A stretch of DNA of 52,134 nucleotides from a virus. This document shows, in pieces, positions 1-52,134 of the stretch (positions within the stretch are counted from its first letter, which is position 1; every line of letters starts with the position of its first letter). The notes under the pieces were generated by a model. The model ran no database searches, was not told the DNA's origin, and worked only from the letters and a program-made list of their open reading frames with translations. The translations under genes were made by a program, and so were the position numbers. The stretch is taken from positions 1 to 52,134 of the IMG/VR virus record IMGVR_UViG_3300025652_000110; one strand, written 5' to 3'.

Positions 1-573
1 AGGATACAAAAAGTAGTGCCACTGCCTTATACGCCAATAGAAAATATAGGTGATGGTAGTATAGCTACTACAGGTACAGGTACTGTAGAGGACGCAACTG
101 TTCTTTATATGTATCGTTGGGATGGTTGTCGTAATCCACAAAATGATGAGAACTGTCCGGGTTATGTACCGCCTATGCCAGTAATACCTAAGATAGATAT
201 ATACGATGCATTAGAAGATGACGCAGTAGATGATGCTACTGAAGAAACTGATAGTGAGTTGTATGAAAAAGAACAAGACGAAGATAGTGAGCAAAGAGAC
301 AAAGATGAAGAAGATGAAGATCGCTTAGAATTAGCGATGGCTGCAAGTGAAAATGCTCTTACAATAGCTAATACAGCAACACAAGGATCGCTTTTAAAAA
401 CAATGAATTCAGCTACTAATGTAAATTCTTATTACACTGCAAACATATCTGGTGGAGTATATCTAGACAATACTACATTACAGGGTGGAAAAATAGTTGA
501 TAATAAAAAAGCTTTTAGAAGTTTATCACAAGACAAACTACACAATACAATGATAGAGGAGCAATATCAATGA
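1..573 (+). CDS. Acidic hypothetical protein (5' end at window edge)
   Basis: The frame is open from base 1, so the start may lie outside the window. The first in-window start is GTG at 16, with AGGA at 1-4, giving 185 aa. The product has an N-terminal part with two Cys (about residues 38-48), a very acidic middle rich in Asp/Glu (about 65-105) and a C-terminal part resembling repetitive tail or surface proteins (Gly/Thr/Asn rich). I do not recognise the family. Its stop overlaps the ATG of the exported protein at 570 (ATGA), so it is translationally coupled to the exported cassette that follows. It may be the first member of that cassette or the end of the tail-fibre group. Confidence 0.6.
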   Translation, partial: RIQKVVPLPYTPIENIGDGSIATTGTGTVEDATVLYMYRWDGCRNPQNDENCPGYVPPMPVIPKIDIYDALEDDAVDDATEETDSELYEKEQDEDSEQRDKDEEDEDRLELAMAASENALTIANTATQGSLLKTMNSATNVNSYYTANISGGVYLDNTTLQGGKIVDNKKAFRSLSQDKLHNTMIEEQYQ

Positions 574-1094
574 ACAAATTAATTACTATGGCTTTAGTAT
601 TTGCATTAGCAGGATGCTCGTTACTAATGCCTAAAGAAGCAGCTGCGGATAACATCGACATTACGGGAACGGTACAAAGCAGATGTATAGTTAACACAGA
701 CACAGCAGGAGTATACGGAAACCCTAATGCTTATACACTAACTACTCTGCCAGCTAGTAACGGACAAGTACCTATTGTGCGTATAGACGTATCACTAGCT
801 GATGCTTATAATGCAGAAATTAGTTACCCTACATCTTTTAGTTCTAGCCCTAGCTTATCAGATACAGTAGCTTGGACAGGAGCAGTAGCAACGGGTCAAA
901 CATCTGTTTCTGGAATGAGTGCGTATCAAGCTGCAAGTACAACAACTGGTGCTAAACGAACTTACGCTTTAACACTAGCGGGAACAACTTGGTTTACTGT
1001 AGAATCTACAGCCACATATGGTGGCGGAGGAAACAAAGCATTTCCGGGTGGATCATATAAAGCTGTGGTACTAGCAGAATGTATCGCTCAATAA
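570..1094 (+). CDS. Exported lipoprotein, pilin-like
   Basis: 174 aa. The N terminus is a lipoprotein-type signal (hydrophobic residues 5-14, lipobox LAGC, Cys16), so the mature protein should be exported and probably lipid-anchored. The mature part is Ser/Thr/Ala/Gly rich and beta-type. It has one Cys near its start (SRCIV) and one near its end (LAECIA), and a C-terminal strand of the form GGSYKAVVLAEC. That two-Cys layout with a final G-x-Y-x-x-x-V strand recalls spore-coat-U/CsuA-B type pilins. This resemblance is by eye only. Start and stop overlap the neighbours at both ends. A structural surface decoration or a superinfection-exclusion lipoprotein are alternatives. Confidence 0.6.
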   Translation: MNKLITMALVFALAGCSLLMPKEAAADNIDITGTVQSRCIVNTDTAGVYGNPNAYTLTTLPASNGQVPIVRIDVSLADAYNAEISYPTSFSSSPSLSDTVAWTGAVATGQTSVSGMSAYQAASTTTGAKRTYALTLAGTTWFTVESTATYGGGGNKAFPGGSYKAVVLAECIAQ

Positions 1095-1450
1095 TATTAA
1101 TAGCGTTATTGTGTACTAATGCAGTAGCGCATGAAATGACACCTACATATCCTAAGTGGAAGATTACTGCACATGACGGTATATACAAAACTACAATGGA
1201 GATGTTTAACAAACGATCAGATGTTAAGTGGTACGAGATTGGTGTGTTTGATGATGAATGGGAACCAATAAATTTTGTAACAAATTACAAAATCTTTAAA
1301 TTAGAATACCTAGGAAACAGTAAGTTTGATGTTTATGTTAGCGCAAAAGATAGAGATAGAGTGGAATACATATGCTCTAAATCTAAACTTAGGGGCGTTG
1401 GCAATGACAGACCTATGGTAGAATCTAGAATATGCTCGAGGTTTAAATGA
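1079..1450 (+). CDS. Exported protein, possible PapD-like chaperone fold
   Basis: 123 aa with a clear Sec signal peptide (MYRSIILIALLCTNAVA, cleavage near residue 17). The mature part of about 105 aa is predicted beta-rich. It has the order hydrophobic strand, N-K-R-S turn, D-D-E-W-x-P-I-N-F strand and a final D-R-D-R-V-E-Y-I-C-S-K-S-K segment, which recalls the first immunoglobulin domain of pilus chaperones (PapD family: a Pro-Val strand and a basic Y-x-x-x-R/K strand). Placement directly after a pilin-like gene (16-nt overlap) supports that reading, but no usher is present. Function is inferred only. Confidence 0.55.
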   Translation: MYRSIILIALLCTNAVAHEMTPTYPKWKITAHDGIYKTTMEMFNKRSDVKWYEIGVFDDEWEPINFVTNYKIFKLEYLGNSKFDVYVSAKDRDRVEYICSKSKLRGVGNDRPMVESRICSRFK

Positions 1451-1872
1451 AACTACGCCACACTATATTATTATTTATACTTAGCTGTACACAAGTTATA
1501 GCTGAAAGTAACTCAATGTCTTTTTCTTTGCCAAGCGCAAGCATAAGCAGTGGAACAGATAAAATTCGAGCGGGCGATTTAGACTGCTCTAATAGTATAG
1601 GTGGCAGCACAAACTTTGAGATGGGATTTACCGGCGTCATTAATAATGCGACTATGCCGATCATTGGAAAGCCAGATGATAATAATCCTCAATCCAAAGA
1701 TATAGGAATATATGCTCGTATTATTATTCCTTTAGATGGTCCAAGTGAACGTATTAACTGTAACACATTGTATCAACTAGAGCTACAGCGTAGACGCTTA
1801 GAAGTAGAGAAGCTTAGAGCTGAAATTGAAATGTTAAAATCATTACAAGGTAATGGGGAGTTTGATAACTGA
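1447..1872 (+). CDS. Exported protein with C-terminal coiled coil
   Basis: 141 aa. Signal peptide at residues 1-19 (KLRHTILLFILSCTQVIAES), then a Ser/Gly-rich region with a Cys (LDCSNS), a short segment around KDIGIYARIIIPLD, a second Cys (RINCNTLYQLEL) and a charged amphipathic helix at about 112-135 ending the protein. It is periplasmic or outer-membrane facing. I do not recognise a named family. The helix could pair with the coiled coil of the membrane protein encoded next (TGATG junction), so a spanin-like pair is one idea and a surface assembly another. Confidence 0.55.
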   Translation: MKLRHTILLFILSCTQVIAESNSMSFSLPSASISSGTDKIRAGDLDCSNSIGGSTNFEMGFTGVINNATMPIIGKPDDNNPQSKDIGIYARIIIPLDGPSERINCNTLYQLELQRRRLEVEKLRAEIEMLKSLQGNGEFDN

Positions 1873-2339
1873 TGGATGATTTAGAAAACAAAATTAAACA
1901 GGTTGAAGACTTACCTAACAAACAAATAAAAGTAAAAGGATTTAAGTTTAGTGGTGCTAGTATTATGGCATTGTTTGCTTTAATCTCAACAATACTTGGA
2001 TCGTTGTATGGTGGTTTTCTTCTTTATCAGAAAGTAGAAGCATTAGCTTCGTTAGATTTAGGCGACATCAGTTCGTCTATGGCTAAGACTTCTGCTGAGG
2101 TATTACGTATTGAACAACATGCCAATTCAATTAAGATAGAGTTAAAGAAAGACATGACTGATTTAAGAAATAGTCAATGGAATTTAGAATCAAAAGTAGA
2201 TGGCAAGCTACAATCAGTAGATACTAAGCTTACTAATTATGATACTAAATTAGATAGATTTGAAATAAAAGTAGAAAAGACAAAAACAGATATGGAAAAA
2301 CGTATTCAAGAGTCTTTAGATAACCCGTTAGCTAACTAG
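1872..2339 (+). CDS. Single-pass membrane protein with long coiled coil
   Basis: 155 aa. One transmembrane helix at about residues 29-52 (SIMALFALISTILGSLYGGFLLY), a cytoplasm-type basic N terminus and about 95 residues of heptad-rich coiled coil (MAKTSAEVLRIEQHANS to KTKTDMEKRIQES). Located between exported proteins and holin-like proteins in the late module, it is a candidate lysis or envelope protein (inner-membrane spanin or holin accessory). No catalytic motif is visible. Confidence 0.55.
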   Translation: MDDLENKIKQVEDLPNKQIKVKGFKFSGASIMALFALISTILGSLYGGFLLYQKVEALASLDLGDISSSMAKTSAEVLRIEQHANSIKIELKKDMTDLRNSQWNLESKVDGKLQSVDTKLTNYDTKLDRFEIKVEKTKTDMEKRIQESLDNPLAN

Positions 2340-2348
2340 GAGATCACT

Positions 2349-2384
2349 ATGCCATACAAAGGTAAAGGTAAAAAAGGTAAATAA
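2349..2384 (+). CDS. 11-codon basic micro-ORF
   Basis: ATG at 2349, peptide MPYKGKGKKGK, stop TAA at 2382-2384. A strong ribosome-binding site (AGGAGA, 2338-2343) sits 5 nt upstream, and the stop overlaps the next ATG (TAATG). The Gly-Lys peptide may be real or may only be a leader that couples translation between the flanking membrane-protein genes. Confidence 0.4.
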   Translation: MPYKGKGKKGK

Positions 2385-2590
2385 TGCCAGAAGATAAAAG
2401 AATCCAACTACAACTAGACAAACATGCTTCACAAATTGCTAAGTTGTTTAGCAAGATCGATGATACTAACGATAAGATACAAAAGATATTTAATATGTTA
2501 AACCAAATTAGATATTTTATATATGGTGGGTTTGCCTACTTTATAGCATCTGAAGTTGGTATGTTTAATTTATTAAAGTTAGTAGCATGA
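2384..2590 (+). CDS. Small membrane protein, holin-like candidate
   Basis: 68 aa. An N-terminal charged helix (about 1-42) with heptad spacing is followed by one transmembrane segment (about 43-64, IRYFIYGGFAYFIASEVGMF). Short length, single TM and position among membrane genes upstream of the tail genes fit a small holin or antiholin. No family is recognised. Confidence 0.45.
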   Translation: MPEDKRIQLQLDKHASQIAKLFSKIDDTNDKIQKIFNMLNQIRYFIYGGFAYFIASEVGMFNLLKLVA

Positions 2591-2603
2591 TAGGAGAAGA
2601 AAG

Positions 2604-3041
2604 ATGATAGGACTATTAACCAACATAGCACCAATAGCCTTAGGTTTTATTGGTAAGTTGTTTGCACTTAAGAGTCAAGCAGCACAAGAAAATCAAAAAT
2701 TAATGATGCAGCAATTTGCAGTCAGAGATAAATCAATTAATGATGCAAGAGATAGGGCAGATAAAGAAAGCCCAATGGCAGCACTTAACAGACGAGTAAT
2801 CATATTTGTAATATTGTCTTTGATTATTTTTACACAAGTAGCTCCAGTATTCTTTAATGTGCCTACTGTAATACCAACAGTAATTGAAGGCGCAAGTTTA
2901 CTTGGTTTTGAACTTACACCAGACACAGTAGAATATGTAACTGTGCAAGCCGGTGCAGTTTTAAAGTTCGATGAAGTATTTGCTTGGGCAACTATGATTA
3001 TCGAGTTTTATTTTGGAGCGCAATTAGCAAAGGGGAAGTAA
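2604..3041 (+). CDS. Membrane protein, holin-like candidate
   Basis: 145 aa with an N-terminal hydrophobic stretch (about 1-22), a charged middle (about 25-62, AAQENQ to PMAALNRR), a strong TM (about 64-84, VIIFVILSLIIFTQVAPVFF) and a C-terminal hydrophobic stretch (about 122-141, FAWATMIIEFYFGAQLA). Good SD (AGGAGA). Two to three TM segments in a late gene cluster are consistent with a holin. I find no recognisable endolysin beside it, so the lysis assignment is inference. Confidence 0.5.
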   Translation: MIGLLTNIAPIALGFIGKLFALKSQAAQENQKLMMQQFAVRDKSINDARDRADKESPMAALNRRVIIFVILSLIIFTQVAPVFFNVPTVIPTVIEGASLLGFELTPDTVEYVTVQAGAVLKFDEVFAWATMIIEFYFGAQLAKGK

Positions 3042-3042
3042 T

Positions 3043-4626
3043 ATGCCTTACCAAACAAGTCCAGAGATTGATTTCTCGTCAATTGGTTTAATGGTCGATG
3101 TACCAGCAAATCAAATACCTCAAGGAGGTTGGAGTGATTCTTTGAACGTTAGACCTAGAAACGGATCGGTGCAGGGTGTTAATGCTTTTGCTAATGATAT
3201 ATTGTTGCATCATTCAGATTCTAATATTGCTAATGGAGAAGCTAAAGCAATATGTCAATTTACTCCAGCAGGTGGCGATAATTTAATTATAGCTTATATT
3301 GTTAAAGGGGCAACTAGCGGAGAAGGTTCTGTTATATTGTATAACCCAGATGGGGCTAATAATGCTGCTAAATGGAATGATATTACAAACTCTGTAGCAG
3401 TTAATAAATTTACATTTAACGATGATTATCCACCGCAAATATTTGTGTTTAATCAATTACTTATTGTTAATCCGGGAACAGACGCTCCCCCACAATTTAC
3501 TGATGCTAAAGTAGGTGCAGGTAGTTTAGCGCCTATTCCAAATTGGTTAACAGATAGCAGTAGCTCTCCTATAATATGTAGAATACTTAGACCTTATAAT
3601 CAACGCTTAATTGCTATGAGTATAAAAGAAGAACATGGCGTTGGAGGTGCTGGAACAGCTGATGACGCTGATGATGATGTTTATCAACCTATTGATTTAT
3701 TATTTTCTTCACACATTACAACAACAGCTTCTTTAGCTGCTGTACAATGGACAGCTTCTACTACTAATACAGCAGGCGATGCTTTTCTTAATGCAACACC
3801 CGGTAAAATATTAGATGGTGGTCAGTTAGGAGAATTCTTTATTGCTTATAAAACTGACAGTGTAGTTAGAATAAGAGAAACAGGAGATACAAATATATTG
3901 GCAATTGAAAGCATATTTGAAGACGATGGTATATACTCAACCAGATGTTTTGCTAACATAGGTAATTCTCAACATTTAGTTGTAGGTAACTATGGTATTT
4001 ATATTCACGATGGTCAATCGCAAAAACAAGATATAGCTAAAGATTTATTTAAAGATACAATGTATGCGTTAGTGAAAACAACAGAGCGCAATAGGACATT
4101 TGTATTTCAACAAACTAGAGATAAAGAAGTTTGGCTTTGTCTTCCAACCACAAGTAATAGCACTACAGGTTGTGACTTAGCTTTTGTATATGATTATAGT
4201 TCAGGTAAGATTCATAAAAGAACTTTGCCGGGAATTACAGATTTGTTTGAAACAGAACTTGATGGTGAACTTAAAATATATGGTACTAAGTCTGGAACAA
4301 CATTACAGACTTTATCTAATACTATATTAGAGTCTGGTGGTTACTTTGAAAGAATAAACGATAATTTAACAGACAATGGTAAAGTTAAACACATTAACAG
4401 AATAGAAATTAATGCTGTTGGAAGTTGTTTAGTAGCTTTAACTGGTACACAAAATTTAAGTGATTCTAAATCTTATACTAATGTTGCTTTTAATCCAACA
4501 ACAGATCATAAGATAGATGTAAGGGCTTCGGGTCGTTACATGAATCTTAAGGTAACTATGAATGGAGCAACTAATCCTGAACTATCAAAACTTCAATTTG
4601 ATATAAAGATAATGGGAGTTAGGTAA
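3043..4626 (+). CDS. Tail nozzle/stabilisation-type tail protein
   Basis: 527 aa. The N terminus has the pattern seen in podoviral tail stabilisation and tail-tubular-B-type proteins: I-D-F-S-S-I-G-L-M-V-D-V-P-A-N-Q-I-P-Q-G-G followed by S-L-N-V-R-P-R-N-G-S-V. The remainder is beta-rich with repeated blade-like segments, for example FFIAYKTDSVVRIRETGD and LVVGNYGIYIHDGQ, consistent with a beta-propeller tail nozzle. It is followed by fibre-like genes with a TAATG overlap. Family call from pattern and context. Confidence 0.6.
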   Translation: MPYQTSPEIDFSSIGLMVDVPANQIPQGGWSDSLNVRPRNGSVQGVNAFANDILLHHSDSNIANGEAKAICQFTPAGGDNLIIAYIVKGATSGEGSVILYNPDGANNAAKWNDITNSVAVNKFTFNDDYPPQIFVFNQLLIVNPGTDAPPQFTDAKVGAGSLAPIPNWLTDSSSSPIICRILRPYNQRLIAMSIKEEHGVGGAGTADDADDDVYQPIDLLFSSHITTTASLAAVQWTASTTNTAGDAFLNATPGKILDGGQLGEFFIAYKTDSVVRIRETGDTNILAIESIFEDDGIYSTRCFANIGNSQHLVVGNYGIYIHDGQSQKQDIAKDLFKDTMYALVKTTERNRTFVFQQTRDKEVWLCLPTTSNSTTGCDLAFVYDYSSGKIHKRTLPGITDLFETELDGELKIYGTKSGTTLQTLSNTILESGGYFERINDNLTDNGKVKHINRIEINAVGSCLVALTGTQNLSDSKSYTNVAFNPTTDHKIDVRASGRYMNLKVTMNGATNPELSKLQFDIKIMGVR

Positions 4627-5840
4627 TGGCTAGCAAATACAAAACTTTAGGTCCCGGCTCTATGAAGCCCTCAAAATTAATAGACAGAGGTGGGTCAAAT
4701 ATAATGAGACCTATGCCTTCTGTAATGCCTGATTTACCTTCTAAAGAAATAGAAAAAAGATTATTTAAATTAGAAAAAAATACAGATACTAGTAATCAAT
4801 TAATTGAAAAAGTTGGTGATCAATATCAATATGCAAAAGAATTTGTTTATCTTGCTTATGCTTCTGCTTTATCTAATTTATCTAATGGCTCTATAACAAA
4901 CCAAAGTGATGCTACTGATTTTCAATTTAGTCCTTTTAGTGATTCTGGTACTTTAATGCCATACAGAGGTTTTTTTACTAATAAATCTATTTATCAGTCA
5001 GGAGACCCAACAGATTACACTTGGCAAAGTACCTCAGGTATGGTTGGTTATACTGCTTCTGAAAGATACTTCACAAGTTCTACAAAGAGATTAGAGGAAT
5101 TAGGCAACCCAACTAAACCCGGAACAGGTGTTACATGGACAGCAATAAATTCTGGAGCAGGAATTCCAGGAGCTGCAATATGGTTTGCAGAAAGATTTAA
5201 AATTAATTCTGTATGGGCTAATTGGTCTATTACTGCTGTAGGCCCATGGGTTGGAAGTGACTTTTTAGTTGATGGTGCTATTATAGAAGCTAAGATAGCT
5301 ACAAATGCTATTACTACTGCTAAGATTTTAAATGACGCTATTGATAATGATAAGATTGCAGCTAACGCTGTTAATACTAATCAAATTGCAGCTGATGCTA
5401 TTGTAGCTAATAAAATACTTGCAGGAGAAATAGGTGCAAACCATATAGCTGCTAATGCTATAACGGCAGGTAAAATAAACACCGATGCTGTAACAGCTGG
5501 TACAATAGCAGCAGGGGCTGTAACTGCTGTTAAGATAGATACAGACGCTGTAACAGCAAATAAAATAGCAGCAGGAACTATAACAGGTAATAAAATTAGC
5601 TCTTCTACTAAAATTACAGCCGGTACTGGAAACAATGTTGGTGTTCTTGATGGTGCAGATTCTACTTATAGAATATACGCTGGTCATGCTACACCTGCTT
5701 CAGCTCCATTCAGAGTTAAACAAGACGGCACTGTTATTATTGAATCAGCTTCTTCTGGTAGTAGATTAGTATTAGAAGATGATACTATTAAAGTTTATAA
5801 TAATTCTACTCTTAGAGTTAAACTGGGGAACTTAGCGTGA
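4626..5840 (+). CDS. Tail fibre/host-specificity protein with A-I-T-x-x-K-I repeats
   Basis: 404 aa. Residues 1-70 are an attachment region with a short coiled coil (EIEKRLFKLEKNTDTSNQ). Residues 75-215 are a globular Trp/Ser-rich part. Residues about 218-325 are at least ten repeats of about 10 aa with consensus (N/D)A(I/V)TaxKI, for example TNAITTAKI and ANAITAGKI, as in the trimeric stalks of tail fibres and central-fibre host-specificity proteins. A C-terminal beta domain (about 330-404) ends the protein. The same repeat appears in the truncated gene at 52022. The role is probably host binding. Confidence 0.7.
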   Translation: MASKYKTLGPGSMKPSKLIDRGGSNIMRPMPSVMPDLPSKEIEKRLFKLEKNTDTSNQLIEKVGDQYQYAKEFVYLAYASALSNLSNGSITNQSDATDFQFSPFSDSGTLMPYRGFFTNKSIYQSGDPTDYTWQSTSGMVGYTASERYFTSSTKRLEELGNPTKPGTGVTWTAINSGAGIPGAAIWFAERFKINSVWANWSITAVGPWVGSDFLVDGAIIEAKIATNAITTAKILNDAIDNDKIAANAVNTNQIAADAIVANKILAGEIGANHIAANAITAGKINTDAVTAGTIAAGAVTAVKIDTDAVTANKIAAGTITGNKISSSTKITAGTGNNVGVLDGADSTYRIYAGHATPASAPFRVKQDGTVIIESASSGSRLVLEDDTIKVYNNSTLRVKLGNLA

Positions 5841-6142
5841 GTTATGGTCTTAATGTTTATAAAGCAAACGGTTCACTAGGTTTTTCTACAGCAGATGTTA
5901 CTTGGCAAACAGTAGCTCAATTTACTGTTGCAGCTAATGCCACTGTTTCAAATACTTATTCAGAAGCTGCAGGAATGACTGTGATAGCCCAAAGACAATT
6001 AGTTAATGTACCACCATCTTCTCAAGAAGATTACGCACCTAATGTTACTGTTTCAAATAATTCACAAACAATTACTGTAGCACCTCAATCGGGATTATCT
6101 TCTTCAGAATGTATAATACATGTACTAGCACAAGACACATAG
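5837..6142 (+). CDS. Small tail protein (DUF6453-like N terminus)
   Basis: 101 aa, GTG start overlapping the previous stop (GTGA). It opens with M-S-Y-G-L-N-V-Y-K-A-N-G-S-L-G-F, the pattern of short tail proteins encoded next to fibre genes, and is otherwise a single beta domain. The next gene opens with the same pattern (MAYGFEAKNDSGKV), so the two look like paralogous tail-tip components. Confidence 0.55.
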   Translation: MSYGLNVYKANGSLGFSTADVTWQTVAQFTVAANATVSNTYSEAAGMTVIAQRQLVNVPPSSQEDYAPNVTVSNNSQTITVAPQSGLSSSECIIHVLAQDT

Positions 6143-6151
6143 GATTTAATT

Positions 6152-7108
6152 ATGGCTTACGGATTTGAAGCAAAAAATGATTCAGGAAAAGTAATTATAA
6201 ATGATACTATAGAAAATTTGCACTTTATAGGAAAAGCAACACACGATAGTCAATATACTGGATATAATGATTTTCCAACTTACAGTGGCGCTAACGATAC
6301 ATTAGACGGTAATACTATTTGTTATTACACTATAACTTGTTCAGGAACTCCAGTGCCTTTTATAAAACCCTCTGACTATTCTAGATGGGCAGCAGTTATA
6401 AAACAATCTGTAAGTGGAACAACTTGGACATTTCATGTAATGTGTAGTGGAGAGGACACATCTAACATGCCTCAAATTTATTGTTTTGTTAACGCAGATG
6501 ATATAGCTATACCTTCAGGTGAAACACATGGAATGATTGTTTTTAAAGCTGATGGTTCTACAAAAACATTTGACAGTAGAAGACAACCATTAGCTATTAC
6601 AGGTGGTGGGAATGCTTTACCTCCTGTTGATCCAACGAATTCTTCTGGATTGCCCGGAGTTACAAACAACGCAGCTTGGCAATCTTCTACTTTAGACCAT
6701 GATTTTAGAAGTGGTAATCAATACACTGCTTATTCTGACTCAAATATAAACACATCTAACACTATGTTTTCTTGCCCTTCAATAGCTCAAGCTGTATACA
6801 GCAGAGTAATAAATGGATATAAATCTTCTAATATACCTTGGTATAGAGGTGGTGGTACCCAAGAACACTGGTCAACAGCTTGGTGGTGGGTAATGTACAG
6901 AAGTGCATTTAGAATAAGAAGCGGATACTTTGATGCTGGATGGAATGTTTATCAAGCCGGTTATTGGTATGATGAGCATTATGAATCAGGCGGTTGGTTT
7001 GGTGGAGGAAGTGGGGGCTATACTGCTGGTAACAGACCTTATGATAATAAAACTATTAATCGACAAACTAACGCTTATATTATTGCAAATTCTTCGAGGT
7101 ATGACTAA
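6152..7108 (+). CDS. Tail tip/fibre protein, Trp/Tyr/Gly-rich C terminus
   Basis: 318 aa. The N-terminal 30 residues match the neighbouring 101-aa tail protein in pattern. A beta domain follows to about residue 160, then a region very rich in Trp, Tyr, Gly and Ser (about 220-300, with WSTAWWWVMYRS and GGWFGGGSGGY). Such aromatic/glycine surfaces are common in receptor- or glycan-binding tips. Good SD. Exact role unknown. Confidence 0.5.
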   Translation: MAYGFEAKNDSGKVIINDTIENLHFIGKATHDSQYTGYNDFPTYSGANDTLDGNTICYYTITCSGTPVPFIKPSDYSRWAAVIKQSVSGTTWTFHVMCSGEDTSNMPQIYCFVNADDIAIPSGETHGMIVFKADGSTKTFDSRRQPLAITGGGNALPPVDPTNSSGLPGVTNNAAWQSSTLDHDFRSGNQYTAYSDSNINTSNTMFSCPSIAQAVYSRVINGYKSSNIPWYRGGGTQEHWSTAWWWVMYRSAFRIRSGYFDAGWNVYQAGYWYDEHYESGGWFGGGSGGYTAGNRPYDNKTINRQTNAYIIANSSRYD

Positions 7109-7719
7109 TGGCAGATCCAATCGTTGCTCAATGGGGAAAATCTTATTATAACCTAGGACAAGTATTTGAACAAGGTACTCTTTCAGCAACAGAACCAGAT
7201 TATATTAGTGAATTTAAAAGCACTACTGATACTCAAACTATTACATACAGAGGTAATAGGATTGATTCTAATACTAGAGGAGACCCTTTATTTAGATGGG
7301 AAGCTGTTATAACAGAAGGTGAGACTACTAAAATTAAACAATATGAATCTTCTAAACAATATAGAACCCTTATATGTCATCTTACTACTGGAAGCGATTA
7401 TCATGAAGATTTTGATTTATGCCCTTCTGTAAATATATGGATGGCTCGAAGTTGGTTAGAAGATGAGGAAGAACTTTATTTTTATTTAGAAGGTTCTAAT
7501 ATGCTTGAATCAGTTGCAACTTATTATAATCTTCCTGAGCCTTGTGATTCAGATATGAAAGCTAGAGTTGAATCAAACCCTGAAGAATTTAGGTTAAGGC
7601 ATCAAGATATAAATCAAACAGGTTCAAGAGATGTTCCTGTAGTAGTTGCAAGTATAGTGTTTAAAGATAATGTAGCGACAATGTTTAAACTTTATGAGAT
7701 AACTCGATGGGACGAGTAA
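7108..7719 (+). CDS. Hypothetical protein in tail cluster
   Basis: 203 aa, start overlapping the previous stop (TAATG). A mixed alpha/beta acidic protein with no signal peptide, TM segment or motif that I recognise. The glycosyltransferase gene overlaps its last 13 nt, so the two are translationally coupled. It could be a tail component or a partner of that enzyme. Confidence 0.5.
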   Translation: MADPIVAQWGKSYYNLGQVFEQGTLSATEPDYISEFKSTTDTQTITYRGNRIDSNTRGDPLFRWEAVITEGETTKIKQYESSKQYRTLICHLTTGSDYHEDFDLCPSVNIWMARSWLEDEEELYFYLEGSNMLESVATYYNLPEPCDSDMKARVESNPEEFRLRHQDINQTGSRDVPVVVASIVFKDNVATMFKLYEITRWDE

Positions 7720-8378
7720 AGATATTTATAGGATATGATCCAGTAGAAGCAATAGCTTTTCATACTTTAGCTCAATCTATTATGAATAAAGCTACTGTAC
7801 CTTTTGAGATTATACCGTTAGATATTAGAAACCTTCCTATGTATACAAGACCAGTAGATCCTAAACAGTCTAATGAGTTTTCATTTACTAGGTTTTTAGT
7901 ACCTTACTTATCTGAATACAAAGGTATATCAATATACTTTGACTGTGACATGATGTTAAGAACAGATATTGCAGAAGTATTACAAGAAGTAAATGATAAA
8001 CCAGTTTATTTAGTTAAACATGATTATATTCCAAAAGATAAATACAAATATATGGGAACTAAACAATACAATTATCCAAGAAAGAACTGGTCATCATTTG
8101 TTGTTTGGAATTGTGGTCATGACTCTAACAAAATAGTTACAGATAGTTTTGTTAATACTGCTAGTGCAGCAGAGTTACATCAGTTTAAATTTCTTAAAGA
8201 TAATGAGATTGGTGAGCTAGATGTTTGTTGGAATTGGTTGGTTGGTGAATATAATAATCCACCAGATGATGTTAAAAATGTACATTGGACTATAGGTGGA
8301 CCATGGTTTACAAAGTACAAAGATGTAGATTTTGCAGATGAATGGTTACAATTAAAAGGTGGAATGAGTAATGTATGA
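7707..8378 (+). CDS. Family-8-like glycosyltransferase
   Basis: 223 aa. The N terminus VKIFIGYDPVEAIAFHTLAQSI is the nucleotide-sugar-binding beginning of GT-A glycosyltransferases of the GT8 type. The metal-binding D-x-D is present as Y-F-D-C-D-M-M at about residue 77, followed by the usual L-x-x-D-I-A. A C-terminal H-W-T-I-G-G-P-W-F segment fits the sugar-binding part of the fold. It should transfer a sugar from a nucleotide-sugar in the cytoplasm. The acceptor is unknown: a virion protein, a host glycan or modified DNA are all possible. It overlaps genes on both sides inside the tail/ejection cluster. Confidence 0.7.
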   Translation: MGRVKIFIGYDPVEAIAFHTLAQSIMNKATVPFEIIPLDIRNLPMYTRPVDPKQSNEFSFTRFLVPYLSEYKGISIYFDCDMMLRTDIAEVLQEVNDKPVYLVKHDYIPKDKYKYMGTKQYNYPRKNWSSFVVWNCGHDSNKIVTDSFVNTASAAELHQFKFLKDNEIGELDVCWNWLVGEYNNPPDDVKNVHWTIGGPWFTKYKDVDFADEWLQLKGGMSNV

Positions 8379-8811
8379 GATAAAGCAGATTGTTGGAGAA
8401 GATGTTCTCACGAGATACAATGAAATTAAAATAGGAATTGATAAAGCTTTGGACCATTCAAGTGGTGAATGGACTACAGCTGAAATAATTCAACATGTTA
8501 TAGCAGAACCACATTTATTTCAAGTGTGGGAAGTACTAAAAGATAACAAAGCTATAGCATTTAGTACAACACGAGTATTACAATATGAACACTTTCAAGC
8601 GTTACATATTATAACTTTAGGTGGATCAGATATATATACTGAGATTCCTACTTTAATTACTGTGTTTGAAGATATGATTAAGGAGCACGAGAGCATAGAT
8701 GCTCTTGAGTATACAGGCCGTAGAGGTTTTGTAAAACAATTAACTACGGTAGGGTGGATAGAAAAATACACCACAATGCGTAAAAGTCTAAAGGAGAATT
8801 TTGATGTCTAA
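8371..8811 (+). CDS. GNAT-like protein, gp13-type position
   Basis: 146 aa. The sequence order resembles the acetyltransferase-like small protein encoded just before the internal core proteins of T7-like phages: a central FQVWEVLKDNKAIAFSTTR strand pair, ALHIITLGGSD, then EYTGRRGFVKQLTTVGW and a basic C terminus. In GNAT folds the G-R-x-G-F/W part lies near the acyl-CoA site. Whether it is enzymatic or a morphogenesis protein is unknown. It overlaps the next gene. Confidence 0.5.
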   Translation: MYEIKQIVGEDVLTRYNEIKIGIDKALDHSSGEWTTAEIIQHVIAEPHLFQVWEVLKDNKAIAFSTTRVLQYEHFQALHIITLGGSDIYTEIPTLITVFEDMIKEHESIDALEYTGRRGFVKQLTTVGWIEKYTTMRKSLKENFDV

Positions 8812-9514
8812 GATTAAAATCTATGATGGTGTTGTTATTGACATGGCAACAAGCAAGATAGTAGAACAAGGAGATATTAGTTATGTTGACTCTGATCAAG
8901 TTGCATATACGAAAGGTGGTGATAAAACCCAAGTAACAAATACTGGTGTTGCTTCTGAATTTAAACCTCAGATAACGGGAATGCTTAATACTGCCTCAGA
9001 TTTGTATGGATCAGGAAAACTTGGCGCTGTTGCAGGATTCACTCCTGAACAACTAGCGGCCCAACAACAAGCTAAAGTATTAGCCGGCAATCAAATAGGT
9101 TTAGAGGGCGATCTCGCTACTCTAGCAAAGCAACCTGTTAATTTGTCTGGTATGAGAACAGCTGCAACTCAACAAGCACAACAAGCCTTAGGCTTAAATG
9201 CAATGGGCGCAGGTCGAGCTGGTGGTTTAGGTGGATCAAGACAGTACTTAAATCAAACAGGTATTCAAAACGATCTTGCTGCTAAATTTGCCGGCATTGA
9301 CTTGCAGCAACAACAAGCTCAATTTGGTAACATGCAGAATGCATTAGCCGCTCAAGGTGGTGGTGCTAAGACATTGTCACAACTTGGAGCTGCTACACAA
9401 CAGCAAGCTCAGAATGAAGCTGACTCTGCTTATAAAGGTTTACAACAGTACGCTAGTGTATTTGGTACTGCAGCACCTAAAACTACAACAACGACTTCTT
9501 CTGGAGGTAAATAA
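8804..9514 (+). CDS. Internal/ejection virion protein, Gln/Ala-rich
   Basis: 236 aa from ATG 8804, chosen over TTG 8801 because AAGGAG (8791-8796) is 7 nt from the ATG. Residues about 65-225 are dominated by Gln, Ala, Gly and Leu in helical pattern (AATQQAQQALGLNAMGAG and similar), as in the first core/ejection protein of podoviruses (T7 gp14 position). The C terminus is Thr/Ser rich. It is the first of five consecutive ejection-type genes. Confidence 0.6.
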   Translation: MSKIKIYDGVVIDMATSKIVEQGDISYVDSDQVAYTKGGDKTQVTNTGVASEFKPQITGMLNTASDLYGSGKLGAVAGFTPEQLAAQQQAKVLAGNQIGLEGDLATLAKQPVNLSGMRTAATQQAQQALGLNAMGAGRAGGLGGSRQYLNQTGIQNDLAAKFAGIDLQQQQAQFGNMQNALAAQGGGAKTLSQLGAATQQQAQNEADSAYKGLQQYASVFGTAAPKTTTTTSSGGK

Positions 9515-10143
9515 TGGCTGTTAGTTATAATGAAGGAAATTTAGCTTATATGAGACAACTTGCTAAACAACAAGGTATTTCTGTAGCTGAGTTAACTAGA
9601 CGAAGAAGATTAGATGAAGAATTTGGTTCACCTGCTTACATAGCTAAAGAAAAACAAAGTTACCAAGATTTTTTAAAAGCTACTGATGGTTATCAAGATC
9701 ATAAAGAACACATGCAAAGAATAGATACTGGATTAGGAACTTTATATCCAGGCGAAGCAGCAGATAGATATCATGCTTCAAAAGATTTAGGATTAACTGC
9801 TGCACATTTAGGTGAATTTGAACCAGTATTTACTGAGAGTGCAAGTGAAGCTGTTCAACATCAAGATACTAGTCATATTGGAGCTGAGGAAAGAGCGGCT
9901 GGTAGTGCTATTGGTAGTGCTGCTGGTGCTATTTTAGGTGGTATAGTAGGAGGTCCTGTTGGAGCTTCTGCTGGAGCTGCTGCTGGTAAAGCAATAGGCG
10001 GTGGTGGTTCAATGACTGATGCCGCAACAGGAGCAATAGGTAGCGGTGGATCTCAATATGCTACTCAAGCTACTAAGAAGAAACCAGGTGACAAACCTGT
10101 TAAAGACGAAATGATGACTAAAATCCAAGGTGTGTTAAATTAA
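9514..10143 (+). CDS. Ejection protein with glycine-zipper membrane segment
   Basis: 209 aa, ATG overlapping the previous stop (TAATG), with GGAGG as SD. The first 125 residues are charged and helical. Residues about 128-167 form a Gly/Ala-rich zipper (SAIGSAAGAILGGIVGG, then GASAGAAAGKAIGG), the type of segment that inserts into membranes as helical bundles. The tail is basic (TKKKPGDK). It probably sits inside the capsid and helps form the DNA-translocation channel. Confidence 0.6.
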   Translation: MAVSYNEGNLAYMRQLAKQQGISVAELTRRRRLDEEFGSPAYIAKEKQSYQDFLKATDGYQDHKEHMQRIDTGLGTLYPGEAADRYHASKDLGLTAAHLGEFEPVFTESASEAVQHQDTSHIGAEERAAGSAIGSAAGAILGGIVGGPVGASAGAAAGKAIGGGGSMTDAATGAIGSGGSQYATQATKKKPGDKPVKDEMMTKIQGVLN

Positions 10144-10154
10144 AGGAGGCTATT

Positions 10155-12377
10155 ATGCCAGATAAAAAAGGCCAACTAGGTTGGGAAGACTTAGAAGATT
10201 TTGGTAAATCCTTTTTTCAAGGTCATAGTGACTTTATGAATAAAGCGACGACAGATTTTTATGTTGATCCACCTAAAGAAGAAAAGCCATTAACCCCTTA
10301 CGGGCAAAGTCTTGTAGATAATCTATCTGAATTTGATAAACTAAATCCTTTTGATCCAACAGATTTAGGTTTATACACTGGAACCTCTCCAACTTTAGGC
10401 TTAGAGGCATATAATGAAGGTGTAGATTCAATGCTTGATTTAACTTTTGATGAGAACATTGTATCATCAACACCGTTTGATAATGGAATTACAAATACCT
10501 TAGATCCTCGGTATGAAGCACCAGTAACAGGAAGAAACTTTGATGGTCAAGAGTTTACATATGAAGATACTACTGACACATATGAAAGTGGTTTAGTAAT
10601 TCAAAACGCTACTTCTAAAGTAGGTGATGATGAAGATCAATTTCATATTGATGCTATGAATTATAGAGGTGATGACGAAAAAATGTTAGCGCTTCAAAAG
10701 AGTATAGTATCGAGAAAAGAAAATGGTGATGGTACTGTTACTTATAAATTTAATAACAGTCCTGGTTCTCATATGCAGGAAGCTTTAAGCGATGAGGCTG
10801 TACAAGAACAATCATCAATTGCAGCTGGCGTAGCAGCATTAGAGGCTCAAATATTAAGTATTAAGAATGGTACTTCTTTTGCAGCTCCTGGAGAATTGGA
10901 GCAACTAGAAGCTAAATTAACAGAAGAGAAAGCAAAATTAATAGTAGCAGATGAAGAAGTTTTAAAAGAAGAAGAAAATATTATAAAACAAGAAGAAGAT
11001 ATTGCATTGATTCAAGATGGTGAAACTACTGACGCTCAATTTGAAGCTGCTCCTCCTGCTGATCCAAAAGTTGTAGCTGAACAATCAGAAGAGGAAGCAG
11101 AAAAAAGTAACGCAGAAAAAGATAAGCTTGCTAAAGAATTAGCTAAGATAGATCCAAATGGTAAAGTTGACCAACAAATATTACGTAATCAAGTAGAAAA
11201 AGTAGATAAGTTGTTTACTAGCAAGAGTAAATATGATTGGGTAAATAGTATTAGGGCTTTTTATAAAGAAAATCCTGAGATTGCTACAGCTATAATTAAA
11301 GCTGCATCTAATTATTTACAAACAGGTAAATGGTATACCGCTGCTGCAGCTGGTTTAGAAGGTGCATTGCTTGGTGCTGGCACTAAGATAACTATGGATA
11401 ACAAAGATGCTGCTGACAGAGCAACTCTTAGAAACCAAGGTTATACTGGAGCTTCAGTTAATAAGTTCATGGTTACTAAAAATCCAGAAGATCTTGTATT
11501 AGATTTTACTAAACAAGAAAATGATTATGCTATATATCTTAGAAAGAAAGATATTGAAAATAAAATGGCACAATCTAAATCTTATTTAGAATGGTATCGA
11601 AAACTTACTCCAGCTAATACTGAATGGGCAGAAAAACAAACTGATTGGTTTGTTAATAATGCTAAAGGTATGTATGAAAAAATGGGTGAAGATGGAAAAG
11701 CTTTTGCTGAAATGCAATCTGCTGGCATAGAACACGGTGATGTTATGTCAATGATATTAGATTATGCTCATCAAAAGAAAGATGGAAAATATCTATTACC
11801 AAGAGGTCCTAACGGAGAGTACGATTTAAAACAAATACCAACAGAAGTTTTTAGAGATATGCAAAATATTGTTGAAAACTTTTCAAGACAACAATATAGA
11901 AATTATCAGATTAATGGTAAAGTTTTAGATACTAACTTTAACTTTGCTAATTACTATGATGAATATAAACTTCATACTAGTTTAGTTAATAACGATGCTG
12001 ATAATAACTTTGATCCTATTATGTTTCAAAGCTATACTAATAACCCAGAAGACGGTGAGTTTGCTGGTGAAGCAATGATGGCTGGTAGTAGTAATATTGT
12101 TGATCAAATATTTCAAGGTAAATTTGACACAAAAATAGATGGCAAGACTATGAAGCCTGAGAAAGAACAGGTATGGAAACAACTTGCTATTCAATGGGGT
12201 GCTTTGTCTCCAGAAGATAAAGAGGTTTGGAATAAAGCAGCTTTAGAAGAAGATGATATTGCAACAACTGGATTTTTATTTTTTGCAAATCAGTTAATAA
12301 CTGTAGGTGAAGGTCATGAATGGATGGCAAGTCGCAATATAAAATTATTTCAAGATCCAAATAGAGAAAACAAGTAA
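10155..12377 (+). CDS. Large internal virion/ejection protein
   Basis: 740 aa, strong SD (AAAGGAGG). The N-terminal 200 residues are acidic and low in order. A long charged coiled coil spans about 222-345. A hydrophobic stretch lies around 375-410 (IATAIIKAASNYLQ and YTAAAAGLEGALLGAG). The C-terminal 300 residues are alpha-helical. I see no lysozyme or transglycosylase motif. Position between the zipper protein and the nuclease-bearing protein marks it as a middle ejection protein (gp15-like place). Confidence 0.6.
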   Translation: MPDKKGQLGWEDLEDFGKSFFQGHSDFMNKATTDFYVDPPKEEKPLTPYGQSLVDNLSEFDKLNPFDPTDLGLYTGTSPTLGLEAYNEGVDSMLDLTFDENIVSSTPFDNGITNTLDPRYEAPVTGRNFDGQEFTYEDTTDTYESGLVIQNATSKVGDDEDQFHIDAMNYRGDDEKMLALQKSIVSRKENGDGTVTYKFNNSPGSHMQEALSDEAVQEQSSIAAGVAALEAQILSIKNGTSFAAPGELEQLEAKLTEEKAKLIVADEEVLKEEENIIKQEEDIALIQDGETTDAQFEAAPPADPKVVAEQSEEEAEKSNAEKDKLAKELAKIDPNGKVDQQILRNQVEKVDKLFTSKSKYDWVNSIRAFYKENPEIATAIIKAASNYLQTGKWYTAAAAGLEGALLGAGTKITMDNKDAADRATLRNQGYTGASVNKFMVTKNPEDLVLDFTKQENDYAIYLRKKDIENKMAQSKSYLEWYRKLTPANTEWAEKQTDWFVNNAKGMYEKMGEDGKAFAEMQSAGIEHGDVMSMILDYAHQKKDGKYLLPRGPNGEYDLKQIPTEVFRDMQNIVENFSRQQYRNYQINGKVLDTNFNFANYYDEYKLHTSLVNNDADNNFDPIMFQSYTNNPEDGEFAGEAMMAGSSNIVDQIFQGKFDTKIDGKTMKPEKEQVWKQLAIQWGALSPEDKEVWNKAALEEDDIATTGFLFFANQLITVGEGHEWMASRNIKLFQDPNRENK

Positions 12378-12393
12378 TTACTAGGAGAAATTT

Positions 12394-15300
12394 ATGGCTA
12401 TAGGACCTATTAAAATAGTTCTGCCGCAAAGTAAAGCACCTTCATTTGATATGACTGGGTTTGTAAATGCCGGTATGTATCAACAGATGTATGTAGACGA
12501 CGATGAAGAGCCTCGTGATTTTCGTTGGGAAGATGGTGACACTGTTTATGATGCTACTTCAGATGAGGGTTATAGATTCCTTGGTATGGATGCTCTTGAA
12601 ACTGATCACATAGGTCACTCTCCAAAACAAGGATTTAAATCTGGTGAGTATGGTGGTGACCTTCAAAAAAGAAAGTTTTATGAGTTAGCAAAGAAGTTAG
12701 GTTATAACAGACTCGTTAGAACAGGAAAAAAAGATGAACACAATAGATGGTTAACTGACTTGCAAAACGCGAATGGTGAATCATTTTCTACTTCTTTATT
12801 TTCTAACGATCTACTAACACCAAATAGATGGACCTCTGAAAGAGATAGAGATGCTTACGAAAGTAAACACTTCAACAGCTTGATGGGTATTGATACAACA
12901 ACAAATGAATGGGGTAAAGCAAAGTCTGAAATTGACGATCATTTTTCTAAAGGACTTTTGCTTGATAAGTTTGGAAGTCCATACATTAAAAAAGAAGCAT
13001 TAAATGAATGGCAATTAAACGAAGCTCAAATTAATTCTGAAATATATGGAATAGTAAATCCTTATCTTGATAGTTCAGTTAAGTATCGTCATGATGGTAT
13101 GGACCTACAAGGTAATGCTACTAACGTTTGGCGTAGTAGCCTTAGTCAGGGTTGGCAGAGTATGAGTGAAGCAGCTTCAGGAGCTAAGTCTTTAATTGGA
13201 AGTTTAATTGGTAATCAAGACTGGTACGAATCAGGAATGCTTACTGCTGAAGCAAAAGAAAACACAATGCGAAGGCTTCCTAAATTTGTTCAAAATATTG
13301 ATGACGTAGAATTTGGAGACAACGCTGCTGAATATATTATAGGTTTAGGCGGTGTGTCAATACCTTGGATGTTAGGTATCATTGGTGGAGGAGTTGTTGG
13401 TACTTTAGCTGTTGGAGCTGGAGCTACTGGTATTGCTGCTGCAGTTGGAGCTACAATAGGTACTACTCCTTTAGCTGCACTTTATGCTGGTGAAATCTTT
13501 AACAATATGGAAGGAGATATAAATAGCAAAAGCACTAAGGTAGCTTTATCTGGTGGTGTTATTATGTCAGTGTTAGATAGACTAGGTTTAAAAGGTATTA
13601 TGAGACCATCTCAAGTTATGGCAAAAGATGGAATGAAACAATTAAAAGCTCAGTTTACTAAGAAAAAGATTGATGAGATAGAGGCAGATCCAGGTTATGC
13701 TAAGCTTACTCAAGCAGAAAAGACTGCTAGAAAAGCAGAAGCTCTAAAGCAAGTTGACATACAAATCAATGCTGCAAAACTTTCAGGTGTTAATGACATT
13801 GTTAAAGCTATGGCTGGTCATGCTGATATACAAATTAAGAAAAGCTTATTGCTTAAAGAGTTTGGACAAGGCATGATGAAAGGTGGTCTATGGGAAATGG
13901 GAACCGAATCATTACAAGAAAGTACTAGTTATATTGCATCTGCATTTGGATCTGAAGCTGATTTTGATTGGAATGAATTTAAAAATATAGCAAAGAATGC
14001 TGCAGCTGGTGGTTTCTTAATGGGTTCTACAATTGGTGGAACTATGAGTGGCACAAGTGGATATGGATCTATTAAGAAGATGCAATCAGATTATGGCATG
14101 GCAACAAGTGATGCTGCATCTGGATTTTTTAATTATGCTCAAGATAAAGATGGTAATACTTTAGGTAATGCTGTGTCAGCTAATGGTCACGTTTATCCTA
14201 AGCCTATGACTGAAGAACAGTTTAATAATTCTGATCAGCGAGGTAATACTTGGGAACCTAAGTTAGTTGATGTTGAAGAGATTAATGAAGAAATGTTACA
14301 ACACTCTGATGTTAATACTTCAGAAGCACAAAGACAAGTTGATGAACAAGTTAAACTTGGAGAAGGTAAAGGTATTGAAAATGAAGATGGAGTTGTAGTT
14401 GGTAAGCTATCTCTATGGGAGAAGGCAAAGAAACTACCACGCCAAGCTTTCCAGAAGTATGGATCTATTATTGCTACAAAGAACTTGCAAGATCCAGATT
14501 TAAATGGAACTGCTAAGAGATATCTGTCTGCATTACTTCAAACATTTTCTCCTGCTAATATTGGTTTAGCGGCAGGTGTTGGTTTTCAAAAGATTAAAGG
14601 TAGATTAACTGAAGGCTATATGCAAGAAGCTAATAATCTTAAGTTAGCTTTGTTAAATACTGTTGATCATACTAATACAGCAAAAGGTAGAGCTGCTGCA
14701 ACTGAGAAGTTTAAACAGTTTGTAGATAGTAAAAGAGCCGTCCAACGAGGAGAGAAAACCGAGCAACAACATCGTCAACAGTTTGGACAGATGACAGCTA
14801 GGTTAGATCAGATTCATAACAGGATGGAAAGACTTACTGATGCTTTAAGAGATACAGTTAATAATAGTGTTGATGATATGAAAGATATTGGTAGAGTTGA
14901 AGATTGGTTTTTTAATTCTGCTAAACTAGATACATCATTAGTTTTAAAAGGTAAAGGTAGATTTATATCTGCGCTGCAAAGAGATTGGACTAATCCTAGA
15001 ACTGGTCAGGTTCATAAAGGTTTAAGCAAAGAAGCTGCTGAAAAGTTATATAACAGGTTAGTGTTTGATGGTAGAAGTCAAGAAGAAATTATTGATGATA
15101 TGTACCATGAGACTAAAGGAGCTGGTGCTGCAAAACAAAGGACACTAAATATTAATGATAATCCTATGATGCAGGAGTTTTTACACACAGATCATTTTGG
15201 AAAGTTAGAAACTAATATACATGACATGATTAACTATGCTATGGATATGAAATACCTAGGTCGTAATGATGTAAAACTAAATCAGATGATTCTTACTACT

Positions 15301-16803
15301 ATGAACCATATGAAGAAAGATGGTAAGTGGGATGCTAATATAGCAGCGACAGTTAGAAATTCTGTTGATACTCAAAGAGGTAGATACAAAGCTATTAAGA
15401 GTCAAGCACTTAAGAAAGCTCAGGACAATGTAACTTTCTTTAATACACTTACTCAACTAGATACTTCAATGCTAGCGTCACTACCTGAGTTAGCGTTGGT
15501 TATGGTTGGTGCTGCTTATAACAAAGGTTTAATTAATGTTATAAGACAAGGAGCTAGTGATGTTTTTAAACATTATGCTGGAACAGCTAGAACATCTAAG
15601 ATGAGATTCAAAGGCGCTAGTATGACAGATCCTGATTTAAAGGATGTCATGCCTACTCCTAGAATACTTAGACAATTTGATGGTAAGAAAATAGATAGTA
15701 AAAAAGATATTACTATTGAAGATATCAATATGAATAGATTAACCTTCTATGGTGGGCAATACGGAACACCTCATCATGGTGTACTTGGTGCTGTTGATAT
15801 TGATGCATCTGCTTATCAAGCCTCAAGGTTTAAACTATGGGTATTAGAATCATTCTTTCGTATGAATGGTCTTAAGTTCTTAACTGATGGTGCAAGGGTT
15901 GCACGTCTTGCTATAGCTAATGATGCTATTTTTAATGATTTAGAAATAATTCAGGGCTTTTATACTCCTGGAAAACTAAATAGTAATTTAGCTAATGATG
16001 CTTTTGAAAGATTAAGAGAATTAAATATCGATCCTATAAAAGCTGCAAGACAATTTGAAAAAGTAAATCAAGAAATTAAACTACTTCAGCAAAAGAAGAC
16101 TAAAGGTTTTCTTCCTGAAGATGGTGGTAAGTTAGACAGTAAAATCTTGCATGAGTATATATTTAAAAATCATGCTGAGCTTTACAATACTTTAGAAGAT
16201 GCTAGAATATCTTTTGTTGATAATGCGTTAGCAAGACCAACATCGATTGATAGACCTTTATGGTATTCTAATCCTCATTTTAGATTGCTTACTCAATATC
16301 AAGGTTTCTTATCTACGTTTACTGCTCATATAATACCTAAGCTATATAAGAGAGCTAAGAAAGCAGATCCAACACTTAGGTATCAAACTTTTGCTGTTGC
16401 TGCTACAATGTTAGCTCTTGCTTTTCTTGGTCAAGAAGCTAAAGATCAATGGAAGTTTGGTCATCATAGTCCTTATGTTGATACTAATCTTAAGACAGCT
16501 CAGCGAGGATTAAGTGCTTCTGGTTTATTAGGTACTGGACATAGGTTATTAGACTTTGTTCACCCAATATATACTAGTAGTCCAAGATATAATGAGACTG
16601 CGTTTGATCAGATGGGTAGATTTTTTGGTCATTCACTTGATGAGTTTGGTGGACCTACTGGTGGTACAATTAAAAATGCTCAACGCATAGCTGAAAATCT
16701 TATTGAGGGAAAACCTTCAACAGCTATTTATTATGGTAAAAATTGGATACCACTAATTGGTAGACATATGAAAGGTGACAAGCCTTATGAAATAGTATTT
16801 TAA
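12394..16803 (+). CDS. Giant ejection protein with N-terminal SNase-like nuclease domain
   Basis: 1469 aa, good SD. Residues about 43-135 match the staphylococcal-nuclease (thermonuclease) fold: E-D-G-D-T-V at 46-51, then Y-R-F-L-G-M-D-A-L-E-T at 60-70 and D-E-H-N-R-W-L at 114-120. Asp49, Arg61, Asp66, Glu69 and Arg118 correspond to SNase D21, R35, D40, E43 and R87, with the R-x4-D-x2-E spacing exact. Residues about 314-370 are a long hydrophobic Gly/Ala region, probably membrane-inserting. A further hydrophobic helix lies near 1333-1350. The C terminus (PLWYSNPHFRLLTQYQGF onward) has the look of conserved podoviral core proteins. It likely enters the host with the DNA. Confidence 0.75.
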   Translation: MAIGPIKIVLPQSKAPSFDMTGFVNAGMYQQMYVDDDEEPRDFRWEDGDTVYDATSDEGYRFLGMDALETDHIGHSPKQGFKSGEYGGDLQKRKFYELAKKLGYNRLVRTGKKDEHNRWLTDLQNANGESFSTSLFSNDLLTPNRWTSERDRDAYESKHFNSLMGIDTTTNEWGKAKSEIDDHFSKGLLLDKFGSPYIKKEALNEWQLNEAQINSEIYGIVNPYLDSSVKYRHDGMDLQGNATNVWRSSLSQGWQSMSEAASGAKSLIGSLIGNQDWYESGMLTAEAKENTMRRLPKFVQNIDDVEFGDNAAEYIIGLGGVSIPWMLGIIGGGVVGTLAVGAGATGIAAAVGATIGTTPLAALYAGEIFNNMEGDINSKSTKVALSGGVIMSVLDRLGLKGIMRPSQVMAKDGMKQLKAQFTKKKIDEIEADPGYAKLTQAEKTARKAEALKQVDIQINAAKLSGVNDIVKAMAGHADIQIKKSLLLKEFGQGMMKGGLWEMGTESLQESTSYIASAFGSEADFDWNEFKNIAKNAAAGGFLMGSTIGGTMSGTSGYGSIKKMQSDYGMATSDAASGFFNYAQDKDGNTLGNAVSANGHVYPKPMTEEQFNNSDQRGNTWEPKLVDVEEINEEMLQHSDVNTSEAQRQVDEQVKLGEGKGIENEDGVVVGKLSLWEKAKKLPRQAFQKYGSIIATKNLQDPDLNGTAKRYLSALLQTFSPANIGLAAGVGFQKIKGRLTEGYMQEANNLKLALLNTVDHTNTAKGRAAATEKFKQFVDSKRAVQRGEKTEQQHRQQFGQMTARLDQIHNRMERLTDALRDTVNNSVDDMKDIGRVEDWFFNSAKLDTSLVLKGKGRFISALQRDWTNPRTGQVHKGLSKEAAEKLYNRLVFDGRSQEEIIDDMYHETKGAGAAKQRTLNINDNPMMQEFLHTDHFGKLETNIHDMINYAMDMKYLGRNDVKLNQMILTTMNHMKKDGKWDANIAATVRNSVDTQRGRYKAIKSQALKKAQDNVTFFNTLTQLDTSMLASLPELALVMVGAAYNKGLINVIRQGASDVFKHYAGTARTSKMRFKGASMTDPDLKDVMPTPRILRQFDGKKIDSKKDITIEDINMNRLTFYGGQYGTPHHGVLGAVDIDASAYQASRFKLWVLESFFRMNGLKFLTDGARVARLAIANDAIFNDLEIIQGFYTPGKLNSNLANDAFERLRELNIDPIKAARQFEKVNQEIKLLQQKKTKGFLPEDGGKLDSKILHEYIFKNHAELYNTLEDARISFVDNALARPTSIDRPLWYSNPHFRLLTQYQGFLSTFTAHIIPKLYKRAKKADPTLRYQTFAVAATMLALAFLGQEAKDQWKFGHHSPYVDTNLKTAQRGLSASGLLGTGHRLLDFVHPIYTSSPRYNETAFDQMGRFFGHSLDEFGGPTGGTIKNAQRIAENLIEGKPSTAIYYGKNWIPLIGRHMKGDKPYEIVF

Positions 16804-16817
16804 TATAGGAGATATGT

Positions 16818-19800
16818 ATGGCTAAGAGTGGTGGTTACAAAAGCTCAGCTAACACAAAGAAAGATTTAAAGAAAGCTCAATTTGATATGTCAGGTGTATT
16901 TTTTGAAGCGCCTACTGTCAGAGAACAATCTAATATTGTAAGAAAACAACAAGCTTATGGTCAGAATCTAGACCAAAAGAGTGAAATGGAAATGCAGATA
17001 GCTCAAAAAGAAGCTGAGGTTGCTGGATTACAAAGAGCTCAACAAGGTCAAAACGTTTCAAGTGAAGATCAATTAAGAGGTCGTAAGTCTAGACTTGAGT
17101 TGCAAATGCTCAATCAAAATTATAATAAACTTAATGAAGGTTTATTAGATGATGTATATGGAGGAACCCAAGACACTGTTGGTGAAATGGGTTCTCCAAT
17201 TGTCGATAATACAGTTGAACCTGTACCTACAATTACACCTCAAAGAGAGTTCCCTACTCCTGAACAGGCTGTAGGAACCACGACAACGCCCGAGATCAGA
17301 CCTTTAGGCACAGGCCCTGCTGCTACTATTGGTGGTGGAGATACTAACGTATCAAGTGCTGCAATAATAAATGCCATAATGAACAAGCCAGAAGAGGATA
17401 GAACTCCTGCTGAATGGCAAGTGCTTGCTGATCTTGCTCCTGAAGTTTATGATAGTAATCAAGCAGCTGATCGTGAGACTGTTGATGATGATCCAGATAG
17501 TCCAGACAGACCAGGAAAAATTAGTAAAGTTCAAATACCTTATCAACAAAAAATGCAATTGATGCATGACAGTCATGCGATGGGTAGAAGAGTTGAAGAA
17601 CTCTTAGATCAATTTGCTTATGATGATATGGGTAGTGCAGAAAGAAGGCAAGAGATGATGAGACGTATCAATGATGGTACGTTTGAAGTAGAATCTGTTG
17701 CTGATTTCTTTGAAGGTATATTAGCTACTCATGAGGAATTAAAAAGATTAGGTGCACCTAGTGCTTTATCTGATGTTGCTTTACATTCTGTCTTACACCA
17801 AGTAAGAGAGGCTTATAAAAGAATAGGAGAACCTGACGATAGAAGAGGTAGACAACAAGCAATTGATGAATCTAATATAGCACCTACAACAGAAGAAGAA
17901 GCTGCAACAGCTCTTGTTATGCGAGGGCATGAGGTTCGTGAAATAGGTAATAAGATATTAGAAGCAATGGGAGTTAAGCCTGATGCTAATAATGTTAACT
18001 CTACTATAGCTGGAACAATAGCTAGAGACCTAGTTGTCAGAGCATTTCCTAATTTGTTTGTGAAAGATCTTAAAGGTAATATTCAAATATCACAAGACGG
18101 TTTGACAGTAGCAGAAAAAATGTTACCAATGACTCAAACAATTTTGCCACATACAAAAAACAATGTTAGGTTAAATAAAAAACCTAATGCAAGTAGTACT
18201 GTTAAACCTAGATCAGGAGCTAAGTTAAGACGAACTGCTACTGGAGCTGCTACTGATATTGACTATGGAAACTATGATTTAGTAAATGATACAATAGATA
18301 TTCTTGATAATATAGGATATACAATTGATCAAGATATGGTTAACATTGTTAATGCTTTAACCCAATCAATGGATGCTAATGGAAATACTAACATTGACAA
18401 ACTTATTGGTACAGGAAAAGAAGACACTGGTACATTAAATGATAGATCTGGATCTCGTAAAAAGAAAGATCCTAAAACTGGCAGAGATATTATAGGTCCT
18501 GACGGAGAACCAGTAATGGAATGGTATGCTGGAGATCGAATCAAAGATGTTATCTTTAACGACAATATGGATTGGGCTCAAAATCTAGGTAATAATGTTT
18601 TTTATTACGATCATTTTTTAGGCGATAACAATAGATTTTATATATCTCAATTCACTGGTAACTATCACAGTCATAAGCTTGTTAGAGCTATGATTATGAG
18701 TGATCGTATTGAAATGTTTAGTGTTGATAATGAAGCTTCATTAAACGAACTCAAAGCTGGTATTGTTAAAAAGTTTGGACATAATGTTGGGGTTGCTGAA
18801 GCAGCAAGAATATTTGATGCTAATGCTAAAGCATGGTCTGATATGATTATGAAAGTCAGAGAAGACGGTCAACCTATAATTGATTTAGCTGCAAAAGAAG
18901 ATGGATGGGATAGTGTAAGTGCTATGGTTGAAGCAACAAAACTTCATCAACACTTAGAAGGTTTAAAGAACGGTACAAAGACTGATCCAATATACACAAC
19001 TAAGTTTATGACTCATGTTGATGGAACAGGAAATGGACTTGCTCATAATGCTATGCAATCCGGTGATTTTAAAACAGCTGCTTTAACTAATATCAATCCA
19101 AGATTTAATGCACCTGAAGGTGAAGCTAGAATGCATTGGGATTCAGCTAATCCTTTGAACAGTGATGTGTACCATCTTACTGGTTCGGGTATGACAGCTC
19201 AAGTTGAGAAGAATCAAAGTGCATCATCTGCATTTGTTAAGCAAGCTATTGTTGCTTTAGGTCTTGATGATAAAAGAAACATGAGACAATTTTCTAAAGC
19301 TCCACTAATGATATTTCAGTATGGAGCAGGTAGAGCGCTTATTAAAAAGATTGTTAAAGAAAATATATTAATAGCGCTTGAAGAAGATGCTGCTACAGCT
19401 GCTGCATTTAATCAAATTGTTCTTGATATGGGAGGTAATGCTTTAAGTCAGAGTGAAATTAAACAAGCTATTAAAGATGGAGTGTTTGAGGATTCTGGTC
19501 AATTCAGAGACGCAGACTTTATTATCGACCAAATGGGAGATATGATGGTTAAGTCTGTTGAGACTCAATTTCCTATGCTTAAGAAATTAAGTAACATATT
19601 ATCTTCTATGGCTAATGCTGCTGCATTACATAATCCACCTATTGATTTATCAGTTATTACTATTGGTGGTCATAGGTTAAATTTTGGTTTGGCTAATTGG
19701 GAAACAGATAGACTTAGATCTTTTATAGATGAGACAAGTGGTTTAGATTTTAGTCCTGCTCAAAAGATATTGTATCCTCAAGGTACAAAAGTCTATATGA

Positions 19801-20438
19801 AAAATAAGGCTACAGGTAAAAACATTTCTGTTAAAAATACTAGCGGACATTTAATGCCTAATCCTAATTTCAATCCTGAGTTTCCAGTACATGATATAAA
19901 AAATCCTAAGTATGTACCTCTTGGTAGTCTTAAATCTGCAACACAAGCTGCAGTACTTATGACTCACTCATTAGACGGTATCAATGTTGCTCGATCTTTA
20001 GGTGCTTGGAATCAGGACAAACGTCATATGAGTATAGCTCAAATCTTTGATGGATTTTTAGTAAGCCCTAAGCACGCTCGTGAGTTTGCTGCAAGGTTAA
20101 ATAAAGACTTTTTAGATATACACCTTGATAAAGGCGGTAGATTTAGAACTACTGGAGACTTCATGAAAGATTTAACTGATGTTGAAAAATTTCAACCAGG
20201 TCAATCTCATTATGATTTCTTATCTAACAATCCTGCTAATAGTAATGTTCTATTAATATATAGAGCAATGGCTCAAAAAGGTTTTAATTGGGATGACTAT
20301 AAAGGCAAAGGTCTTATCAAGTTAATCAAAGAGTTTGAGGCAGATAGAAAGAAATTTAGAAAACAATTTATGATAGACTTCAAGAAAACTGATTCTGAAT
20401 ACAATTATAAAGCTGTTAAACAATTCTTTTGGGATTAA
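16818..20438 (+). CDS. Probable virion-associated single-subunit RNA polymerase (N4 vRNAP-like)
   Basis: 1206 aa, good SD, last gene of the ejection cluster. The N-terminal 300 residues are low complexity. The region from about 580 to 1100 carries the T7-family RNA polymerase signatures in order: a D-N-N-R-F-Y element (R606; T7 D-x-x-G-R region), motif A V-D-G-T-G-N-G-L-A-H (D735, G740, H743; T7 D537, G542, H545), motif B R823-x3-K827-x7-Y835-G836 (T7 R627, K631, Y639, G640), an H-S-L-D-G element (1050-1054; T7 H-S-Q-D-G) and motif C I-F-D-G-F (D1078; T7 D812). T7 has His before that Asp; here it is Phe1077. Total size is close to the minimal polymerase domain of N4 vRNAP. Packaging is inferred from gene position and from an N-terminal F-D-M-S-G tag shared with the preceding ejection protein. 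Confidence 0.78.
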   Translation: MAKSGGYKSSANTKKDLKKAQFDMSGVFFEAPTVREQSNIVRKQQAYGQNLDQKSEMEMQIAQKEAEVAGLQRAQQGQNVSSEDQLRGRKSRLELQMLNQNYNKLNEGLLDDVYGGTQDTVGEMGSPIVDNTVEPVPTITPQREFPTPEQAVGTTTTPEIRPLGTGPAATIGGGDTNVSSAAIINAIMNKPEEDRTPAEWQVLADLAPEVYDSNQAADRETVDDDPDSPDRPGKISKVQIPYQQKMQLMHDSHAMGRRVEELLDQFAYDDMGSAERRQEMMRRINDGTFEVESVADFFEGILATHEELKRLGAPSALSDVALHSVLHQVREAYKRIGEPDDRRGRQQAIDESNIAPTTEEEAATALVMRGHEVREIGNKILEAMGVKPDANNVNSTIAGTIARDLVVRAFPNLFVKDLKGNIQISQDGLTVAEKMLPMTQTILPHTKNNVRLNKKPNASSTVKPRSGAKLRRTATGAATDIDYGNYDLVNDTIDILDNIGYTIDQDMVNIVNALTQSMDANGNTNIDKLIGTGKEDTGTLNDRSGSRKKKDPKTGRDIIGPDGEPVMEWYAGDRIKDVIFNDNMDWAQNLGNNVFYYDHFLGDNNRFYISQFTGNYHSHKLVRAMIMSDRIEMFSVDNEASLNELKAGIVKKFGHNVGVAEAARIFDANAKAWSDMIMKVREDGQPIIDLAAKEDGWDSVSAMVEATKLHQHLEGLKNGTKTDPIYTTKFMTHVDGTGNGLAHNAMQSGDFKTAALTNINPRFNAPEGEARMHWDSANPLNSDVYHLTGSGMTAQVEKNQSASSAFVKQAIVALGLDDKRNMRQFSKAPLMIFQYGAGRALIKKIVKENILIALEEDAATAAAFNQIVLDMGGNALSQSEIKQAIKDGVFEDSGQFRDADFIIDQMGDMMVKSVETQFPMLKKLSNILSSMANAAALHNPPIDLSVITIGGHRLNFGLANWETDRLRSFIDETSGLDFSPAQKILYPQGTKVYMKNKATGKNISVKNTSGHLMPNPNFNPEFPVHDIKNPKYVPLGSLKSATQAAVLMTHSLDGINVARSLGAWNQDKRHMSIAQIFDGFLVSPKHAREFAARLNKDFLDIHLDKGGRFRTTGDFMKDLTDVEKFQPGQSHYDFLSNNPANSNVLLIYRAMAQKGFNWDDYKGKGLIKLIKEFEADRKKFRKQFMIDFKKTDSEYNYKAVKQFFWD

Positions 20439-20490
20439 AAAAAAATACCTACACCGGTCATTACGACTAGTGTAGGTTATTTTTTTTTAC
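20439..20490. terminator. Bidirectional intrinsic terminator between convergent modules
   Basis: An 8-bp stem ACCTACAC (20447-20454) pairs with GTGTAGGT (20470-20477). It is preceded by a run of nine A and followed by a T-rich run to 20488, so it has a U-tract in both directions. It lies between the + strand polymerase-like gene and the - strand gene ending at 20553. Confidence 0.85.
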
Positions 20491-20553
20491 TATTGCTGTG
20501 TTACTTGCACCAATGGTATTTACTATTGCTGTGTTACTTGCACCAATGGTATT
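20488..20553. repeat. Exact 33-bp tandem duplication
   Basis: Two perfect adjacent copies (20488-20520 and 20521-20553) of a unit that begins TACTATTGCTGTG and ends CCAATGGTATT. Each copy contains an imperfect palindrome with TTGCTG and CACCAA ends. It lies directly beside the bidirectional terminator and touches the stop codon of the flanking - strand gene. Confidence 0.9.
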
Positions 20554-20849
20554 TACTTGTTTGCTAAATAATGCTTCATAGCCTTATCAACTGCAGCTCG
20601 TTTCTTAGCCGCTGTGATCGTAGCTTTCTTGACAGCATCTTCTTGAGACATTCCTTGTTGCATTAATACTTTACTATCTTCTTCCATATTTAATATCTGA
20701 ATTTGATCAGCAACATATGTATGAACATCTGTTAAATCTTCTGGTACGTCAGGATCTGTACCACCTTTTAAGATAGCTACTGCTTCTAATAACTCAGCAT
20801 CAGTAGTATCTGCATCCCTTAGGATGTTAGTATCTTCGGCTCTTGCCAT
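20553..20849 (-). CDS. Hypothetical acidic protein
   Basis: 98 aa, SD GGAGA 8 nt before the ATG. Acidic N-terminal half and basic Ala/Lys-rich C-terminal helix (DAVKKATITAAKKRAAVDK). Overlaps the upstream gene by 31 nt. Last gene of the leftward operon. No family recognised. Confidence 0.6.
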   Translation of the reverse strand: MARAEDTNILRDADTTDAELLEAVAILKGGTDPDVPEDLTDVHTYVADQIQILNMEEDSKVLMQQGMSQEDAVKKATITAAKKRAAVDKAMKHYLANK

Positions 20850-21010
20850 TCTGATTTCTCCTTTTCATTTACACTATCCATGTAGCTTATCAAACCTTGG
20901 ACAGGGTGTGTATCATTATCTAATTCAAATGGACCATATTCTATAACCCATGTTGATTTCTCATGGTCAGTATCATCGACCACTGTAAACATTGCTTTGC
21001 ATGTTGCCAT
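20819..21010 (-). CDS. Hypothetical small protein
   Basis: 63 aa from the ATG at 21010 (GGAG 7 nt upstream, overlapping the previous stop as TGATG). Acidic, predicted beta-rich, with no motif recognised. Part of the three-gene block below the promoter at 21369-21396. Confidence 0.55.
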   Translation of the reverse strand: MATCKAMFTVVDDTDHEKSTWVIEYGPFELDNDTHPVQGLISYMDSVNEKEKSEWQEPKILTS

Positions 21011-21285
21011 CACTTATCTCCATCTACTAAGTTGTATCCGTATATTGCCATACTTTTAAGTAAACTTTGTAAAGCTGTCTCAGCAGCCATTGCTAGCTCA
21101 TCTGAAACGTTATCATCTGAAGCTATGCTATGCGCAGCGTTGGTCATTTGCCATAACTGAACACCAATGTTGTGAGCAAAGCTATCTGTTTTATTGGTAC
21201 TTTCTTTAATTGTCATATCTTCTCCATAATTTTTAAGTCTTTCGTTATAATTATCTAACATTTTACTTTTAGTTTCATCAATCAT
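21010..21285 (-). CDS. Hypothetical helical protein
   Basis: 91 aa from ATG 21285, which has AAGGAG upstream. The longer frame to 21405 has no SD and crosses a likely promoter, so I rejected it. The C-terminal half (about 45-85) is an Ala-rich helix. First gene after a candidate host promoter. Function unknown. Confidence 0.55.
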   Translation of the reverse strand: MIDETKSKMLDNYNERLKNYGEDMTIKESTNKTDSFAHNIGVQLWQMTNAAHSIASDDNVSDELAMAAETALQSLLKSMAIYGYNLVDGDK

Positions 21286-21368
21286 AAAGGTATTCTCCTT
21301 ATTTTCTCCAGTCGTTTTTCCAAAGTGGTCTGGTCTTATGATTTTTTTTCTTCTTTTCAGAACGTAAT

Positions 21369-21396
21369 AACATATATAACTCTGCGGTCCTGTCAA
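21369..21396 (-). promoter_or_regulatory. Candidate sigma70-type promoter
   Basis: On the - strand, -35 TTGACA (21391-21396), 16-nt spacer and -10 TATGTT (21369-21374), about 85 nt before the ATG at 21285. Perfect -35, 4 of 6 in the -10. It would let host polymerase transcribe the terminal three genes independently. Confidence 0.45.
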
Positions 21397-21432
21397 CTTG
21401 CACAAGACCCCAGGTTATTTTTTTCTTTGAAC

Positions 21433-21534
21433 TTAAAGCCATGAAGCAATCACAGCAGCTACTACTAGTGCTGCAAATATTGCTAAACTCTTATTGTCCT
21501 TTATTGTTGTAAGTATTTTAGTTTTAAGATCCAT
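21433..21534 (-). CDS. 33-aa single-TM peptide
   Basis: ATG at 21534 with a weak SD (AAGGGG, about 7 nt upstream). A basic N terminus (DLKTKILTTIKDNKS) is followed by one hydrophobic helix (LAIFAALVVAAVIASWL). It follows another small membrane protein in the same direction. Possibly a holin-like or regulatory membrane peptide. Confidence 0.5.
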   Translation of the reverse strand: MDLKTKILTTIKDNKSLAIFAALVVAAVIASWL

Positions 21535-21543
21535 TAATACCCC

Positions 21544-21786
21544 TTACTTAGATACTTGATCTGTTATATCTTTGTCAAGTAATTTCCAGATAATTCCAGC
21601 AGCAATCAAGCCTGCTAAACCAGCATTACCTAACGTCCATACTATGTTAAGTATAGAACTAATTACATCACCTGTTAAGAAAGCTACCTTCGCACCGAAG
21701 ATTACTTGCAATACAATTGACAAACTAATTAGCTTAATACCTACATCAATCGCAGCGTCCGCTACGTGCTTTATTTTCTCTAACAT
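21544..21786 (-). CDS. Small two-TM membrane protein
   Basis: 80 aa, SD AGGAGT. Two hydrophobic segments (about 16-37 and 42-68), short charged ends. Encoded directly after nrdB on the early strand. A holin-type or host-membrane-modifying protein is possible. No family recognised. Confidence 0.5.
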   Translation of the reverse strand: MLEKIKHVADAAIDVGIKLISLSIVLQVIFGAKVAFLTGDVISSILNIVWTLGNAGLAGLIAAGIIWKLLDKDITDQVSK

Positions 21787-21810
21787 ATTTTACTCCTATA
21801 TATATTTAAA

Positions 21811-22761
21811 TTACCAACCCCATTCTCCGACCATACCAACGGTAGAGTAATCTGTCACTGTCTTTTCAAAGAAGTTACTCAATGAATCTCCAGATGTAAG
21901 ATCTTCTACCCAAGGTAAAGGATTAGTTTTTACTTTAAAGTTTCCTTTAAAGCCTAGTTGAATTAATCTTCGATCAGCTAAATATTTTATATAATTTTTA
22001 ACTTCATCCTTATCTAAGCCGCCAACATCACCAGCTGCATAAGCAAGATCAATTACTTTTTCCTCTAACTTAACTACTTTTCTAGCCATCTCATATATCT
22101 CTGACTTGAATTCATCAGTTAGAACTCTACTATGCTCTGTACAGAACTCTCTAAACAACTTACTCATTCCTTCAACATGGAGAGTTTCGTCTCTTATACT
22201 CCATTCTATAACAGTTCCCATGCCTTTCATCTTACCACGTCGTTGGTAATTTAATAGCATAGCAAATGCTGAGAACAGAGTAACGCCTTCATTAAATACA
22301 GATAACGCTAATGACTTAGCTAGCCCATGATGACTATTAACATCTGCATCTCTCATGAAGTCGGTCTTGTTTACCATTTGTTTATATTCTAAAAACGTAC
22401 TGTATTCTTTTTCATGTAAACCTAATGTATCATTTAGTAATGCATAAGCTCTTTGATGAATACCTTCTCGCGCAGAGAATGATAACAACATTGATCTTAT
22501 TTCATTATTAGGAAATTTAGGTATATAAAAGTTACAATAGTTTTGAGCCACAATAACGTCAGCTGAGGTAAACAACCTAAGTATAGATATGATATGTTCT
22601 TTTTCCACATCAAGCAACTCTCCGTTTTTCCATTGAGTTACGTCTTCAGCTAGGTTTATTTCTTTTTCTGTCCAATGTATATCCTCATGTTGCTCGGCTA
22701 ATTCTATAGCCCAAGGAAATTGGAACGGTTTAAACACTATATTTTCTTCCATTAACGTCAT
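21811..22761 (-). CDS. nrdB: Class Ia ribonucleotide reductase small subunit
   Basis: 316 aa. It provides the tyrosyl radical for reduction of ribonucleoside diphosphates by the large subunit encoded just upstream (4-nt gap). The di-iron ligands and radical Tyr are all present at the spacings of E. coli NrdB: Asp68, Glu99, His102 and Tyr106 (E-x2-H-x3-Y), Glu158, Glu192 and His195 (D84, E115, H118, Y122, E204, E238, H241). It is a short version of the family (E. coli 376 aa). The C terminus, which contacts the large subunit, ends GEWGW. Supplies dNTPs for phage DNA synthesis. Confidence 0.95.
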   Translation of the reverse strand: MTLMEENIVFKPFQFPWAIELAEQHEDIHWTEKEINLAEDVTQWKNGELLDVEKEHIISILRLFTSADVIVAQNYCNFYIPKFPNNEIRSMLLSFSAREGIHQRAYALLNDTLGLHEKEYSTFLEYKQMVNKTDFMRDADVNSHHGLAKSLALSVFNEGVTLFSAFAMLLNYQRRGKMKGMGTVIEWSIRDETLHVEGMSKLFREFCTEHSRVLTDEFKSEIYEMARKVVKLEEKVIDLAYAAGDVGGLDKDEVKNYIKYLADRRLIQLGFKGNFKVKTNPLPWVEDLTSGDSLSNFFEKTVTDYSTVGMVGEWGW

Positions 22762-22765
22762 GATA

Positions 22766-24547
22766 TTACCCCTCGCATGCTAAACATTCATCTTCAGCTG
22801 CATCGCCAATAGCTATTCTATCTACTTGTTGGCCGACATTTTCTGCTACTTGTGTACTAGATGTACGTAGATAATATAATGTTTTTAGTTTCTTGTTAAA
22901 TGCACTTATGTGCACACTGTTTACGTATGATTTATCAGATCCAGCTGGGAAGAATAAGTTTACACTCTGTGATTGACATATATATACTTGTCTATCACTT
23001 GCATGTTGAACTACCCAGTGCTGATCTAACTCAAACGCTGTTTTGAATACATCTTTTTCCCAATCAGTTAAGTAATCTAGTTGTTGTACAGATCCTTGAT
23101 GGTGACCGATGTTGCGCCACTCAGCTTCTAACCAATCTAAATCTTTACCTAGTCTTAACCTATGTTCTTCCATTACCTCTTGCAGGTGTTTGTTTCTAAT
23201 AAGATGCGATCCAACTCTTGTTTTATGAATAAAACTATTTGATTTAATAGGCTCTATCGATGGTGAGGTTCCAATTATCATTCCGCTATTTGCATTTGGC
23301 GCTATAGCTAATAGATGACTGTTCCTTTTACCTGTTCCTCTGCCATACATATATTCACTTTTAGTTTTACATAAATCTTTAGTAGCTTTTAATGCATGCT
23401 GCTTTATATAAGCAAACATCATTTTGTTTTGACCGACTGCCATAGCAGATTCCCATGGTATACTTTTTGATTGTAAGTATGAATGAAAACCCATAGCACC
23501 TAGTCCTAAAGATCTTTCAGTAAGAGCTGATGATGTAGCCTTAAATAAAGCTGGCTGCGGAGCGTGATCAATGAACTGAGTTAGTACATTGTCTAGCATT
23601 TCTATAAGATCTTCTACTATTGTAGAGTCTTTCCACTCATCAAACTTTTCCAAGTTTAGACTACTTAAGCAGCATACTGCTGTTCGATCAGAGTTTGTTG
23701 GTAATGTTATCTCAGCACAGAGGTTACTACCTTTTATTTCTAATCCCTTTTTCTTAAGAGGTTCAGGCAATTTTCTATTGCTCTCATCGATGAAGTGAAT
23801 ATACGGCTCACCTGTCCTAAACCTAGTCTCCAATATCCTTTCCCATAACTCACGTGCGCGTACTGTATCACGGACTGAGCCGTCATGAGGATCGATAAGA
23901 TCCCAATCACTATCACTTGAAACACTATCCATAAAATTATCAGTAATATTGACAGCATTATTAATATTAAAACACTTACGATTTGAATCACCACCTGAGG
24001 GAATCCTGATATTAAGGAACTCAATGATGTCCGGATGGCTGATATCCAAGTATGCTGCATAACTTCCCTTTCTTGTTTGTCCTTGTTTGTAAGCAGTCAT
24101 TGCTGAGTCTGCTACTTTAATAAATGGTATTGGTGATGGAGCTTTATCACTAACAGCTCTAACATCTGACCAATGACCGCCAACTCCTCCACCTTTCACT
24201 GATAGCCATGCTAACTCTGATTGGTGGTCTATAAGACCTTCTAGCGTATCAGGAACGTAATTTAAAAAGCAACTGATAGGTAGACCAAGGGGTGTTTCAC
24301 CTGGCATAGGGGCATTACTTAATATTGGGCTGCTAAACATAAACCAACTGTTACTTACCCCGTCATACAATCTTTGAGCTAGTTTTTTGTTACCATTAGA
24401 ATAGGCAATACAAGCTCTAGCATAAGCTTCTTGTGGTGACTTTTCTTTACCTCTAAGGTAGTGAGCTTTCAATAAATCAAAAGCTTGATCTGTCATTTGC
24501 TTATCTTTAGCTCTATCTATTTGTATTCCTAAATAATTACTCTTCAT
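22766..24547 (-). CDS. nrdA: Class Ia ribonucleotide reductase large subunit
   Basis: 593 aa, ATG overlapping the upstream stop (ATGA). Catalytic alpha subunit. Visible family elements are P-I-S-C-F-L-N near residue 90, the glycine-rich G-G-G-V-G-G-H-W segment, N-L-C-A-E-I-T-L-P (active-site Asn/Cys/Glu), A-P-N-A-N-S-G and the C-terminal redox Cys pair E-C-L-A-C-E-G that accepts electrons from a thioredoxin or glutaredoxin. At 593 aa it is much shorter than E. coli NrdA (761 aa) and lacks the N-terminal ATP cone, so dATP inhibition is probably absent, as in many phage enzymes. No thioredoxin gene is visible, so host reductant is likely used. Confidence 0.95.
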   Translation of the reverse strand: MKSNYLGIQIDRAKDKQMTDQAFDLLKAHYLRGKEKSPQEAYARACIAYSNGNKKLAQRLYDGVSNSWFMFSSPILSNAPMPGETPLGLPISCFLNYVPDTLEGLIDHQSELAWLSVKGGGVGGHWSDVRAVSDKAPSPIPFIKVADSAMTAYKQGQTRKGSYAAYLDISHPDIIEFLNIRIPSGGDSNRKCFNINNAVNITDNFMDSVSSDSDWDLIDPHDGSVRDTVRARELWERILETRFRTGEPYIHFIDESNRKLPEPLKKKGLEIKGSNLCAEITLPTNSDRTAVCCLSSLNLEKFDEWKDSTIVEDLIEMLDNVLTQFIDHAPQPALFKATSSALTERSLGLGAMGFHSYLQSKSIPWESAMAVGQNKMMFAYIKQHALKATKDLCKTKSEYMYGRGTGKRNSHLLAIAPNANSGMIIGTSPSIEPIKSNSFIHKTRVGSHLIRNKHLQEVMEEHRLRLGKDLDWLEAEWRNIGHHQGSVQQLDYLTDWEKDVFKTAFELDQHWVVQHASDRQVYICQSQSVNLFFPAGSDKSYVNSVHISAFNKKLKTLYYLRTSSTQVAENVGQQVDRIAIGDAAEDECLACEG

Positions 24548-24750
24548 TTCTTCTCCTTATTAACGATGACCTCTATTGTTTGATCTCCATCATCATCTTT
24601 ATAAACTTTATACTGTATCTTTTTCTTAGCATGTTCAGCTAGTGCATAACATACTCCTTCTTCAAACGACATTTGTTTTTCTTTACGCATCCACATATAA
24701 ATAAATATGCATGTACCTATTGAAGCTAATAGTATTTCATGTAATTCCAT
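24544..24750 (-). CDS. Hypothetical membrane-anchored protein
   Basis: 68 aa, SD AAGGAGA. One N-terminal TM (about 5-21, EILLASIGTCIFIYMWM), then a charged helix and a Lys/Asp-rich strand region. Coupled to nrdA by an ATGA overlap. No family recognised. Confidence 0.55.
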   Translation of the reverse strand: MELHEILLASIGTCIFIYMWMRKEKQMSFEEGVCYALAEHAKKKIQYKVYKDDDGDQTIEVIVNKEKK

Positions 24751-24761
24751 TTTATTTCTCC

Positions 24762-24941
24762 TTAATGTATTTTATTATCATTTTCTAGGTCTAAAGTTAG
24801 ATACTCAAACCCTAGTTCTTTTAATTCTTCACATGTTTGCAACCAAGCCACGCATTCCATTAATACTATCTCACTATCAGTATTATCTATTACTGTTTTG
24901 ATCTTACTTTTGACATCATTAACGTGTATTTGGCTGCTCAT
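24762..24941 (-). CDS. Hypothetical small protein
   Basis: 59 aa from ATG 24941, chosen because GGAG lies about 6 nt upstream. The ATG 12 nt further up lacks a good SD. Acidic, helical. It begins inside the end of the RusA-like gene. Function unknown. Confidence 0.5.
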   Translation of the reverse strand: MSSQIHVNDVKSKIKTVIDNTDSEIVLMECVAWLQTCEELKELGFEYLTLDLENDNKIH

Positions 24942-25323
24942 ATTTCTCTCCATCTATTTCTAATATAACATAATCTTCTTTATCTTCGTCATATCCTCCA
25001 AAATGAGATGAAAAACCGGTTACTATTTCGTTGTTATCATCTTCAATAGATCCATGTTCAACCATAGCATCCATTAAAAACTTGTGCAACGCCCATGTAA
25101 AGTTATCTATATCTCGCTTTCTTTTAGTTGCGAAATATAAAGTATAGTGTATCGTTAGTTTATTGTATTTAGGCAGAGACTCCACGAAGTTTTTTACTTC
25201 TTCGTGGTAATCTTTTTTTGCCTTAGCAAGTGTAGCCCAGTGTAAGTTTCTGTACAAGTTTCCTGTCAGTATTCCAGCTTTACCTTTCTTTACGTACAAT
25301 GGGAAGTTAAGTCTTGCTATCAA
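24919..25323 (-). CDS. RusA-like Holliday-junction resolvase
   Basis: 134 aa. RusA-family endodeoxyribonuclease that cuts four-way DNA junctions, here to process replication or recombination intermediates before packaging. The acidic metal-binding cluster is visible: K-R-D-I-D-N-F (Asp71, Asp73), L-M-D-A-M (Asp85) and I-E-D-D-N-N-E-I (Asp95/96). It starts with TTG overlapping the exonuclease stop (TTGA) with GGAG 7 nt upstream; no ATG is available before residue 80. Length is typical (about 120-140 aa). Works with the adjacent exonuclease and helicase. Confidence 0.8.
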   Translation of the reverse strand: MIARLNFPLYVKKGKAGILTGNLYRNLHWATLAKAKKDYHEEVKNFVESLPKYNKLTIHYTLYFATKRKRDIDNFTWALHKFLMDAMVEHGSIEDDNNEIVTGFSSHFGGYDEDKEDYVILEIDGEKYEQPNTR

Positions 25324-26165
25324 TCTCTTGCTCCGATCTTAGTAATTGTCCAACGATCTTTTTCTTCATTGTGTCTAACCCTAACACCAGAACCTTGATG
25401 AGATTGACCTTCACATAGTTCTATTAATTGTTTCTTAATAGTTTCCATGCGTCCTTCTTGCAATAGCTTTTCGTCTCTAGCTTCTTTCCAAAAGTATGCT
25501 AACTCTTTCCATTGCTCATCTTCACGTTTAAGTATATCATTTGGACCTGGTTCCGGTTTACCTTTAAAGTATTCTTTCCAGGCATTTAATATTTCTTCAC
25601 GTAATTCAGGGTTTGACTCATGGACTCTATTGTAACCAACCTTGTTATGTCTGTCATATACCCAAAAGTTACAATGATCTTGGCCAGATAGTAACATTTG
25701 CTGTTCCATTTGTATTTCGTATTGATGCGGCAATGAATCTCCGTTAACCTGTGTCTGCCACAATGGTGATTCAGATCCGTTTAATGGGACTTTAATCTCC
25801 ACTATTGCTGGTTTTCCAGAGTTTGACCATGTTTCTTTACCATCTAATGAAGCCATCAATGGCAGTCCATCGATCTCACCAACTATGCAGCATGGCTCGA
25901 ATACTCCTCCCATTTCATTTTGAAATGCTTCTCTAGCCTCATCTTCGAACTCATTACCGATTGTCATAGCAAAGTTTTTCTTTACTTCTAACTCACCGTT
26001 TTTAAGCTCCCATAATTGTAATGGTGTTTTAGGAATCCACGGACTAACGCCCATAGCTGAAGCAGCTTCTGAAGCTGTTCCGTATTTTCTTCTAGTTTCT
26101 AACCATAGATCACTACCTTGAGGCAATAAAGTATCGTCATATTCTATTCTATTTACTACTTGCAT
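25320..26165 (-). CDS. YqaJ/lambda-exonuclease-family recombination nuclease
   Basis: 281 aa. A 5'-3' exonuclease of the PD-(D/E)XK fold. An early helix with R-R-K-Y-G-T-A-S-E-A (about 25-34) and G-V-S-P-W fit the family start. Glu73 and Glu76 (G-N-E-F-E-D-E-A), Asp108 (A-S-L-D-G) and E-I-K at 123-125 form the catalytic set. SD AAGGAGT. With the ssDNA-binding protein and resolvase it makes a recombination/end-processing module, probably used to build concatemers. No Bet/Erf/RecT annealing protein is recognised unless the DUF2815-like protein at 27808 fills that role. Confidence 0.85.
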   Translation of the reverse strand: MQVVNRIEYDDTLLPQGSDLWLETRRKYGTASEAASAMGVSPWIPKTPLQLWELKNGELEVKKNFAMTIGNEFEDEAREAFQNEMGGVFEPCCIVGEIDGLPLMASLDGKETWSNSGKPAIVEIKVPLNGSESPLWQTQVNGDSLPHQYEIQMEQQMLLSGQDHCNFWVYDRHNKVGYNRVHESNPELREEILNAWKEYFKGKPEPGPNDILKREDEQWKELAYFWKEARDEKLLQEGRMETIKKQLIELCEGQSHQGSGVRVRHNEEKDRWTITKIGARD

Positions 26166-26179
26166 ATTATTACTCCTTT

Positions 26180-27673
26180 TTATTTTCTACGTTTAGCCCA
26201 TTTTATCTGAAGATGCTTAATGTAACTCATCGTCTCTTTGTTAGGCTTTTCTGCAACGGCATCTTTAAATTGAGGAAAACTATCAAACCGTTCTTTATAT
26301 TTATAATTTGCCCAGTTATCGCTGTAACCTTTGATTACAGTATAACCGAGTAATTGTTGATAGAATTCTCTTTTAAAGTTTTCACCGTATCTCTCTTTTC
26401 TTTCAACTTTCTTAGTCTTTTTATTAACTAGACCTAGCTCAGCATCTATAAATTCTACGTAAGAGCTTTTACTCTTATGAATCTTACCACATCCTGGACA
26501 TATATTGCTGCCGCTGAATGTTCTAAAACAACCTTCACATATTAATGTTGACTCTTCTCGTTCTGCAGGTTCAGTTCTTTCATTTTCTTTTGCTTTACCT
26601 GATGTTAGTATCCAGTTATGATCGTCTGTTGCAAATCCGTTAGTGTATACAGCGCCAGAATGATCTATTATTATTGCTTTATCTTTAGTTGGATGAGGTC
26701 TTAACACTCTTCCAACCATCTGAATGTACAATCCTAATGATCTTGTTGGTCTTGCTAGTACACAAACTTGTGCTTTTGGTGCATCAAATCCTTCAGTTAG
26801 CACCATACAGTTACATATTACTGTTACTTTACCTGTGTCGAAGTCTTTTAATATTTGTACTCTTTCTTTTGTTGGTGTCTGTCCGTCTAAATGAGCTGCA
26901 GATACACCAGAATCTATAAATGTTTCACATAAATTCTTACTGTGTTTAACACTTGAGGCAAATACTAATGTTTGTTTACCATTTCCTATGTGTTTCCATG
27001 TTCTAACTACATCACCGACAAGTTTTGGTAGGTTCATTCGTCCGCTTAACTCTTTTGCGTTGTAATCACCTGCAATTAATCCTATACCTTTAAGATCTGG
27101 TATACTTGGTGAATAATAAACAGCTTCGATTAAACTACCTAGTCTTGTTAGCTCTTTAATTCCAGGAGCTTTAACCATATGTGAGTAAATAGATCCTAAT
27201 CCTACACCGTCAGATCTTATTGGCGTAGCTGTTAAGCCTACAATTAAGCTTTTACTGTATAGATTTATAAGTTTAATATAAGTATTACTTAATGATCTGT
27301 GAGCTTCATCGATGATAATTAAATCAGCAATTGGTAGATCCATTTTGTTTTTTGTTATTGCTCGTGCTCTTAGAGTATCAATAGATGCAACTTGTACTGT
27401 TGCGAATGAGTTTTCTTTTTTATGATTAGCCATAATAACTCCGTGTCTTACTTCGAAGTCATTTAATTTGTCTGATGTTTGTATGATTAGTTCTCGTCTA
27501 TGAGCTAAGAATAATACTTTTCTGCCTTTTTCTACAAAAGCTTTTACTAATGCTGCAGCCATTACTGTTTTTCCAGAACCTGTTGCAGCTTGTAATATTA
27601 TTCTACGATTACCTTGTCTTTCTACTTTAACTAGATCATTTAAAACATCTTTTTGATATTGTCTTAACTTCAT
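26180..27673 (-). CDS. RadD-like SF2 DNA helicase with C-terminal zinc finger
   Basis: 497 aa from ATG 27673, coupled by ATGA to the tiny gene upstream; GTG 27691 is an alternative. Superfamily 2 motifs: A-A-T-G-S-G-K-T (Walker A, about residue 33), I-I-D-E-A-H (Walker B), G-L-T-A-T, and Q-M-V-G-R-V-L-R (motif VI). A C-terminal zinc ribbon is formed by C-E-G-C and C-P-G-C. This architecture matches RadD/YejH-type repair helicases. It could unwind branched DNA during phage recombination. It is not a DnaB-type replicative helicase. Confidence 0.85.
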   Translation of the reverse strand: MKLRQYQKDVLNDLVKVERQGNRRIILQAATGSGKTVMAAALVKAFVEKGRKVLFLAHRRELIIQTSDKLNDFEVRHGVIMANHKKENSFATVQVASIDTLRARAITKNKMDLPIADLIIIDEAHRSLSNTYIKLINLYSKSLIVGLTATPIRSDGVGLGSIYSHMVKAPGIKELTRLGSLIEAVYYSPSIPDLKGIGLIAGDYNAKELSGRMNLPKLVGDVVRTWKHIGNGKQTLVFASSVKHSKNLCETFIDSGVSAAHLDGQTPTKERVQILKDFDTGKVTVICNCMVLTEGFDAPKAQVCVLARPTRSLGLYIQMVGRVLRPHPTKDKAIIIDHSGAVYTNGFATDDHNWILTSGKAKENERTEPAEREESTLICEGCFRTFSGSNICPGCGKIHKSKSSYVEFIDAELGLVNKKTKKVERKERYGENFKREFYQQLLGYTVIKGYSDNWANYKYKERFDSFPQFKDAVAEKPNKETMSYIKHLQIKWAKRRK

Positions 27674-27741
27674 GGTCTGTCTTTGTACCACTCAAATAGT
27701 ATACTCAATAGAAACCCCGTTATTAATATTATTTTTATCAT
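27670..27741 (-). CDS. 23-aa membrane peptide coupled to helicase
   Basis: ATG at 27741 with GGAG 5 nt upstream. One hydrophobic helix (IKIILITGFLLSILF), then E-W-Y-K-D-R-P. The stop overlaps the helicase ATG as ATGA. Probably expressed; may serve only for coupling. Confidence 0.45.
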   Translation of the reverse strand: MIKIILITGFLLSILFEWYKDRP

Positions 27742-27807
27742 TATTACTCCTTATTATTAACATTTATCGAGGACACTGCGAACAATGCCCTCTGTAAATA
27801 TTAAGTC

Positions 27808-28299
27808 CTAAAACGTAATATCGTCATCGCCTTCAGTTATAGCATCAAGCGATTTTTCTTCTTTAGCAGAAAAGCTAAACTCTACACTATCACCTGAAGA
27901 TCCAGTGTATTCATTTAACTCTAGTACTTGCACAGCTATTAACTCTGCTGACTTACCTTTCTGCCCTTGGAATTCCCAATCACGGACTGAGTACTGTACA
28001 TTACATACAGAATCATTACCGATAATTAGTGGATCCATTGAGTCACCAAACTTATCAACAACCATTGGTGGCTTTTTAGGATCACCAGAATTACGCCATA
28101 CGCAGTCTTTCTTAAGTTTAATGAACGTTTGCCCATCTTTATCCTTAACTGCTGGTTTAACTCCAGAATCCCTCCAGGTTTTAGCTTGCTCAGGAGACAA
28201 TAAACAGTCTACTGACCATTCTTTATCTTCTGACATATACTTAGTACCTGCGTTGTCGCCTAATTTAGGCCATACTACTTTAGTGTTTTCTAATATCAC
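27808..28299 (-). CDS. Phage ssDNA-binding protein (DUF2815/gp2.5-like) with SSB-type tail
   Basis: 163 aa, GTG start at 28299 with AGGAG 7-8 nt upstream. The N terminus (ENTKVVWPKL) and the overall strand pattern match OB-fold phage ssDNA-binding proteins of the DUF2815 type. The last six residues are D-D-D-I-T-F after an acidic stretch, nearly the bacterial SSB C-terminal tip (D-D-D-I-P-F) through which SSB recruits primase, exonucleases and helicases. It sits directly upstream of the helicase/exonuclease/resolvase group, so it probably coats ssDNA and recruits these or host proteins. Confidence 0.75.
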   Translation of the reverse strand: MILENTKVVWPKLGDNAGTKYMSEDKEWSVDCLLSPEQAKTWRDSGVKPAVKDKDGQTFIKLKKDCVWRNSGDPKKPPMVVDKFGDSMDPLIIGNDSVCNVQYSVRDWEFQGQKGKSAELIAVQVLELNEYTGSSGDSVEFSFSAKEEKSLDAITEGDDDITF

Positions 28300-28303
28300 T
28301 TTT

Positions 28304-28627
28304 TTACTCCTTTATTGATTGATTAAACATATTTTTATCACTATTTTGACCTGGTATATCACCGTCCATGTAAGCTACAAAGAACGTTGCGTAATTTATC
28401 AGGTCCACACAAGAGTCTTGTATCGACTCAAAGTTTTCACTGTCACGACTTTCCATTTGTTCCATGACAGATTTAATTCTTAGCATTTTTGCCCACATAA
28501 TGTCATATATGGTAGCTATACCACGTGGATAATAATCAGCCATTTGGACTGATGATTCACCTGTATAGTCTTGTGCTTTTTGTTCCATTATCATTTGACA
28601 ATGGACTAATGTATCTTGCGGCGTCAT
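28304..28627 (-). CDS. DUF1599-like nucleotide-modification-associated protein
   Basis: 107 aa, SD GGAGT. Features of the DUF1599 (nucleotide modification associated domain 1) family: K-A-Q-D-Y near the start, I-M-W-A-K-M-L-R-I-K-S-V in the middle and D-L-I-N-Y-A-T-F-F at about 75-83. Members are small helical proteins often encoded with base-modification enzymes in phages. Here the next gene upstream is the thymidylate-synthase-fold enzyme and the one before that MazG. Biochemical role unknown. Confidence 0.65.
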   Translation of the reverse strand: MTPQDTLVHCQMIMEQKAQDYTGESSVQMADYYPRGIATIYDIMWAKMLRIKSVMEQMESRDSENFESIQDSCVDLINYATFFVAYMDGDIPGQNSDKNMFNQSIKE

Positions 28628-28641
28628 TTTATTACTCCTTA

Positions 28642-29379
28642 TTATTTAACAAACGCTTCTTGCTGAATAGATTGACCAAAGAAATCAATCATTTTAACAA
28701 TTTCGTCTACATCGCGTTCGTATATATGTAGACTATCAGCACTAAAAGTCAGTTGACCCAAACTTAAATTTGGATATACTGGTTTTAAGTCTTCTAGCAT
28801 TTTTTCCATTAAGTAGCAAAACCAAGGTAAATCATAAACAGGACCAGTAAAAAGATCTGCTGATCTCATTCTTACTGTTGAATATAATTGATCTTCACGT
28901 ATGTGAAAGTTTTGATACATAGTACATACAAAATCTTTTGGATTTAACTTTGCATGCTTGGCTTTATTGTAACGACAAATAGCTTGTCGAGTGTCTTTAT
29001 CTTTTTTCAACGCTTTTAAAGCAAACCAGTAAGGCGTAGTATAAAATTCAGTACGATCAAATAAAGTTATATGACCATAATTAGAATTTATTTGACCTTC
29101 GTCATCTTCTATAGTTTTCCAGAAATCACTTGGAGCAGAATCTGCTGCAGTATTACCTGACAAATACCATTCCAATTCACGTTCTGTGTAACTTTCTATA
29201 ATTTTATTACGCTTTTTATCTTCAGTTACAATAGGTTTACTGCTTGGATTGTTTATTGTTACTTGTACATTTAATTTTTCTCTGATAGCCATATCTCGTG
29301 GCTTGGATTTAAAATCCCATTTAGCATATACATGCCAAAGCATTTGATTGTAAGCATCAGATATAGTTGTTGCTTTCAT
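28642..29379 (-). CDS. Thymidylate-synthase-fold enzyme, probable dCMP hydroxymethylase
   Basis: 245 aa. The fold is clear: nucleophile Cys152 (F-V-C-T-M-Y-Q), R-S-A-D at 172-175 and H-I-Y at 218-220. In thymidylate synthase the residue 31 after the Cys (E. coli N177) reads the uracil ring; T4 dCMP hydroxymethylase has Asp (C148, D179). Here that position is Asp183 (V-Y-D-L), exactly 31 after Cys152, predicting dCMP rather than dUMP as substrate. Length equals that of T4 gp42 (about 246 aa). The product would be 5-hydroxymethyl-dCMP (or 5-methyl-dCMP) for incorporation into phage DNA. MazG-like and DUF1599-like neighbours fit. dUMP specificity cannot be excluded without assay. Confidence 0.75.
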   Translation of the reverse strand: MKATTISDAYNQMLWHVYAKWDFKSKPRDMAIREKLNVQVTINNPSSKPIVTEDKKRNKIIESYTERELEWYLSGNTAADSAPSDFWKTIEDDEGQINSNYGHITLFDRTEFYTTPYWFALKALKKDKDTRQAICRYNKAKHAKLNPKDFVCTMYQNFHIREDQLYSTVRMRSADLFTGPVYDLPWFCYLMEKMLEDLKPVYPNLSLGQLTFSADSLHIYERDVDEIVKMIDFFGQSIQQEAFVK

Positions 29380-29391
29380 TATAGCTCCTTA

Positions 29392-29781
29392 TTATTTTTC
29401 TTTTATAAAATCACCTACTTCATTTAAATGACCTTTACGATCTTTTATTTCGTTATAAGCAGATGAAACACAACTAAATAAATCTAAGCCTTGTAATTCA
29501 CACTGCATAACTAATGTTACCACAATATCGCCTATAGCGTCGATTACTTCATCTGTGTTATTTGTATTAACTGCTTCTAATAATTCATGACATTCCTCAA
29601 GAGTTTTAATAGCTTGAGTTATTGGAACACCATTCGTTGTAATTTTTCTATCACGACCCCATATTGCTATCATAGCAACTACATGATCGAGTCCTAACCT
29701 TTGTTCTAAATCTAGTTTTACTTTTTCTTCTACAGCCTCTTGTAATGGTTCTGAGGGCATATCTATTATAATTTTTCCCAT
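29392..29781 (-). CDS. MazG-like nucleotide pyrophosphohydrolase
   Basis: 129 aa, SD GGAGT. All-alpha NTP-PPase of the MazG/dUTPase superfamily: K-T-L-E-E-C-H-E-L-L-E (Glu63, Glu66) and D-E-V-I-D-A-I-G-D (Glu78, Asp81, Asp85) supply the Mg-binding E-x-x-E and E-x-x-D pairs. It would hydrolyse a (d)NTP to the monophosphate and PPi. Next to a putative dCMP hydroxymethylase it could remove unmodified dCTP or make dCMP, but MazG proteins also act on ppGpp or dUTP, so substrate is inference. Confidence 0.8.
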   Translation of the reverse strand: MGKIIIDMPSEPLQEAVEEKVKLDLEQRLGLDHVVAMIAIWGRDRKITTNGVPITQAIKTLEECHELLEAVNTNNTDEVIDAIGDIVVTLVMQCELQGLDLFSCVSSAYNEIKDRKGHLNEVGDFIKEK

Positions 29782-29785
29782 ATTA

Positions 29786-30277
29786 TTACTCCTTTTTTTT
29801 AAATATTAATTTTGGATCCATATAGTATCCACCATAATGTGATTTTTGTAGTTGGTCTATTATGTCTTTTGCTAACCATGTAGCATGTTCGTTAATATTA
29901 ATTACATCACCAACAGATAATAATTCATTTTGGTTACGATCAGATTTTATAAATAGAAAGTGAGTTAATTCACCTTCACTTATATTTCTTGTCCACCAAT
30001 ATTTCTTATCGCCGTTTTTACCACCTACATTGAACCACTTATTATTTACTTCTTTGACATCTATATACATATCATCAAAGTAAAAATCATTTTTAATACT
30101 GTCAGTTTTACCAACTAAACCTAACGATATTAAATAGTATTCTAGTAATTGAGCATCTATATTTACTTCAGCTTTAGCGTAACCTAAGTCCCATTGGCTT
30201 TTTCTATATTCTATGAAACCTTCAGTTACAGGTATAGCGTTTAGATTGTTTATTATATTACTTAGACTCTCACTCAT
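29786..30277 (-). CDS. Hypothetical protein, possible PD-(D/E)XK nuclease
   Basis: 163 aa, strong SD (AAAGGAG). The middle reads D-F-Y-F-D-D-M-Y-I-D-V-K-E-V (64-77), a strand with D-x-K (Asp73, Lys75) preceded by further Asp residues, then a K/W-rich region and E-L-T-H-F-L-F-I-K. This fits the core of a PD-(D/E)XK nuclease but is not conclusive. First gene downstream of the candidate phage promoter at 30314-30334, so it may be strongly expressed. A host-DNA-degrading role is a guess. Confidence 0.45.
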   Translation of the reverse strand: MSESLSNIINNLNAIPVTEGFIEYRKSQWDLGYAKAEVNIDAQLLEYYLISLGLVGKTDSIKNDFYFDDMYIDVKEVNNKWFNVGGKNGDKKYWWTRNISEGELTHFLFIKSDRNQNELLSVGDVININEHATWLAKDIIDQLQKSHYGGYYMDPKLIFKKKE

Positions 30278-30313
30278 AGCATCTCCTTTTCATAATAATA
30301 TTATATCCGCCGA

Positions 30314-30334
30314 CTCTATAAGGGAGTGGTCGAA
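30314..30334 (-). promoter_or_regulatory. Candidate promoter for the T7-type phage RNA polymerase (leftward copy)
   Basis: On the - strand this 21-bp site reads TTCGACCACTCCCTTATAG then AG. It begins directly after the polymerase stop codon. An exact copy lies on the + strand at 40421-40441. The T-A-T-A-G near the 3' end with about 17 conserved bases before it fits the -17 to +3 layout of T7-family promoters, and T7 also has promoters just downstream of its RNA polymerase gene. It would drive the genes from 30277 leftward. Confidence 0.55.
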
Positions 30335-32770
30335 TTAACAAAAGAAATAGTCAGAATACATTAACTCTTTTAGATCGAGTTTTCCTTTTCTAGGTTCTGC
30401 TTCTGTAAATAATGGATCATTACTAATAATCTGACTTCTCATATCTTTAAATATATTCTTATCGTATATGTCAATAAATGTTTCTTTTGTTATATGTAGT
30501 AACTCAGGTACTTTTTCAGCATGAACACTAAAACTATCGTGTATAGCACCAAAGGATAGTATGCCTGATTTTTCAAGCTCTACAATAACTAATGACATAT
30601 GTGCTGCATCCATAGAATGCACATAATTAGGACTAATTCCTGATATCATTTCGTGCATTGCTGGACGTGTTGTTTGCTCATGAACAACGACTTGTATCCT
30701 ACCCTGTGTAAATGGTAGTTCTACTTTCTTTTTGTTCATAATCCACTTTTCGGACACACAAGGAAAGCCACTAGGACTCATCCAGCATACCGTATCTTCA
30801 TTTTGTTTGTCTACCCTATGCTTGACTAAGGCTTGTAAGTAATTTTTAATAGAAACAGGACCAGAACAAATTGCATTATAAGTCTGTACAAGATCTTTTG
30901 ACAGCTTTTTAGCTATTGTTTTTGTAATTCCGTACTTTGTAGTCATACCAGCGTCATAGCAGTCCATGTATATGATATCTGCTATACATTTAATACCAGC
31001 ATCATAAGCTTTTGTCATAGTTCCACGTTTACTAATACCTTTTCTGATCAGTTTCATCGGTATTTCTGCTAGTATTTTTCCTAAGTCAGTACCGACATTT
31101 CTATTAAGAATTCCTTTCGCTACGATTATATAAAAGTCAATTGGTTTTTCTTGTTCCATAAGTCCAACCATTCGACCAGCAACTTCATCTTTAGACATTG
31201 CAGCGAGGTGTTGAGTGCCATTAGATGAACCATCAATAGCTATTGGTAACTGTGAATAATGTTCTTCATCAGTTAATAGTGATCCATGATAAGCACATAT
31301 TTCAAAACATATAGATAAGAAAACCCAAGGTTTTTCTGCAGCCATCCAAATGTCTTTTGTTGCTATTGGATCTTCTGCTATATTCCAGAATAATTCAGTA
31401 TTTTCTTCAGACCATTTTTGTCTATCTTCTAATGACATTTTATCTACAGATAAGTCTGGTATACCGTCAACAACAAGATCACTTACATAATTTGTTTTAG
31501 TCCATTCTAACTTTTCTAATTCTTTAATAGTATATGATTGGTTATAACTATTAGCTGCATGTATTAATAAATATTTAAAACCAGTTTCGGTAACTAATTG
31601 TTTTTCTGCGAATTGTAAATGACCTCTTGCTAAGTCATTAGATTGATACGAAAAGTATGGATCTCGTGCATACACTCTACCACGAAAGTCTAAAAACATA
31701 GATAAGTAAAATGTATAAGACGCCCAACCATTAGGACCATGTATACTATTTAATATAGCATGATTGCGAGCTGCTTTTGATTGTGTTGCTAAGCATAATT
31801 GTTTTGCTGTCCACATAAGATTATGTTTGTCAAACAATTTGTTAAGTTTATTAATTTTCCGCAAGCATAATCTCATAGCTTTGCCATCTTTTTTAAGTGT
31901 ATTCTTGCGTTTTTCTTCTTTATTTAAAGCGTCTTCAATTGTCTTAACTGTTGTTGAATTGCCTTTATCAGGTTCAAATAATGATCCATTTCTATATAAT
32001 TTTGTATCTTTATATATTTTATTTATATTTTCTCTACGTATATCTTTTGCATCGAATTCTATTTCTGATCCATCTTCTGTTTCTAATTTAATAATTGTTT
32101 CTGTTAATTTATTTTCAAGTTTTTCACTTATCTTAGCTACGTTAGCATTAACGCACCATTTTACTTTTTCTAATCGATTAACTGCTTTTACATAATCTGA
32201 ATATTGATCTATTTCTTTTATAGAGCTTTTTATTAGTCGATCTTTAATACCATCAACCATTCTAGTATTCTTTCTCCAGGCAGGATATTGATGTCTTGAT
32301 ATACCTATTCTTTCTTTTTCATCTAATACAATATTTCCATATTTGTGAGCCATTTCTAAATGATACGGCTGCAACCTAACTTGTTTCTTCTTACCTTTTT
32401 CCATAATTTCTTCTATTGTAAAGAAAGGTTCTCGTGTTAATATTAAATACTCTTGATCGATAAGTGCATTTAATATTAAACAACCAAGTTTCATTTTAAG
32501 TACTATGTTTGCATTTTCAATTGCTAAATGTTTTACACATATTTCACCAACATTCATATTAGTGTTTGTCAACATTATTTTGCCTTCATGTCTTTGAAAT
32601 GTTGATGTTAAATAATTAAATGTTTCTTTAACTATGTTAACCATTCTAAAGTCGTCACGCAGGCAATTTGCATTTCTTATTTCTTTAACAGCAGAGTTGT
32701 TATTATTACTACTTCCGCTTTGCATTATTCTTTCTTCTATTGACCAAACTATTTCTTGTACGTTATTCAT
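30335..32770 (-). CDS. T7-type single-subunit DNA-directed RNA polymerase
   Basis: 811 aa. All T7 RNA polymerase elements are present: D-F-R-G-R-V-Y, motif A A-I-D-G-S-S-N-G-T-Q-H (Asp513), motif B S-K-R-G-T-M-T-K-A-Y-D (Lys581, Tyr589), N-Y-V-H-S-M-D and motif C I-H-D-S-F (His744, Asp745), ending S-D-Y-F-F-C like the T7 C-terminal foot. After Tyr589 the usual Gly is replaced by Asp-Ala-Gly. About 70 residues shorter than T7 (883 aa). Made early, it should transcribe later classes from phage promoters such as the 21-bp sites at 30314 and 40421. Primase lies 1 nt upstream. Confidence 0.95.
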   Translation of the reverse strand: MNNVQEIVWSIEERIMQSGSSNNNNSAVKEIRNANCLRDDFRMVNIVKETFNYLTSTFQRHEGKIMLTNTNMNVGEICVKHLAIENANIVLKMKLGCLILNALIDQEYLILTREPFFTIEEIMEKGKKKQVRLQPYHLEMAHKYGNIVLDEKERIGISRHQYPAWRKNTRMVDGIKDRLIKSSIKEIDQYSDYVKAVNRLEKVKWCVNANVAKISEKLENKLTETIIKLETEDGSEIEFDAKDIRRENINKIYKDTKLYRNGSLFEPDKGNSTTVKTIEDALNKEEKRKNTLKKDGKAMRLCLRKINKLNKLFDKHNLMWTAKQLCLATQSKAARNHAILNSIHGPNGWASYTFYLSMFLDFRGRVYARDPYFSYQSNDLARGHLQFAEKQLVTETGFKYLLIHAANSYNQSYTIKELEKLEWTKTNYVSDLVVDGIPDLSVDKMSLEDRQKWSEENTELFWNIAEDPIATKDIWMAAEKPWVFLSICFEICAYHGSLLTDEEHYSQLPIAIDGSSNGTQHLAAMSKDEVAGRMVGLMEQEKPIDFYIIVAKGILNRNVGTDLGKILAEIPMKLIRKGISKRGTMTKAYDAGIKCIADIIYMDCYDAGMTTKYGITKTIAKKLSKDLVQTYNAICSGPVSIKNYLQALVKHRVDKQNEDTVCWMSPSGFPCVSEKWIMNKKKVELPFTQGRIQVVVHEQTTRPAMHEMISGISPNYVHSMDAAHMSLVIVELEKSGILSFGAIHDSFSVHAEKVPELLHITKETFIDIYDKNIFKDMRSQIISNDPLFTEAEPRKGKLDLKELMYSDYFFC

Positions 32771-32771
32771 A

Positions 32772-33749
32772 TTAACTCTCCAGAAAATCGTTGAAGTTTG
32801 AATGCATTTGATCGTTCCAATCAGTATTTATTTTATCTGGAATAAACACATATGATTTTATGCCTTTCATTTTTAGTCGTTTAGCAAGTATATACGCTGC
32901 AGCTTGTCCAGTGAATGATGCATCGTTATCACCATATATTAAAACACATTCTACACCATTTGGCGGAATAAAGTTCTCTAAACAGTGAGCATTAGTTGCT
33001 GCGAAAGCTGGATATCCACAATCTTCACTAGCAGAGTATGCAGTTTCTATTCCTTCAGCGATACAAATTGTATTTTGACCATTTCCATCATCGCTATGAG
33101 ATGCAAGTACAGATTCTTCTTTCCAGTCATCACTTAGTCTTATAGCAGCTCCTGTAATAGTGCCTTTAGGCGGCATTATTTTTCTACTGTTTTTAAGATC
33201 AGCTTTCTCACCGTTTTTAGTATATGTAATATGAAATGAAACACCGTTACCTTCGAAATCTTTTATTACTCCTAGCATACACTCGTATTTACCAAGTGAT
33301 TTACCGTTTTCGTAATAATCTAGTGTTGCCTGTTTTAATCCGTTAGGAATATCAGCAATACCACGAGATCTAAGATATTGACCAACAGATCCATTATATT
33401 CTATTGGTTTGAGCTGTTTAGCTACATAATTTAACGCAGGACGTGGATCTTTCTTTGGTGCAGCTTCGACTTTCTCAATTTTACCAAGTCCCACTAGTGG
33501 TTCTATATGTTCTACGGCAGTACGAAAATCCCATTTGTACAGCTTTTGTACTAGTGTCCAGCCATTTCCGTTACCACATCCTCTACATAAGTACACTCCG
33601 TCACCATTCATATCTGTGAATGTATATCTATCTGTACCTCCACATAATGGACAAGGACCATTCTTATTTTGCAAGTATTTCTCGTCAACACCAAGTGTTT
33701 TGAGAATACCGTGCCATCTGCCTTTTACAGCATCTGTTACATCAGCCAT
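32772..33749 (-). CDS. TOPRIM DNA primase
   Basis: 325 aa, SD AAGGAGA. N-terminal zinc-binding domain with C33-P-L-C36 and C55-R-G-C58, as in T7 gp4 and DnaG/CHC2 primases, for recognition of the priming site. The TOPRIM catalytic domain follows with A-E-G-I-E (Glu232) and Y-G-D-N-D (Asp274, Asp276), then a helix. It makes RNA primers for lagging-strand synthesis. There is no fused helicase domain (T7 gp4 has one) and no separate DnaB-like gene, so the host helicase is probably used. Confidence 0.9.
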   Translation of the reverse strand: MADVTDAVKGRWHGILKTLGVDEKYLQNKNGPCPLCGGTDRYTFTDMNGDGVYLCRGCGNGNGWTLVQKLYKWDFRTAVEHIEPLVGLGKIEKVEAAPKKDPRPALNYVAKQLKPIEYNGSVGQYLRSRGIADIPNGLKQATLDYYENGKSLGKYECMLGVIKDFEGNGVSFHITYTKNGEKADLKNSRKIMPPKGTITGAAIRLSDDWKEESVLASHSDDGNGQNTICIAEGIETAYSASEDCGYPAFAATNAHCLENFIPPNGVECVLIYGDNDASFTGQAAAYILAKRLKMKGIKSYVFIPDKINTDWNDQMHSNFNDFLES

Positions 33750-33763
33750 TTTATTTCTCCTTA

Positions 33764-34075
33764 TTAATCTAGTAATTCTTTTCTTATACTATCTATTTCA
33801 CTTTTATAATTGTTAGCATATTCACCACTAACTTTTGGTTGGTAATGCTTCGACCATATTTTAAGTATTTCAGCTACTGTTGATCTGTCATACTCATCAT
33901 TAATGTCTATTTCTATTTCTATTTCACGTCTTACAGGCACTTTATCATTTATTACATCAGGATCTGCACAAGTATTTATTAATTTGTAATTTCCTGGTGG
34001 AATAGTAGATATATGACATAAGTCAAATACAAATTCTTGTTCGTTCCAGTCTTCGAATTTTAAATTTACTATCAT
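33764..34075 (-). CDS. Hypothetical protein
   Basis: 103 aa, SD AAGGAGT. Acidic, strand-rich N-terminal half with a REIEIEIDIND strand and a C-terminal helix. That segment resembles the IPIEIDIV strand of the neighbouring metallopeptidase-like protein. No family recognised. Confidence 0.6.
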   Translation of the reverse strand: MIVNLKFEDWNEQEFVFDLCHISTIPPGNYKLINTCADPDVINDKVPVRREIEIEIDINDEYDRSTVAEILKIWSKHYQPKVSGEYANNYKSEIDSIRKELLD

Positions 34076-34079
34076 TTTA

Positions 34080-34490
34080 TTACTCCTTATAAGTTATGTT
34101 TCTATACCAAGGTATAGCTTTTTTTTCGCGTTCGTATGCTTCTTTTTCATTAGCTTCAATATCATCGAAGTCAAATCGATCTTCTACATACTGTTCTAAA
34201 TGAATTAATTCGTGTCTTAGTACTAAATTAAATTCATCTAGTATTTCTTTTATTTCATCATAGCTAATGTCTGCGTCTATTGTATTGCAAACAATATCTA
34301 TTTCTATTGGTATTCCTACACTTTCTGTTTCGAAATAAGGATTAAAAGCACCACACACAATAAAATCATGAGCTCTTACATCATAATCTTGTCGCATATT
34401 AACTTTAACTTTATTTTTATCTATTCGTTTGTTTATATACTCTACTAATTCAGTCAAGTTTATAATATCACCATAATATTTATTTACCAT
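34080..34490 (-). CDS. Small HExxH zincin-like protein
   Basis: 136 aa from ATG 34490 (GGAG 6 nt upstream; a TTG 12 nt further up is weaker). Contains H93-E-L-I-H97 followed by L-E-Q-Y, with Glu residues at 115, 117 and 120 that could be the third zinc ligand. This is the signature of zinc metallopeptidases (gluzincin or SprT-like layout). Acidic. In an early cluster a host-protein-cleaving role is possible but unproven. Confidence 0.55.
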   Translation of the reverse strand: MVNKYYGDIINLTELVEYINKRIDKNKVKVNMRQDYDVRAHDFIVCGAFNPYFETESVGIPIEIDIVCNTIDADISYDEIKEILDEFNLVLRHELIHLEQYVEDRFDFDDIEANEKEAYEREKKAIPWYRNITYKE

Positions 34491-34740
34491 GTGATTCTCC
34501 AAATAGTTCTTTTAACACTTCTTCATATATTTCCATTTTTGTCATCTTAATTTGTCGCCATCTTTTTCGTTTACCGTAAGTAGCTTGAATATTTTCGTAT
34601 ATATACTTCCGAACATCATCATCACTATATATTCTTGTGCCTTCAAACATTATCTTAATGTCTTTATATAGTTTGTCGACTAAGTGATATATGTAATTCT
34701 GATCTTCTTCGGTTTTAGTCGTTTCGTTTAGTTTGACCAT
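34480..34740 (-). CDS. Hypothetical helical protein
   Basis: 86 aa, SD AGGAGA. Charged and helical with a basic patch (YGKRKRWRQIKMTK). Overlaps genes on both sides. No family recognised. Confidence 0.55.
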   Translation of the reverse strand: MVKLNETTKTEEDQNYIYHLVDKLYKDIKIMFEGTRIYSDDDVRKYIYENIQATYGKRKRWRQIKMTKMEIYEEVLKELFGESHGK

Positions 34741-35122
34741 ACATATCTCCTAAAAGATCTTTTATTACTGCTGCTTTATTACTTATTTCATCACCAAGAA
34801 GTACAGGATACAAATTATCGTTTAAATATTCATCGATATAATCGTCAAATTCATATTCTAATATACTAATTGGTTCTTCTTCTGGTGTTTCAAAGTAATA
34901 ATAACCTAATGACCAAGCTTGCTTTAGATATTCTAACGCTAAGCCTTTTCTATTTTGAGCAATAAATCCAGTTTTCTTGTCGATTAAGATATTATATGAT
35001 TTTTCTATTTCTTTTAACTCACCAATCATTTCATCTTTTGCTTCTGATTTGTAAGTTTCATATAATCTTTCATAATCTGCTTCTCTTTTCCAGTCATTAG
35101 AGTCCATCCAGTATGTACTCAT
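34715..35122 (-). CDS. Hypothetical acidic helical protein
   Basis: 135 aa, SD GGAGGG. Rich in Glu, Asp and Tyr, mostly helical, with an acidic stretch ETPEEEPISILEYEFDDYID. Typical of early phage host-interaction proteins. Function unknown. Confidence 0.6.
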   Translation of the reverse strand: MSTYWMDSNDWKREADYERLYETYKSEAKDEMIGELKEIEKSYNILIDKKTGFIAQNRKGLALEYLKQAWSLGYYYFETPEEEPISILEYEFDDYIDEYLNDNLYPVLLGDEISNKAAVIKDLLGDMYGQTKRND

Positions 35123-35343
35123 ATCAATCCCTCCTTGTATTCATCATATAAATGATCTTCTCGCATTTGTTTTTCATTTTCTTTCTTTTCTTCTTGTTCT
35201 TCATCATACTCTTCTTGACTTAAACTTCTGCAATCAGATCCACAATCACTGCAGTAAGGTCTTGTGTCTTGATCTCTAACAACCTCACCGCAGCAATCTG
35301 AGTAGTATGTATAAAAGGTAGTATTAAAATAACCACTTATCAT
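35119..35343 (-). CDS. Small zinc-ribbon protein
   Basis: 74 aa from ATG 35343, chosen because it overlaps the stop of the small membrane gene upstream (ATGA). Y-S-D-C-C-G-E and Y-C-S-D-C-G-S-D-C form a probable zinc ribbon. The C-terminal half is very acidic with Glu/Lys helices. May bind nucleic acid or a host protein. Confidence 0.5.
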   Translation of the reverse strand: MISGYFNTTFYTYYSDCCGEVVRDQDTRPYCSDCGSDCRSLSQEEYDEEQEEKKENEKQMREDHLYDEYKEGLI

Positions 35344-35459
35344 ACTAACCAGCCTTTTCTTAACGCTTCTAACCATTGTACTACATATATTAAACAACCT
35401 GCAGACACAATAGAAGATAAAAACGCTGTATAAATTAAAAATAGTTTTATATATTTCAT
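35340..35459 (-). CDS. 39-aa membrane peptide
   Basis: ATG at 35459, SD GAGGAA about 6 nt upstream. A hydrophobic helix covers about residues 4-27, ending with a basic tail (RKGWLV). Its stop overlaps the next ATG. Likely real given SD and coupling. Confidence 0.45.
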   Translation of the reverse strand: MKYIKLFLIYTAFLSSIVSAGCLIYVVQWLEALRKGWLV

Positions 35460-35461
35460 AA

Positions 35462-35863
35462 TTATTCCTCGCGTATATTTTCGTTAAGCATTTTTCTTAA
35501 AAGAATTGTTGCTAGTATTTCACTATTTAGCATATCAGTAGTTAAACCCATTGCATCAGCTTCTTCTAAGCTTTCGTTTAGTGATACATCATTTTCTATT
35601 AAATAGTTCATAGCGACACCATAATAGATTACTTCTTGTTCACTTATCCATTCACAAGCTTCGTCAATTGTTTCGAATTTATCTTCTTCACCTGACCACT
35701 CATTATGGACTACAAACATGATTCGTTCTGCTTTTATGCCTTTTTGATCGTGACTATCATAATTTTCATTATAATCTTTTAAAGCTTCTTCAGCAGTATC
35801 ATGATTGTAGACTCTTTCTACTGGTTCATCGTTATTTGCTACGTATATCGTCCAATCGTACAT
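35462..35863 (-). CDS. Hypothetical acidic protein
   Basis: 133 aa, SD AAAGGAGA. The strand-helix N-terminal part (MYDWTIYVANNDEPVERV) resembles small alpha/beta phage proteins; the C-terminal part is Leu/Glu helical. No family recognised. Confidence 0.6.
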   Translation of the reverse strand: MYDWTIYVANNDEPVERVYNHDTAEEALKDYNENYDSHDQKGIKAERIMFVVHNEWSGEEDKFETIDEACEWISEQEVIYYGVAMNYLIENDVSLNESLEEADAMGLTTDMLNSEILATILLRKMLNENIREE

Positions 35864-35975
35864 TTCTTTTTCTCCTTTGTAGTTTTTTATTTTTATTTGC
35901 TCTGTCCATCAATGTAGTAATTGATGCTAACAACGCATCGTGCGCTGCTTTTTGTATTTTTTCTGATTTATTCAT
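35832..35975 (-). CDS. Small basic protein
   Basis: 47 aa from ATG 35975 (AAGGAGA upstream). Helical and basic (KNKKLQRRKRNVRLDD). Overlaps the next gene by 32 nt. Possibly nucleic-acid binding. Confidence 0.45.
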   Translation of the reverse strand: MNKSEKIQKAAHDALLASITTLMDRANKNKKLQRRKRNVRLDDIRSK

Positions 35976-36201
35976 TATTTTCTCCTTCGTTATTAGCCCA
36001 TCCGATACAACCAATTGCATCTTTTGGGTAGCATTCTATTTCTGGTGGGTTATTATTATCAAATGCTTTACCCCAATTTGTTGTGCTTTCACAACCTGTT
36101 AAGATAAAGAATATAAATAATATAACGAAAAATCCTAATGCTCTTAATAGCCATTTCATTTCGTTATCCCACGGTACTAACCATTTTATAAAGTTTTTCA
36201 T
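35968..36201 (-). CDS. Putative lipoprotein
   Basis: 77 aa, SD AAGGA. A membrane segment (about 20-36, LGFFVILFIFFILTG) ends in a lipobox-like L-T-G-C-E-S, then a short acidic exported part with two Cys (IECYPKDAIGCIG). A small envelope lipoprotein made early could be a superinfection-exclusion factor. Inference. Confidence 0.5.
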   Translation of the reverse strand: MKNFIKWLVPWDNEMKWLLRALGFFVILFIFFILTGCESTTNWGKAFDNNNPPEIECYPKDAIGCIGWANNEGENNE

Positions 36202-36203
36202 TT

Positions 36204-36470
36204 TTAGTCCTTAAATGCGAATAAAGTTCCAGCGTCGTATGGCTCGCAATACCATCCGGCTGCTTCTACTATTTTGTATAGTTTAGGATGTATTCCCATA
36301 GTACTTATATGACCATAGTTATCATATATTAGTTGACCATCTGTAGCGTAATCTTCACTACCTCGAAACCAGATTGAGTGTTCATAACCTTCAGCCCATT
36401 CTATACCTTCTGTTGCCATTGCTTCAGGCAACTCTTTGTCTATCTTTTTTATTAAAGTTTTTTGTTCCAT
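36204..36470 (-). CDS. Hypothetical protein
   Basis: 88 aa, SD AAGGAGT. Mixed alpha/beta, Trp/Tyr rich, no Cys cluster or membrane segment. Unknown function in the early cluster. Confidence 0.55.
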   Translation of the reverse strand: MEQKTLIKKIDKELPEAMATEGIEWAEGYEHSIWFRGSEDYATDGQLIYDNYGHISTMGIHPKLYKIVEAAGWYCEPYDAGTLFAFKD

Positions 36471-36480
36471 TTTTTACTCC

Positions 36481-36759
36481 TTATTTCATGACTAAATATT
36501 CACCCCAAAGATAATCTCCATTACGGTCTAATTCACCTTGAATTATTCCTTCTTCTAATGGATATTTCATCTCATCGTGATTATTTCCTTGTTTATCACC
36601 ATCTGATATAAATTGCTCCCAGACAGTGTCGCTTTTATGTTTGATCCAAAGTTGTCTATTTTTGATTTTCCAACTGTGCACCGTATCTAAATCATACGGC
36701 ACACTAAAGTAATCATAAACAGTATACTTTGCCTCAACAAGATATCTACTTTTTATCAT
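36481..36759 (-). CDS. Hypothetical protein
   Basis: 92 aa, SD AGGAGA, ATG overlapping the upstream stop. Strand-rich with several Trp and Tyr (YTVYDYFSVPYDLDTVHSW). No recognised family. Confidence 0.55.
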   Translation of the reverse strand: MIKSRYLVEAKYTVYDYFSVPYDLDTVHSWKIKNRQLWIKHKSDTVWEQFISDGDKQGNNHDEMKYPLEEGIIQGELDRNGDYLWGEYLVMK

Positions 36760-37280
36760 CTCTCTCCTTTTATTTTACTTAATATATGTGCTTTCTTATT
36801 TTTCAGCACTTCTTCTTTTAATAGTATTTCTGTATACTCAGCTTTCATTTTTTCTTTTTCAATTACTTCGTCTTTCTTACAATTGAACATCCAATTAGCA
36901 TAAGTATCTTTATGATAATATACATCAAAGTATTTAGCAAATCTATGAGGTAAAGATTGATCATACGCTCTAGGATGATATCCCATAGCTTTAGCATGTA
37001 TTGCTCTTGGACCTCTTGCCTTTAAACTTACTCTCATTAATGTAATCCAACTATCATTCATATCCCAATTGTATTTATAAGCTTTTGATCTTATATATTT
37101 ATTATGTGCAGCGCACTTTCTTTTAAGGCCTAATAATAATGGGTTATCTTTTTCACCGACACTAAACATATAACTTTCGCTACCTCTGTTTTCGTGATTC
37201 ATCATAACCATTCCGTGATGAGCCCAGTTTTCACCTTGATAATTTGTTGGTGCTAGTATTATATTATTTTTACTTTTCAT
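36756..37280 (-). CDS. Hypothetical protein
   Basis: 174 aa, SD AGGAGA. His/Tyr-rich N-terminal part (NWAHHGMVMMNHENRG) and a Lys/Glu-rich helical C-terminal 45 residues. I do not recognise the family and see no catalytic signature. Confidence 0.6.
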   Translation of the reverse strand: MKSKNNIILAPTNYQGENWAHHGMVMMNHENRGSESYMFSVGEKDNPLLLGLKRKCAAHNKYIRSKAYKYNWDMNDSWITLMRVSLKARGPRAIHAKAMGYHPRAYDQSLPHRFAKYFDVYYHKDTYANWMFNCKKDEVIEKEKMKAEYTEILLKEEVLKNKKAHILSKIKGER

Positions 37281-37289
37281 TATAGTCTC

Positions 37290-37745
37290 CTATTGAGTTA
37301 TTATTAATCCACCACTAGTTATATAACACCAGTCAGCAGACGTTATTTTCTTACCACTTTCTTCATATACAAACGACTTGTATTTATATGGGTTAAATGT
37401 AACAAAATGAAAGTTTTTAAACATTCGTTTACATTCCGTAGTAGGTTTGCCGTTCCAACCTAATACTTCGCCATTTTCTATTTTTGCAGTCCAATCTACA
37501 TTAGCAATAAGACTACGATTTTTATAAGGTGTGTATCCGTACAAATTCCATATTTTACCTACAGCTACAGCAACTACTTCTTTGATCTTGTTTTTACGGA
37601 TACGATGAACACCTGCTTCATTAACTTTAAATTTAGTATCTTGTAGAGTTAATGATGTGCAATGTCCAACAACTAAGTTTGTTCTTTCACACTGTATACT
37701 TAGTTTTTCATTGTGTAGATTTCTATATATTTTATATTTATTCAT
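37290..37745 (-). CDS. Hypothetical protein
   Basis: 151 aa, SD AGGAGA. Basic, strand-rich, with scattered Cys and aromatic residues (LVVGHCTSLTLQDTKFKV). The early position and similar gene size suggest a host- or metabolism-modulating protein. Unknown family. Confidence 0.6.
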   Translation of the reverse strand: MNKYKIYRNLHNEKLSIQCERTNLVVGHCTSLTLQDTKFKVNEAGVHRIRKNKIKEVVAVAVGKIWNLYGYTPYKNRSLIANVDWTAKIENGEVLGWNGKPTTECKRMFKNFHFVTFNPYKYKSFVYEESGKKITSADWCYITSGGLIITQ

Positions 37746-37962
37746 TATTTTTCTCCTTTTCTAATATTTCTTTTGCGTTAGGTGTCCATTGAGAATTAAT
37801 TTCTGGATGAACTGCTAACAAATCCGTTCTAGCTTTATTAGCTACTAACATTCTTGCTTTTATATTTTCAGAACTTTCTTTGTCTGGAGTTTCTTGATTA
37901 TCAAGTTCTGCTAAATTATCAGGATCGTTTATTTGATCGTGATAGTAGTCTGATATACTCAT
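37738..37962 (-). CDS. Hypothetical small acidic protein
   Basis: 74 aa, SD AAAGGAG. Acidic and Asn-rich (INDPDNLAELDNQETPDKES), likely helical or disordered. Overlaps the next gene by 8 nt. Confidence 0.55.
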   Translation of the reverse strand: MSISDYYHDQINDPDNLAELDNQETPDKESSENIKARMLVANKARTDLLAVHPEINSQWTPNAKEILEKEKNNE

Positions 37963-37975
37963 ATTTATGCTCCTT

Positions 37976-38203
37976 TTATTTTATATCTGTTATTCTAATA
38001 TCTATTACATTTATATTTCTAGCTATCATTGTATCTTTTACTAATTTTTTGATATTATTTCCTGGTCCAACATGGAACCAGTCTTTACCTTTTACGGTTA
38101 CTTCTGCATTATTGAAATCATCATATCCAAGTTTTATTTTATCAACTGTTGCTTTTAACTCGAACGTTATTTCTAACCATTGCATTCCGTCATGTTCTTT
38201 CAT
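37976..38203 (-). CDS. Hypothetical small protein
   Basis: 75 aa, SD AAGGAGA. Alternating beta/alpha pattern with a conserved-looking V-G-P-G-N-N-I-K-K segment. No recognised family. Confidence 0.55.
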   Translation of the reverse strand: MKEHDGMQWLEITFELKATVDKIKLGYDDFNNAEVTVKGKDWFHVGPGNNIKKLVKDTMIARNINVIDIRITDIK

Positions 38204-38204
38204 A

Positions 38205-38513
38205 TTACTTTCTCCTTTTATATTTATTTTTTATATCTTCCCATAGCGGATATTTACCCTTGCTATTTTTATGATATGTTATATATGTTACCTTATTTTT
38301 GATCTTTTTTGTAACAAGATGTTTTTCACCATTGATTACCATCGTTTCACATTCACAATACTTTTCAGGGTATTTTGTATATTTAGGTGCGAATAAACTA
38401 TCACAATTTTTACAACGAGGACCTTCAGCTTTAACTAATGATTCTATAATTGGTTTTTGTTGTAATTTTCTTGGTTTGAAATTACCAGTTTTCATCCATG
38501 ATGTTGTTGACAT
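38205..38513 (-). CDS. Small basic zinc-finger-like protein
   Basis: 102 aa, SD AAAGGAGA. C-K-N-C (about 34-37) and C-E-C (about 53-55) could bind a zinc ion. Strongly basic ends (KNKYKRRK). Possibly nucleic-acid binding. It is the first gene below the repeat region at 38514-38722. Confidence 0.5.
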   Translation of the reverse strand: MSTTSWMKTGNFKPRKLQQKPIIESLVKAEGPRCKNCDSLFAPKYTKYPEKYCECETMVINGEKHLVTKKIKNKVTYITYHKNSKGKYPLWEDIKNKYKRRK

Positions 38514-38722
38514 TACTTTCTCCTTTGTTATATTAATTTGAAAAACTATATTTGTGACAATGAATTTTGAAAACTACATTTGTCACTCTTACTTCAGCAT
38601 TTACTTGGTCTTACAGTGTTTGTAGGACATTGTTTTTAGCTGTCTAACTTTGGTACAAATTGTCAGGTATATTGAATTCTCGAAGATAATACTCCTTATA
38701 TTATATAAATGACATTATTAAA
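38514..38722. promoter_or_regulatory. Gene-free 209-nt region with paired 24-bp repeats
   Basis: No convincing gene. Two imperfect direct repeats (20 of 24 identical) lie at 38535-38558 and 38563-38586, sharing AACTA and ATTTGT cores. GTGACAATG and CATTTGTCAC within them are also inverted with respect to each other. The region is immediately upstream of the gene starting at 38513, so an operator or promoter array is likely. Confidence 0.5.
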
Positions 38723-38917
38723 TTATCTCTTAACTACGTTTTCTACTAGAGTACCCTCCATGTACATAGATAAAAGTCTTCCGGCTCTGTGCTTGTCAAG
38801 ATCAAACACCGCCATAAGATATGGACGAACACCAAACATATTGTGCTCGCCTGATCTTCTCAGTTTCTCCAGGTAGTTGAACGCCTCGAGTCTTACTTTA
38901 GGATGAAAGTTTTCCAT
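38723..38917 (-). CDS. Hypothetical small helical protein
   Basis: 64 aa, SD AAGGAGC. Three predicted helices with basic residues (PKVRLEAFNYLEKLRRSGE; DLDKHRAGRLLSMYM), consistent with a small DNA-binding or host-binding protein. Last gene before the regulatory region. Confidence 0.55.
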   Translation of the reverse strand: MENFHPKVRLEAFNYLEKLRRSGEHNMFGVRPYLMAVFDLDKHRAGRLLSMYMEGTLVENVVKR

Positions 38918-38927
38918 GTTAGCTCCT

Positions 38928-39146
38928 TTATTTAATCATTTTAGATAATCCGATATACTCTACAAGTGAATCGGTGTTTTTTATTTCTAATGGTAGTCTA
39001 ACATAAAATGCTCTACCTATGTTAATTTCAACAGCTTCAACTGCTTCTTTCACTGACATATTGTTTTTGTAATGTAACCATAACGCCATATCATTTCCAG
39101 TAAGCTCCGCTGTGAAATCAGTTTCACTGTCTCTAATTATTGACAT
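38928..39146 (-). CDS. Hypothetical small protein
   Basis: 72 aa, SD AAGGAGT. Acidic, alpha/beta. The MSVKEAVEAVEINIG segment resembles a short helix-strand core. No recognised family. Confidence 0.55.
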   Translation of the reverse strand: MSIIRDSETDFTAELTGNDMALWLHYKNNMSVKEAVEAVEINIGRAFYVRLPLEIKNTDSLVEYIGLSKMIK

Positions 39147-39148
39147 AT

Positions 39149-39262
39149 TTACTCCTTGTCATTAATTATCCTTAGTTGATCTAGTGCCATGTACACTAGA
39201 AGAGTGACAGAAGCAGCGAACACTGCTCCCATCACAACCATCAAAAATGCACTTGTATACAT
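39149..39262 (-). CDS. 37-aa membrane peptide coupled to SSB
   Basis: ATG at 39262 overlaps the SSB stop (TAATG). One TM helix covers about residues 4-25 (SAFLMVVMGAVFAASVTLLV), then a short charged tail. The next SD lies inside its end. Confidence 0.45.
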   Translation of the reverse strand: MYTSAFLMVVMGAVFAASVTLLVYMALDQLRIINDKE

Positions 39263-39591
39263 TATGCTTCAGGAAGTATTTCTGAAACTTTATATGCATT
39301 TACATACACTTTTGTATTCCAAGAACCATCGACATTTTCTTCTGTCTTCTCGATTCTTGCTTCGATCGACACTTTAGAACCTTTCTTAAGTTCTGACATT
39401 GCCTTTCGAACTGTGTTGGTGAATCCAGTGACGAACCACCAAGTTGGTTCTCGTTTAATCCAAGACTTTGAAGCCTCGTCATAATAATCATTAGATTCTG
39501 CGACTCTGAGCTTAGACATCTCATTGCCATTCTTTGTTTTACCCGTCTCTGGGTCCTGGCCTAGATGACCAGTGATTTTAACTTGTGCCAT
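39262..39591 (-). CDS. ssb: OB-fold single-stranded DNA-binding protein
   Basis: 109 aa from ATG 39591 (AAGGAGA upstream; a longer frame lacks an SD). Bacterial SSB-type core: Q-V-K-I-T-G-H-L-G-Q-D-P-E-T-G-K-T-K-N-G at the start, F-V-T-G-F-T in the middle and K-G-S-K-V-S-I-E-A-R near the end. It stops after the OB fold, so the acidic D-D-D-I-P-F-type tip is missing. The phage's other ssDNA-binding protein (27808) carries such a tip. Binds ssDNA during replication or, if the N4 analogy holds, could assist early promoters. Confidence 0.8.
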   Translation of the reverse strand: MAQVKITGHLGQDPETGKTKNGNEMSKLRVAESNDYYDEASKSWIKREPTWWFVTGFTNTVRKAMSELKKGSKVSIEARIEKTEENVDGSWNTKVYVNAYKVSEILPEA

Positions 39592-39620
39592 ATAATTCTC
39601 CTTATATTGACATTGATTGT

Positions 39621-39641
39621 CTGAATAGCCCATCTATTCAG
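39621..39641 (-). promoter_or_regulatory. Perfect 8-bp hairpin in the SSB leader
   Basis: CTGAATAG (39621-39628) and CTATTCAG (39634-39641) form an exact 8-bp stem with a 5-nt loop, 30 nt before the SSB start codon. No U-tract follows, so it is not a standard terminator. It may be an RNA control element or a hairpin promoter of the N4 kind. Confidence 0.45.
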
Positions 39642-39658
39642 ATCGTATTAACCCTCGT

Positions 39659-39847
39659 TTATTTATATTGAGAGTTAAATCTTTTCTTGAAGTATTGAAA
39701 TTCATCGAACAGATCATCTTCAAGATCATTGATCGGCGCTATAAGTTCTTGCAGCGTCATCGATCTCATTGGAAATGTATTAGTACAACCCATGAATTCT
39801 TCATAAATGATTAAGTCATTGATTGCATCTTTAATTTCTTTTGACAT
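39659..39847 (-). CDS. Hypothetical small acidic protein
   Basis: 62 aa, SD AAGGAGT. Helical, acidic (PINDLEDDLFDEFQYFKK). No family recognised. Confidence 0.55.
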   Translation of the reverse strand: MSKEIKDAINDLIIYEEFMGCTNTFPMRSMTLQELIAPINDLEDDLFDEFQYFKKRFNSQYK

Positions 39848-39850
39848 AGT

Positions 39851-39979
39851 TTACTCCTTATCTTTATACTTATTATTAATGCGCTCATTCATATCCATAA
39901 AGAATGGTACAAATACGCACGCCAGACCTACAATAACTCCGATAAGAATTATTGTATGAATTATTAAAACTTCTAACAT
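39851..39979 (-). CDS. 42-aa membrane peptide
   Basis: ATG at 39979, GGAG 7 nt upstream. A hydrophobic helix covers about residues 4-28 (VLIIHTIILIGVIVGLACVF), then a charged tail. It lies between two small early genes. Confidence 0.5.
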   Translation of the reverse strand: MLEVLIIHTIILIGVIVGLACVFVPFFMDMNERINNKYKDKE

Positions 39980-39980
39980 A

Positions 39981-40112
39981 TCATTTCTCCTCAAATTGAA
40001 CAATAATATCATTATGCCCTAGTTCTTTATAATAGAAATAGAGCTCAGATGCTTCTTCAAAAATAACATAACGATCAGTTACTTCTGTACCTCCAACCCA
40101 AACAGTATACAT
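39981..40112 (-). CDS. 43-aa hypothetical protein
   Basis: ATG at 40112 with GGAGG about 7 nt upstream. Begins MYTVWVGGTEVTDRYV and is strand-helix-strand in pattern. The start and stop spacing to neighbours (8 nt and 1 nt) supports a real gene. Confidence 0.5.
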   Translation of the reverse strand: MYTVWVGGTEVTDRYVIFEEASELYFYYKELGHNDIIVQFEEK

Positions 40113-40121
40113 AATAACCTC

Positions 40122-40385
40122 CTATAATGCTTTGATTTCTAATAAATGCATTTCGATATCATTAGGATGAACCCACCCAATAACATCGTCTGTCACTGGA
40201 GTATCGTAAGTAATGCTCCAATCTTCATCATCATCTGAATTAAATTTCAGTACAGCGATCTCGTATAGACCACCTTTACCTCCATAACTCATTTCATTCT
40301 GAATAACAGAAGCGCCATAATTGTTAGGAAACCTGTATTTAACTCTTCCTAACTCCCTTGATATAACATGACCAACTTTACACAT
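40122..40385 (-). CDS. Hypothetical protein
   Basis: 87 aa, SD AAAGGAGA. Strand-rich and acidic (FNSDDDEDWSITYDTPVTDD). Unknown family. Confidence 0.55.
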   Translation of the reverse strand: MCKVGHVISRELGRVKYRFPNNYGASVIQNEMSYGGKGGLYEIAVLKFNSDDDEDWSITYDTPVTDDVIGWVHPNDIEMHLLEIKAL

Positions 40386-40420
40386 AATTGTCTCCTTTAT
40401 TATTATAAAAAGCAGATCAT

Positions 40421-40441
40421 TTCGACCACTCCCTTATAGAG
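40421..40441 (+). promoter_or_regulatory. Candidate phage RNA polymerase promoter (rightward copy)
   Basis: Exact 21-bp copy of the site at 30314-30334 in opposite orientation (TTCGACCACTCCCTTATAG then AG). It lies in a 148-nt gene-free stretch (40386-40533). Reading rightward it would cross two small - strand genes antisense and then reach the terminase and all late genes. The remainder of the gap holds only a short palindrome (TTCCC/GGGAA type, near 40488-40502). Confidence 0.55.
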
Positions 40442-40533
40442 AAGAAATATAAAGGTAGGACTGAATGTATCCGCATCCACGATATTCCCTTGGGCAAGGA
40501 ATTAGATAATCCCTATATGCCCAAAGCAATTAG

Positions 40534-40791
40534 TTATAAGCAATTCCATTTATCGAGTTGCTCTTTAGTAAAATCACCGTACTGTTGAAGATTTTTTACA
40601 GTCTCTTCTTCCTCTTGGATTTCAAGATCAGTATCATGATTTATTGTATCGCAAAGTGATTGTAATTCAGCATCACGATCTTTACAAGACATAGACTTAA
40701 ACCAGTCGTAATTAATACGTCCTGGTCTAGATCCATATACTTCTTTCCAGCAATCACTGAAGAAATCTATTTGATCTTGTAATTTTGACAT
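40534..40791 (-). CDS. Hypothetical acidic protein
   Basis: 85 aa, SD AAGGAGA. Contains a C-R-P-G-R-like basic turn (GSRPGRINYDWF) and an acidic helix (DTDLEIQEEEETVKNL). Similar in style to small phage host-takeover proteins. Unknown. Confidence 0.55.
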   Translation of the reverse strand: MSKLQDQIDFFSDCWKEVYGSRPGRINYDWFKSMSCKDRDAELQSLCDTINHDTDLEIQEEEETVKNLQQYGDFTKEQLDKWNCL

Positions 40792-40977
40792 AACTGTCTC
40801 CTTATTAATTGAAAGATTATGTTAATAAACTATGAGTATATGATAGTGTATTAAGATAAACTTTGGATGATCGTTAGGTTCAACTCAGCGTGCAATCACT
40901 CGCTCACATTATGTGTTACATGTGGTATCTACAAAGTAATTACACGCACAAGTCGCTTATCTCTGATCTCTTATCTC
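40792..40977. other. Gene-free stretch with short palindromes and a promoter-like end
   Basis: No convincing gene. It contains clustered palindromic elements around 40902-40922 (CACA-TTA-TGTG and CACAT with ATGTG). Its right end, running into 40989, reads CTCTTATAGAGAA, identical over TTATAGAGAA to the 3' part of the 40421 promoter candidate. May hold a weaker promoter or operator. Confidence 0.35.
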
Positions 40978-41262
40978 TTATAGAGAACGAGCACGAGCGT
41001 TATGATCAGCTAATGGTCTCTTATAACTAAGAGAATCAGTAGTATGATCGTAAGCTATGGTAGCTTCGAGATGTGTATTAACAAATCTATCTGTATCTCC
41101 ATCGCCTACGTAAGTCCATTTAGGTGATGAAGCAACATAAGCTACTATATTACTAATAGCTTGCTCAGATAGACGAGCGATATATGACTTACGATCTGGA
41201 TTAGGTAAGTCGTTAAGTTTTTTGATCAGTCTTTGATCGTGGTTTAATTTTGATTTATACAT
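40978..41262 (-). CDS. Hypothetical basic protein, first early gene
   Basis: 94 aa, SD AAAGGAGA. Basic, with D-P-D-R-K and a C-terminal R-A-R-S-L end. First gene of the leftward early strand, so probably expressed immediately after infection. A TATAAT hexamer lies just upstream of its SD (41278-41283). No family recognised. Confidence 0.55.
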   Translation of the reverse strand: MYKSKLNHDQRLIKKLNDLPNPDRKSYIARLSEQAISNIVAYVASSPKWTYVGDGDTDRFVNTHLEATIAYDHTTDSLSYKRPLADHNARARSL

Positions 41263-41289
41263 TTGAATCTCCTTTATTATTATAAGATA

Positions 41290-41400
41290 CTACATGATTG
41301 TAGCATTTGAGCTCTTGCTCTAGCTCTTGGCTCTTGATCTAAGCTCCTGTATCTTGCTCGTGATCTTGGGGGCACTTGAACTATTGCACTAGGCTCTTAC
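41290..41400. repeat. CTCTTG repeat array and hairpin in the divergent region
   Basis: Within about 90 bp there are three exact CTCTTG (41312, 41324, 41331) and about six one- or two-mismatch versions (for example CTCCTG 41344, ATCTTG 41351 and 41363, CACTTG 41373, CTATTG 41381, CTCTTA 41394), mostly 7-12 bp apart. A CTACA/TGTAG hairpin precedes them (41290-41303). No gene. Possibly a protein-binding array: origin, pac site or early-promoter control. Confidence 0.5.
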
Positions 41401-41408
41401 TATAGATT
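41393..41408 (+). promoter_or_regulatory. T7-like promoter-like sequence
   Basis: CTCTTACTATAGATTT resembles the downstream half of T7-family promoters (C-T-C-A-C-T-A-T-A-G). It points toward the structured RNA and terminase. It is not a copy of the 21-bp sites at 30314 and 40421, so the call is weak. Confidence 0.3.
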
Positions 41409-41464
41409 TAACCCACAGGTGCCAAACATATAAAATTTTAGAAAACACAGAATTATTTAATAAG

Positions 41465-41569
41465 TATACAGAGCTCTCAACAGAGCCCATTCGTACCAAC
41501 AGGATTGCTACGTAAGAACATACAGGGAAAGCAGTGACCTCGGGGTTGCTACAGTTCTGTATATTTTTT
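41465..41569 (+). ncRNA. Probable structured RNA upstream of terminase
   Basis: An 8-bp closing helix TATACAGA (41465-41472) with TCTGTATA (41556-41563) encloses about 83 nt and is followed by TTTTTT. Inside are a GCTCT-CAAC-AGAGC hairpin (41473-41486) and a second hairpin AGCA-GTG-ACC with GGT-TGCT (41530-41550, bulge GTG, loop TCGG). No ORF. It could be a stand-alone RNA, a leader controlling the terminase genes, or a packaging-related RNA. Not a tRNA: no T-arm signature is present. Confidence 0.5.
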
Positions 41570-41597
41570 AAATGATTCTAAAAATTAAGGAGGAAGT

Positions 41598-41957
41598 ATG
41601 CCGTTTAAAAAAGGTGAACCTCAACATCCTAACGCTGCTAAGCAGCACTGGAAGAAAGGGGAGTCCGGCAATCCTAAGGGAAAACCGATTGGCTCAAAAA
41701 ATAAATTAACATTAACTAAAGAGGCTTTCAGTAGAGGTGAAGGATTGAGTCCTGCTGATATGCTAGTAGAGATTGCAAGGAGGAACTTTGCGCAAGCTAC
41801 GACTGCAGGTGATAGTTTAGCAATGAAAGCTATTATAGAAGCAAATAAATTTATAGAACCTACAGCAGATGCTGAGGTGATTAAGGAAAATGTTAAGGAT
41901 GTTTCGACAGAAGATCTGCAGGCTAGAGTATTACAGCTTGTAGGTAACGAGAAGTAG
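41598..41957 (+). CDS. terS: Terminase small subunit (DUF5681-like)
   Basis: 119 aa, very strong SD (AAGGAGGA). The N terminus carries the Lys/Gly-rich signature F-K-K-G-E then W-K-K-G-E-S-G-N-P-K-G-K-P-I-G-S-K-N typical of DUF5681 terminase-associated proteins. The rest is helical. Placed 8 nt before the large terminase, it should recognise phage DNA for packaging, possibly via the repeat array just upstream. Confidence 0.75.
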   Translation: MPFKKGEPQHPNAAKQHWKKGESGNPKGKPIGSKNKLTLTKEAFSRGEGLSPADMLVEIARRNFAQATTAGDSLAMKAIIEANKFIEPTADAEVIKENVKDVSTEDLQARVLQLVGNEK

Positions 41958-41965
41958 GAGACACA

Positions 41966-43606
41966 ATGACAAGCGATGATGAGTTGTTGGAAGTAGTTGA
42001 AGAGCTTGAGAAAAGAAAACAATGGGAGTACTGGAAGAATAATCCAGAAGCTTTTATTAATGAATGTTTATATATTTATCCGAAGGATGCCGCGCTGGGT
42101 AAGATTAAATTAAATATAAACAAGGCACAAAAATTAGTAGTTGATGAATTTACTAGGCAGATGAAGACTAAGGGACATGTCAGAATGATTATCTCTAAGT
42201 ATCGTCAAGCTGGTTTCAGTACAATTAGCTCAGCACTAATCTTTCATAGAGCTTTGTTTTATAATTCTACTAGAGCGGTTATTATATCTTTAGACAAGCC
42301 TACGACAGAAAGTATATTTAGTATGTCTAAAACTTTTTACGAGGATTTGCCAAAGGATATAAAGCCTGAGTTGAGTGCATCAAATAAAAGAGAAATGAAG
42401 TTTGTGGACAACGGATCTATGTATCGTTGTTTTACTGCAGGTGCGGATAACCCGGGTCGCGGGACAACAAACACAGCTTTATTATGTGATGAGACTGCAT
42501 TTTTTCAGAGTGCGGAGAAGGTTATGGCTGGACTATTCCAGTCTATTTCACTCTCTCCTGGAAGTATAATTATTATCAACTCTACGTCGAACGGGGCGCA
42601 GGGTGTGTACTACGATCTTTGGAATAAAGCAGAGAAAAAATTAGGAAATTTTACATCTTTGTTTGTGCCTTGGTATATCCAGGACGAATACAGGATTGCA
42701 GTGCCAGATGGTTTAGAACTAACATCTGAAGAACAGAAAATTAAAGACGAATGGGATTTAGATGATGAGCAGATATACTGGCGCAGAATTAAGATTGCAG
42801 AGACATCAACTATTTTATTCAAACAGGAATATCCGTTCACGGCTCAGGAAAGCTTCATCCAATCAGGTTCAAACGTATTTGATGTTGAAGTAATCAATCA
42901 GTATATACACTCTACACCTGAGTCAATAAGAAAATTTAATAGAGAGTATGCAAGTTTCGATGAGGATATCGAAGGAGACTTGCAAGTGTGGGAACCACCT
43001 AAAAGAGATAAAAAATATCTCATCGGCGGGGATGTCGCCGGGGGTGTGGGCGGAGACTATTCCGCGGCAGTTGTCATGGACAACGAAAGAAATGTTGTAG
43101 CCCTATATAGAAATAACAGGATTGATCCTGTATTCTTTGGGCACGTTCTATTTTATTTAGGCAGGTGGTATAACAATTGTTTGTTGGCTCCTGAATCTAA
43201 CTCAATTGGACTAGCTACAATACAACAACTACACTCTATGAATTATCCAAACTTATATCAGCAAAGAAAGACTGCTAATGTAAGACTTGGCAATGATATA
43301 AATTCATATGGATTTAAAACTACAGTAAGTACGAAAGTGCCTATAATATCTAACTTACAAGCTATGGTTAAGGATTATGATATAAATATCCCATCAAGCT
43401 TGATTTTAGATGAGTTAAGGAATTACATATTGGTAGGTGAGAATAACAGGATGCAAGCTGCTACAGGTCATTATGATGATACTGTTATGGCTCTTGCTAT
43501 AGCTTGTGAAGCTTACAGGACTCATGGTCATTCTTTAACAAATCAACGCTTCTCCTTTGGAGAACTAAATCAACATACACATACAGACGAGACTAATTGG
43601 CTGTAA
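41966..43606 (+). CDS. terL: Terminase large subunit
   Basis: 546 aa. Packaging motor ATPase and nuclease. Walker A-like S-K-Y-R-Q-A-G-F-S-T (about 77-86), Walker B L-L-C-D-E-T (Asp175, Glu176), then the RNase-H-like nuclease with G-G-D-V-A-G-G (Asp356), L-A-P-E-S-N (Glu410) and H-Y-D-D-T-V-M-A (Asp504, Asp505). Length is standard. It converts ATP hydrolysis into DNA translocation through the portal and cuts the concatemer. The portal gene starts 14 nt downstream. Confidence 0.92.
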   Translation: MTSDDELLEVVEELEKRKQWEYWKNNPEAFINECLYIYPKDAALGKIKLNINKAQKLVVDEFTRQMKTKGHVRMIISKYRQAGFSTISSALIFHRALFYNSTRAVIISLDKPTTESIFSMSKTFYEDLPKDIKPELSASNKREMKFVDNGSMYRCFTAGADNPGRGTTNTALLCDETAFFQSAEKVMAGLFQSISLSPGSIIIINSTSNGAQGVYYDLWNKAEKKLGNFTSLFVPWYIQDEYRIAVPDGLELTSEEQKIKDEWDLDDEQIYWRRIKIAETSTILFKQEYPFTAQESFIQSGSNVFDVEVINQYIHSTPESIRKFNREYASFDEDIEGDLQVWEPPKRDKKYLIGGDVAGGVGGDYSAAVVMDNERNVVALYRNNRIDPVFFGHVLFYLGRWYNNCLLAPESNSIGLATIQQLHSMNYPNLYQQRKTANVRLGNDINSYGFKTTVSTKVPIISNLQAMVKDYDINIPSSLILDELRNYILVGENNRMQAATGHYDDTVMALAIACEAYRTHGHSLTNQRFSFGELNQHTHTDETNWL

Positions 43607-43620
43607 CGGAGAGAGAGAGT

Positions 43621-45792
43621 ATGGAATTGAAAAAAGTAACTGACGATGAATTGATCGCTCAGATTGATTCAAAAGTTCGTAATAGTATTGGAGGTCTAAC
43701 GGGAGCAGGTGATCTGTCTTCCAGAAGAGAAAATGCTACTTATGAATTTAATATGTCACCGTTAGGTGATTTAAAACCTCAGGGAGTTAGTAAGATTGTA
43801 TCTTCTGATACCACAGAGGTTATTGAAAGTTATACTGCTTTAACAACAAAGCTGTTATTAGATAATAATAAGCTTGCTAACTTTGTACCTAGAAGCATGA
43901 AGCCGCGTGATATTCACCAGGCTAAAGTAGCTTCAGATCTAGTTAACTACTGTATATTTAATAAGAATGACGGGTGGAAAACAATTAACACCTGGGTAAA
44001 GTCTGCTTATTTATATGGTAATGGAACGTTAAGTTGGTCATGGATTGAAGACTCTGAATACGAAATGGAAGAGTACGATCAGATTTCTGAAACAGTACTA
44101 GATGAACTTCTTTCAGACCCACTTGTAGAGATTGTTGGGGATTTGGAAGTTACAGAGAATTACGAGCCTGGACCGCAGGAACAAATCTATCAAAATGTAA
44201 GACTTCGTAGAACTCTAGATAAATCTAAAGTTGTTATTGAAGCTATACCTCCCGAAGCATTCTTAATCAATAAAGATGCTAAGAGCATCCAAGACGCTAC
44301 GTTTGTAGCTAAAGTTGTTGAGCTTAGTTATTCTGAAATAAGACAGATGTTTCCTGATTTCCAAAAGGACTTATCTGAAATTGGTGAGAATGCTGAAGTC
44401 GGTCGCGGAATGTCTTGGTCTCAAGAGATATCATCAAGAAAAGATTCTGTTGGTATTGACAACTGGTTAGCTAATGAGGCATTAGATGATTCTGATGAAG
44501 CTAATACAGTATTAGAAGTTATTGAATGTTGGATTAGATCTGACAGGGATGGAGATGGAGTTGCTGAGCTTAAGCATGTTATTAAAGCTGGTAATGATAT
44601 ACTTCAAGAAGATGATGTATCTTATATACCTGTAGCTGATTTAAATCCAGTAGAGATTCCTCACGAATATCATGGTCTATCTTTAGCTGATATGGTACGC
44701 CCGCAAATGCAAGCTACCACAGCTATATTAAGAGGATTTGTAGAGAATGTTTACTTTGGTAACTACGGTAGAACGCTAGCCGATCCAAATGTAGTAGACT
44801 TCTCAGCATTACAAAATCCTGTGCCTAAACAAGTTATTGCTACTAATGGTCCAGCTGTTAACTCAGTACAACAAATAGGTCCTGATCCAATATCACCTGG
44901 AACTCAAGGTATGTTAGAATATCTTCAGTTACAGAAAGAGCAATCAACAGGTTTAACAAAAGCTGCTATGGGTTTAAATGACGCGTTATACGTATCTGGA
45001 AACTCAGAAGCTAAGATGGCTCAAACTCAAAGTGCGGCTCAAATCCGTATTGAGCATATTGCTAGAAGATTTATGGAAACAGGTTTTAAAGATCTGTGTC
45101 GTGGTTTATTGAAAGAGATGAAACAAAACATTAAAGAAGATATGATGTATAAGACTGATAAGGGTTATGCTTCTATATCTCCAAGTGATTTGCAAATGAT
45201 TCCTTCTAATTTAGATTTAGATATTCAAGCTAACCTTGGCGAAAACTCTAATATCAACATGCAACAGAAGTTACAACAGGTTGGAGAGTTGATTCCACTT
45301 ATGGCACAAGATCCTACATCTAGAAAGTATATATCACAAAACGCTGCTTTTAATTTAGGCGTTAAAATGGTTACTGCTATGGGATTAGATCCACTTGATT
45401 ATTTTGTAGACCCAGATAATCCAGAGGTTATGCAAGAGATTGAAGCTAAAGAACAAGAAAGAAAACAGCAGGAGCAAGCTGCAAGTCAATCTGCTCAAGC
45501 ACAAAATGATGCTAACACTAGTCTTATTAAAGCTGAGATAGATAATAAGAAGATAGATAATAAGCGTCAATTACTTGAAGCAGAGGATGAAAGTAATAGA
45601 AATTGGGCTGAGATTAAAATTAAAGCCGAAGGAACTGAAGGTGCTTCAACACCTGTTAAGATTCCTGTAGACTTCCAAGGTTTATATCAAGATACGGAAG
45701 AGAATGAAAAGCAAGCTGCATTACAACAACAGCAGCAGCAACAACAAATGCAGCAAATGCAGCAAATGCAAGGAGGAATGCAAAATGGGTGA
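43621..45792 (+). CDS. Portal protein
   Basis: 723 aa from ATG 43621 (GGAG 9 nt upstream; the TTG at 43597 lies inside the terminase gene and was not chosen). Its length matches large podoviral portals of P22/N4 type (about 725-765 aa) rather than T7 (536 aa). A helical C-terminal domain (about 540-690) leads into a Gln/Met-rich tail made of CAA/CAG codons near the end. Position between terminase and scaffold supports the call. It forms the dodecameric DNA gate of the procapsid. Confidence 0.85.
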   Translation: MELKKVTDDELIAQIDSKVRNSIGGLTGAGDLSSRRENATYEFNMSPLGDLKPQGVSKIVSSDTTEVIESYTALTTKLLLDNNKLANFVPRSMKPRDIHQAKVASDLVNYCIFNKNDGWKTINTWVKSAYLYGNGTLSWSWIEDSEYEMEEYDQISETVLDELLSDPLVEIVGDLEVTENYEPGPQEQIYQNVRLRRTLDKSKVVIEAIPPEAFLINKDAKSIQDATFVAKVVELSYSEIRQMFPDFQKDLSEIGENAEVGRGMSWSQEISSRKDSVGIDNWLANEALDDSDEANTVLEVIECWIRSDRDGDGVAELKHVIKAGNDILQEDDVSYIPVADLNPVEIPHEYHGLSLADMVRPQMQATTAILRGFVENVYFGNYGRTLADPNVVDFSALQNPVPKQVIATNGPAVNSVQQIGPDPISPGTQGMLEYLQLQKEQSTGLTKAAMGLNDALYVSGNSEAKMAQTQSAAQIRIEHIARRFMETGFKDLCRGLLKEMKQNIKEDMMYKTDKGYASISPSDLQMIPSNLDLDIQANLGENSNINMQQKLQQVGELIPLMAQDPTSRKYISQNAAFNLGVKMVTAMGLDPLDYFVDPDNPEVMQEIEAKEQERKQQEQAASQSAQAQNDANTSLIKAEIDNKKIDNKRQLLEAEDESNRNWAEIKIKAEGTEGASTPVKIPVDFQGLYQDTEENEKQAALQQQQQQQQMQQMQQMQGGMQNG

Positions 45793-46018
45793 AGTATGGT
45801 TTTATGATGTATCAGCCTTAACTTATATTAAACCGTCAGCTTTTACAGTTGATGCTAATGGCAGGTTAACTGGTAATGTTACCAAAATGGATGGTACAAC
45901 AAATGTTGCAGTAGCAGCAGGAGATTTAATAGTACAAATTAGCAATGCAGATGGAGTTACAGGTAATACAACTGTTCCTGGAGCTGTTGTCCACACTACG
46001 TTAATTACTAAAGCGTAA
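45785..46018 (+). CDS. Small head protein
   Basis: 77 aa, ATG 45785 overlapping the portal end, SD AAGGAGG 8 nt upstream. A single beta domain (GNVTKMDGTTNVAVAAGD). May decorate or stabilise the head. No family recognised. Confidence 0.55.
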   Translation: MGEVWFYDVSALTYIKPSAFTVDANGRLTGNVTKMDGTTNVAVAAGDLIVQISNADGVTGNTTVPGAVVHTTLITKA

Positions 46019-46039
46019 TCATTAGGAGATTGATGAGAG

Positions 46040-46360
46040 ATGGGTGATTATAAAAGACATAAAGAACACGTGTCTGTTGGAGGCAAACCTAAAAAGGTTA
46101 CACCATATGATGATAGTCAACGTGTTCTGCAGAAAGGATGGCAATGTGAAGATATAAAAGACACAATGACATTTGTATATGAAGACTTGATGAATGATTT
46201 ATTTAAAGCTTGGATTACTACGAAACACCATGAAACTCAAGCTCGTGAATTTATTTATCATCAAGTAGTTTCATTAGGAGCTGTACAGTCAAATATAGAA
46301 AGAGCTGTAACAGCTAAAAACAACAAAACCAAAGAGATGGAAGGAGATGATGATGGTTGA
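46040..46360 (+). CDS. Hypothetical head-cluster protein
   Basis: 106 aa, SD AGGAGA. Basic N terminus and helical centre (DTMTFVYEDLMNDLFKAW), acidic C-terminal end. Lies between portal and scaffold genes, so a head-assembly role is plausible. Unknown family. Confidence 0.55.
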   Translation: MGDYKRHKEHVSVGGKPKKVTPYDDSQRVLQKGWQCEDIKDTMTFVYEDLMNDLFKAWITTKHHETQAREFIYHQVVSLGAVQSNIERAVTAKNNKTKEMEGDDDG

Positions 46361-46541
46361 GAATGAAAGGTTAGACAAAGCTATTGAACAATTAGATTCA
46401 ATGGTAAGTGTTATGATTAGTGACATTGGGCTTGGTGCATCATATGCTAGAGTTAATTCAACAGCATGTTTAGACATGTTAAACTTAAAAGAAAAGTTAC
46501 AATCAATGAAAAAGCCCGCAGTAACAAAAGGAAAAAAATAG
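46353..46541 (+). CDS. Hypothetical small helical protein
   Basis: 62 aa from ATG 46353, the third of three tandem ATGs and the one with correct spacing (6 nt) to AAGGAG. Two helices and a basic tail (KKPAVTKGKK). Overlaps the previous gene. Confidence 0.5.
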   Translation: MVENERLDKAIEQLDSMVSVMISDIGLGASYARVNSTACLDMLNLKEKLQSMKKPAVTKGKK

Positions 46542-46616
46542 AGGTTCTTGAAGAACCCTGATGAGAGATGATGAGAGTTGTTCAAGACTCTCTTAATTAT
46601 ATAGGAGACGATATTT
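46542..46616 (+). promoter_or_regulatory. Leader with two hairpins before the scaffold gene
   Basis: GGTTCTTGAAGAACC (46543-46557) is a perfect palindrome. GAGAGT/ACTCTC (46570-46591) forms a second stem. No U-tract follows. May process or stabilise the scaffold/capsid mRNA or mark a promoter. Confidence 0.35.
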
Positions 46617-47750
46617 ATGAGTGAAAATTCTACCCAAACGGATGATGTAAACACGAGTGAATCTGGATTTGATAATCCGATGGACGATGCAATAGATACT
46701 TTATTAGACAGAGCAGTAGACAGAGGTACATTAAGTCCTGCTTTAGATGAGACAGAGGAAGTTGAATCTATCCAAGAAGATGACGAATCCACAGAAGAAC
46801 TTGAAGGCGAAGATCTAGACCCCGCTGAAGAGGACGCTGAAGATGTTGATGATGATGAGTATGATGACGCTACGGAAGAAGAGGACGATGAGGATGAGGA
46901 ATCTACCCAAGACGAAGAATCTGATGAAATAGAGGATGGTGAACTTGATTTAGAATATCTTATACCAGTCAAAGTAGATGGTGAAGAATCTGAAGTAACA
47001 ATAGAAGAGTTGATCAAAGGTTATCAAACTAATCAGAGCCAGACTAAAAAAGGTCAAGAACTGGCGGAACAAGCCAAACAGTTAGAAACTGAGAAAGAAA
47101 AATCCCATGTATTTCAAAAAATAAATGAGGATTTACTTAAACAGCAAGATGATAGAGATCTAGCTTTACTACAAAGCCGAAAAGATGTTATGGACAAAAT
47201 GGCTAAAGATGGTTATGTTGAAGGAGTTGATGATGATTTAGCAACACTACAATATAAGTACAGATCTTTAGAAGATGAATATACCAAGCGTAAAGCTGAA
47301 CGTAGTAAAACAACGGATAAAATGATCGAGGCTCAAGAAGAAGAGTATCGTAAAACAGCAGAAAAAAATGTAAAGATTTTTCAAAAGGAAATCAAGACAT
47401 TAATTCCTGACTGGTCAGATAAAATGGCGCAAGATAATTATGCGTTTGCAGTTGAACAAGGAATTCCTGAGGAATTTGTTAATACAATTGCATCACCGCT
47501 TATTGCTAAATTTATTAATGACTACCGTGTATTAAAAACATCTGCTTCTACAGGAGCTAAGAAACGCAAAAAAGCTCCAGTTAAAACAGTATCTGCTAAA
47601 AAGCCTGTTTCAAAACAAAACAAAGTGAAGACAAAGAGTGTTGATGCTCGTAAACGAATTGCTAAAGGAAAAGGATCTGATAAAGATTTAAAGGTTCTTA
47701 GCGATGAAACTTACGATAGTATATTTGATAACTCCGAACTCTTCAACTAG
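46617..47750 (+). CDS. Scaffolding protein
   Basis: 377 aa, SD AGGAGA. Extremely acidic N-terminal third (about 40-120, Asp/Glu runs), a long coiled coil in the middle (about 140-270) and a basic C-terminal tail (about 305-350, GAKKRKKAPVKT and similar). This order and its place just before the capsid gene are typical of podoviral scaffolds, whose basic C terminus contacts the coat protein. Removed on capsid maturation. Confidence 0.8.
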   Translation: MSENSTQTDDVNTSESGFDNPMDDAIDTLLDRAVDRGTLSPALDETEEVESIQEDDESTEELEGEDLDPAEEDAEDVDDDEYDDATEEEDDEDEESTQDEESDEIEDGELDLEYLIPVKVDGEESEVTIEELIKGYQTNQSQTKKGQELAEQAKQLETEKEKSHVFQKINEDLLKQQDDRDLALLQSRKDVMDKMAKDGYVEGVDDDLATLQYKYRSLEDEYTKRKAERSKTTDKMIEAQEEEYRKTAEKNVKIFQKEIKTLIPDWSDKMAQDNYAFAVEQGIPEEFVNTIASPLIAKFINDYRVLKTSASTGAKKRKKAPVKTVSAKKPVSKQNKVKTKSVDARKRIAKGKGSDKDLKVLSDETYDSIFDNSELFN

Positions 47751-47767
47751 TCAAATAGGAGAATATT

Positions 47768-48766
47768 TTGGCAACAACGTTTACAACGGCAACGAACGCG
47801 GCGAGCAACCGCGAGGATCTTGCGAACTTTATTTCTAATATTGTTCGTGATGATACACCGTTTATGTCCTCTTGTGGTAGAACAAAAGCTACAGCAATTT
47901 TACATGAATGGTCAACTGACGAATTACAACCACCAGCAGCGAATAATAACGCTGAGGGCGCGGCCTTCCCAGGCACACCTTCAACTGGTCCAGTTGTAGC
48001 TCGTTTAAATAACAAAACACAAATCTTTACTAAGTCGATTGAAGTTTCAGGTACTATGGAAAATGTATCTAAAGCAGGTCGTAAGTCTGAATTTAAATAT
48101 CAGTCTGAAAAACGTGGTAAAGAATTGATGCGTGATATCGAGTGGGCATTAACAACTGGTAAAGGTGTTAAGTCTTCTTCGGGTAACCGTGTTATGGGTG
48201 GATACCAATCTTGGGTGAAGGCAGCTAATACTGTTAACGCTTCAGGTGGTTCAATCACTAACGGCGCGGGAGATGGTTCTAACGTTCCTACATCAGCAGG
48301 TACTGCAGCAGCATTTACTTTATCTCAAGTAGATCAAGTAATGCAAGCAGCTTGGGAAAATGGCGGAAGACCTACTACTCTTATGATGTCACCACGTCTT
48401 AAGCGTAGCTTCTCAACAGCAGCACAAGGACAAGTTTCTAATGGAAACGTTCGTCGTAACATCGACGAGTCTGGTAAGCTTCGTCAATCAGTAGAGATTT
48501 ATGAAACTGATTTCGGAGTTGTACAAGTAGTTCCTAACTACATCATGGGTCATACTGGCTCAGGTGCGGGTGCAGCTAACGCAGCAGCTGATGATAATAT
48601 CTTAGTATATGATTCATCAATGTTTAAGATGGCAACACTACGTCCATTACACCACAGAGATATCTCTGAAGATGGTGATAGACTACGTGCGCTAATGGTA
48701 CATGAAACTACTCTAGAGTGCTTGAATCCAAGTGCTTCTGGTCTAGTTGACAACCTAAGCGGCTAA
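47768..48766 (+). CDS. Major capsid protein (DUF5309-like)
   Basis: 332 aa. TTG start at 47768 with AGGAG 6 nt upstream; no ATG nearby. The N-terminal N-R-E-D-L-A-N-F-I-S-N-I-V-R-D-D-T-P-F and the later G-G-R-P-T-T-L-M-M-S-P pattern match DUF5309-type HK97-fold capsid proteins. Codon and base use are slightly richer in G/C than neighbours, as expected for a very highly expressed gene. A strong terminator follows directly. Confidence 0.85.
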   Translation: MATTFTTATNAASNREDLANFISNIVRDDTPFMSSCGRTKATAILHEWSTDELQPPAANNNAEGAAFPGTPSTGPVVARLNNKTQIFTKSIEVSGTMENVSKAGRKSEFKYQSEKRGKELMRDIEWALTTGKGVKSSSGNRVMGGYQSWVKAANTVNASGGSITNGAGDGSNVPTSAGTAAAFTLSQVDQVMQAAWENGGRPTTLMMSPRLKRSFSTAAQGQVSNGNVRRNIDESGKLRQSVEIYETDFGVVQVVPNYIMGHTGSGAGAANAAADDNILVYDSSMFKMATLRPLHHRDISEDGDRLRALMVHETTLECLNPSASGLVDNLSG

Positions 48767-48777
48767 TTAAGCCAACT

Positions 48778-48812
48778 ATAACCCCGGGTTTTTTCTCGGG
48801 GTTATTTTATAT
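48778..48812 (+). terminator. Intrinsic terminator after the capsid gene
   Basis: A 9-bp stem ATAACCCCG (48778-48786) with CGGGGTTAT (48797-48805), a 10-nt T-rich loop and a short T-rich tail. It probably limits read-through so that capsid transcripts exceed tail transcripts. Confidence 0.8.
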
Positions 48813-48823
48813 AAGGACACTAT

Positions 48824-49120
48824 ATGAGTGCAATAAAAGCTGGAGTCAAAGAAGGTAGAGGAGTAGCGACTCAAAATGTGCAAGATTATTTAGACTATGC
48901 TCAAGATATGAGACAAGTCAGTAATGGTAATACAACAATGAAAAGTTTTGCGATAATACCAGATATTGTGGCAATTGATATATACACTAAATATAATATT
49001 GATGTTCATTCTGCTGATTTTATTAAATATCCTGCTCAAGTAGAAAAATTAAAAAGAATAATAAGAGAGGAATACCCAAAGCTACTTACAGGTGGCATTT
49101 CAAACAGATTTAAAATTTAG
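48824..49120 (+). CDS. Hypothetical protein between capsid and tail adaptor
   Basis: 98 aa, SD AAGGA. Helical, with VEKLKRIIREEYPKLLTGG at the C terminus. Its place just after the capsid gene suggests a head-completion or connector-associated protein. No family recognised. Confidence 0.55.
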   Translation: MSAIKAGVKEGRGVATQNVQDYLDYAQDMRQVSNGNTTMKSFAIIPDIVAIDIYTKYNIDVHSADFIKYPAQVEKLKRIIREEYPKLLTGGISNRFKI

Positions 49121-49129
49121 GAGATTTAG

Positions 49130-49924
49130 ATGGCTACTATTAAAGACCAAGTTACTTTACGAACAGGAGTAGCTGACTGGCTCAACAGGTCAGATCTAAC
49201 CGATTCTCAATTAGATGATTTTATTTCTATAGGTGAGGCAAGACTCTATGAAGATCTTAGAGTTCCACCATTAGAAGTAGTACAATCATTTTCAGTTACA
49301 TCAACTAATTCCAGTATAATAATTCCTGCTGGGTTAATTGAAATTATAGAATTAAAGCTTGATAAGGCTGATAAAGATGATGATATTGTATTAAGTAGAA
49401 TTGATTCAAAAACATTTAGTAATCAAAAGGTTACTCATTCTTATACAAGACAAGCAAACAACTTTTTATTAACAGATGAAAATGGAGAGCAAGAAGCTTC
49501 CGGTACATTTGTTATGACTTATTATAAAGCGGAAGATCCAGTAGGAACTTATGCTACAGCAGCTACATCTGCAACTGCAATGGTTGTAGATAACTATTAT
49601 AAAATTGCAGTAGCTGGAAATACTACTTGGACTAATCATGGTGCTGCTAACAATAATGTTGGCACTATATTTAAAGCTACAAGTGTTGGTACAGGTACTG
49701 GAACATCTTATATTGAAACAATACCTTGGATCTTAGGAACAGAATTTGAAACAATACTTTATGCTTCATGTGCTGTAGGTGCCACGTTTTTAGGTGATGT
49801 AGAAATGGAGCAAAAGTTTAATGAATTAACATTAAGAAAAGTTAATGCGTTAAATCAAAAAGAAATAAGAGCTAGTTTAAAAGGTTCTTCTTTTGCTTCT
49901 CGTTTTGATTCACCATTATTGTAG
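49130..49924 (+). CDS. Tail tubular protein A-like adaptor with inserted domain
   Basis: 264 aa, SD AGGAGA. N-terminal V-A-D-W-L-N-R-S-D-L-T-D then I-G-E-A-R-L-Y-E-D-L-R-V-P matches the adaptor/gatekeeper that joins portal to tail (T7 gp11 type). Residues about 150-193 are an insertion with Y-Y-K-I, N-N-V-G-T-I-F-K-A-T and a G-T-G-T-G-T end, a module that recurs in unrelated marine-phage tail proteins. The C-terminal helix pair resumes the adaptor fold. Confidence 0.75.
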   Translation: MATIKDQVTLRTGVADWLNRSDLTDSQLDDFISIGEARLYEDLRVPPLEVVQSFSVTSTNSSIIIPAGLIEIIELKLDKADKDDDIVLSRIDSKTFSNQKVTHSYTRQANNFLLTDENGEQEASGTFVMTYYKAEDPVGTYATAATSATAMVVDNYYKIAVAGNTTWTNHGAANNNVGTIFKATSVGTGTGTSYIETIPWILGTEFETILYASCAVGATFLGDVEMEQKFNELTLRKVNALNQKEIRASLKGSSFASRFDSPLL

Positions 49925-49933
49925 GAGATATAT

Positions 49934-51655
49934 ATGGCAAGAAATTCTTTTTATTCAGGTGACGTAGGTTCTGAAGTTGCTATAGATACTTCCGCTGCTG
50001 AGGCTGCTGCTTCCGCAACAGCTGCTGCCAGTAGTGCTTCAGCTGCATCTACAAGTGCTAGTGGCGCTTCTACAAGCGCAACTAATGCAGCGTCATCTTA
50101 CGATTCATTTGACGATAGATATTTAGGAGCGAAATCATCTGCACCGTCTGTAGACAATGACGGAGATGCTTTAGTAGCTGGAGCATTGTATTGGAATACT
50201 AGTTCTGACCAGATGTTTGTTCGGGAAGGTTCTTCTTGGATAGCGATTAAACCTACATCAACCGAACAAGGACATATTAATACTGTATCTGGCATTCAGG
50301 CTAATGTTACTACAGTAGCAGGTATATCAAGTGACGTTACAACTGTTGCTGGTATATCTAGTGATGTTGCAGCAGTAGAAAATATTGCAGCTAATGTTAC
50401 AAGTGTAGCAGGCAATGCGAGTAATATTAATTCAGCTGTAAGTAACGCTAGTAATATTAATTCAGCTGTAAGTAATGCAAGCAATATAACTGCGGTTGCA
50501 GGCAATTCTACTAATATTAATACAGTAGTAGGCATTGCAAGTAATGTAACAAGCGTAGCAGGTAATGCTACTAACATTACAGCAGTAGCAGGTAATAATT
50601 CTAATATTACAGCAGTAGCAACTAATGCAACAAACATTAATGCAGTTGCTGCGGATGCTACAGATATAGGAGTTGTTGCAGGTAAAGCTACAGAGATTGG
50701 TCGATTAGGTACTGCTGATGCGGTAGCTGACATGGCAATACTTGGTACAACAGATGTTGTGGCAGACATGAATACTTTAGCTACATCAGATATTGTAGCT
50801 GATATGAATACCTTAGCTACTTCTGACATAGTAGCTGATATGGCAATATTGGGTGCTACAGGTGTTGTTGGTGATATAGAAACTGCTGCTGATAATTCAA
50901 GCAATATTAGTTCTGTTGCAAACAACAATACAAACATTAATACTGTTGCAGGTAACAATACAAATATTAATACTGTTGCTAGTAATAACGCAAACATTAC
51001 TACAGTAGCATCAAATATAACTGGTGTTAATAGTTTTGCAGACAGGTGGCGAGTAGCAAGTTCAGCACCTACGTCTTCTTTAAATGAAGGTGACTTATAT
51101 TATAACACTACTACTAACGCAGTCTATTATTACAATGGCTCTGCTTGGGCAATTATTCAAAGCTATTCAGTACAAGACGGACAGTTATCACAAAACAATT
51201 TTACTAACGCAGACCATAGCAAGTTAGACGCTATTGAGGCAAGTGCTACAGCCGATCAAACTAATGCTGAAATTAAAACAGCTATTGAGGCTGGCTCAGA
51301 CATAGCGTTAGCAGGTAATCCTACAACAACTACACAAAGTGCTAATAACAATTCAACTAGAATTGCTACGACTGCTTATACAGATTCAGCTATTGCAGCT
51401 TTATCTGATTCAGCACCGTCAACACTTAACACGCTAAACGAATTAGCTGCAGCATTAGGTGATGATGAGAATTATGCAACAACTACAACTAATGCTATTG
51501 CTACAAAAGTTCCACTAGCAGGTGGCACTATGACAGGAGCATTAACACTAAGCGGTAATCCTACAGCAACAAATCATGCTGCAAATAAAGCATATGTTGA
51601 TACACAGGTTGCAGCAGTACCAGACGCAGTTGCTATGGCAATTGCTCTCGGATAA
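49934..51655 (+). CDS. Tail fibre protein with tandem N-I-x-x-V-A repeats
   Basis: 573 aa, SD AGGAGA. An Ala/Ser-rich coiled N terminus (about 10-55) is followed by a 'wall' domain with LYWNTSSDQMFVREGSSWIAI. About 250 residues follow of 10-13-aa repeats of the form A-S/T-N-I-T/N-x-V-A-G-N, a block of four A-D-M-A/N-x-L-A/G-T repeats (about 262-310), a second copy of the wall domain (GDLYYNTTTNAVYYYNGSAW) and a C-terminal fibre-type domain. A trimeric fibre or stalk is likely. Confidence 0.8.
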   Translation: MARNSFYSGDVGSEVAIDTSAAEAAASATAAASSASAASTSASGASTSATNAASSYDSFDDRYLGAKSSAPSVDNDGDALVAGALYWNTSSDQMFVREGSSWIAIKPTSTEQGHINTVSGIQANVTTVAGISSDVTTVAGISSDVAAVENIAANVTSVAGNASNINSAVSNASNINSAVSNASNITAVAGNSTNINTVVGIASNVTSVAGNATNITAVAGNNSNITAVATNATNINAVAADATDIGVVAGKATEIGRLGTADAVADMAILGTTDVVADMNTLATSDIVADMNTLATSDIVADMAILGATGVVGDIETAADNSSNISSVANNNTNINTVAGNNTNINTVASNNANITTVASNITGVNSFADRWRVASSAPTSSLNEGDLYYNTTTNAVYYYNGSAWAIIQSYSVQDGQLSQNNFTNADHSKLDAIEASATADQTNAEIKTAIEAGSDIALAGNPTTTTQSANNNSTRIATTAYTDSAIAALSDSAPSTLNTLNELAAALGDDENYATTTTNAIATKVPLAGGTMTGALTLSGNPTATNHAANKAYVDTQVAAVPDAVAMAIALG

Positions 51656-51669
51656 CATAGGAAATAGAA

Positions 51670-52011
51670 ATGGCAAATACATTCAAATTAAAAACAAAAG
51701 CTAACGTAGACGCTTCATTAGTAACCGCATATACAGTACCGGGTTCAACAACGGCTGTTATTATCGGTTTAACTATTGCTAATGTTAAAGGCGCATCTAT
51801 TACAGCTGATGCACAAATAGTAACGGCTTCTTCTTCGGGAGAAAATGCAGATGATGTATATGTCGTTAAGGCTGTACCGTTACCAGCAGGATCGTCAATA
51901 GAGATTATGTCGGGTAACAAAATTATATTAGAGGCTGGAGACGTAGTTAAAGTTGGAGGCTCTACAACTAATTGTTTAGACGCTATACTTAGCATTATGG
52001 AAATTACATAG
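51670..52011 (+). CDS. Small tail-associated structural protein
   Basis: 113 aa, SD AGGAA. Single beta-sandwich-like domain (YTVPGSTTAVIIGLTIANV; SIEIMSGNKIILEAGDVVKV). Such proteins are common next to tail-fibre genes of marine phages and are probably virion structural proteins. Confidence 0.6.
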   Translation: MANTFKLKTKANVDASLVTAYTVPGSTTAVIIGLTIANVKGASITADAQIVTASSSGENADDVYVVKAVPLPAGSSIEIMSGNKIILEAGDVVKVGGSTTNCLDAILSIMEIT

Positions 52012-52021
52012 GAGATATACA

Positions 52022-52134
52022 ATGCCTTATATAGGAAAACAACCAGCAAACGTACCTGTTACAGCTGACGATATCCCTAATGATAGTATCACAGCAGCTA
52101 AGATTGTAGACGCAGCTATAACAATAGATGACAT
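52022..52134 (+). CDS. Fibre-type protein, truncated by the window edge
   Basis: SD AGGAGA, ATG 52022. The visible 37 residues begin M-P-Y-I-G-K-Q-P-A-N-V-P-V-T and contain S-I-T-A-A-K-I-V-D-A-A-I-T, the same repeat type as the protein at 4626-5840. If the molecule is circular the frame would end at a TAG at bases 14-16, giving about 42 aa; otherwise it is a longer fibre protein. Confidence 0.6.
   Translation, partial: MPYIGKQPANVPVTADDIPNDSITAAKIVDAAITIDD

Follow-up and report, generated by a model that had tools for sequence, protein, structure and literature searches.

A probable ejection protein in a group of marine short-tailed phages begins with a predicted staphylococcal nuclease-like domain

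We identified a protein of 1469 aa that very probably belongs to the virion and is ejected, and whose residues ~35-155 almost certainly form a divergent staphylococcal nuclease (SNase) domain of the OB-fold type, as judged from homologues and a predicted fold. It is encoded on a viral contig 52,134 bases long, the whole of which is referred to here as the window (Table 1). The reading as an ejection protein follows from the homology of its core, the match to PHROG 6958, a hydrophobic region and the neighbouring genes. A group of marine short-tailed phages may therefore deliver a nuclease along with their genome. To our knowledge, podoviral ejection proteins carry either a transglycosylase, which breaches the wall, or a polymerase for transcription (N4 vRNAP), and an ejected nuclease would, if the reading is true, be a third kind of cargo. 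Such delivery would also leave to be explained how the particle keeps an enzyme that cuts DNA alongside its packed genome.

Table 1. Features of the window discussed in the text (aa, amino acids)
Feature	Position	Strand	Evidence
Upstream protein of 740 aa, probably a second ejection protein	10155..12377	+	same place as CRP-7 gp35
AGGAGA, likely ribosome binding site	12383..12388	+	read from sequence; 5 bases upstream of ATG
Probable ejection-type protein with N-terminal SNase-like domain, 1469 aa	12394..16803	+	ORF; full-length relatives
SNase-like domain, residues ~35-155	12496..12858	+	domain-profile match, AlphaFold elements, Foldseek
Codons D49-T50	12538..12543	+	invariant 12/12
Codon R61	12574..12576	+	invariant 12/12
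Codon D66	12589..12591	+	D in 7/12, N/S/W in 5/12
Codon E69	12598..12600	+	invariant 12/12
Codon R118	12745..12747	+	invariant 12/12
Putative conserved ejection-protein core without SNase	12943..16800	+	homology to LUZ24-type virion structural proteins
Hydrophobic stretch rich in glycine, residues ~316-366	13339..13491	+	Kyte-Doolittle scan
Downstream protein of 1206 aa, RNA-polymerase-like in part, probably a third ejection protein	16818..20438	+	PF00940 E 1.4e-7, phrog_414 E 8.1e-12
Ribonucleotide reductase large and small chains, thymidylate synthase (PF00303), MazG-like gene	21811-24547 and 28642-29781	-	
T7-like RNA polymerase, full gene	30335-32770	-	PF00940 E 7.9e-69
SU10-type portal	43597-45792	+	PF23899 E 8e-124
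SU10-type capsid	47768-48766	+	PF17236 E 2.4e-80
SU10-type adaptor	49130-49924	+	PF24175 E 1.4e-12

The nuclease-like domain and its conserved residues

Twelve SNase-bearing proteins were compared: that of the window, gp34 of Roseobacter phage CRP-7 and ten from IMG/VR. L006 and L018, near-copies with zero branch length, were both counted, while L034 and L020, whose proteins are identical to those of L032 and L018 respectively, were excluded, and re-cuts of counted contigs (L004, L005, L007, L009-L016, L019, L025, L027, L028 and L033) were left uncounted. L008 encodes a full-length relative of the window protein with 68% identity.

The original prediction had placed an SNase domain at the N terminus of this protein, and homologues, profiles and predicted fold agree on it. 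It had delimited the region 12394-12798; the match to our domain profile, which includes the window domain as one row, runs from 12496 to 12858 and so ends ~60 bases further on. On its own the window domain falls below every Pfam, NCBIfam and PDB sequence threshold, so that the earlier reading by eye outdid single-sequence search; a direct PF00565 search likewise matched none of four records. The relatives are more informative. PF00565 is the only Pfam match of the L008 domain (E 5.2e-4, 20.9 bits against a cut-off of 21) and is matched about as well by the L032 domain (E 6.1e-4, 20.7 bits, same cut-off) and weakly by L029 (E 0.035) and L026 (E 0.082); the domains of L003, L006, L031 and CRP-7 gave no match in this search. 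L008 also matches the NCBIfam thermonuclease NucI, far under its cut-off (E 0.005), and the Phaeobacter plasmid thermonuclease WP_096740437.1 (E 2e-4). When the PDB was searched with a 7-row profile drawn from two clades, the top match was S. aureus nuclease at E 0.14; once L008 and L026 had been added, a profile again of 7 rows gave a thermonuclease as top match at E 3.7e-4, and a ten-row trimmed profile again placed a thermonuclease on top (E 2.7e-3). Profile-profile comparison with three thermonucleases gave P 95.0 and then P 96.3 (E 1.9e-9). One comparison thermonuclease was Bumble gp57 (117 aa), an annotated nuclease with PF00565 that had initially been matched at E 0.3. Thermonucleases are thus the best or only family found by the relatives and the profiles.

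Other candidates fell away. The profile with L008 and L026 added matched RSC8 in two weak pieces of 8.9 bits, the ten-row profile matched the light chain of coagulation factor X-activating enzyme weakly (E 0.64), and a match to Gordonia phage Fazel (E 0.6) lies on the strand opposite the annotated genes and was taken as chance. No consistent rival fold emerged from Foldseek or from the PDB sequence searches.

The SNase fold is a five-stranded OB barrel with three helices. Structure prediction had been proposed as a check of the domain. Two AlphaFold models, one from 5 sequences (pLDDT 62, weak) and one from 10 sequences (pLDDT 73.5), reproduce the SNase succession of strands and helices; in the second, strands are predicted at residues 29-34, 41-47, 50-53, 59-62, 70-73, 106-113 and 119-124 and helices at 88-101 and 131-137. 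The three best Foldseek matches of the first model were SNases, as were all 50 PDB matches listed for the second (best E 3.5e-3, prob 0.96), and predicted topology and Foldseek together point to an OB-fold of the SNase type. VIA-align superposed the second model on 1snc with Z 5.5 and an rmsd of 4.1 over 98 residues, which is modest alone. Across both models this program scored SNase at Z 5.5-6.4 and the Tudor chain 7oc3 on par, at Z 5.8-6.5; as extended Tudor domains include an SNase-like fold, we do not count the latter match against SNase.

The catalytic set claimed for the domain, D49, R61, D66, E69 and R118, is present with the local spacings R-x4-D-x2-E and D-x3-R as described; D114 is also there, and D49 sits in DGDTV. 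All five residues align with the matching columns of PDB SNase. We take D49-T50 to correspond to D21-T22 of S. aureus SNase, R61 to R35, D66 to D40, E69 to E43 and R118 to R87. The wider spacings are unlike those of that enzyme, with 12 residues from D49 to R61 and 49 from E69 to R118, against what we take to be 14 (D21-R35) and 44 (E43-R87). In shuffles of this protein R-x4-D-x2-E alone turned up in 1092 of 5000, so that this motif by itself proves nothing; the loose five-residue pattern occurred in 49 of 5000 (~1%) and the five-residue pattern including DGDT in none of 5000. The shuffles and the homologues found through the core alone rule out a chance motif, and it is homology between the sequences, not motif occurrence, that is the real evidence for the domain.

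Fifteen of 106 domain positions are invariant in the 12 proteins (D47, D49, T50, V51, D53, R61, A67, E69, G88, L98, A99, G111, R118, F131 and L135), a set that includes four of the five catalytic residues (hypergeometric P 0.0013, with positions treated as independent). The sole variable catalytic position is D66, the one of the five whose loss costs SNase least; it is replaced by N, N, N, S and W in one subclade (L026, L029, L030, L031 and L032) that retains the other catalytic residues. The family as a whole therefore does not keep the full catalytic set, and the metal site of this subclade may be altered. Next to R118, all 11 other relatives have Y-G, presumably the site of Tyr85-Gly86 in SNase, and in the window these residues are H116-N117.

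In seven within-clade pairs the dN/dS of the domain is 0.03-0.09, several of the dS values exceeding 1. Five of these pairs have a lower value for the domain than for the remainder of the protein, and two have a slightly higher one (L029-L030, 0.091 vs 0.079; L017-CRP7, 0.056 vs 0.049). For the window and L008 the values are 0.23 for the domain and 0.29 for the rest. Of all 100-residue stretches of the protein, 51-150 is the most conserved between the window and CRP-7, with 36 identical and the next best stretch at 31. Within the marine CRP-7-like lineage the SNase domain has been inherited vertically and is kept by purifying selection; it is probably catalytically active in the window phage.

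Relatives, core and neighbouring genes of the fusion protein

Among 50,697 phage records, CRP-7 was the only match to the ORF at E <= 1e-3. The match is confined to query residues 44-149 (37.6% identity, E 2e-8) and leads to gp34, deposited as a 'hypothetical protein' (QBQ72827.1, 1368 aa); profile alignment extends the likeness to 1160 columns (hhalign P 99.4, E 4.4e-21). CRP-7 gp34 has the same architecture of SNase and core and also lies between two large ORFs, the upstream one lysozyme-like, but its domain is divergent and its downstream neighbour, gp33, is unrelated to that of the window. Scans of IMG/VR found L003-L007 and L008. When the C-terminal ~324 residues were used as the query, with the domain excluded, seven loci on seven contigs were found, one of them on the contig of L008, and an SNase-like N terminus is present in all six others. 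All loci found through the core thus carry the SNase, which makes it a constant feature of the lineage. No relative emerged from the 221 pattern matches of a domain-based contig scan, and a related-locus search with the whole window protein and a megablast of the first 25 kb returned nothing useful.

The original prediction held that no standard podoviral core protein with this domain was known. For the literature this still stands: no published fusion of an SNase with an ejection protein was found within a limited paper collection, and no word beginning with 'nuclease' occurs in the available passages of the ejection-protein review (PMC8954989), the SU10 paper, the phiGT1 paper or the CRP-7 paper. 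The available passages describe transglycosylases in the ejection proteins of T7 and SU10 and, in the CRP-7 paper, ORF30 as an RNA polymerase. The architecture is nevertheless shared by CRP-7 gp34 and the ten IMG/VR proteins. Both the SNase family and the core family are known, and the fusion is already in the databases as the unnamed CRP-7 gp34. With S. aureus Nuc and the SNase/thermonuclease family (PF00565) the window domain shares its predicted topology, DGDT, R-x4-D-x2-E and D-x3-R; unlike thermonucleases, it forms the first ~155 residues of a phage protein of >1300 aa. With a thermonuclease as query, 151 phage records were matched; the named ones among the matches listed are annotated endonucleases, nucleases or hypothetical proteins. 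Another large phage protein, A0A6J5NQ80 of an uncultured Caudovirales phage (1342 aa), is named 'Staphylococcal nuclease (SNase-like), OB-fold'; it was found by the first domain model with a weak structural match (E 0.15) and is known here by its annotation.

The claim of an ejection-type core behind the nuclease domain is supported by homology to LUZ24-type virion structural proteins. The window core matches phrog_6958, 'virion structural protein', at E 3.1e-15, and past residue ~200 it is similar to proteins annotated as 'virion structural' or 'particle' in LUZ24-type phages of Pseudomonas and in Vibrio phages. Compared with the SNase family by hhalign, tf gp51 (1021 aa) gave P 99.2 (E 1.2e-19), PaP4 gp53 (1055 aa) P 98.6 and NV1 gp45 (1057 aa) P 98.5, with alignments of ~806-855 columns that begin at residue 202-204 of L032, whereas KIT05 gp21 (P 97.5) and Vibrio phage 1.262.O gp27 (P 92.3) aligned across their C-terminal parts. 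Every blastp match of the 12 family members to tf gp51 and KIT05 gp21 starts past the SNase domain. These LUZ24-type proteins (PHROG 6958 for tf, PaP4 and NV1) share the core and start about where the SNase part ends; in a domain-profile search of the five core relatives the SNase domain was absent, four scoring <=0.3 bits and tf gp51 being unlisted. For LUZ24 itself, the available text of the tf paper cites nine virion proteins from mass spectrometry, and gp50 is not named in that text (PMC3517423).

In a tree of 17 core proteins, for which the program flags long branches, a single branch with 100/100 support splits the 12 proteins with the domain from the five without it; KPP25, whose gene spans the record start, was omitted. 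The SNase was therefore gained or lost once. Our reading of the direction is a gain by the marine lineage. The nearest cellular relatives of the domain in the plasmid and phage collections searched are thermonucleases of alphaproteobacterial plasmids, a likeness compatible with acquisition from Roseobacter-type hosts. So clean a split makes this an instructive example of how an enzyme module joins or leaves a probably injected protein.

The hydrophobic stretch is the sole region of the 1469-aa protein above the Kyte-Doolittle threshold, and a single glycine-rich hydrophobic region was found in all five proteins checked (window, L008, CRP-7, L003 and L006); it is a candidate membrane-inserting segment. 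Pfam found no transglycosylase in the 1469-aa protein, and its N terminus is not of the T7 gp16 type.

Upstream of the SNase-bearing gene, the N terminus of CRP-7 gp35 is Pesticin/lysozyme-like (PF16754 E 3.6e-6), while the window 740-aa protein showed no muralytic domain or other family match in Pfam, PHROG and NCBIfam, and a PDB search with its family gave nothing. Downstream, the RNA-polymerase-like match is also found in L008, L026, L030, L031 and L032 and partially in L029; in a Pfam scan of single proteins the region was found in L032 and not in L030 or L031. No such match was found in the CRP-7 clade, where gp33 (L001 23988-27695, + strand) is not detectably related to the window 1206-aa protein (hhalign P 0.1%). 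An RNA polymerase as a cassette member in all relatives is thereby refuted, and the third cassette gene may have been exchanged. With the RNA-polymerase-like pair as query, a contig scan returned the contig of L008 only and a PDB search nothing.

Possible role at entry

Taken as a whole, the explanation that we rank first, an SNase ejected with the genome that attacks host DNA, can be believed or doubted about equally. As the LUZ24-type relatives and the lysozyme-like and RNA-polymerase-like neighbour genes suggest, the protein would sit in the virion and exit either together with the DNA or ahead of it. It would be threaded out unfolded and refold at the envelope, and the hydrophobic segment would insert into the inner membrane. 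A capsid nuclease must be kept off its own genome; the SNase would be active only after refolding, once metal is available, so that the packaged genome would be spared, and it would cut nucleic acid outside the ejection channel. Its target would be host DNA, with a very early onset of breakdown and shut-off of the host genome while the phage uses its own RNA polymerase; that host DNA is the main target is a tentative choice, falling a little short of an even chance. If it is true, the attack would predate gene expression, and in one line of the lineage the SNase would adjoin a co-ejected RNA polymerase. The proposal in its most complete form, an active virion SNase that attacks host DNA before phage gene expression, replaces endonuclease I and is inactive beside the packaged genome, is rather doubtful.

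Endonuclease I of T7 takes part in host-DNA breakdown. We compared 16 records, with the contigs of L017, L018, L020 and L034 outside the comparison. T7 endonuclease I (PF05367) matched none of the ten SNase-bearing records and five of the six SNase-less ones, three above the cut-off and PaP4 and NV1 below the curated cut-off, a contrast confounded by phylogeny, the two groups being also two clades, and one in which most of the ten SNase-bearing records are fragments. The one SNase-less record with no endonuclease I match was KPP25 (L036). An RNA_pol match was present in 10/10 SNase-bearing and 0/6 SNase-less records. The pattern, confounded as it is, hints that one host-DNA-breaking tool was swapped for the other, SNase for endonuclease I.

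Classical SNases depend on Ca2+, of which the cytoplasm contains little; this favours a periplasmic site and speaks against the best explanation. The SNase might instead stay in the periplasm, as the N-terminal enzyme domain of T7 gp16 does, use Ca2+ from seawater and destroy the DNA of superinfecting phages or plasmids, giving instant superinfection exclusion. Its position N-terminal to the only hydrophobic stretch would suit this, since T7 gp16, likewise a large ejection protein, is described in the available text of the review as carrying its transglycosylase before the membrane-inserting part (PMC8954989). The topology is, however, drawn by analogy with T7 gp16, whose enzyme cuts peptidoglycan whereas that of the window is of the nuclease type, and the absence of endonuclease I suits host-DNA breakdown at least equally. 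Mg2+ is also preferred by some SNases, according to the available text of one report (PMC3585158). We regard periplasmic destruction of rival DNA as unlikely and rank it second, after host-DNA attack at entry and ahead of a dead fold.

A dead SNase fold serving as a binding or plug module, like Tudor-SN proteins, would accord with the loss of D66 in 5/12 members and with the VIA-align score of the Tudor chain, but D49, R61, E69 and R118 are invariant in 12/12, dN/dS is low, and loss of D40 costs SNase far less than loss of R35, R87 or E43; we consider this decidedly improbable. Trimming or nicking of the incoming genome end, or release of the DNA from the ejection channel, has very little probability in our estimate: the domain would be close to the leading genome end if co-ejected, but SNase lacks sequence specificity. 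The DNA of the related phage tf has localized nicks, as the available text of the tf paper states (PMC3517423), yet tf is without the SNase domain. RNA might also be the target, since SNase-family enzymes such as MAG_5040 cut both RNA and DNA in the available account (PMC3585158), and degradation of host mRNA at entry would bring about shut-off. Nothing specific favours this, sequence cannot reveal the substrate, and we hold it hardly probable. Host-DNA attack and its alternatives can be put to the test, as CRP-7 and its host FZCC0042 have been isolated and the domain is small enough for expression and assay.

Other genes of the window and its relatives

The virion of the window phage appears to be a mosaic, with a LUZ24-type ejection core together with SU10-type portal, capsid and adaptor. 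In addition to the separate, clear T7-like RNA polymerase, the 1206-aa RNA-polymerase-like protein may be a virion RNA polymerase outside the N4 group, unusual in its size. In L029 (8991-13180, + strand) the corresponding gene consists of three overlapping or adjacent frames, either a genuine break or a sequencing error, and in L030 it is a single frame of 1395 aa. The ribonucleotide reductase, thymidylate synthase and MazG-like genes of the window make up a nucleotide supply set. The B12-dependent ribonucleotide reductase of CRP-7 (L001 7384-10002, + strand) is annotated as two CDS separated by another ORF, possibly an intron or insertion. In L026 (10819-11283, - strand), a 154-aa ORF with cysteine pairs, HNH-like by eye and possibly a homing endonuclease, adjoins a gene that by eye is ribonucleotide-reductase-like.

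Follow-up and report, generated by a model that had tools for sequence, protein, structure and literature searches.

The plus-strand open reading frame at positions 16818-20438 of the window (the whole stretch of DNA analysed, an IMG/VR virus record of 52,134 bases from an uncultivated phage) opens with an ATG codon and encodes a compact, putatively virion-type protein of 1206 amino acids resembling single-subunit RNA polymerases. We propose, with a probability of about 0.75, that this protein is expressed late along with the ejection proteins, enters the virion and then the host, and there acts as an active single-subunit DNA-dependent RNA polymerase on the early genes. The computational basis of the proposal encompasses polymerase homology, catalytic residues, a predicted fold, gene position, the absence of cysteine and conservation in two phages, and from these we infer late expression, packaging, injection, early transcription and hand-over.

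Sequence comparison lends good support to the identity of the protein as a polymerase. Its score against the Pfam RNA_pol model (31.2 bits, E=1.4e-7) exceeds the cut-off of 22, and it matches the PHROG RNA polymerase family phrog_414 (E=8e-12); it is not listed under phrog_2206, the PHROG virion RNA polymerase (vRNAP) family that recognises N4. Genes matching RNA_pol number two in the whole record and none in 14 control genomes. The sole close relative found is a protein of 1215 amino acids in record IMGVR_UViG_3300007515_000008 (hereafter the relative phage), with 59% identity over the full length, every motif kept and a Pfam RNA_pol score likewise above the cut-off (32.1 bits). Most of the 63.8-kb relative phage runs collinear with the window. 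When the two-sequence family formed by these orthologs was compared by hhalign with nine Schitoviridae vRNAPs, the match reached a probability of 96.3 and a score of 87.7 over 835 columns, against 25.9 for the best of 20 column-shuffled controls and 18.4 for the reversed control. The agreement of Pfam, PHROG and shuffle-controlled hhalign results bears out the sequence-only reading of this gene, which had claimed a single-subunit RNA polymerase from its motifs. Searches for further relatives by tblastn and degenerate-pattern scans gave one viral contig and none in genome contigs, tblastn against 50,697 phage records returned no match at 1e-5, and sequence searches of the PDB produced no relevant match.

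The hhalign match to the N4 mini-vRNAP begins at about residue 231 and then proceeds nearly end to end, delimiting a collinear polymerase region (residues 225-1206; 17490-20435, plus strand). The N-terminal extension (residues 1-224; 16818-17489, plus strand) does not align to the N4 mini-vRNAP and is poorly conserved, presenting 24-52% identity to the ortholog of the relative phage in most 50-residue blocks. Because the match covers the N4 mini-vRNAP nearly end to end, the protein resembles, at the sequence level, a natural mini-vRNAP made up of a polymerase region and a short N-terminal extension.

A multiple sequence alignment with MAFFT placed R606, D735, R823, K827, Y835, H1050 and D1078 in the same columns as the catalytic residues of T7 and N4. 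The motif residues and positions named beforehand were all recovered on the plus strand: motif A, D735-G-T-G-N-G-L-A-H743 (19020-19046), which conforms to D735-G-x3-G740-x2-H743 and whose catalytic D735 aligns with N4 D559 and T7 D537; motif B, R823-x3-K827-x7-Y835-G836 (19284-19325), aligned with N4 R666/K670/Y678 and T7 R627/K631/Y639; H1050-S-L-D-G (19965-19979), aligned as the equivalent of T7 H784-S-Q-D-G; and motif C, I-F-D1078-G-F (20043-20057), whose catalytic D1078 aligns with N4 D951 and T7 D812. In addition, R606 (18633-18635, plus strand) is the equivalent of the Arg in the D/TxxGR element of T7 and N4, and constitutes one of ten invariant columns (R606, R623, D735, G736, G740, D783, Y785, K827, Y835 and D1078) in a 59-row alignment of the protein, its ortholog in the relative phage, 56 N4-type vRNAPs from IMG/VR and the phage's own T7-like enzyme. 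The near-T7 spacing that had been claimed holds between motifs A and B (88 versus 90 residues) and between H1050 and D1078 (28 in both), but the interval from motif B to motif C is about 70 residues longer. Phe1077 had been interpreted as a divergence from the T7 motif C histidine; phenylalanine is instead the majority residue at this position in N4-family vRNAPs (54 of the 59 aligned rows), and N4 itself presents IFDG.

Motif A departs from the N4 pattern in one respect. Glutamate occupies the position of residue 733 in 57 of the 59 rows, and the ortholog in the relative phage reads E-I-D, whereas the window protein presents H733-V-D735 and thus lacks the Glu-x-Asp mark of N4-type vRNAPs (N4 E557-x-D559). 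Because H733 replaces N4 E557, a residue that helps place the initiating nucleotide (PMC4496689) and that the ortholog keeps, initiation may differ. The DGxxNG element of motif A was also considered as an N4-specific mark and rejected, since the phage's own T7-like enzyme carries it. Overall, the conserved residues support the catalytic competence of the 1206-residue protein.

Structure prediction yielded a palm/fingers fold for the core, as anticipated for a polymerase of this kind, with a pTM of 0.62, a mean pLDDT of 61 and values of 70-97 in most of the palm and fingers, in a model that is partly circular because the 59-row alignment from which AlphaFold built it contains vRNAPs. Motif C lies in a predicted beta hairpin of this model. 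With a two-row alignment of its own family, AlphaFold produced no usable fold for residues 225-1206 (pLDDT 31). All 50 PDB hits listed by a fold search are mitochondrial, T7 or N4 polymerases. The top three hits among viral proteins come from Vibrio phages, and two of these proteins bear the name virion-encapsulated RNA polymerase.

A maximum-likelihood tree of the core recovered three well-supported groups, namely the nine vRNAPs (99/98), nine T7-like RNAPs (100/99) and the pair formed by the window protein and its ortholog (100/100, on a long branch of its own), in an unrooted topology that does not assign the pair as sister of either vRNAPs or T7-like enzymes. On this sequence evidence, the 1206-residue protein is a third deep branch, outside both the N4 vRNAP clade and the T7-like clade. 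This placement corrects the sequence-only reading, and the protein is about a third the size of its N4 counterpart. Membership in the N4 vRNAP clade was rejected because a T7 profile of equal depth scores equally: the hhalign probabilities that suggested it, 96% for vRNAPs versus 16% for T7, came from a three-sequence T7 profile, and profiles of nine sequences each give 96.3 for both groups.

The protein can be compared with both of these groups. Like N4 gp50 and the N4 mini-vRNAP of the Schitoviridae, it has aligned catalytic residues, an IFDG motif C and no cysteine, and like N4 gp50 it is encoded by the final late gene, which follows those for virion proteins and runs convergently towards the replication genes. 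Schitoviridae vRNAPs, however, span 2842-3820 amino acids (PMC10654107), and their giant N- and C-terminal domains are absent from the 1206-residue protein. These flanking domains were not found in the genes neighbouring the polymerase, and the notion that they had been split into the 740- or 1469-residue neighbour was discarded, as neither shows similarity to them. With T7-like (Autographiviridae-type) RNAPs the protein shares the fold and the catalytic motifs, and its H1050-S-L-D-G is nearer to the T7 than to the N4 form. T7-like RNAPs differ in forming their own clade, in presenting HD[SD] at motif C in most cases (F1077-D1078 here), in containing 7-15 cysteines and in being encoded with early/replication genes.

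The late genes of this phage are located on the plus strand, from 41.6 kb to the end of the record and then from 1 to 20.4 kb, and face, in convergent orientation, a minus-strand replication/early block at 20.5-41 kb. The polymerase gene is the final late gene and closes a presumed ejection cluster, in which it is preceded on the plus strand by genes encoding two small proteins of 237 (8801-9514) and 209 (9514-10143) amino acids and two larger presumed ejection proteins of 740 (10155-12377) and 1469 (12394-16803) amino acids. The 237- and 740-residue proteins were assigned to the cluster by position and composition, the former having no family match in Pfam or PHROG; the 209-residue protein was assigned by composition and weak matches to tail/tape-measure families; and the 1469-residue protein matches the virion structural protein family phrog_6958 (3e-15) and is homologous along its whole length to gp34 of Roseobacter phage CRP-7 (hhalign probability 99.2). 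The sequence-only reading had deemed the phage not N4-like in layout. This applies to the remaining genome, but the local layout is N4-like: the final late gene is convergent with the replication genes, and the portal (43597-45792, plus strand) maps to phrog_1216, as does the N4 portal gp59. The major head proteins map to different PHROGs, 1328 in this phage and 1357 in N4.

The replication/early block also encodes an ordinary T7-like RNA polymerase of 811 amino acids with 14 cysteines (30335-32770, minus strand; Pfam RNA_pol 8e-69, phrog_414 1e-106), in which Y-D-A-G replaces the usual Y-G after motif B, a substitution common to the relative phage. A search with PF00476 found no family A DNA polymerase in this record or in the relative phage; despite the missing PF00476 match, there is a helicase, a primase, an exonuclease and a ribonucleotide reductase, and CRP-7 has a family A DNA polymerase.

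Phage N4 carries a giant RNA polymerase packaged inside its particles. In the mechanism proposed here, the 1206-residue polymerase would be produced late alongside the ejection proteins, incorporated into the virion and delivered to the host as the first DNA enters, where it would work like the N4 vRNAP, while separate ejection proteins would provide envelope passage. It would then transcribe the early genes before any phage protein exists, including the block encoding the T7-like polymerase, and the latter, once made, would take over transcription. A precedent for the association with ejection proteins is phage DEV, whose vRNAP is an ejection protein encoded on one message with gp72 and gp73 (PMC10925440).

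With regard to the earlier claim of a packaged vRNAP, the polymerase component is thus well supported, and the virion-type component is supported by inference from three features: the position in the ejection cluster, the absence of cysteine and the N4-type motif C, FDG being the majority form among vRNAPs. Cysteine is absent not only from the 1206-residue protein but also from its four upstream neighbours, that is, from five consecutive genes (8801 to 20438), and from the orthologs of the 740-, 1469- and 1206-residue proteins in the relative phage. The N4 vRNAP likewise contains no cysteine in 3501 residues, and 74 of 80 vRNAP fragments lack it. Gp22 of phage HMO-2011 occupies a similar genomic place and is cysteine-free with no polymerase signal, which suggests that the absence of cysteine marks a class of virion proteins, and not polymerases as such.

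The same features bear on the possibility that an active polymerase is made late and used late in the cell, for instance for late genes or replication, without being packaged, its position in the cluster being accidental. Polymerase identity is indeed independent of packaging, and the phage's own T7-like enzyme shows that it uses cytoplasmic polymerases. Cysteine, however, accounts for about 1.6% of residues in the metabolic and replication enzymes of this genome, so that about 19 would be expected in 1206 residues, where none is found, and nine full-length T7-like RNAPs, including that of this phage, contain 7-15. Moreover, the gene holds the same position in N4 and in the relative phage. We consequently regard late use in the cytoplasm as unlikely.

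N4-like promoters, short hairpins with 3-base loops that are repeated in early regions, were also sought. No repeated hairpin motif was detected in the window and none was shared with the relative phage; a hairpin at 41052-41066 was rejected as an N4-style promoter, since it is single, falls within an ORF and is not a shared feature. Promoters of a different kind could serve this lineage. The absence of recognised promoters, together with the presence of H733 in place of the Glu found in N4 (E557, PMC4496689) and the proposal that the DEV vRNAP is part of a genome-ejection motor (PMC10925440), would also fit a former virion RNA polymerase whose principal role has become that of an ejection protein, a structural protein or a DNA-translocating motor, and which transcribes little or not at all. 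This appears decidedly improbable, given that the catalytic aspartates and the Arg, Lys and Tyr of motif B are kept in two phages whose proteins are 59% identical. Lastly, a chance occurrence of the motifs in a large helical ejection protein that is not a polymerase, although compatible with the empty tblastn search and the failed two-sequence structure prediction, is largely refuted by the concordance of the Pfam, PHROG and shuffle-controlled hhalign results with the fold search and the ten invariant columns, and by the lack of such a signal in comparable cysteine-free ejection proteins (the 1469-residue protein, CRP-7 gp34 and gp35, and HMO-2011 gp22).

Several wholly or mostly non-coding stretches are conserved with the relative phage. 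The plus-strand region at 41455-41580, which precedes an ORF at 41598, is non-coding and strongly conserved, and is predicted to form a multi-branched RNA whose closing stem runs into a T run (z -2.7), with no match in Rfam; it is possibly a structured leader, a terminator or a packaging signal. Two further stretches, at about 40430-40530 and 40812-40972, are mostly non-coding and also conserved, the first of them carrying the inverted repeat TTGGGCA/TGCCCAA.

A candidate second case of a compact virion-type polymerase was found in CRP-7. Gp33 of this phage (23979-27686, 1235 amino acids) is annotated as hypothetical and lies next to gp34, in the position of the polymerase. CRP-7 thus parallels the window in encoding, after the homolog of the 1469-residue protein, a cysteine-free protein of similar length, and in having its own T7-like RNAP. 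Gp33 contains the elements K-x3-R-x7-YG and IHDA, which are kept in all nine of its IMG/VR relatives, and MAFFT lines up its motifs with those of other polymerases. Against a combined polymerase profile, hhalign assigned it a score of 38.5, versus at most 22.9 for shuffled controls, with a probability of 19.8. It is recognised by neither Pfam nor PHROGs, and hhalign detected no similarity between it and the 1206-residue protein. On this suggestive evidence, we consider gp33 a likely, possibly very divergent second case. In the published description of CRP-7, the T7-like ORF30 is the one protein named as a polymerase (PMC6918029).

Other candidates did not yield such evidence. HMO-2011 gp22 and CRP-6 were discarded as further carriers, as no polymerase signal was detected. 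ORF30 of Pseudoalteromonas phage vB_PunP_Y3 (proposed Poorviridae) was described in the literature as being a virion-encapsulated RNA polymerase (PMC11654794) and resembles the present case in being a claimed N4-type virion polymerase from a phage outside the Schitoviridae and in lacking cysteine, but it comprises 3421 amino acids (24147-34412), as opposed to 1206. Our analysis found no polymerase motif or profile score in Y3 ORF30, and it was hence rejected as a compact or related case; its label may be mistaken, or its match may derive from a different region of the protein.

The virion RNA polymerase has been described as a giant that is confined to the N4 family and comprises about 3400 residues (PMC10925440), and related proteins shorter than 2500 amino acids were removed in a survey of N4-like viruses (PMC10654107). 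Tentatively, and with less than even confidence, we suggest that the packaging of single-subunit RNA polymerases by short-tailed phages is an older and wider trait, in which two or more compact lineages of about 1200 amino acids outside the Schitoviridae, the present one and CRP-7 gp33 among them, end the ejection cluster, and that the giant N4 form arose later by fusion of polymerase and ejection domains. The possible counterpart in CRP-7 belongs to a cultured marine phage, which makes this wider idea testable. A compact virion-type polymerase on a separate deep branch, in a phage that also encodes a T7-like one, would indicate that the strategy is broader than the N4 family, to which the packaging of an RNA polymerase would then not be unique, and would provide a natural minimal version of it, allowing one to ask which parts of these proteins serve packaging, envelope passage and transcription.
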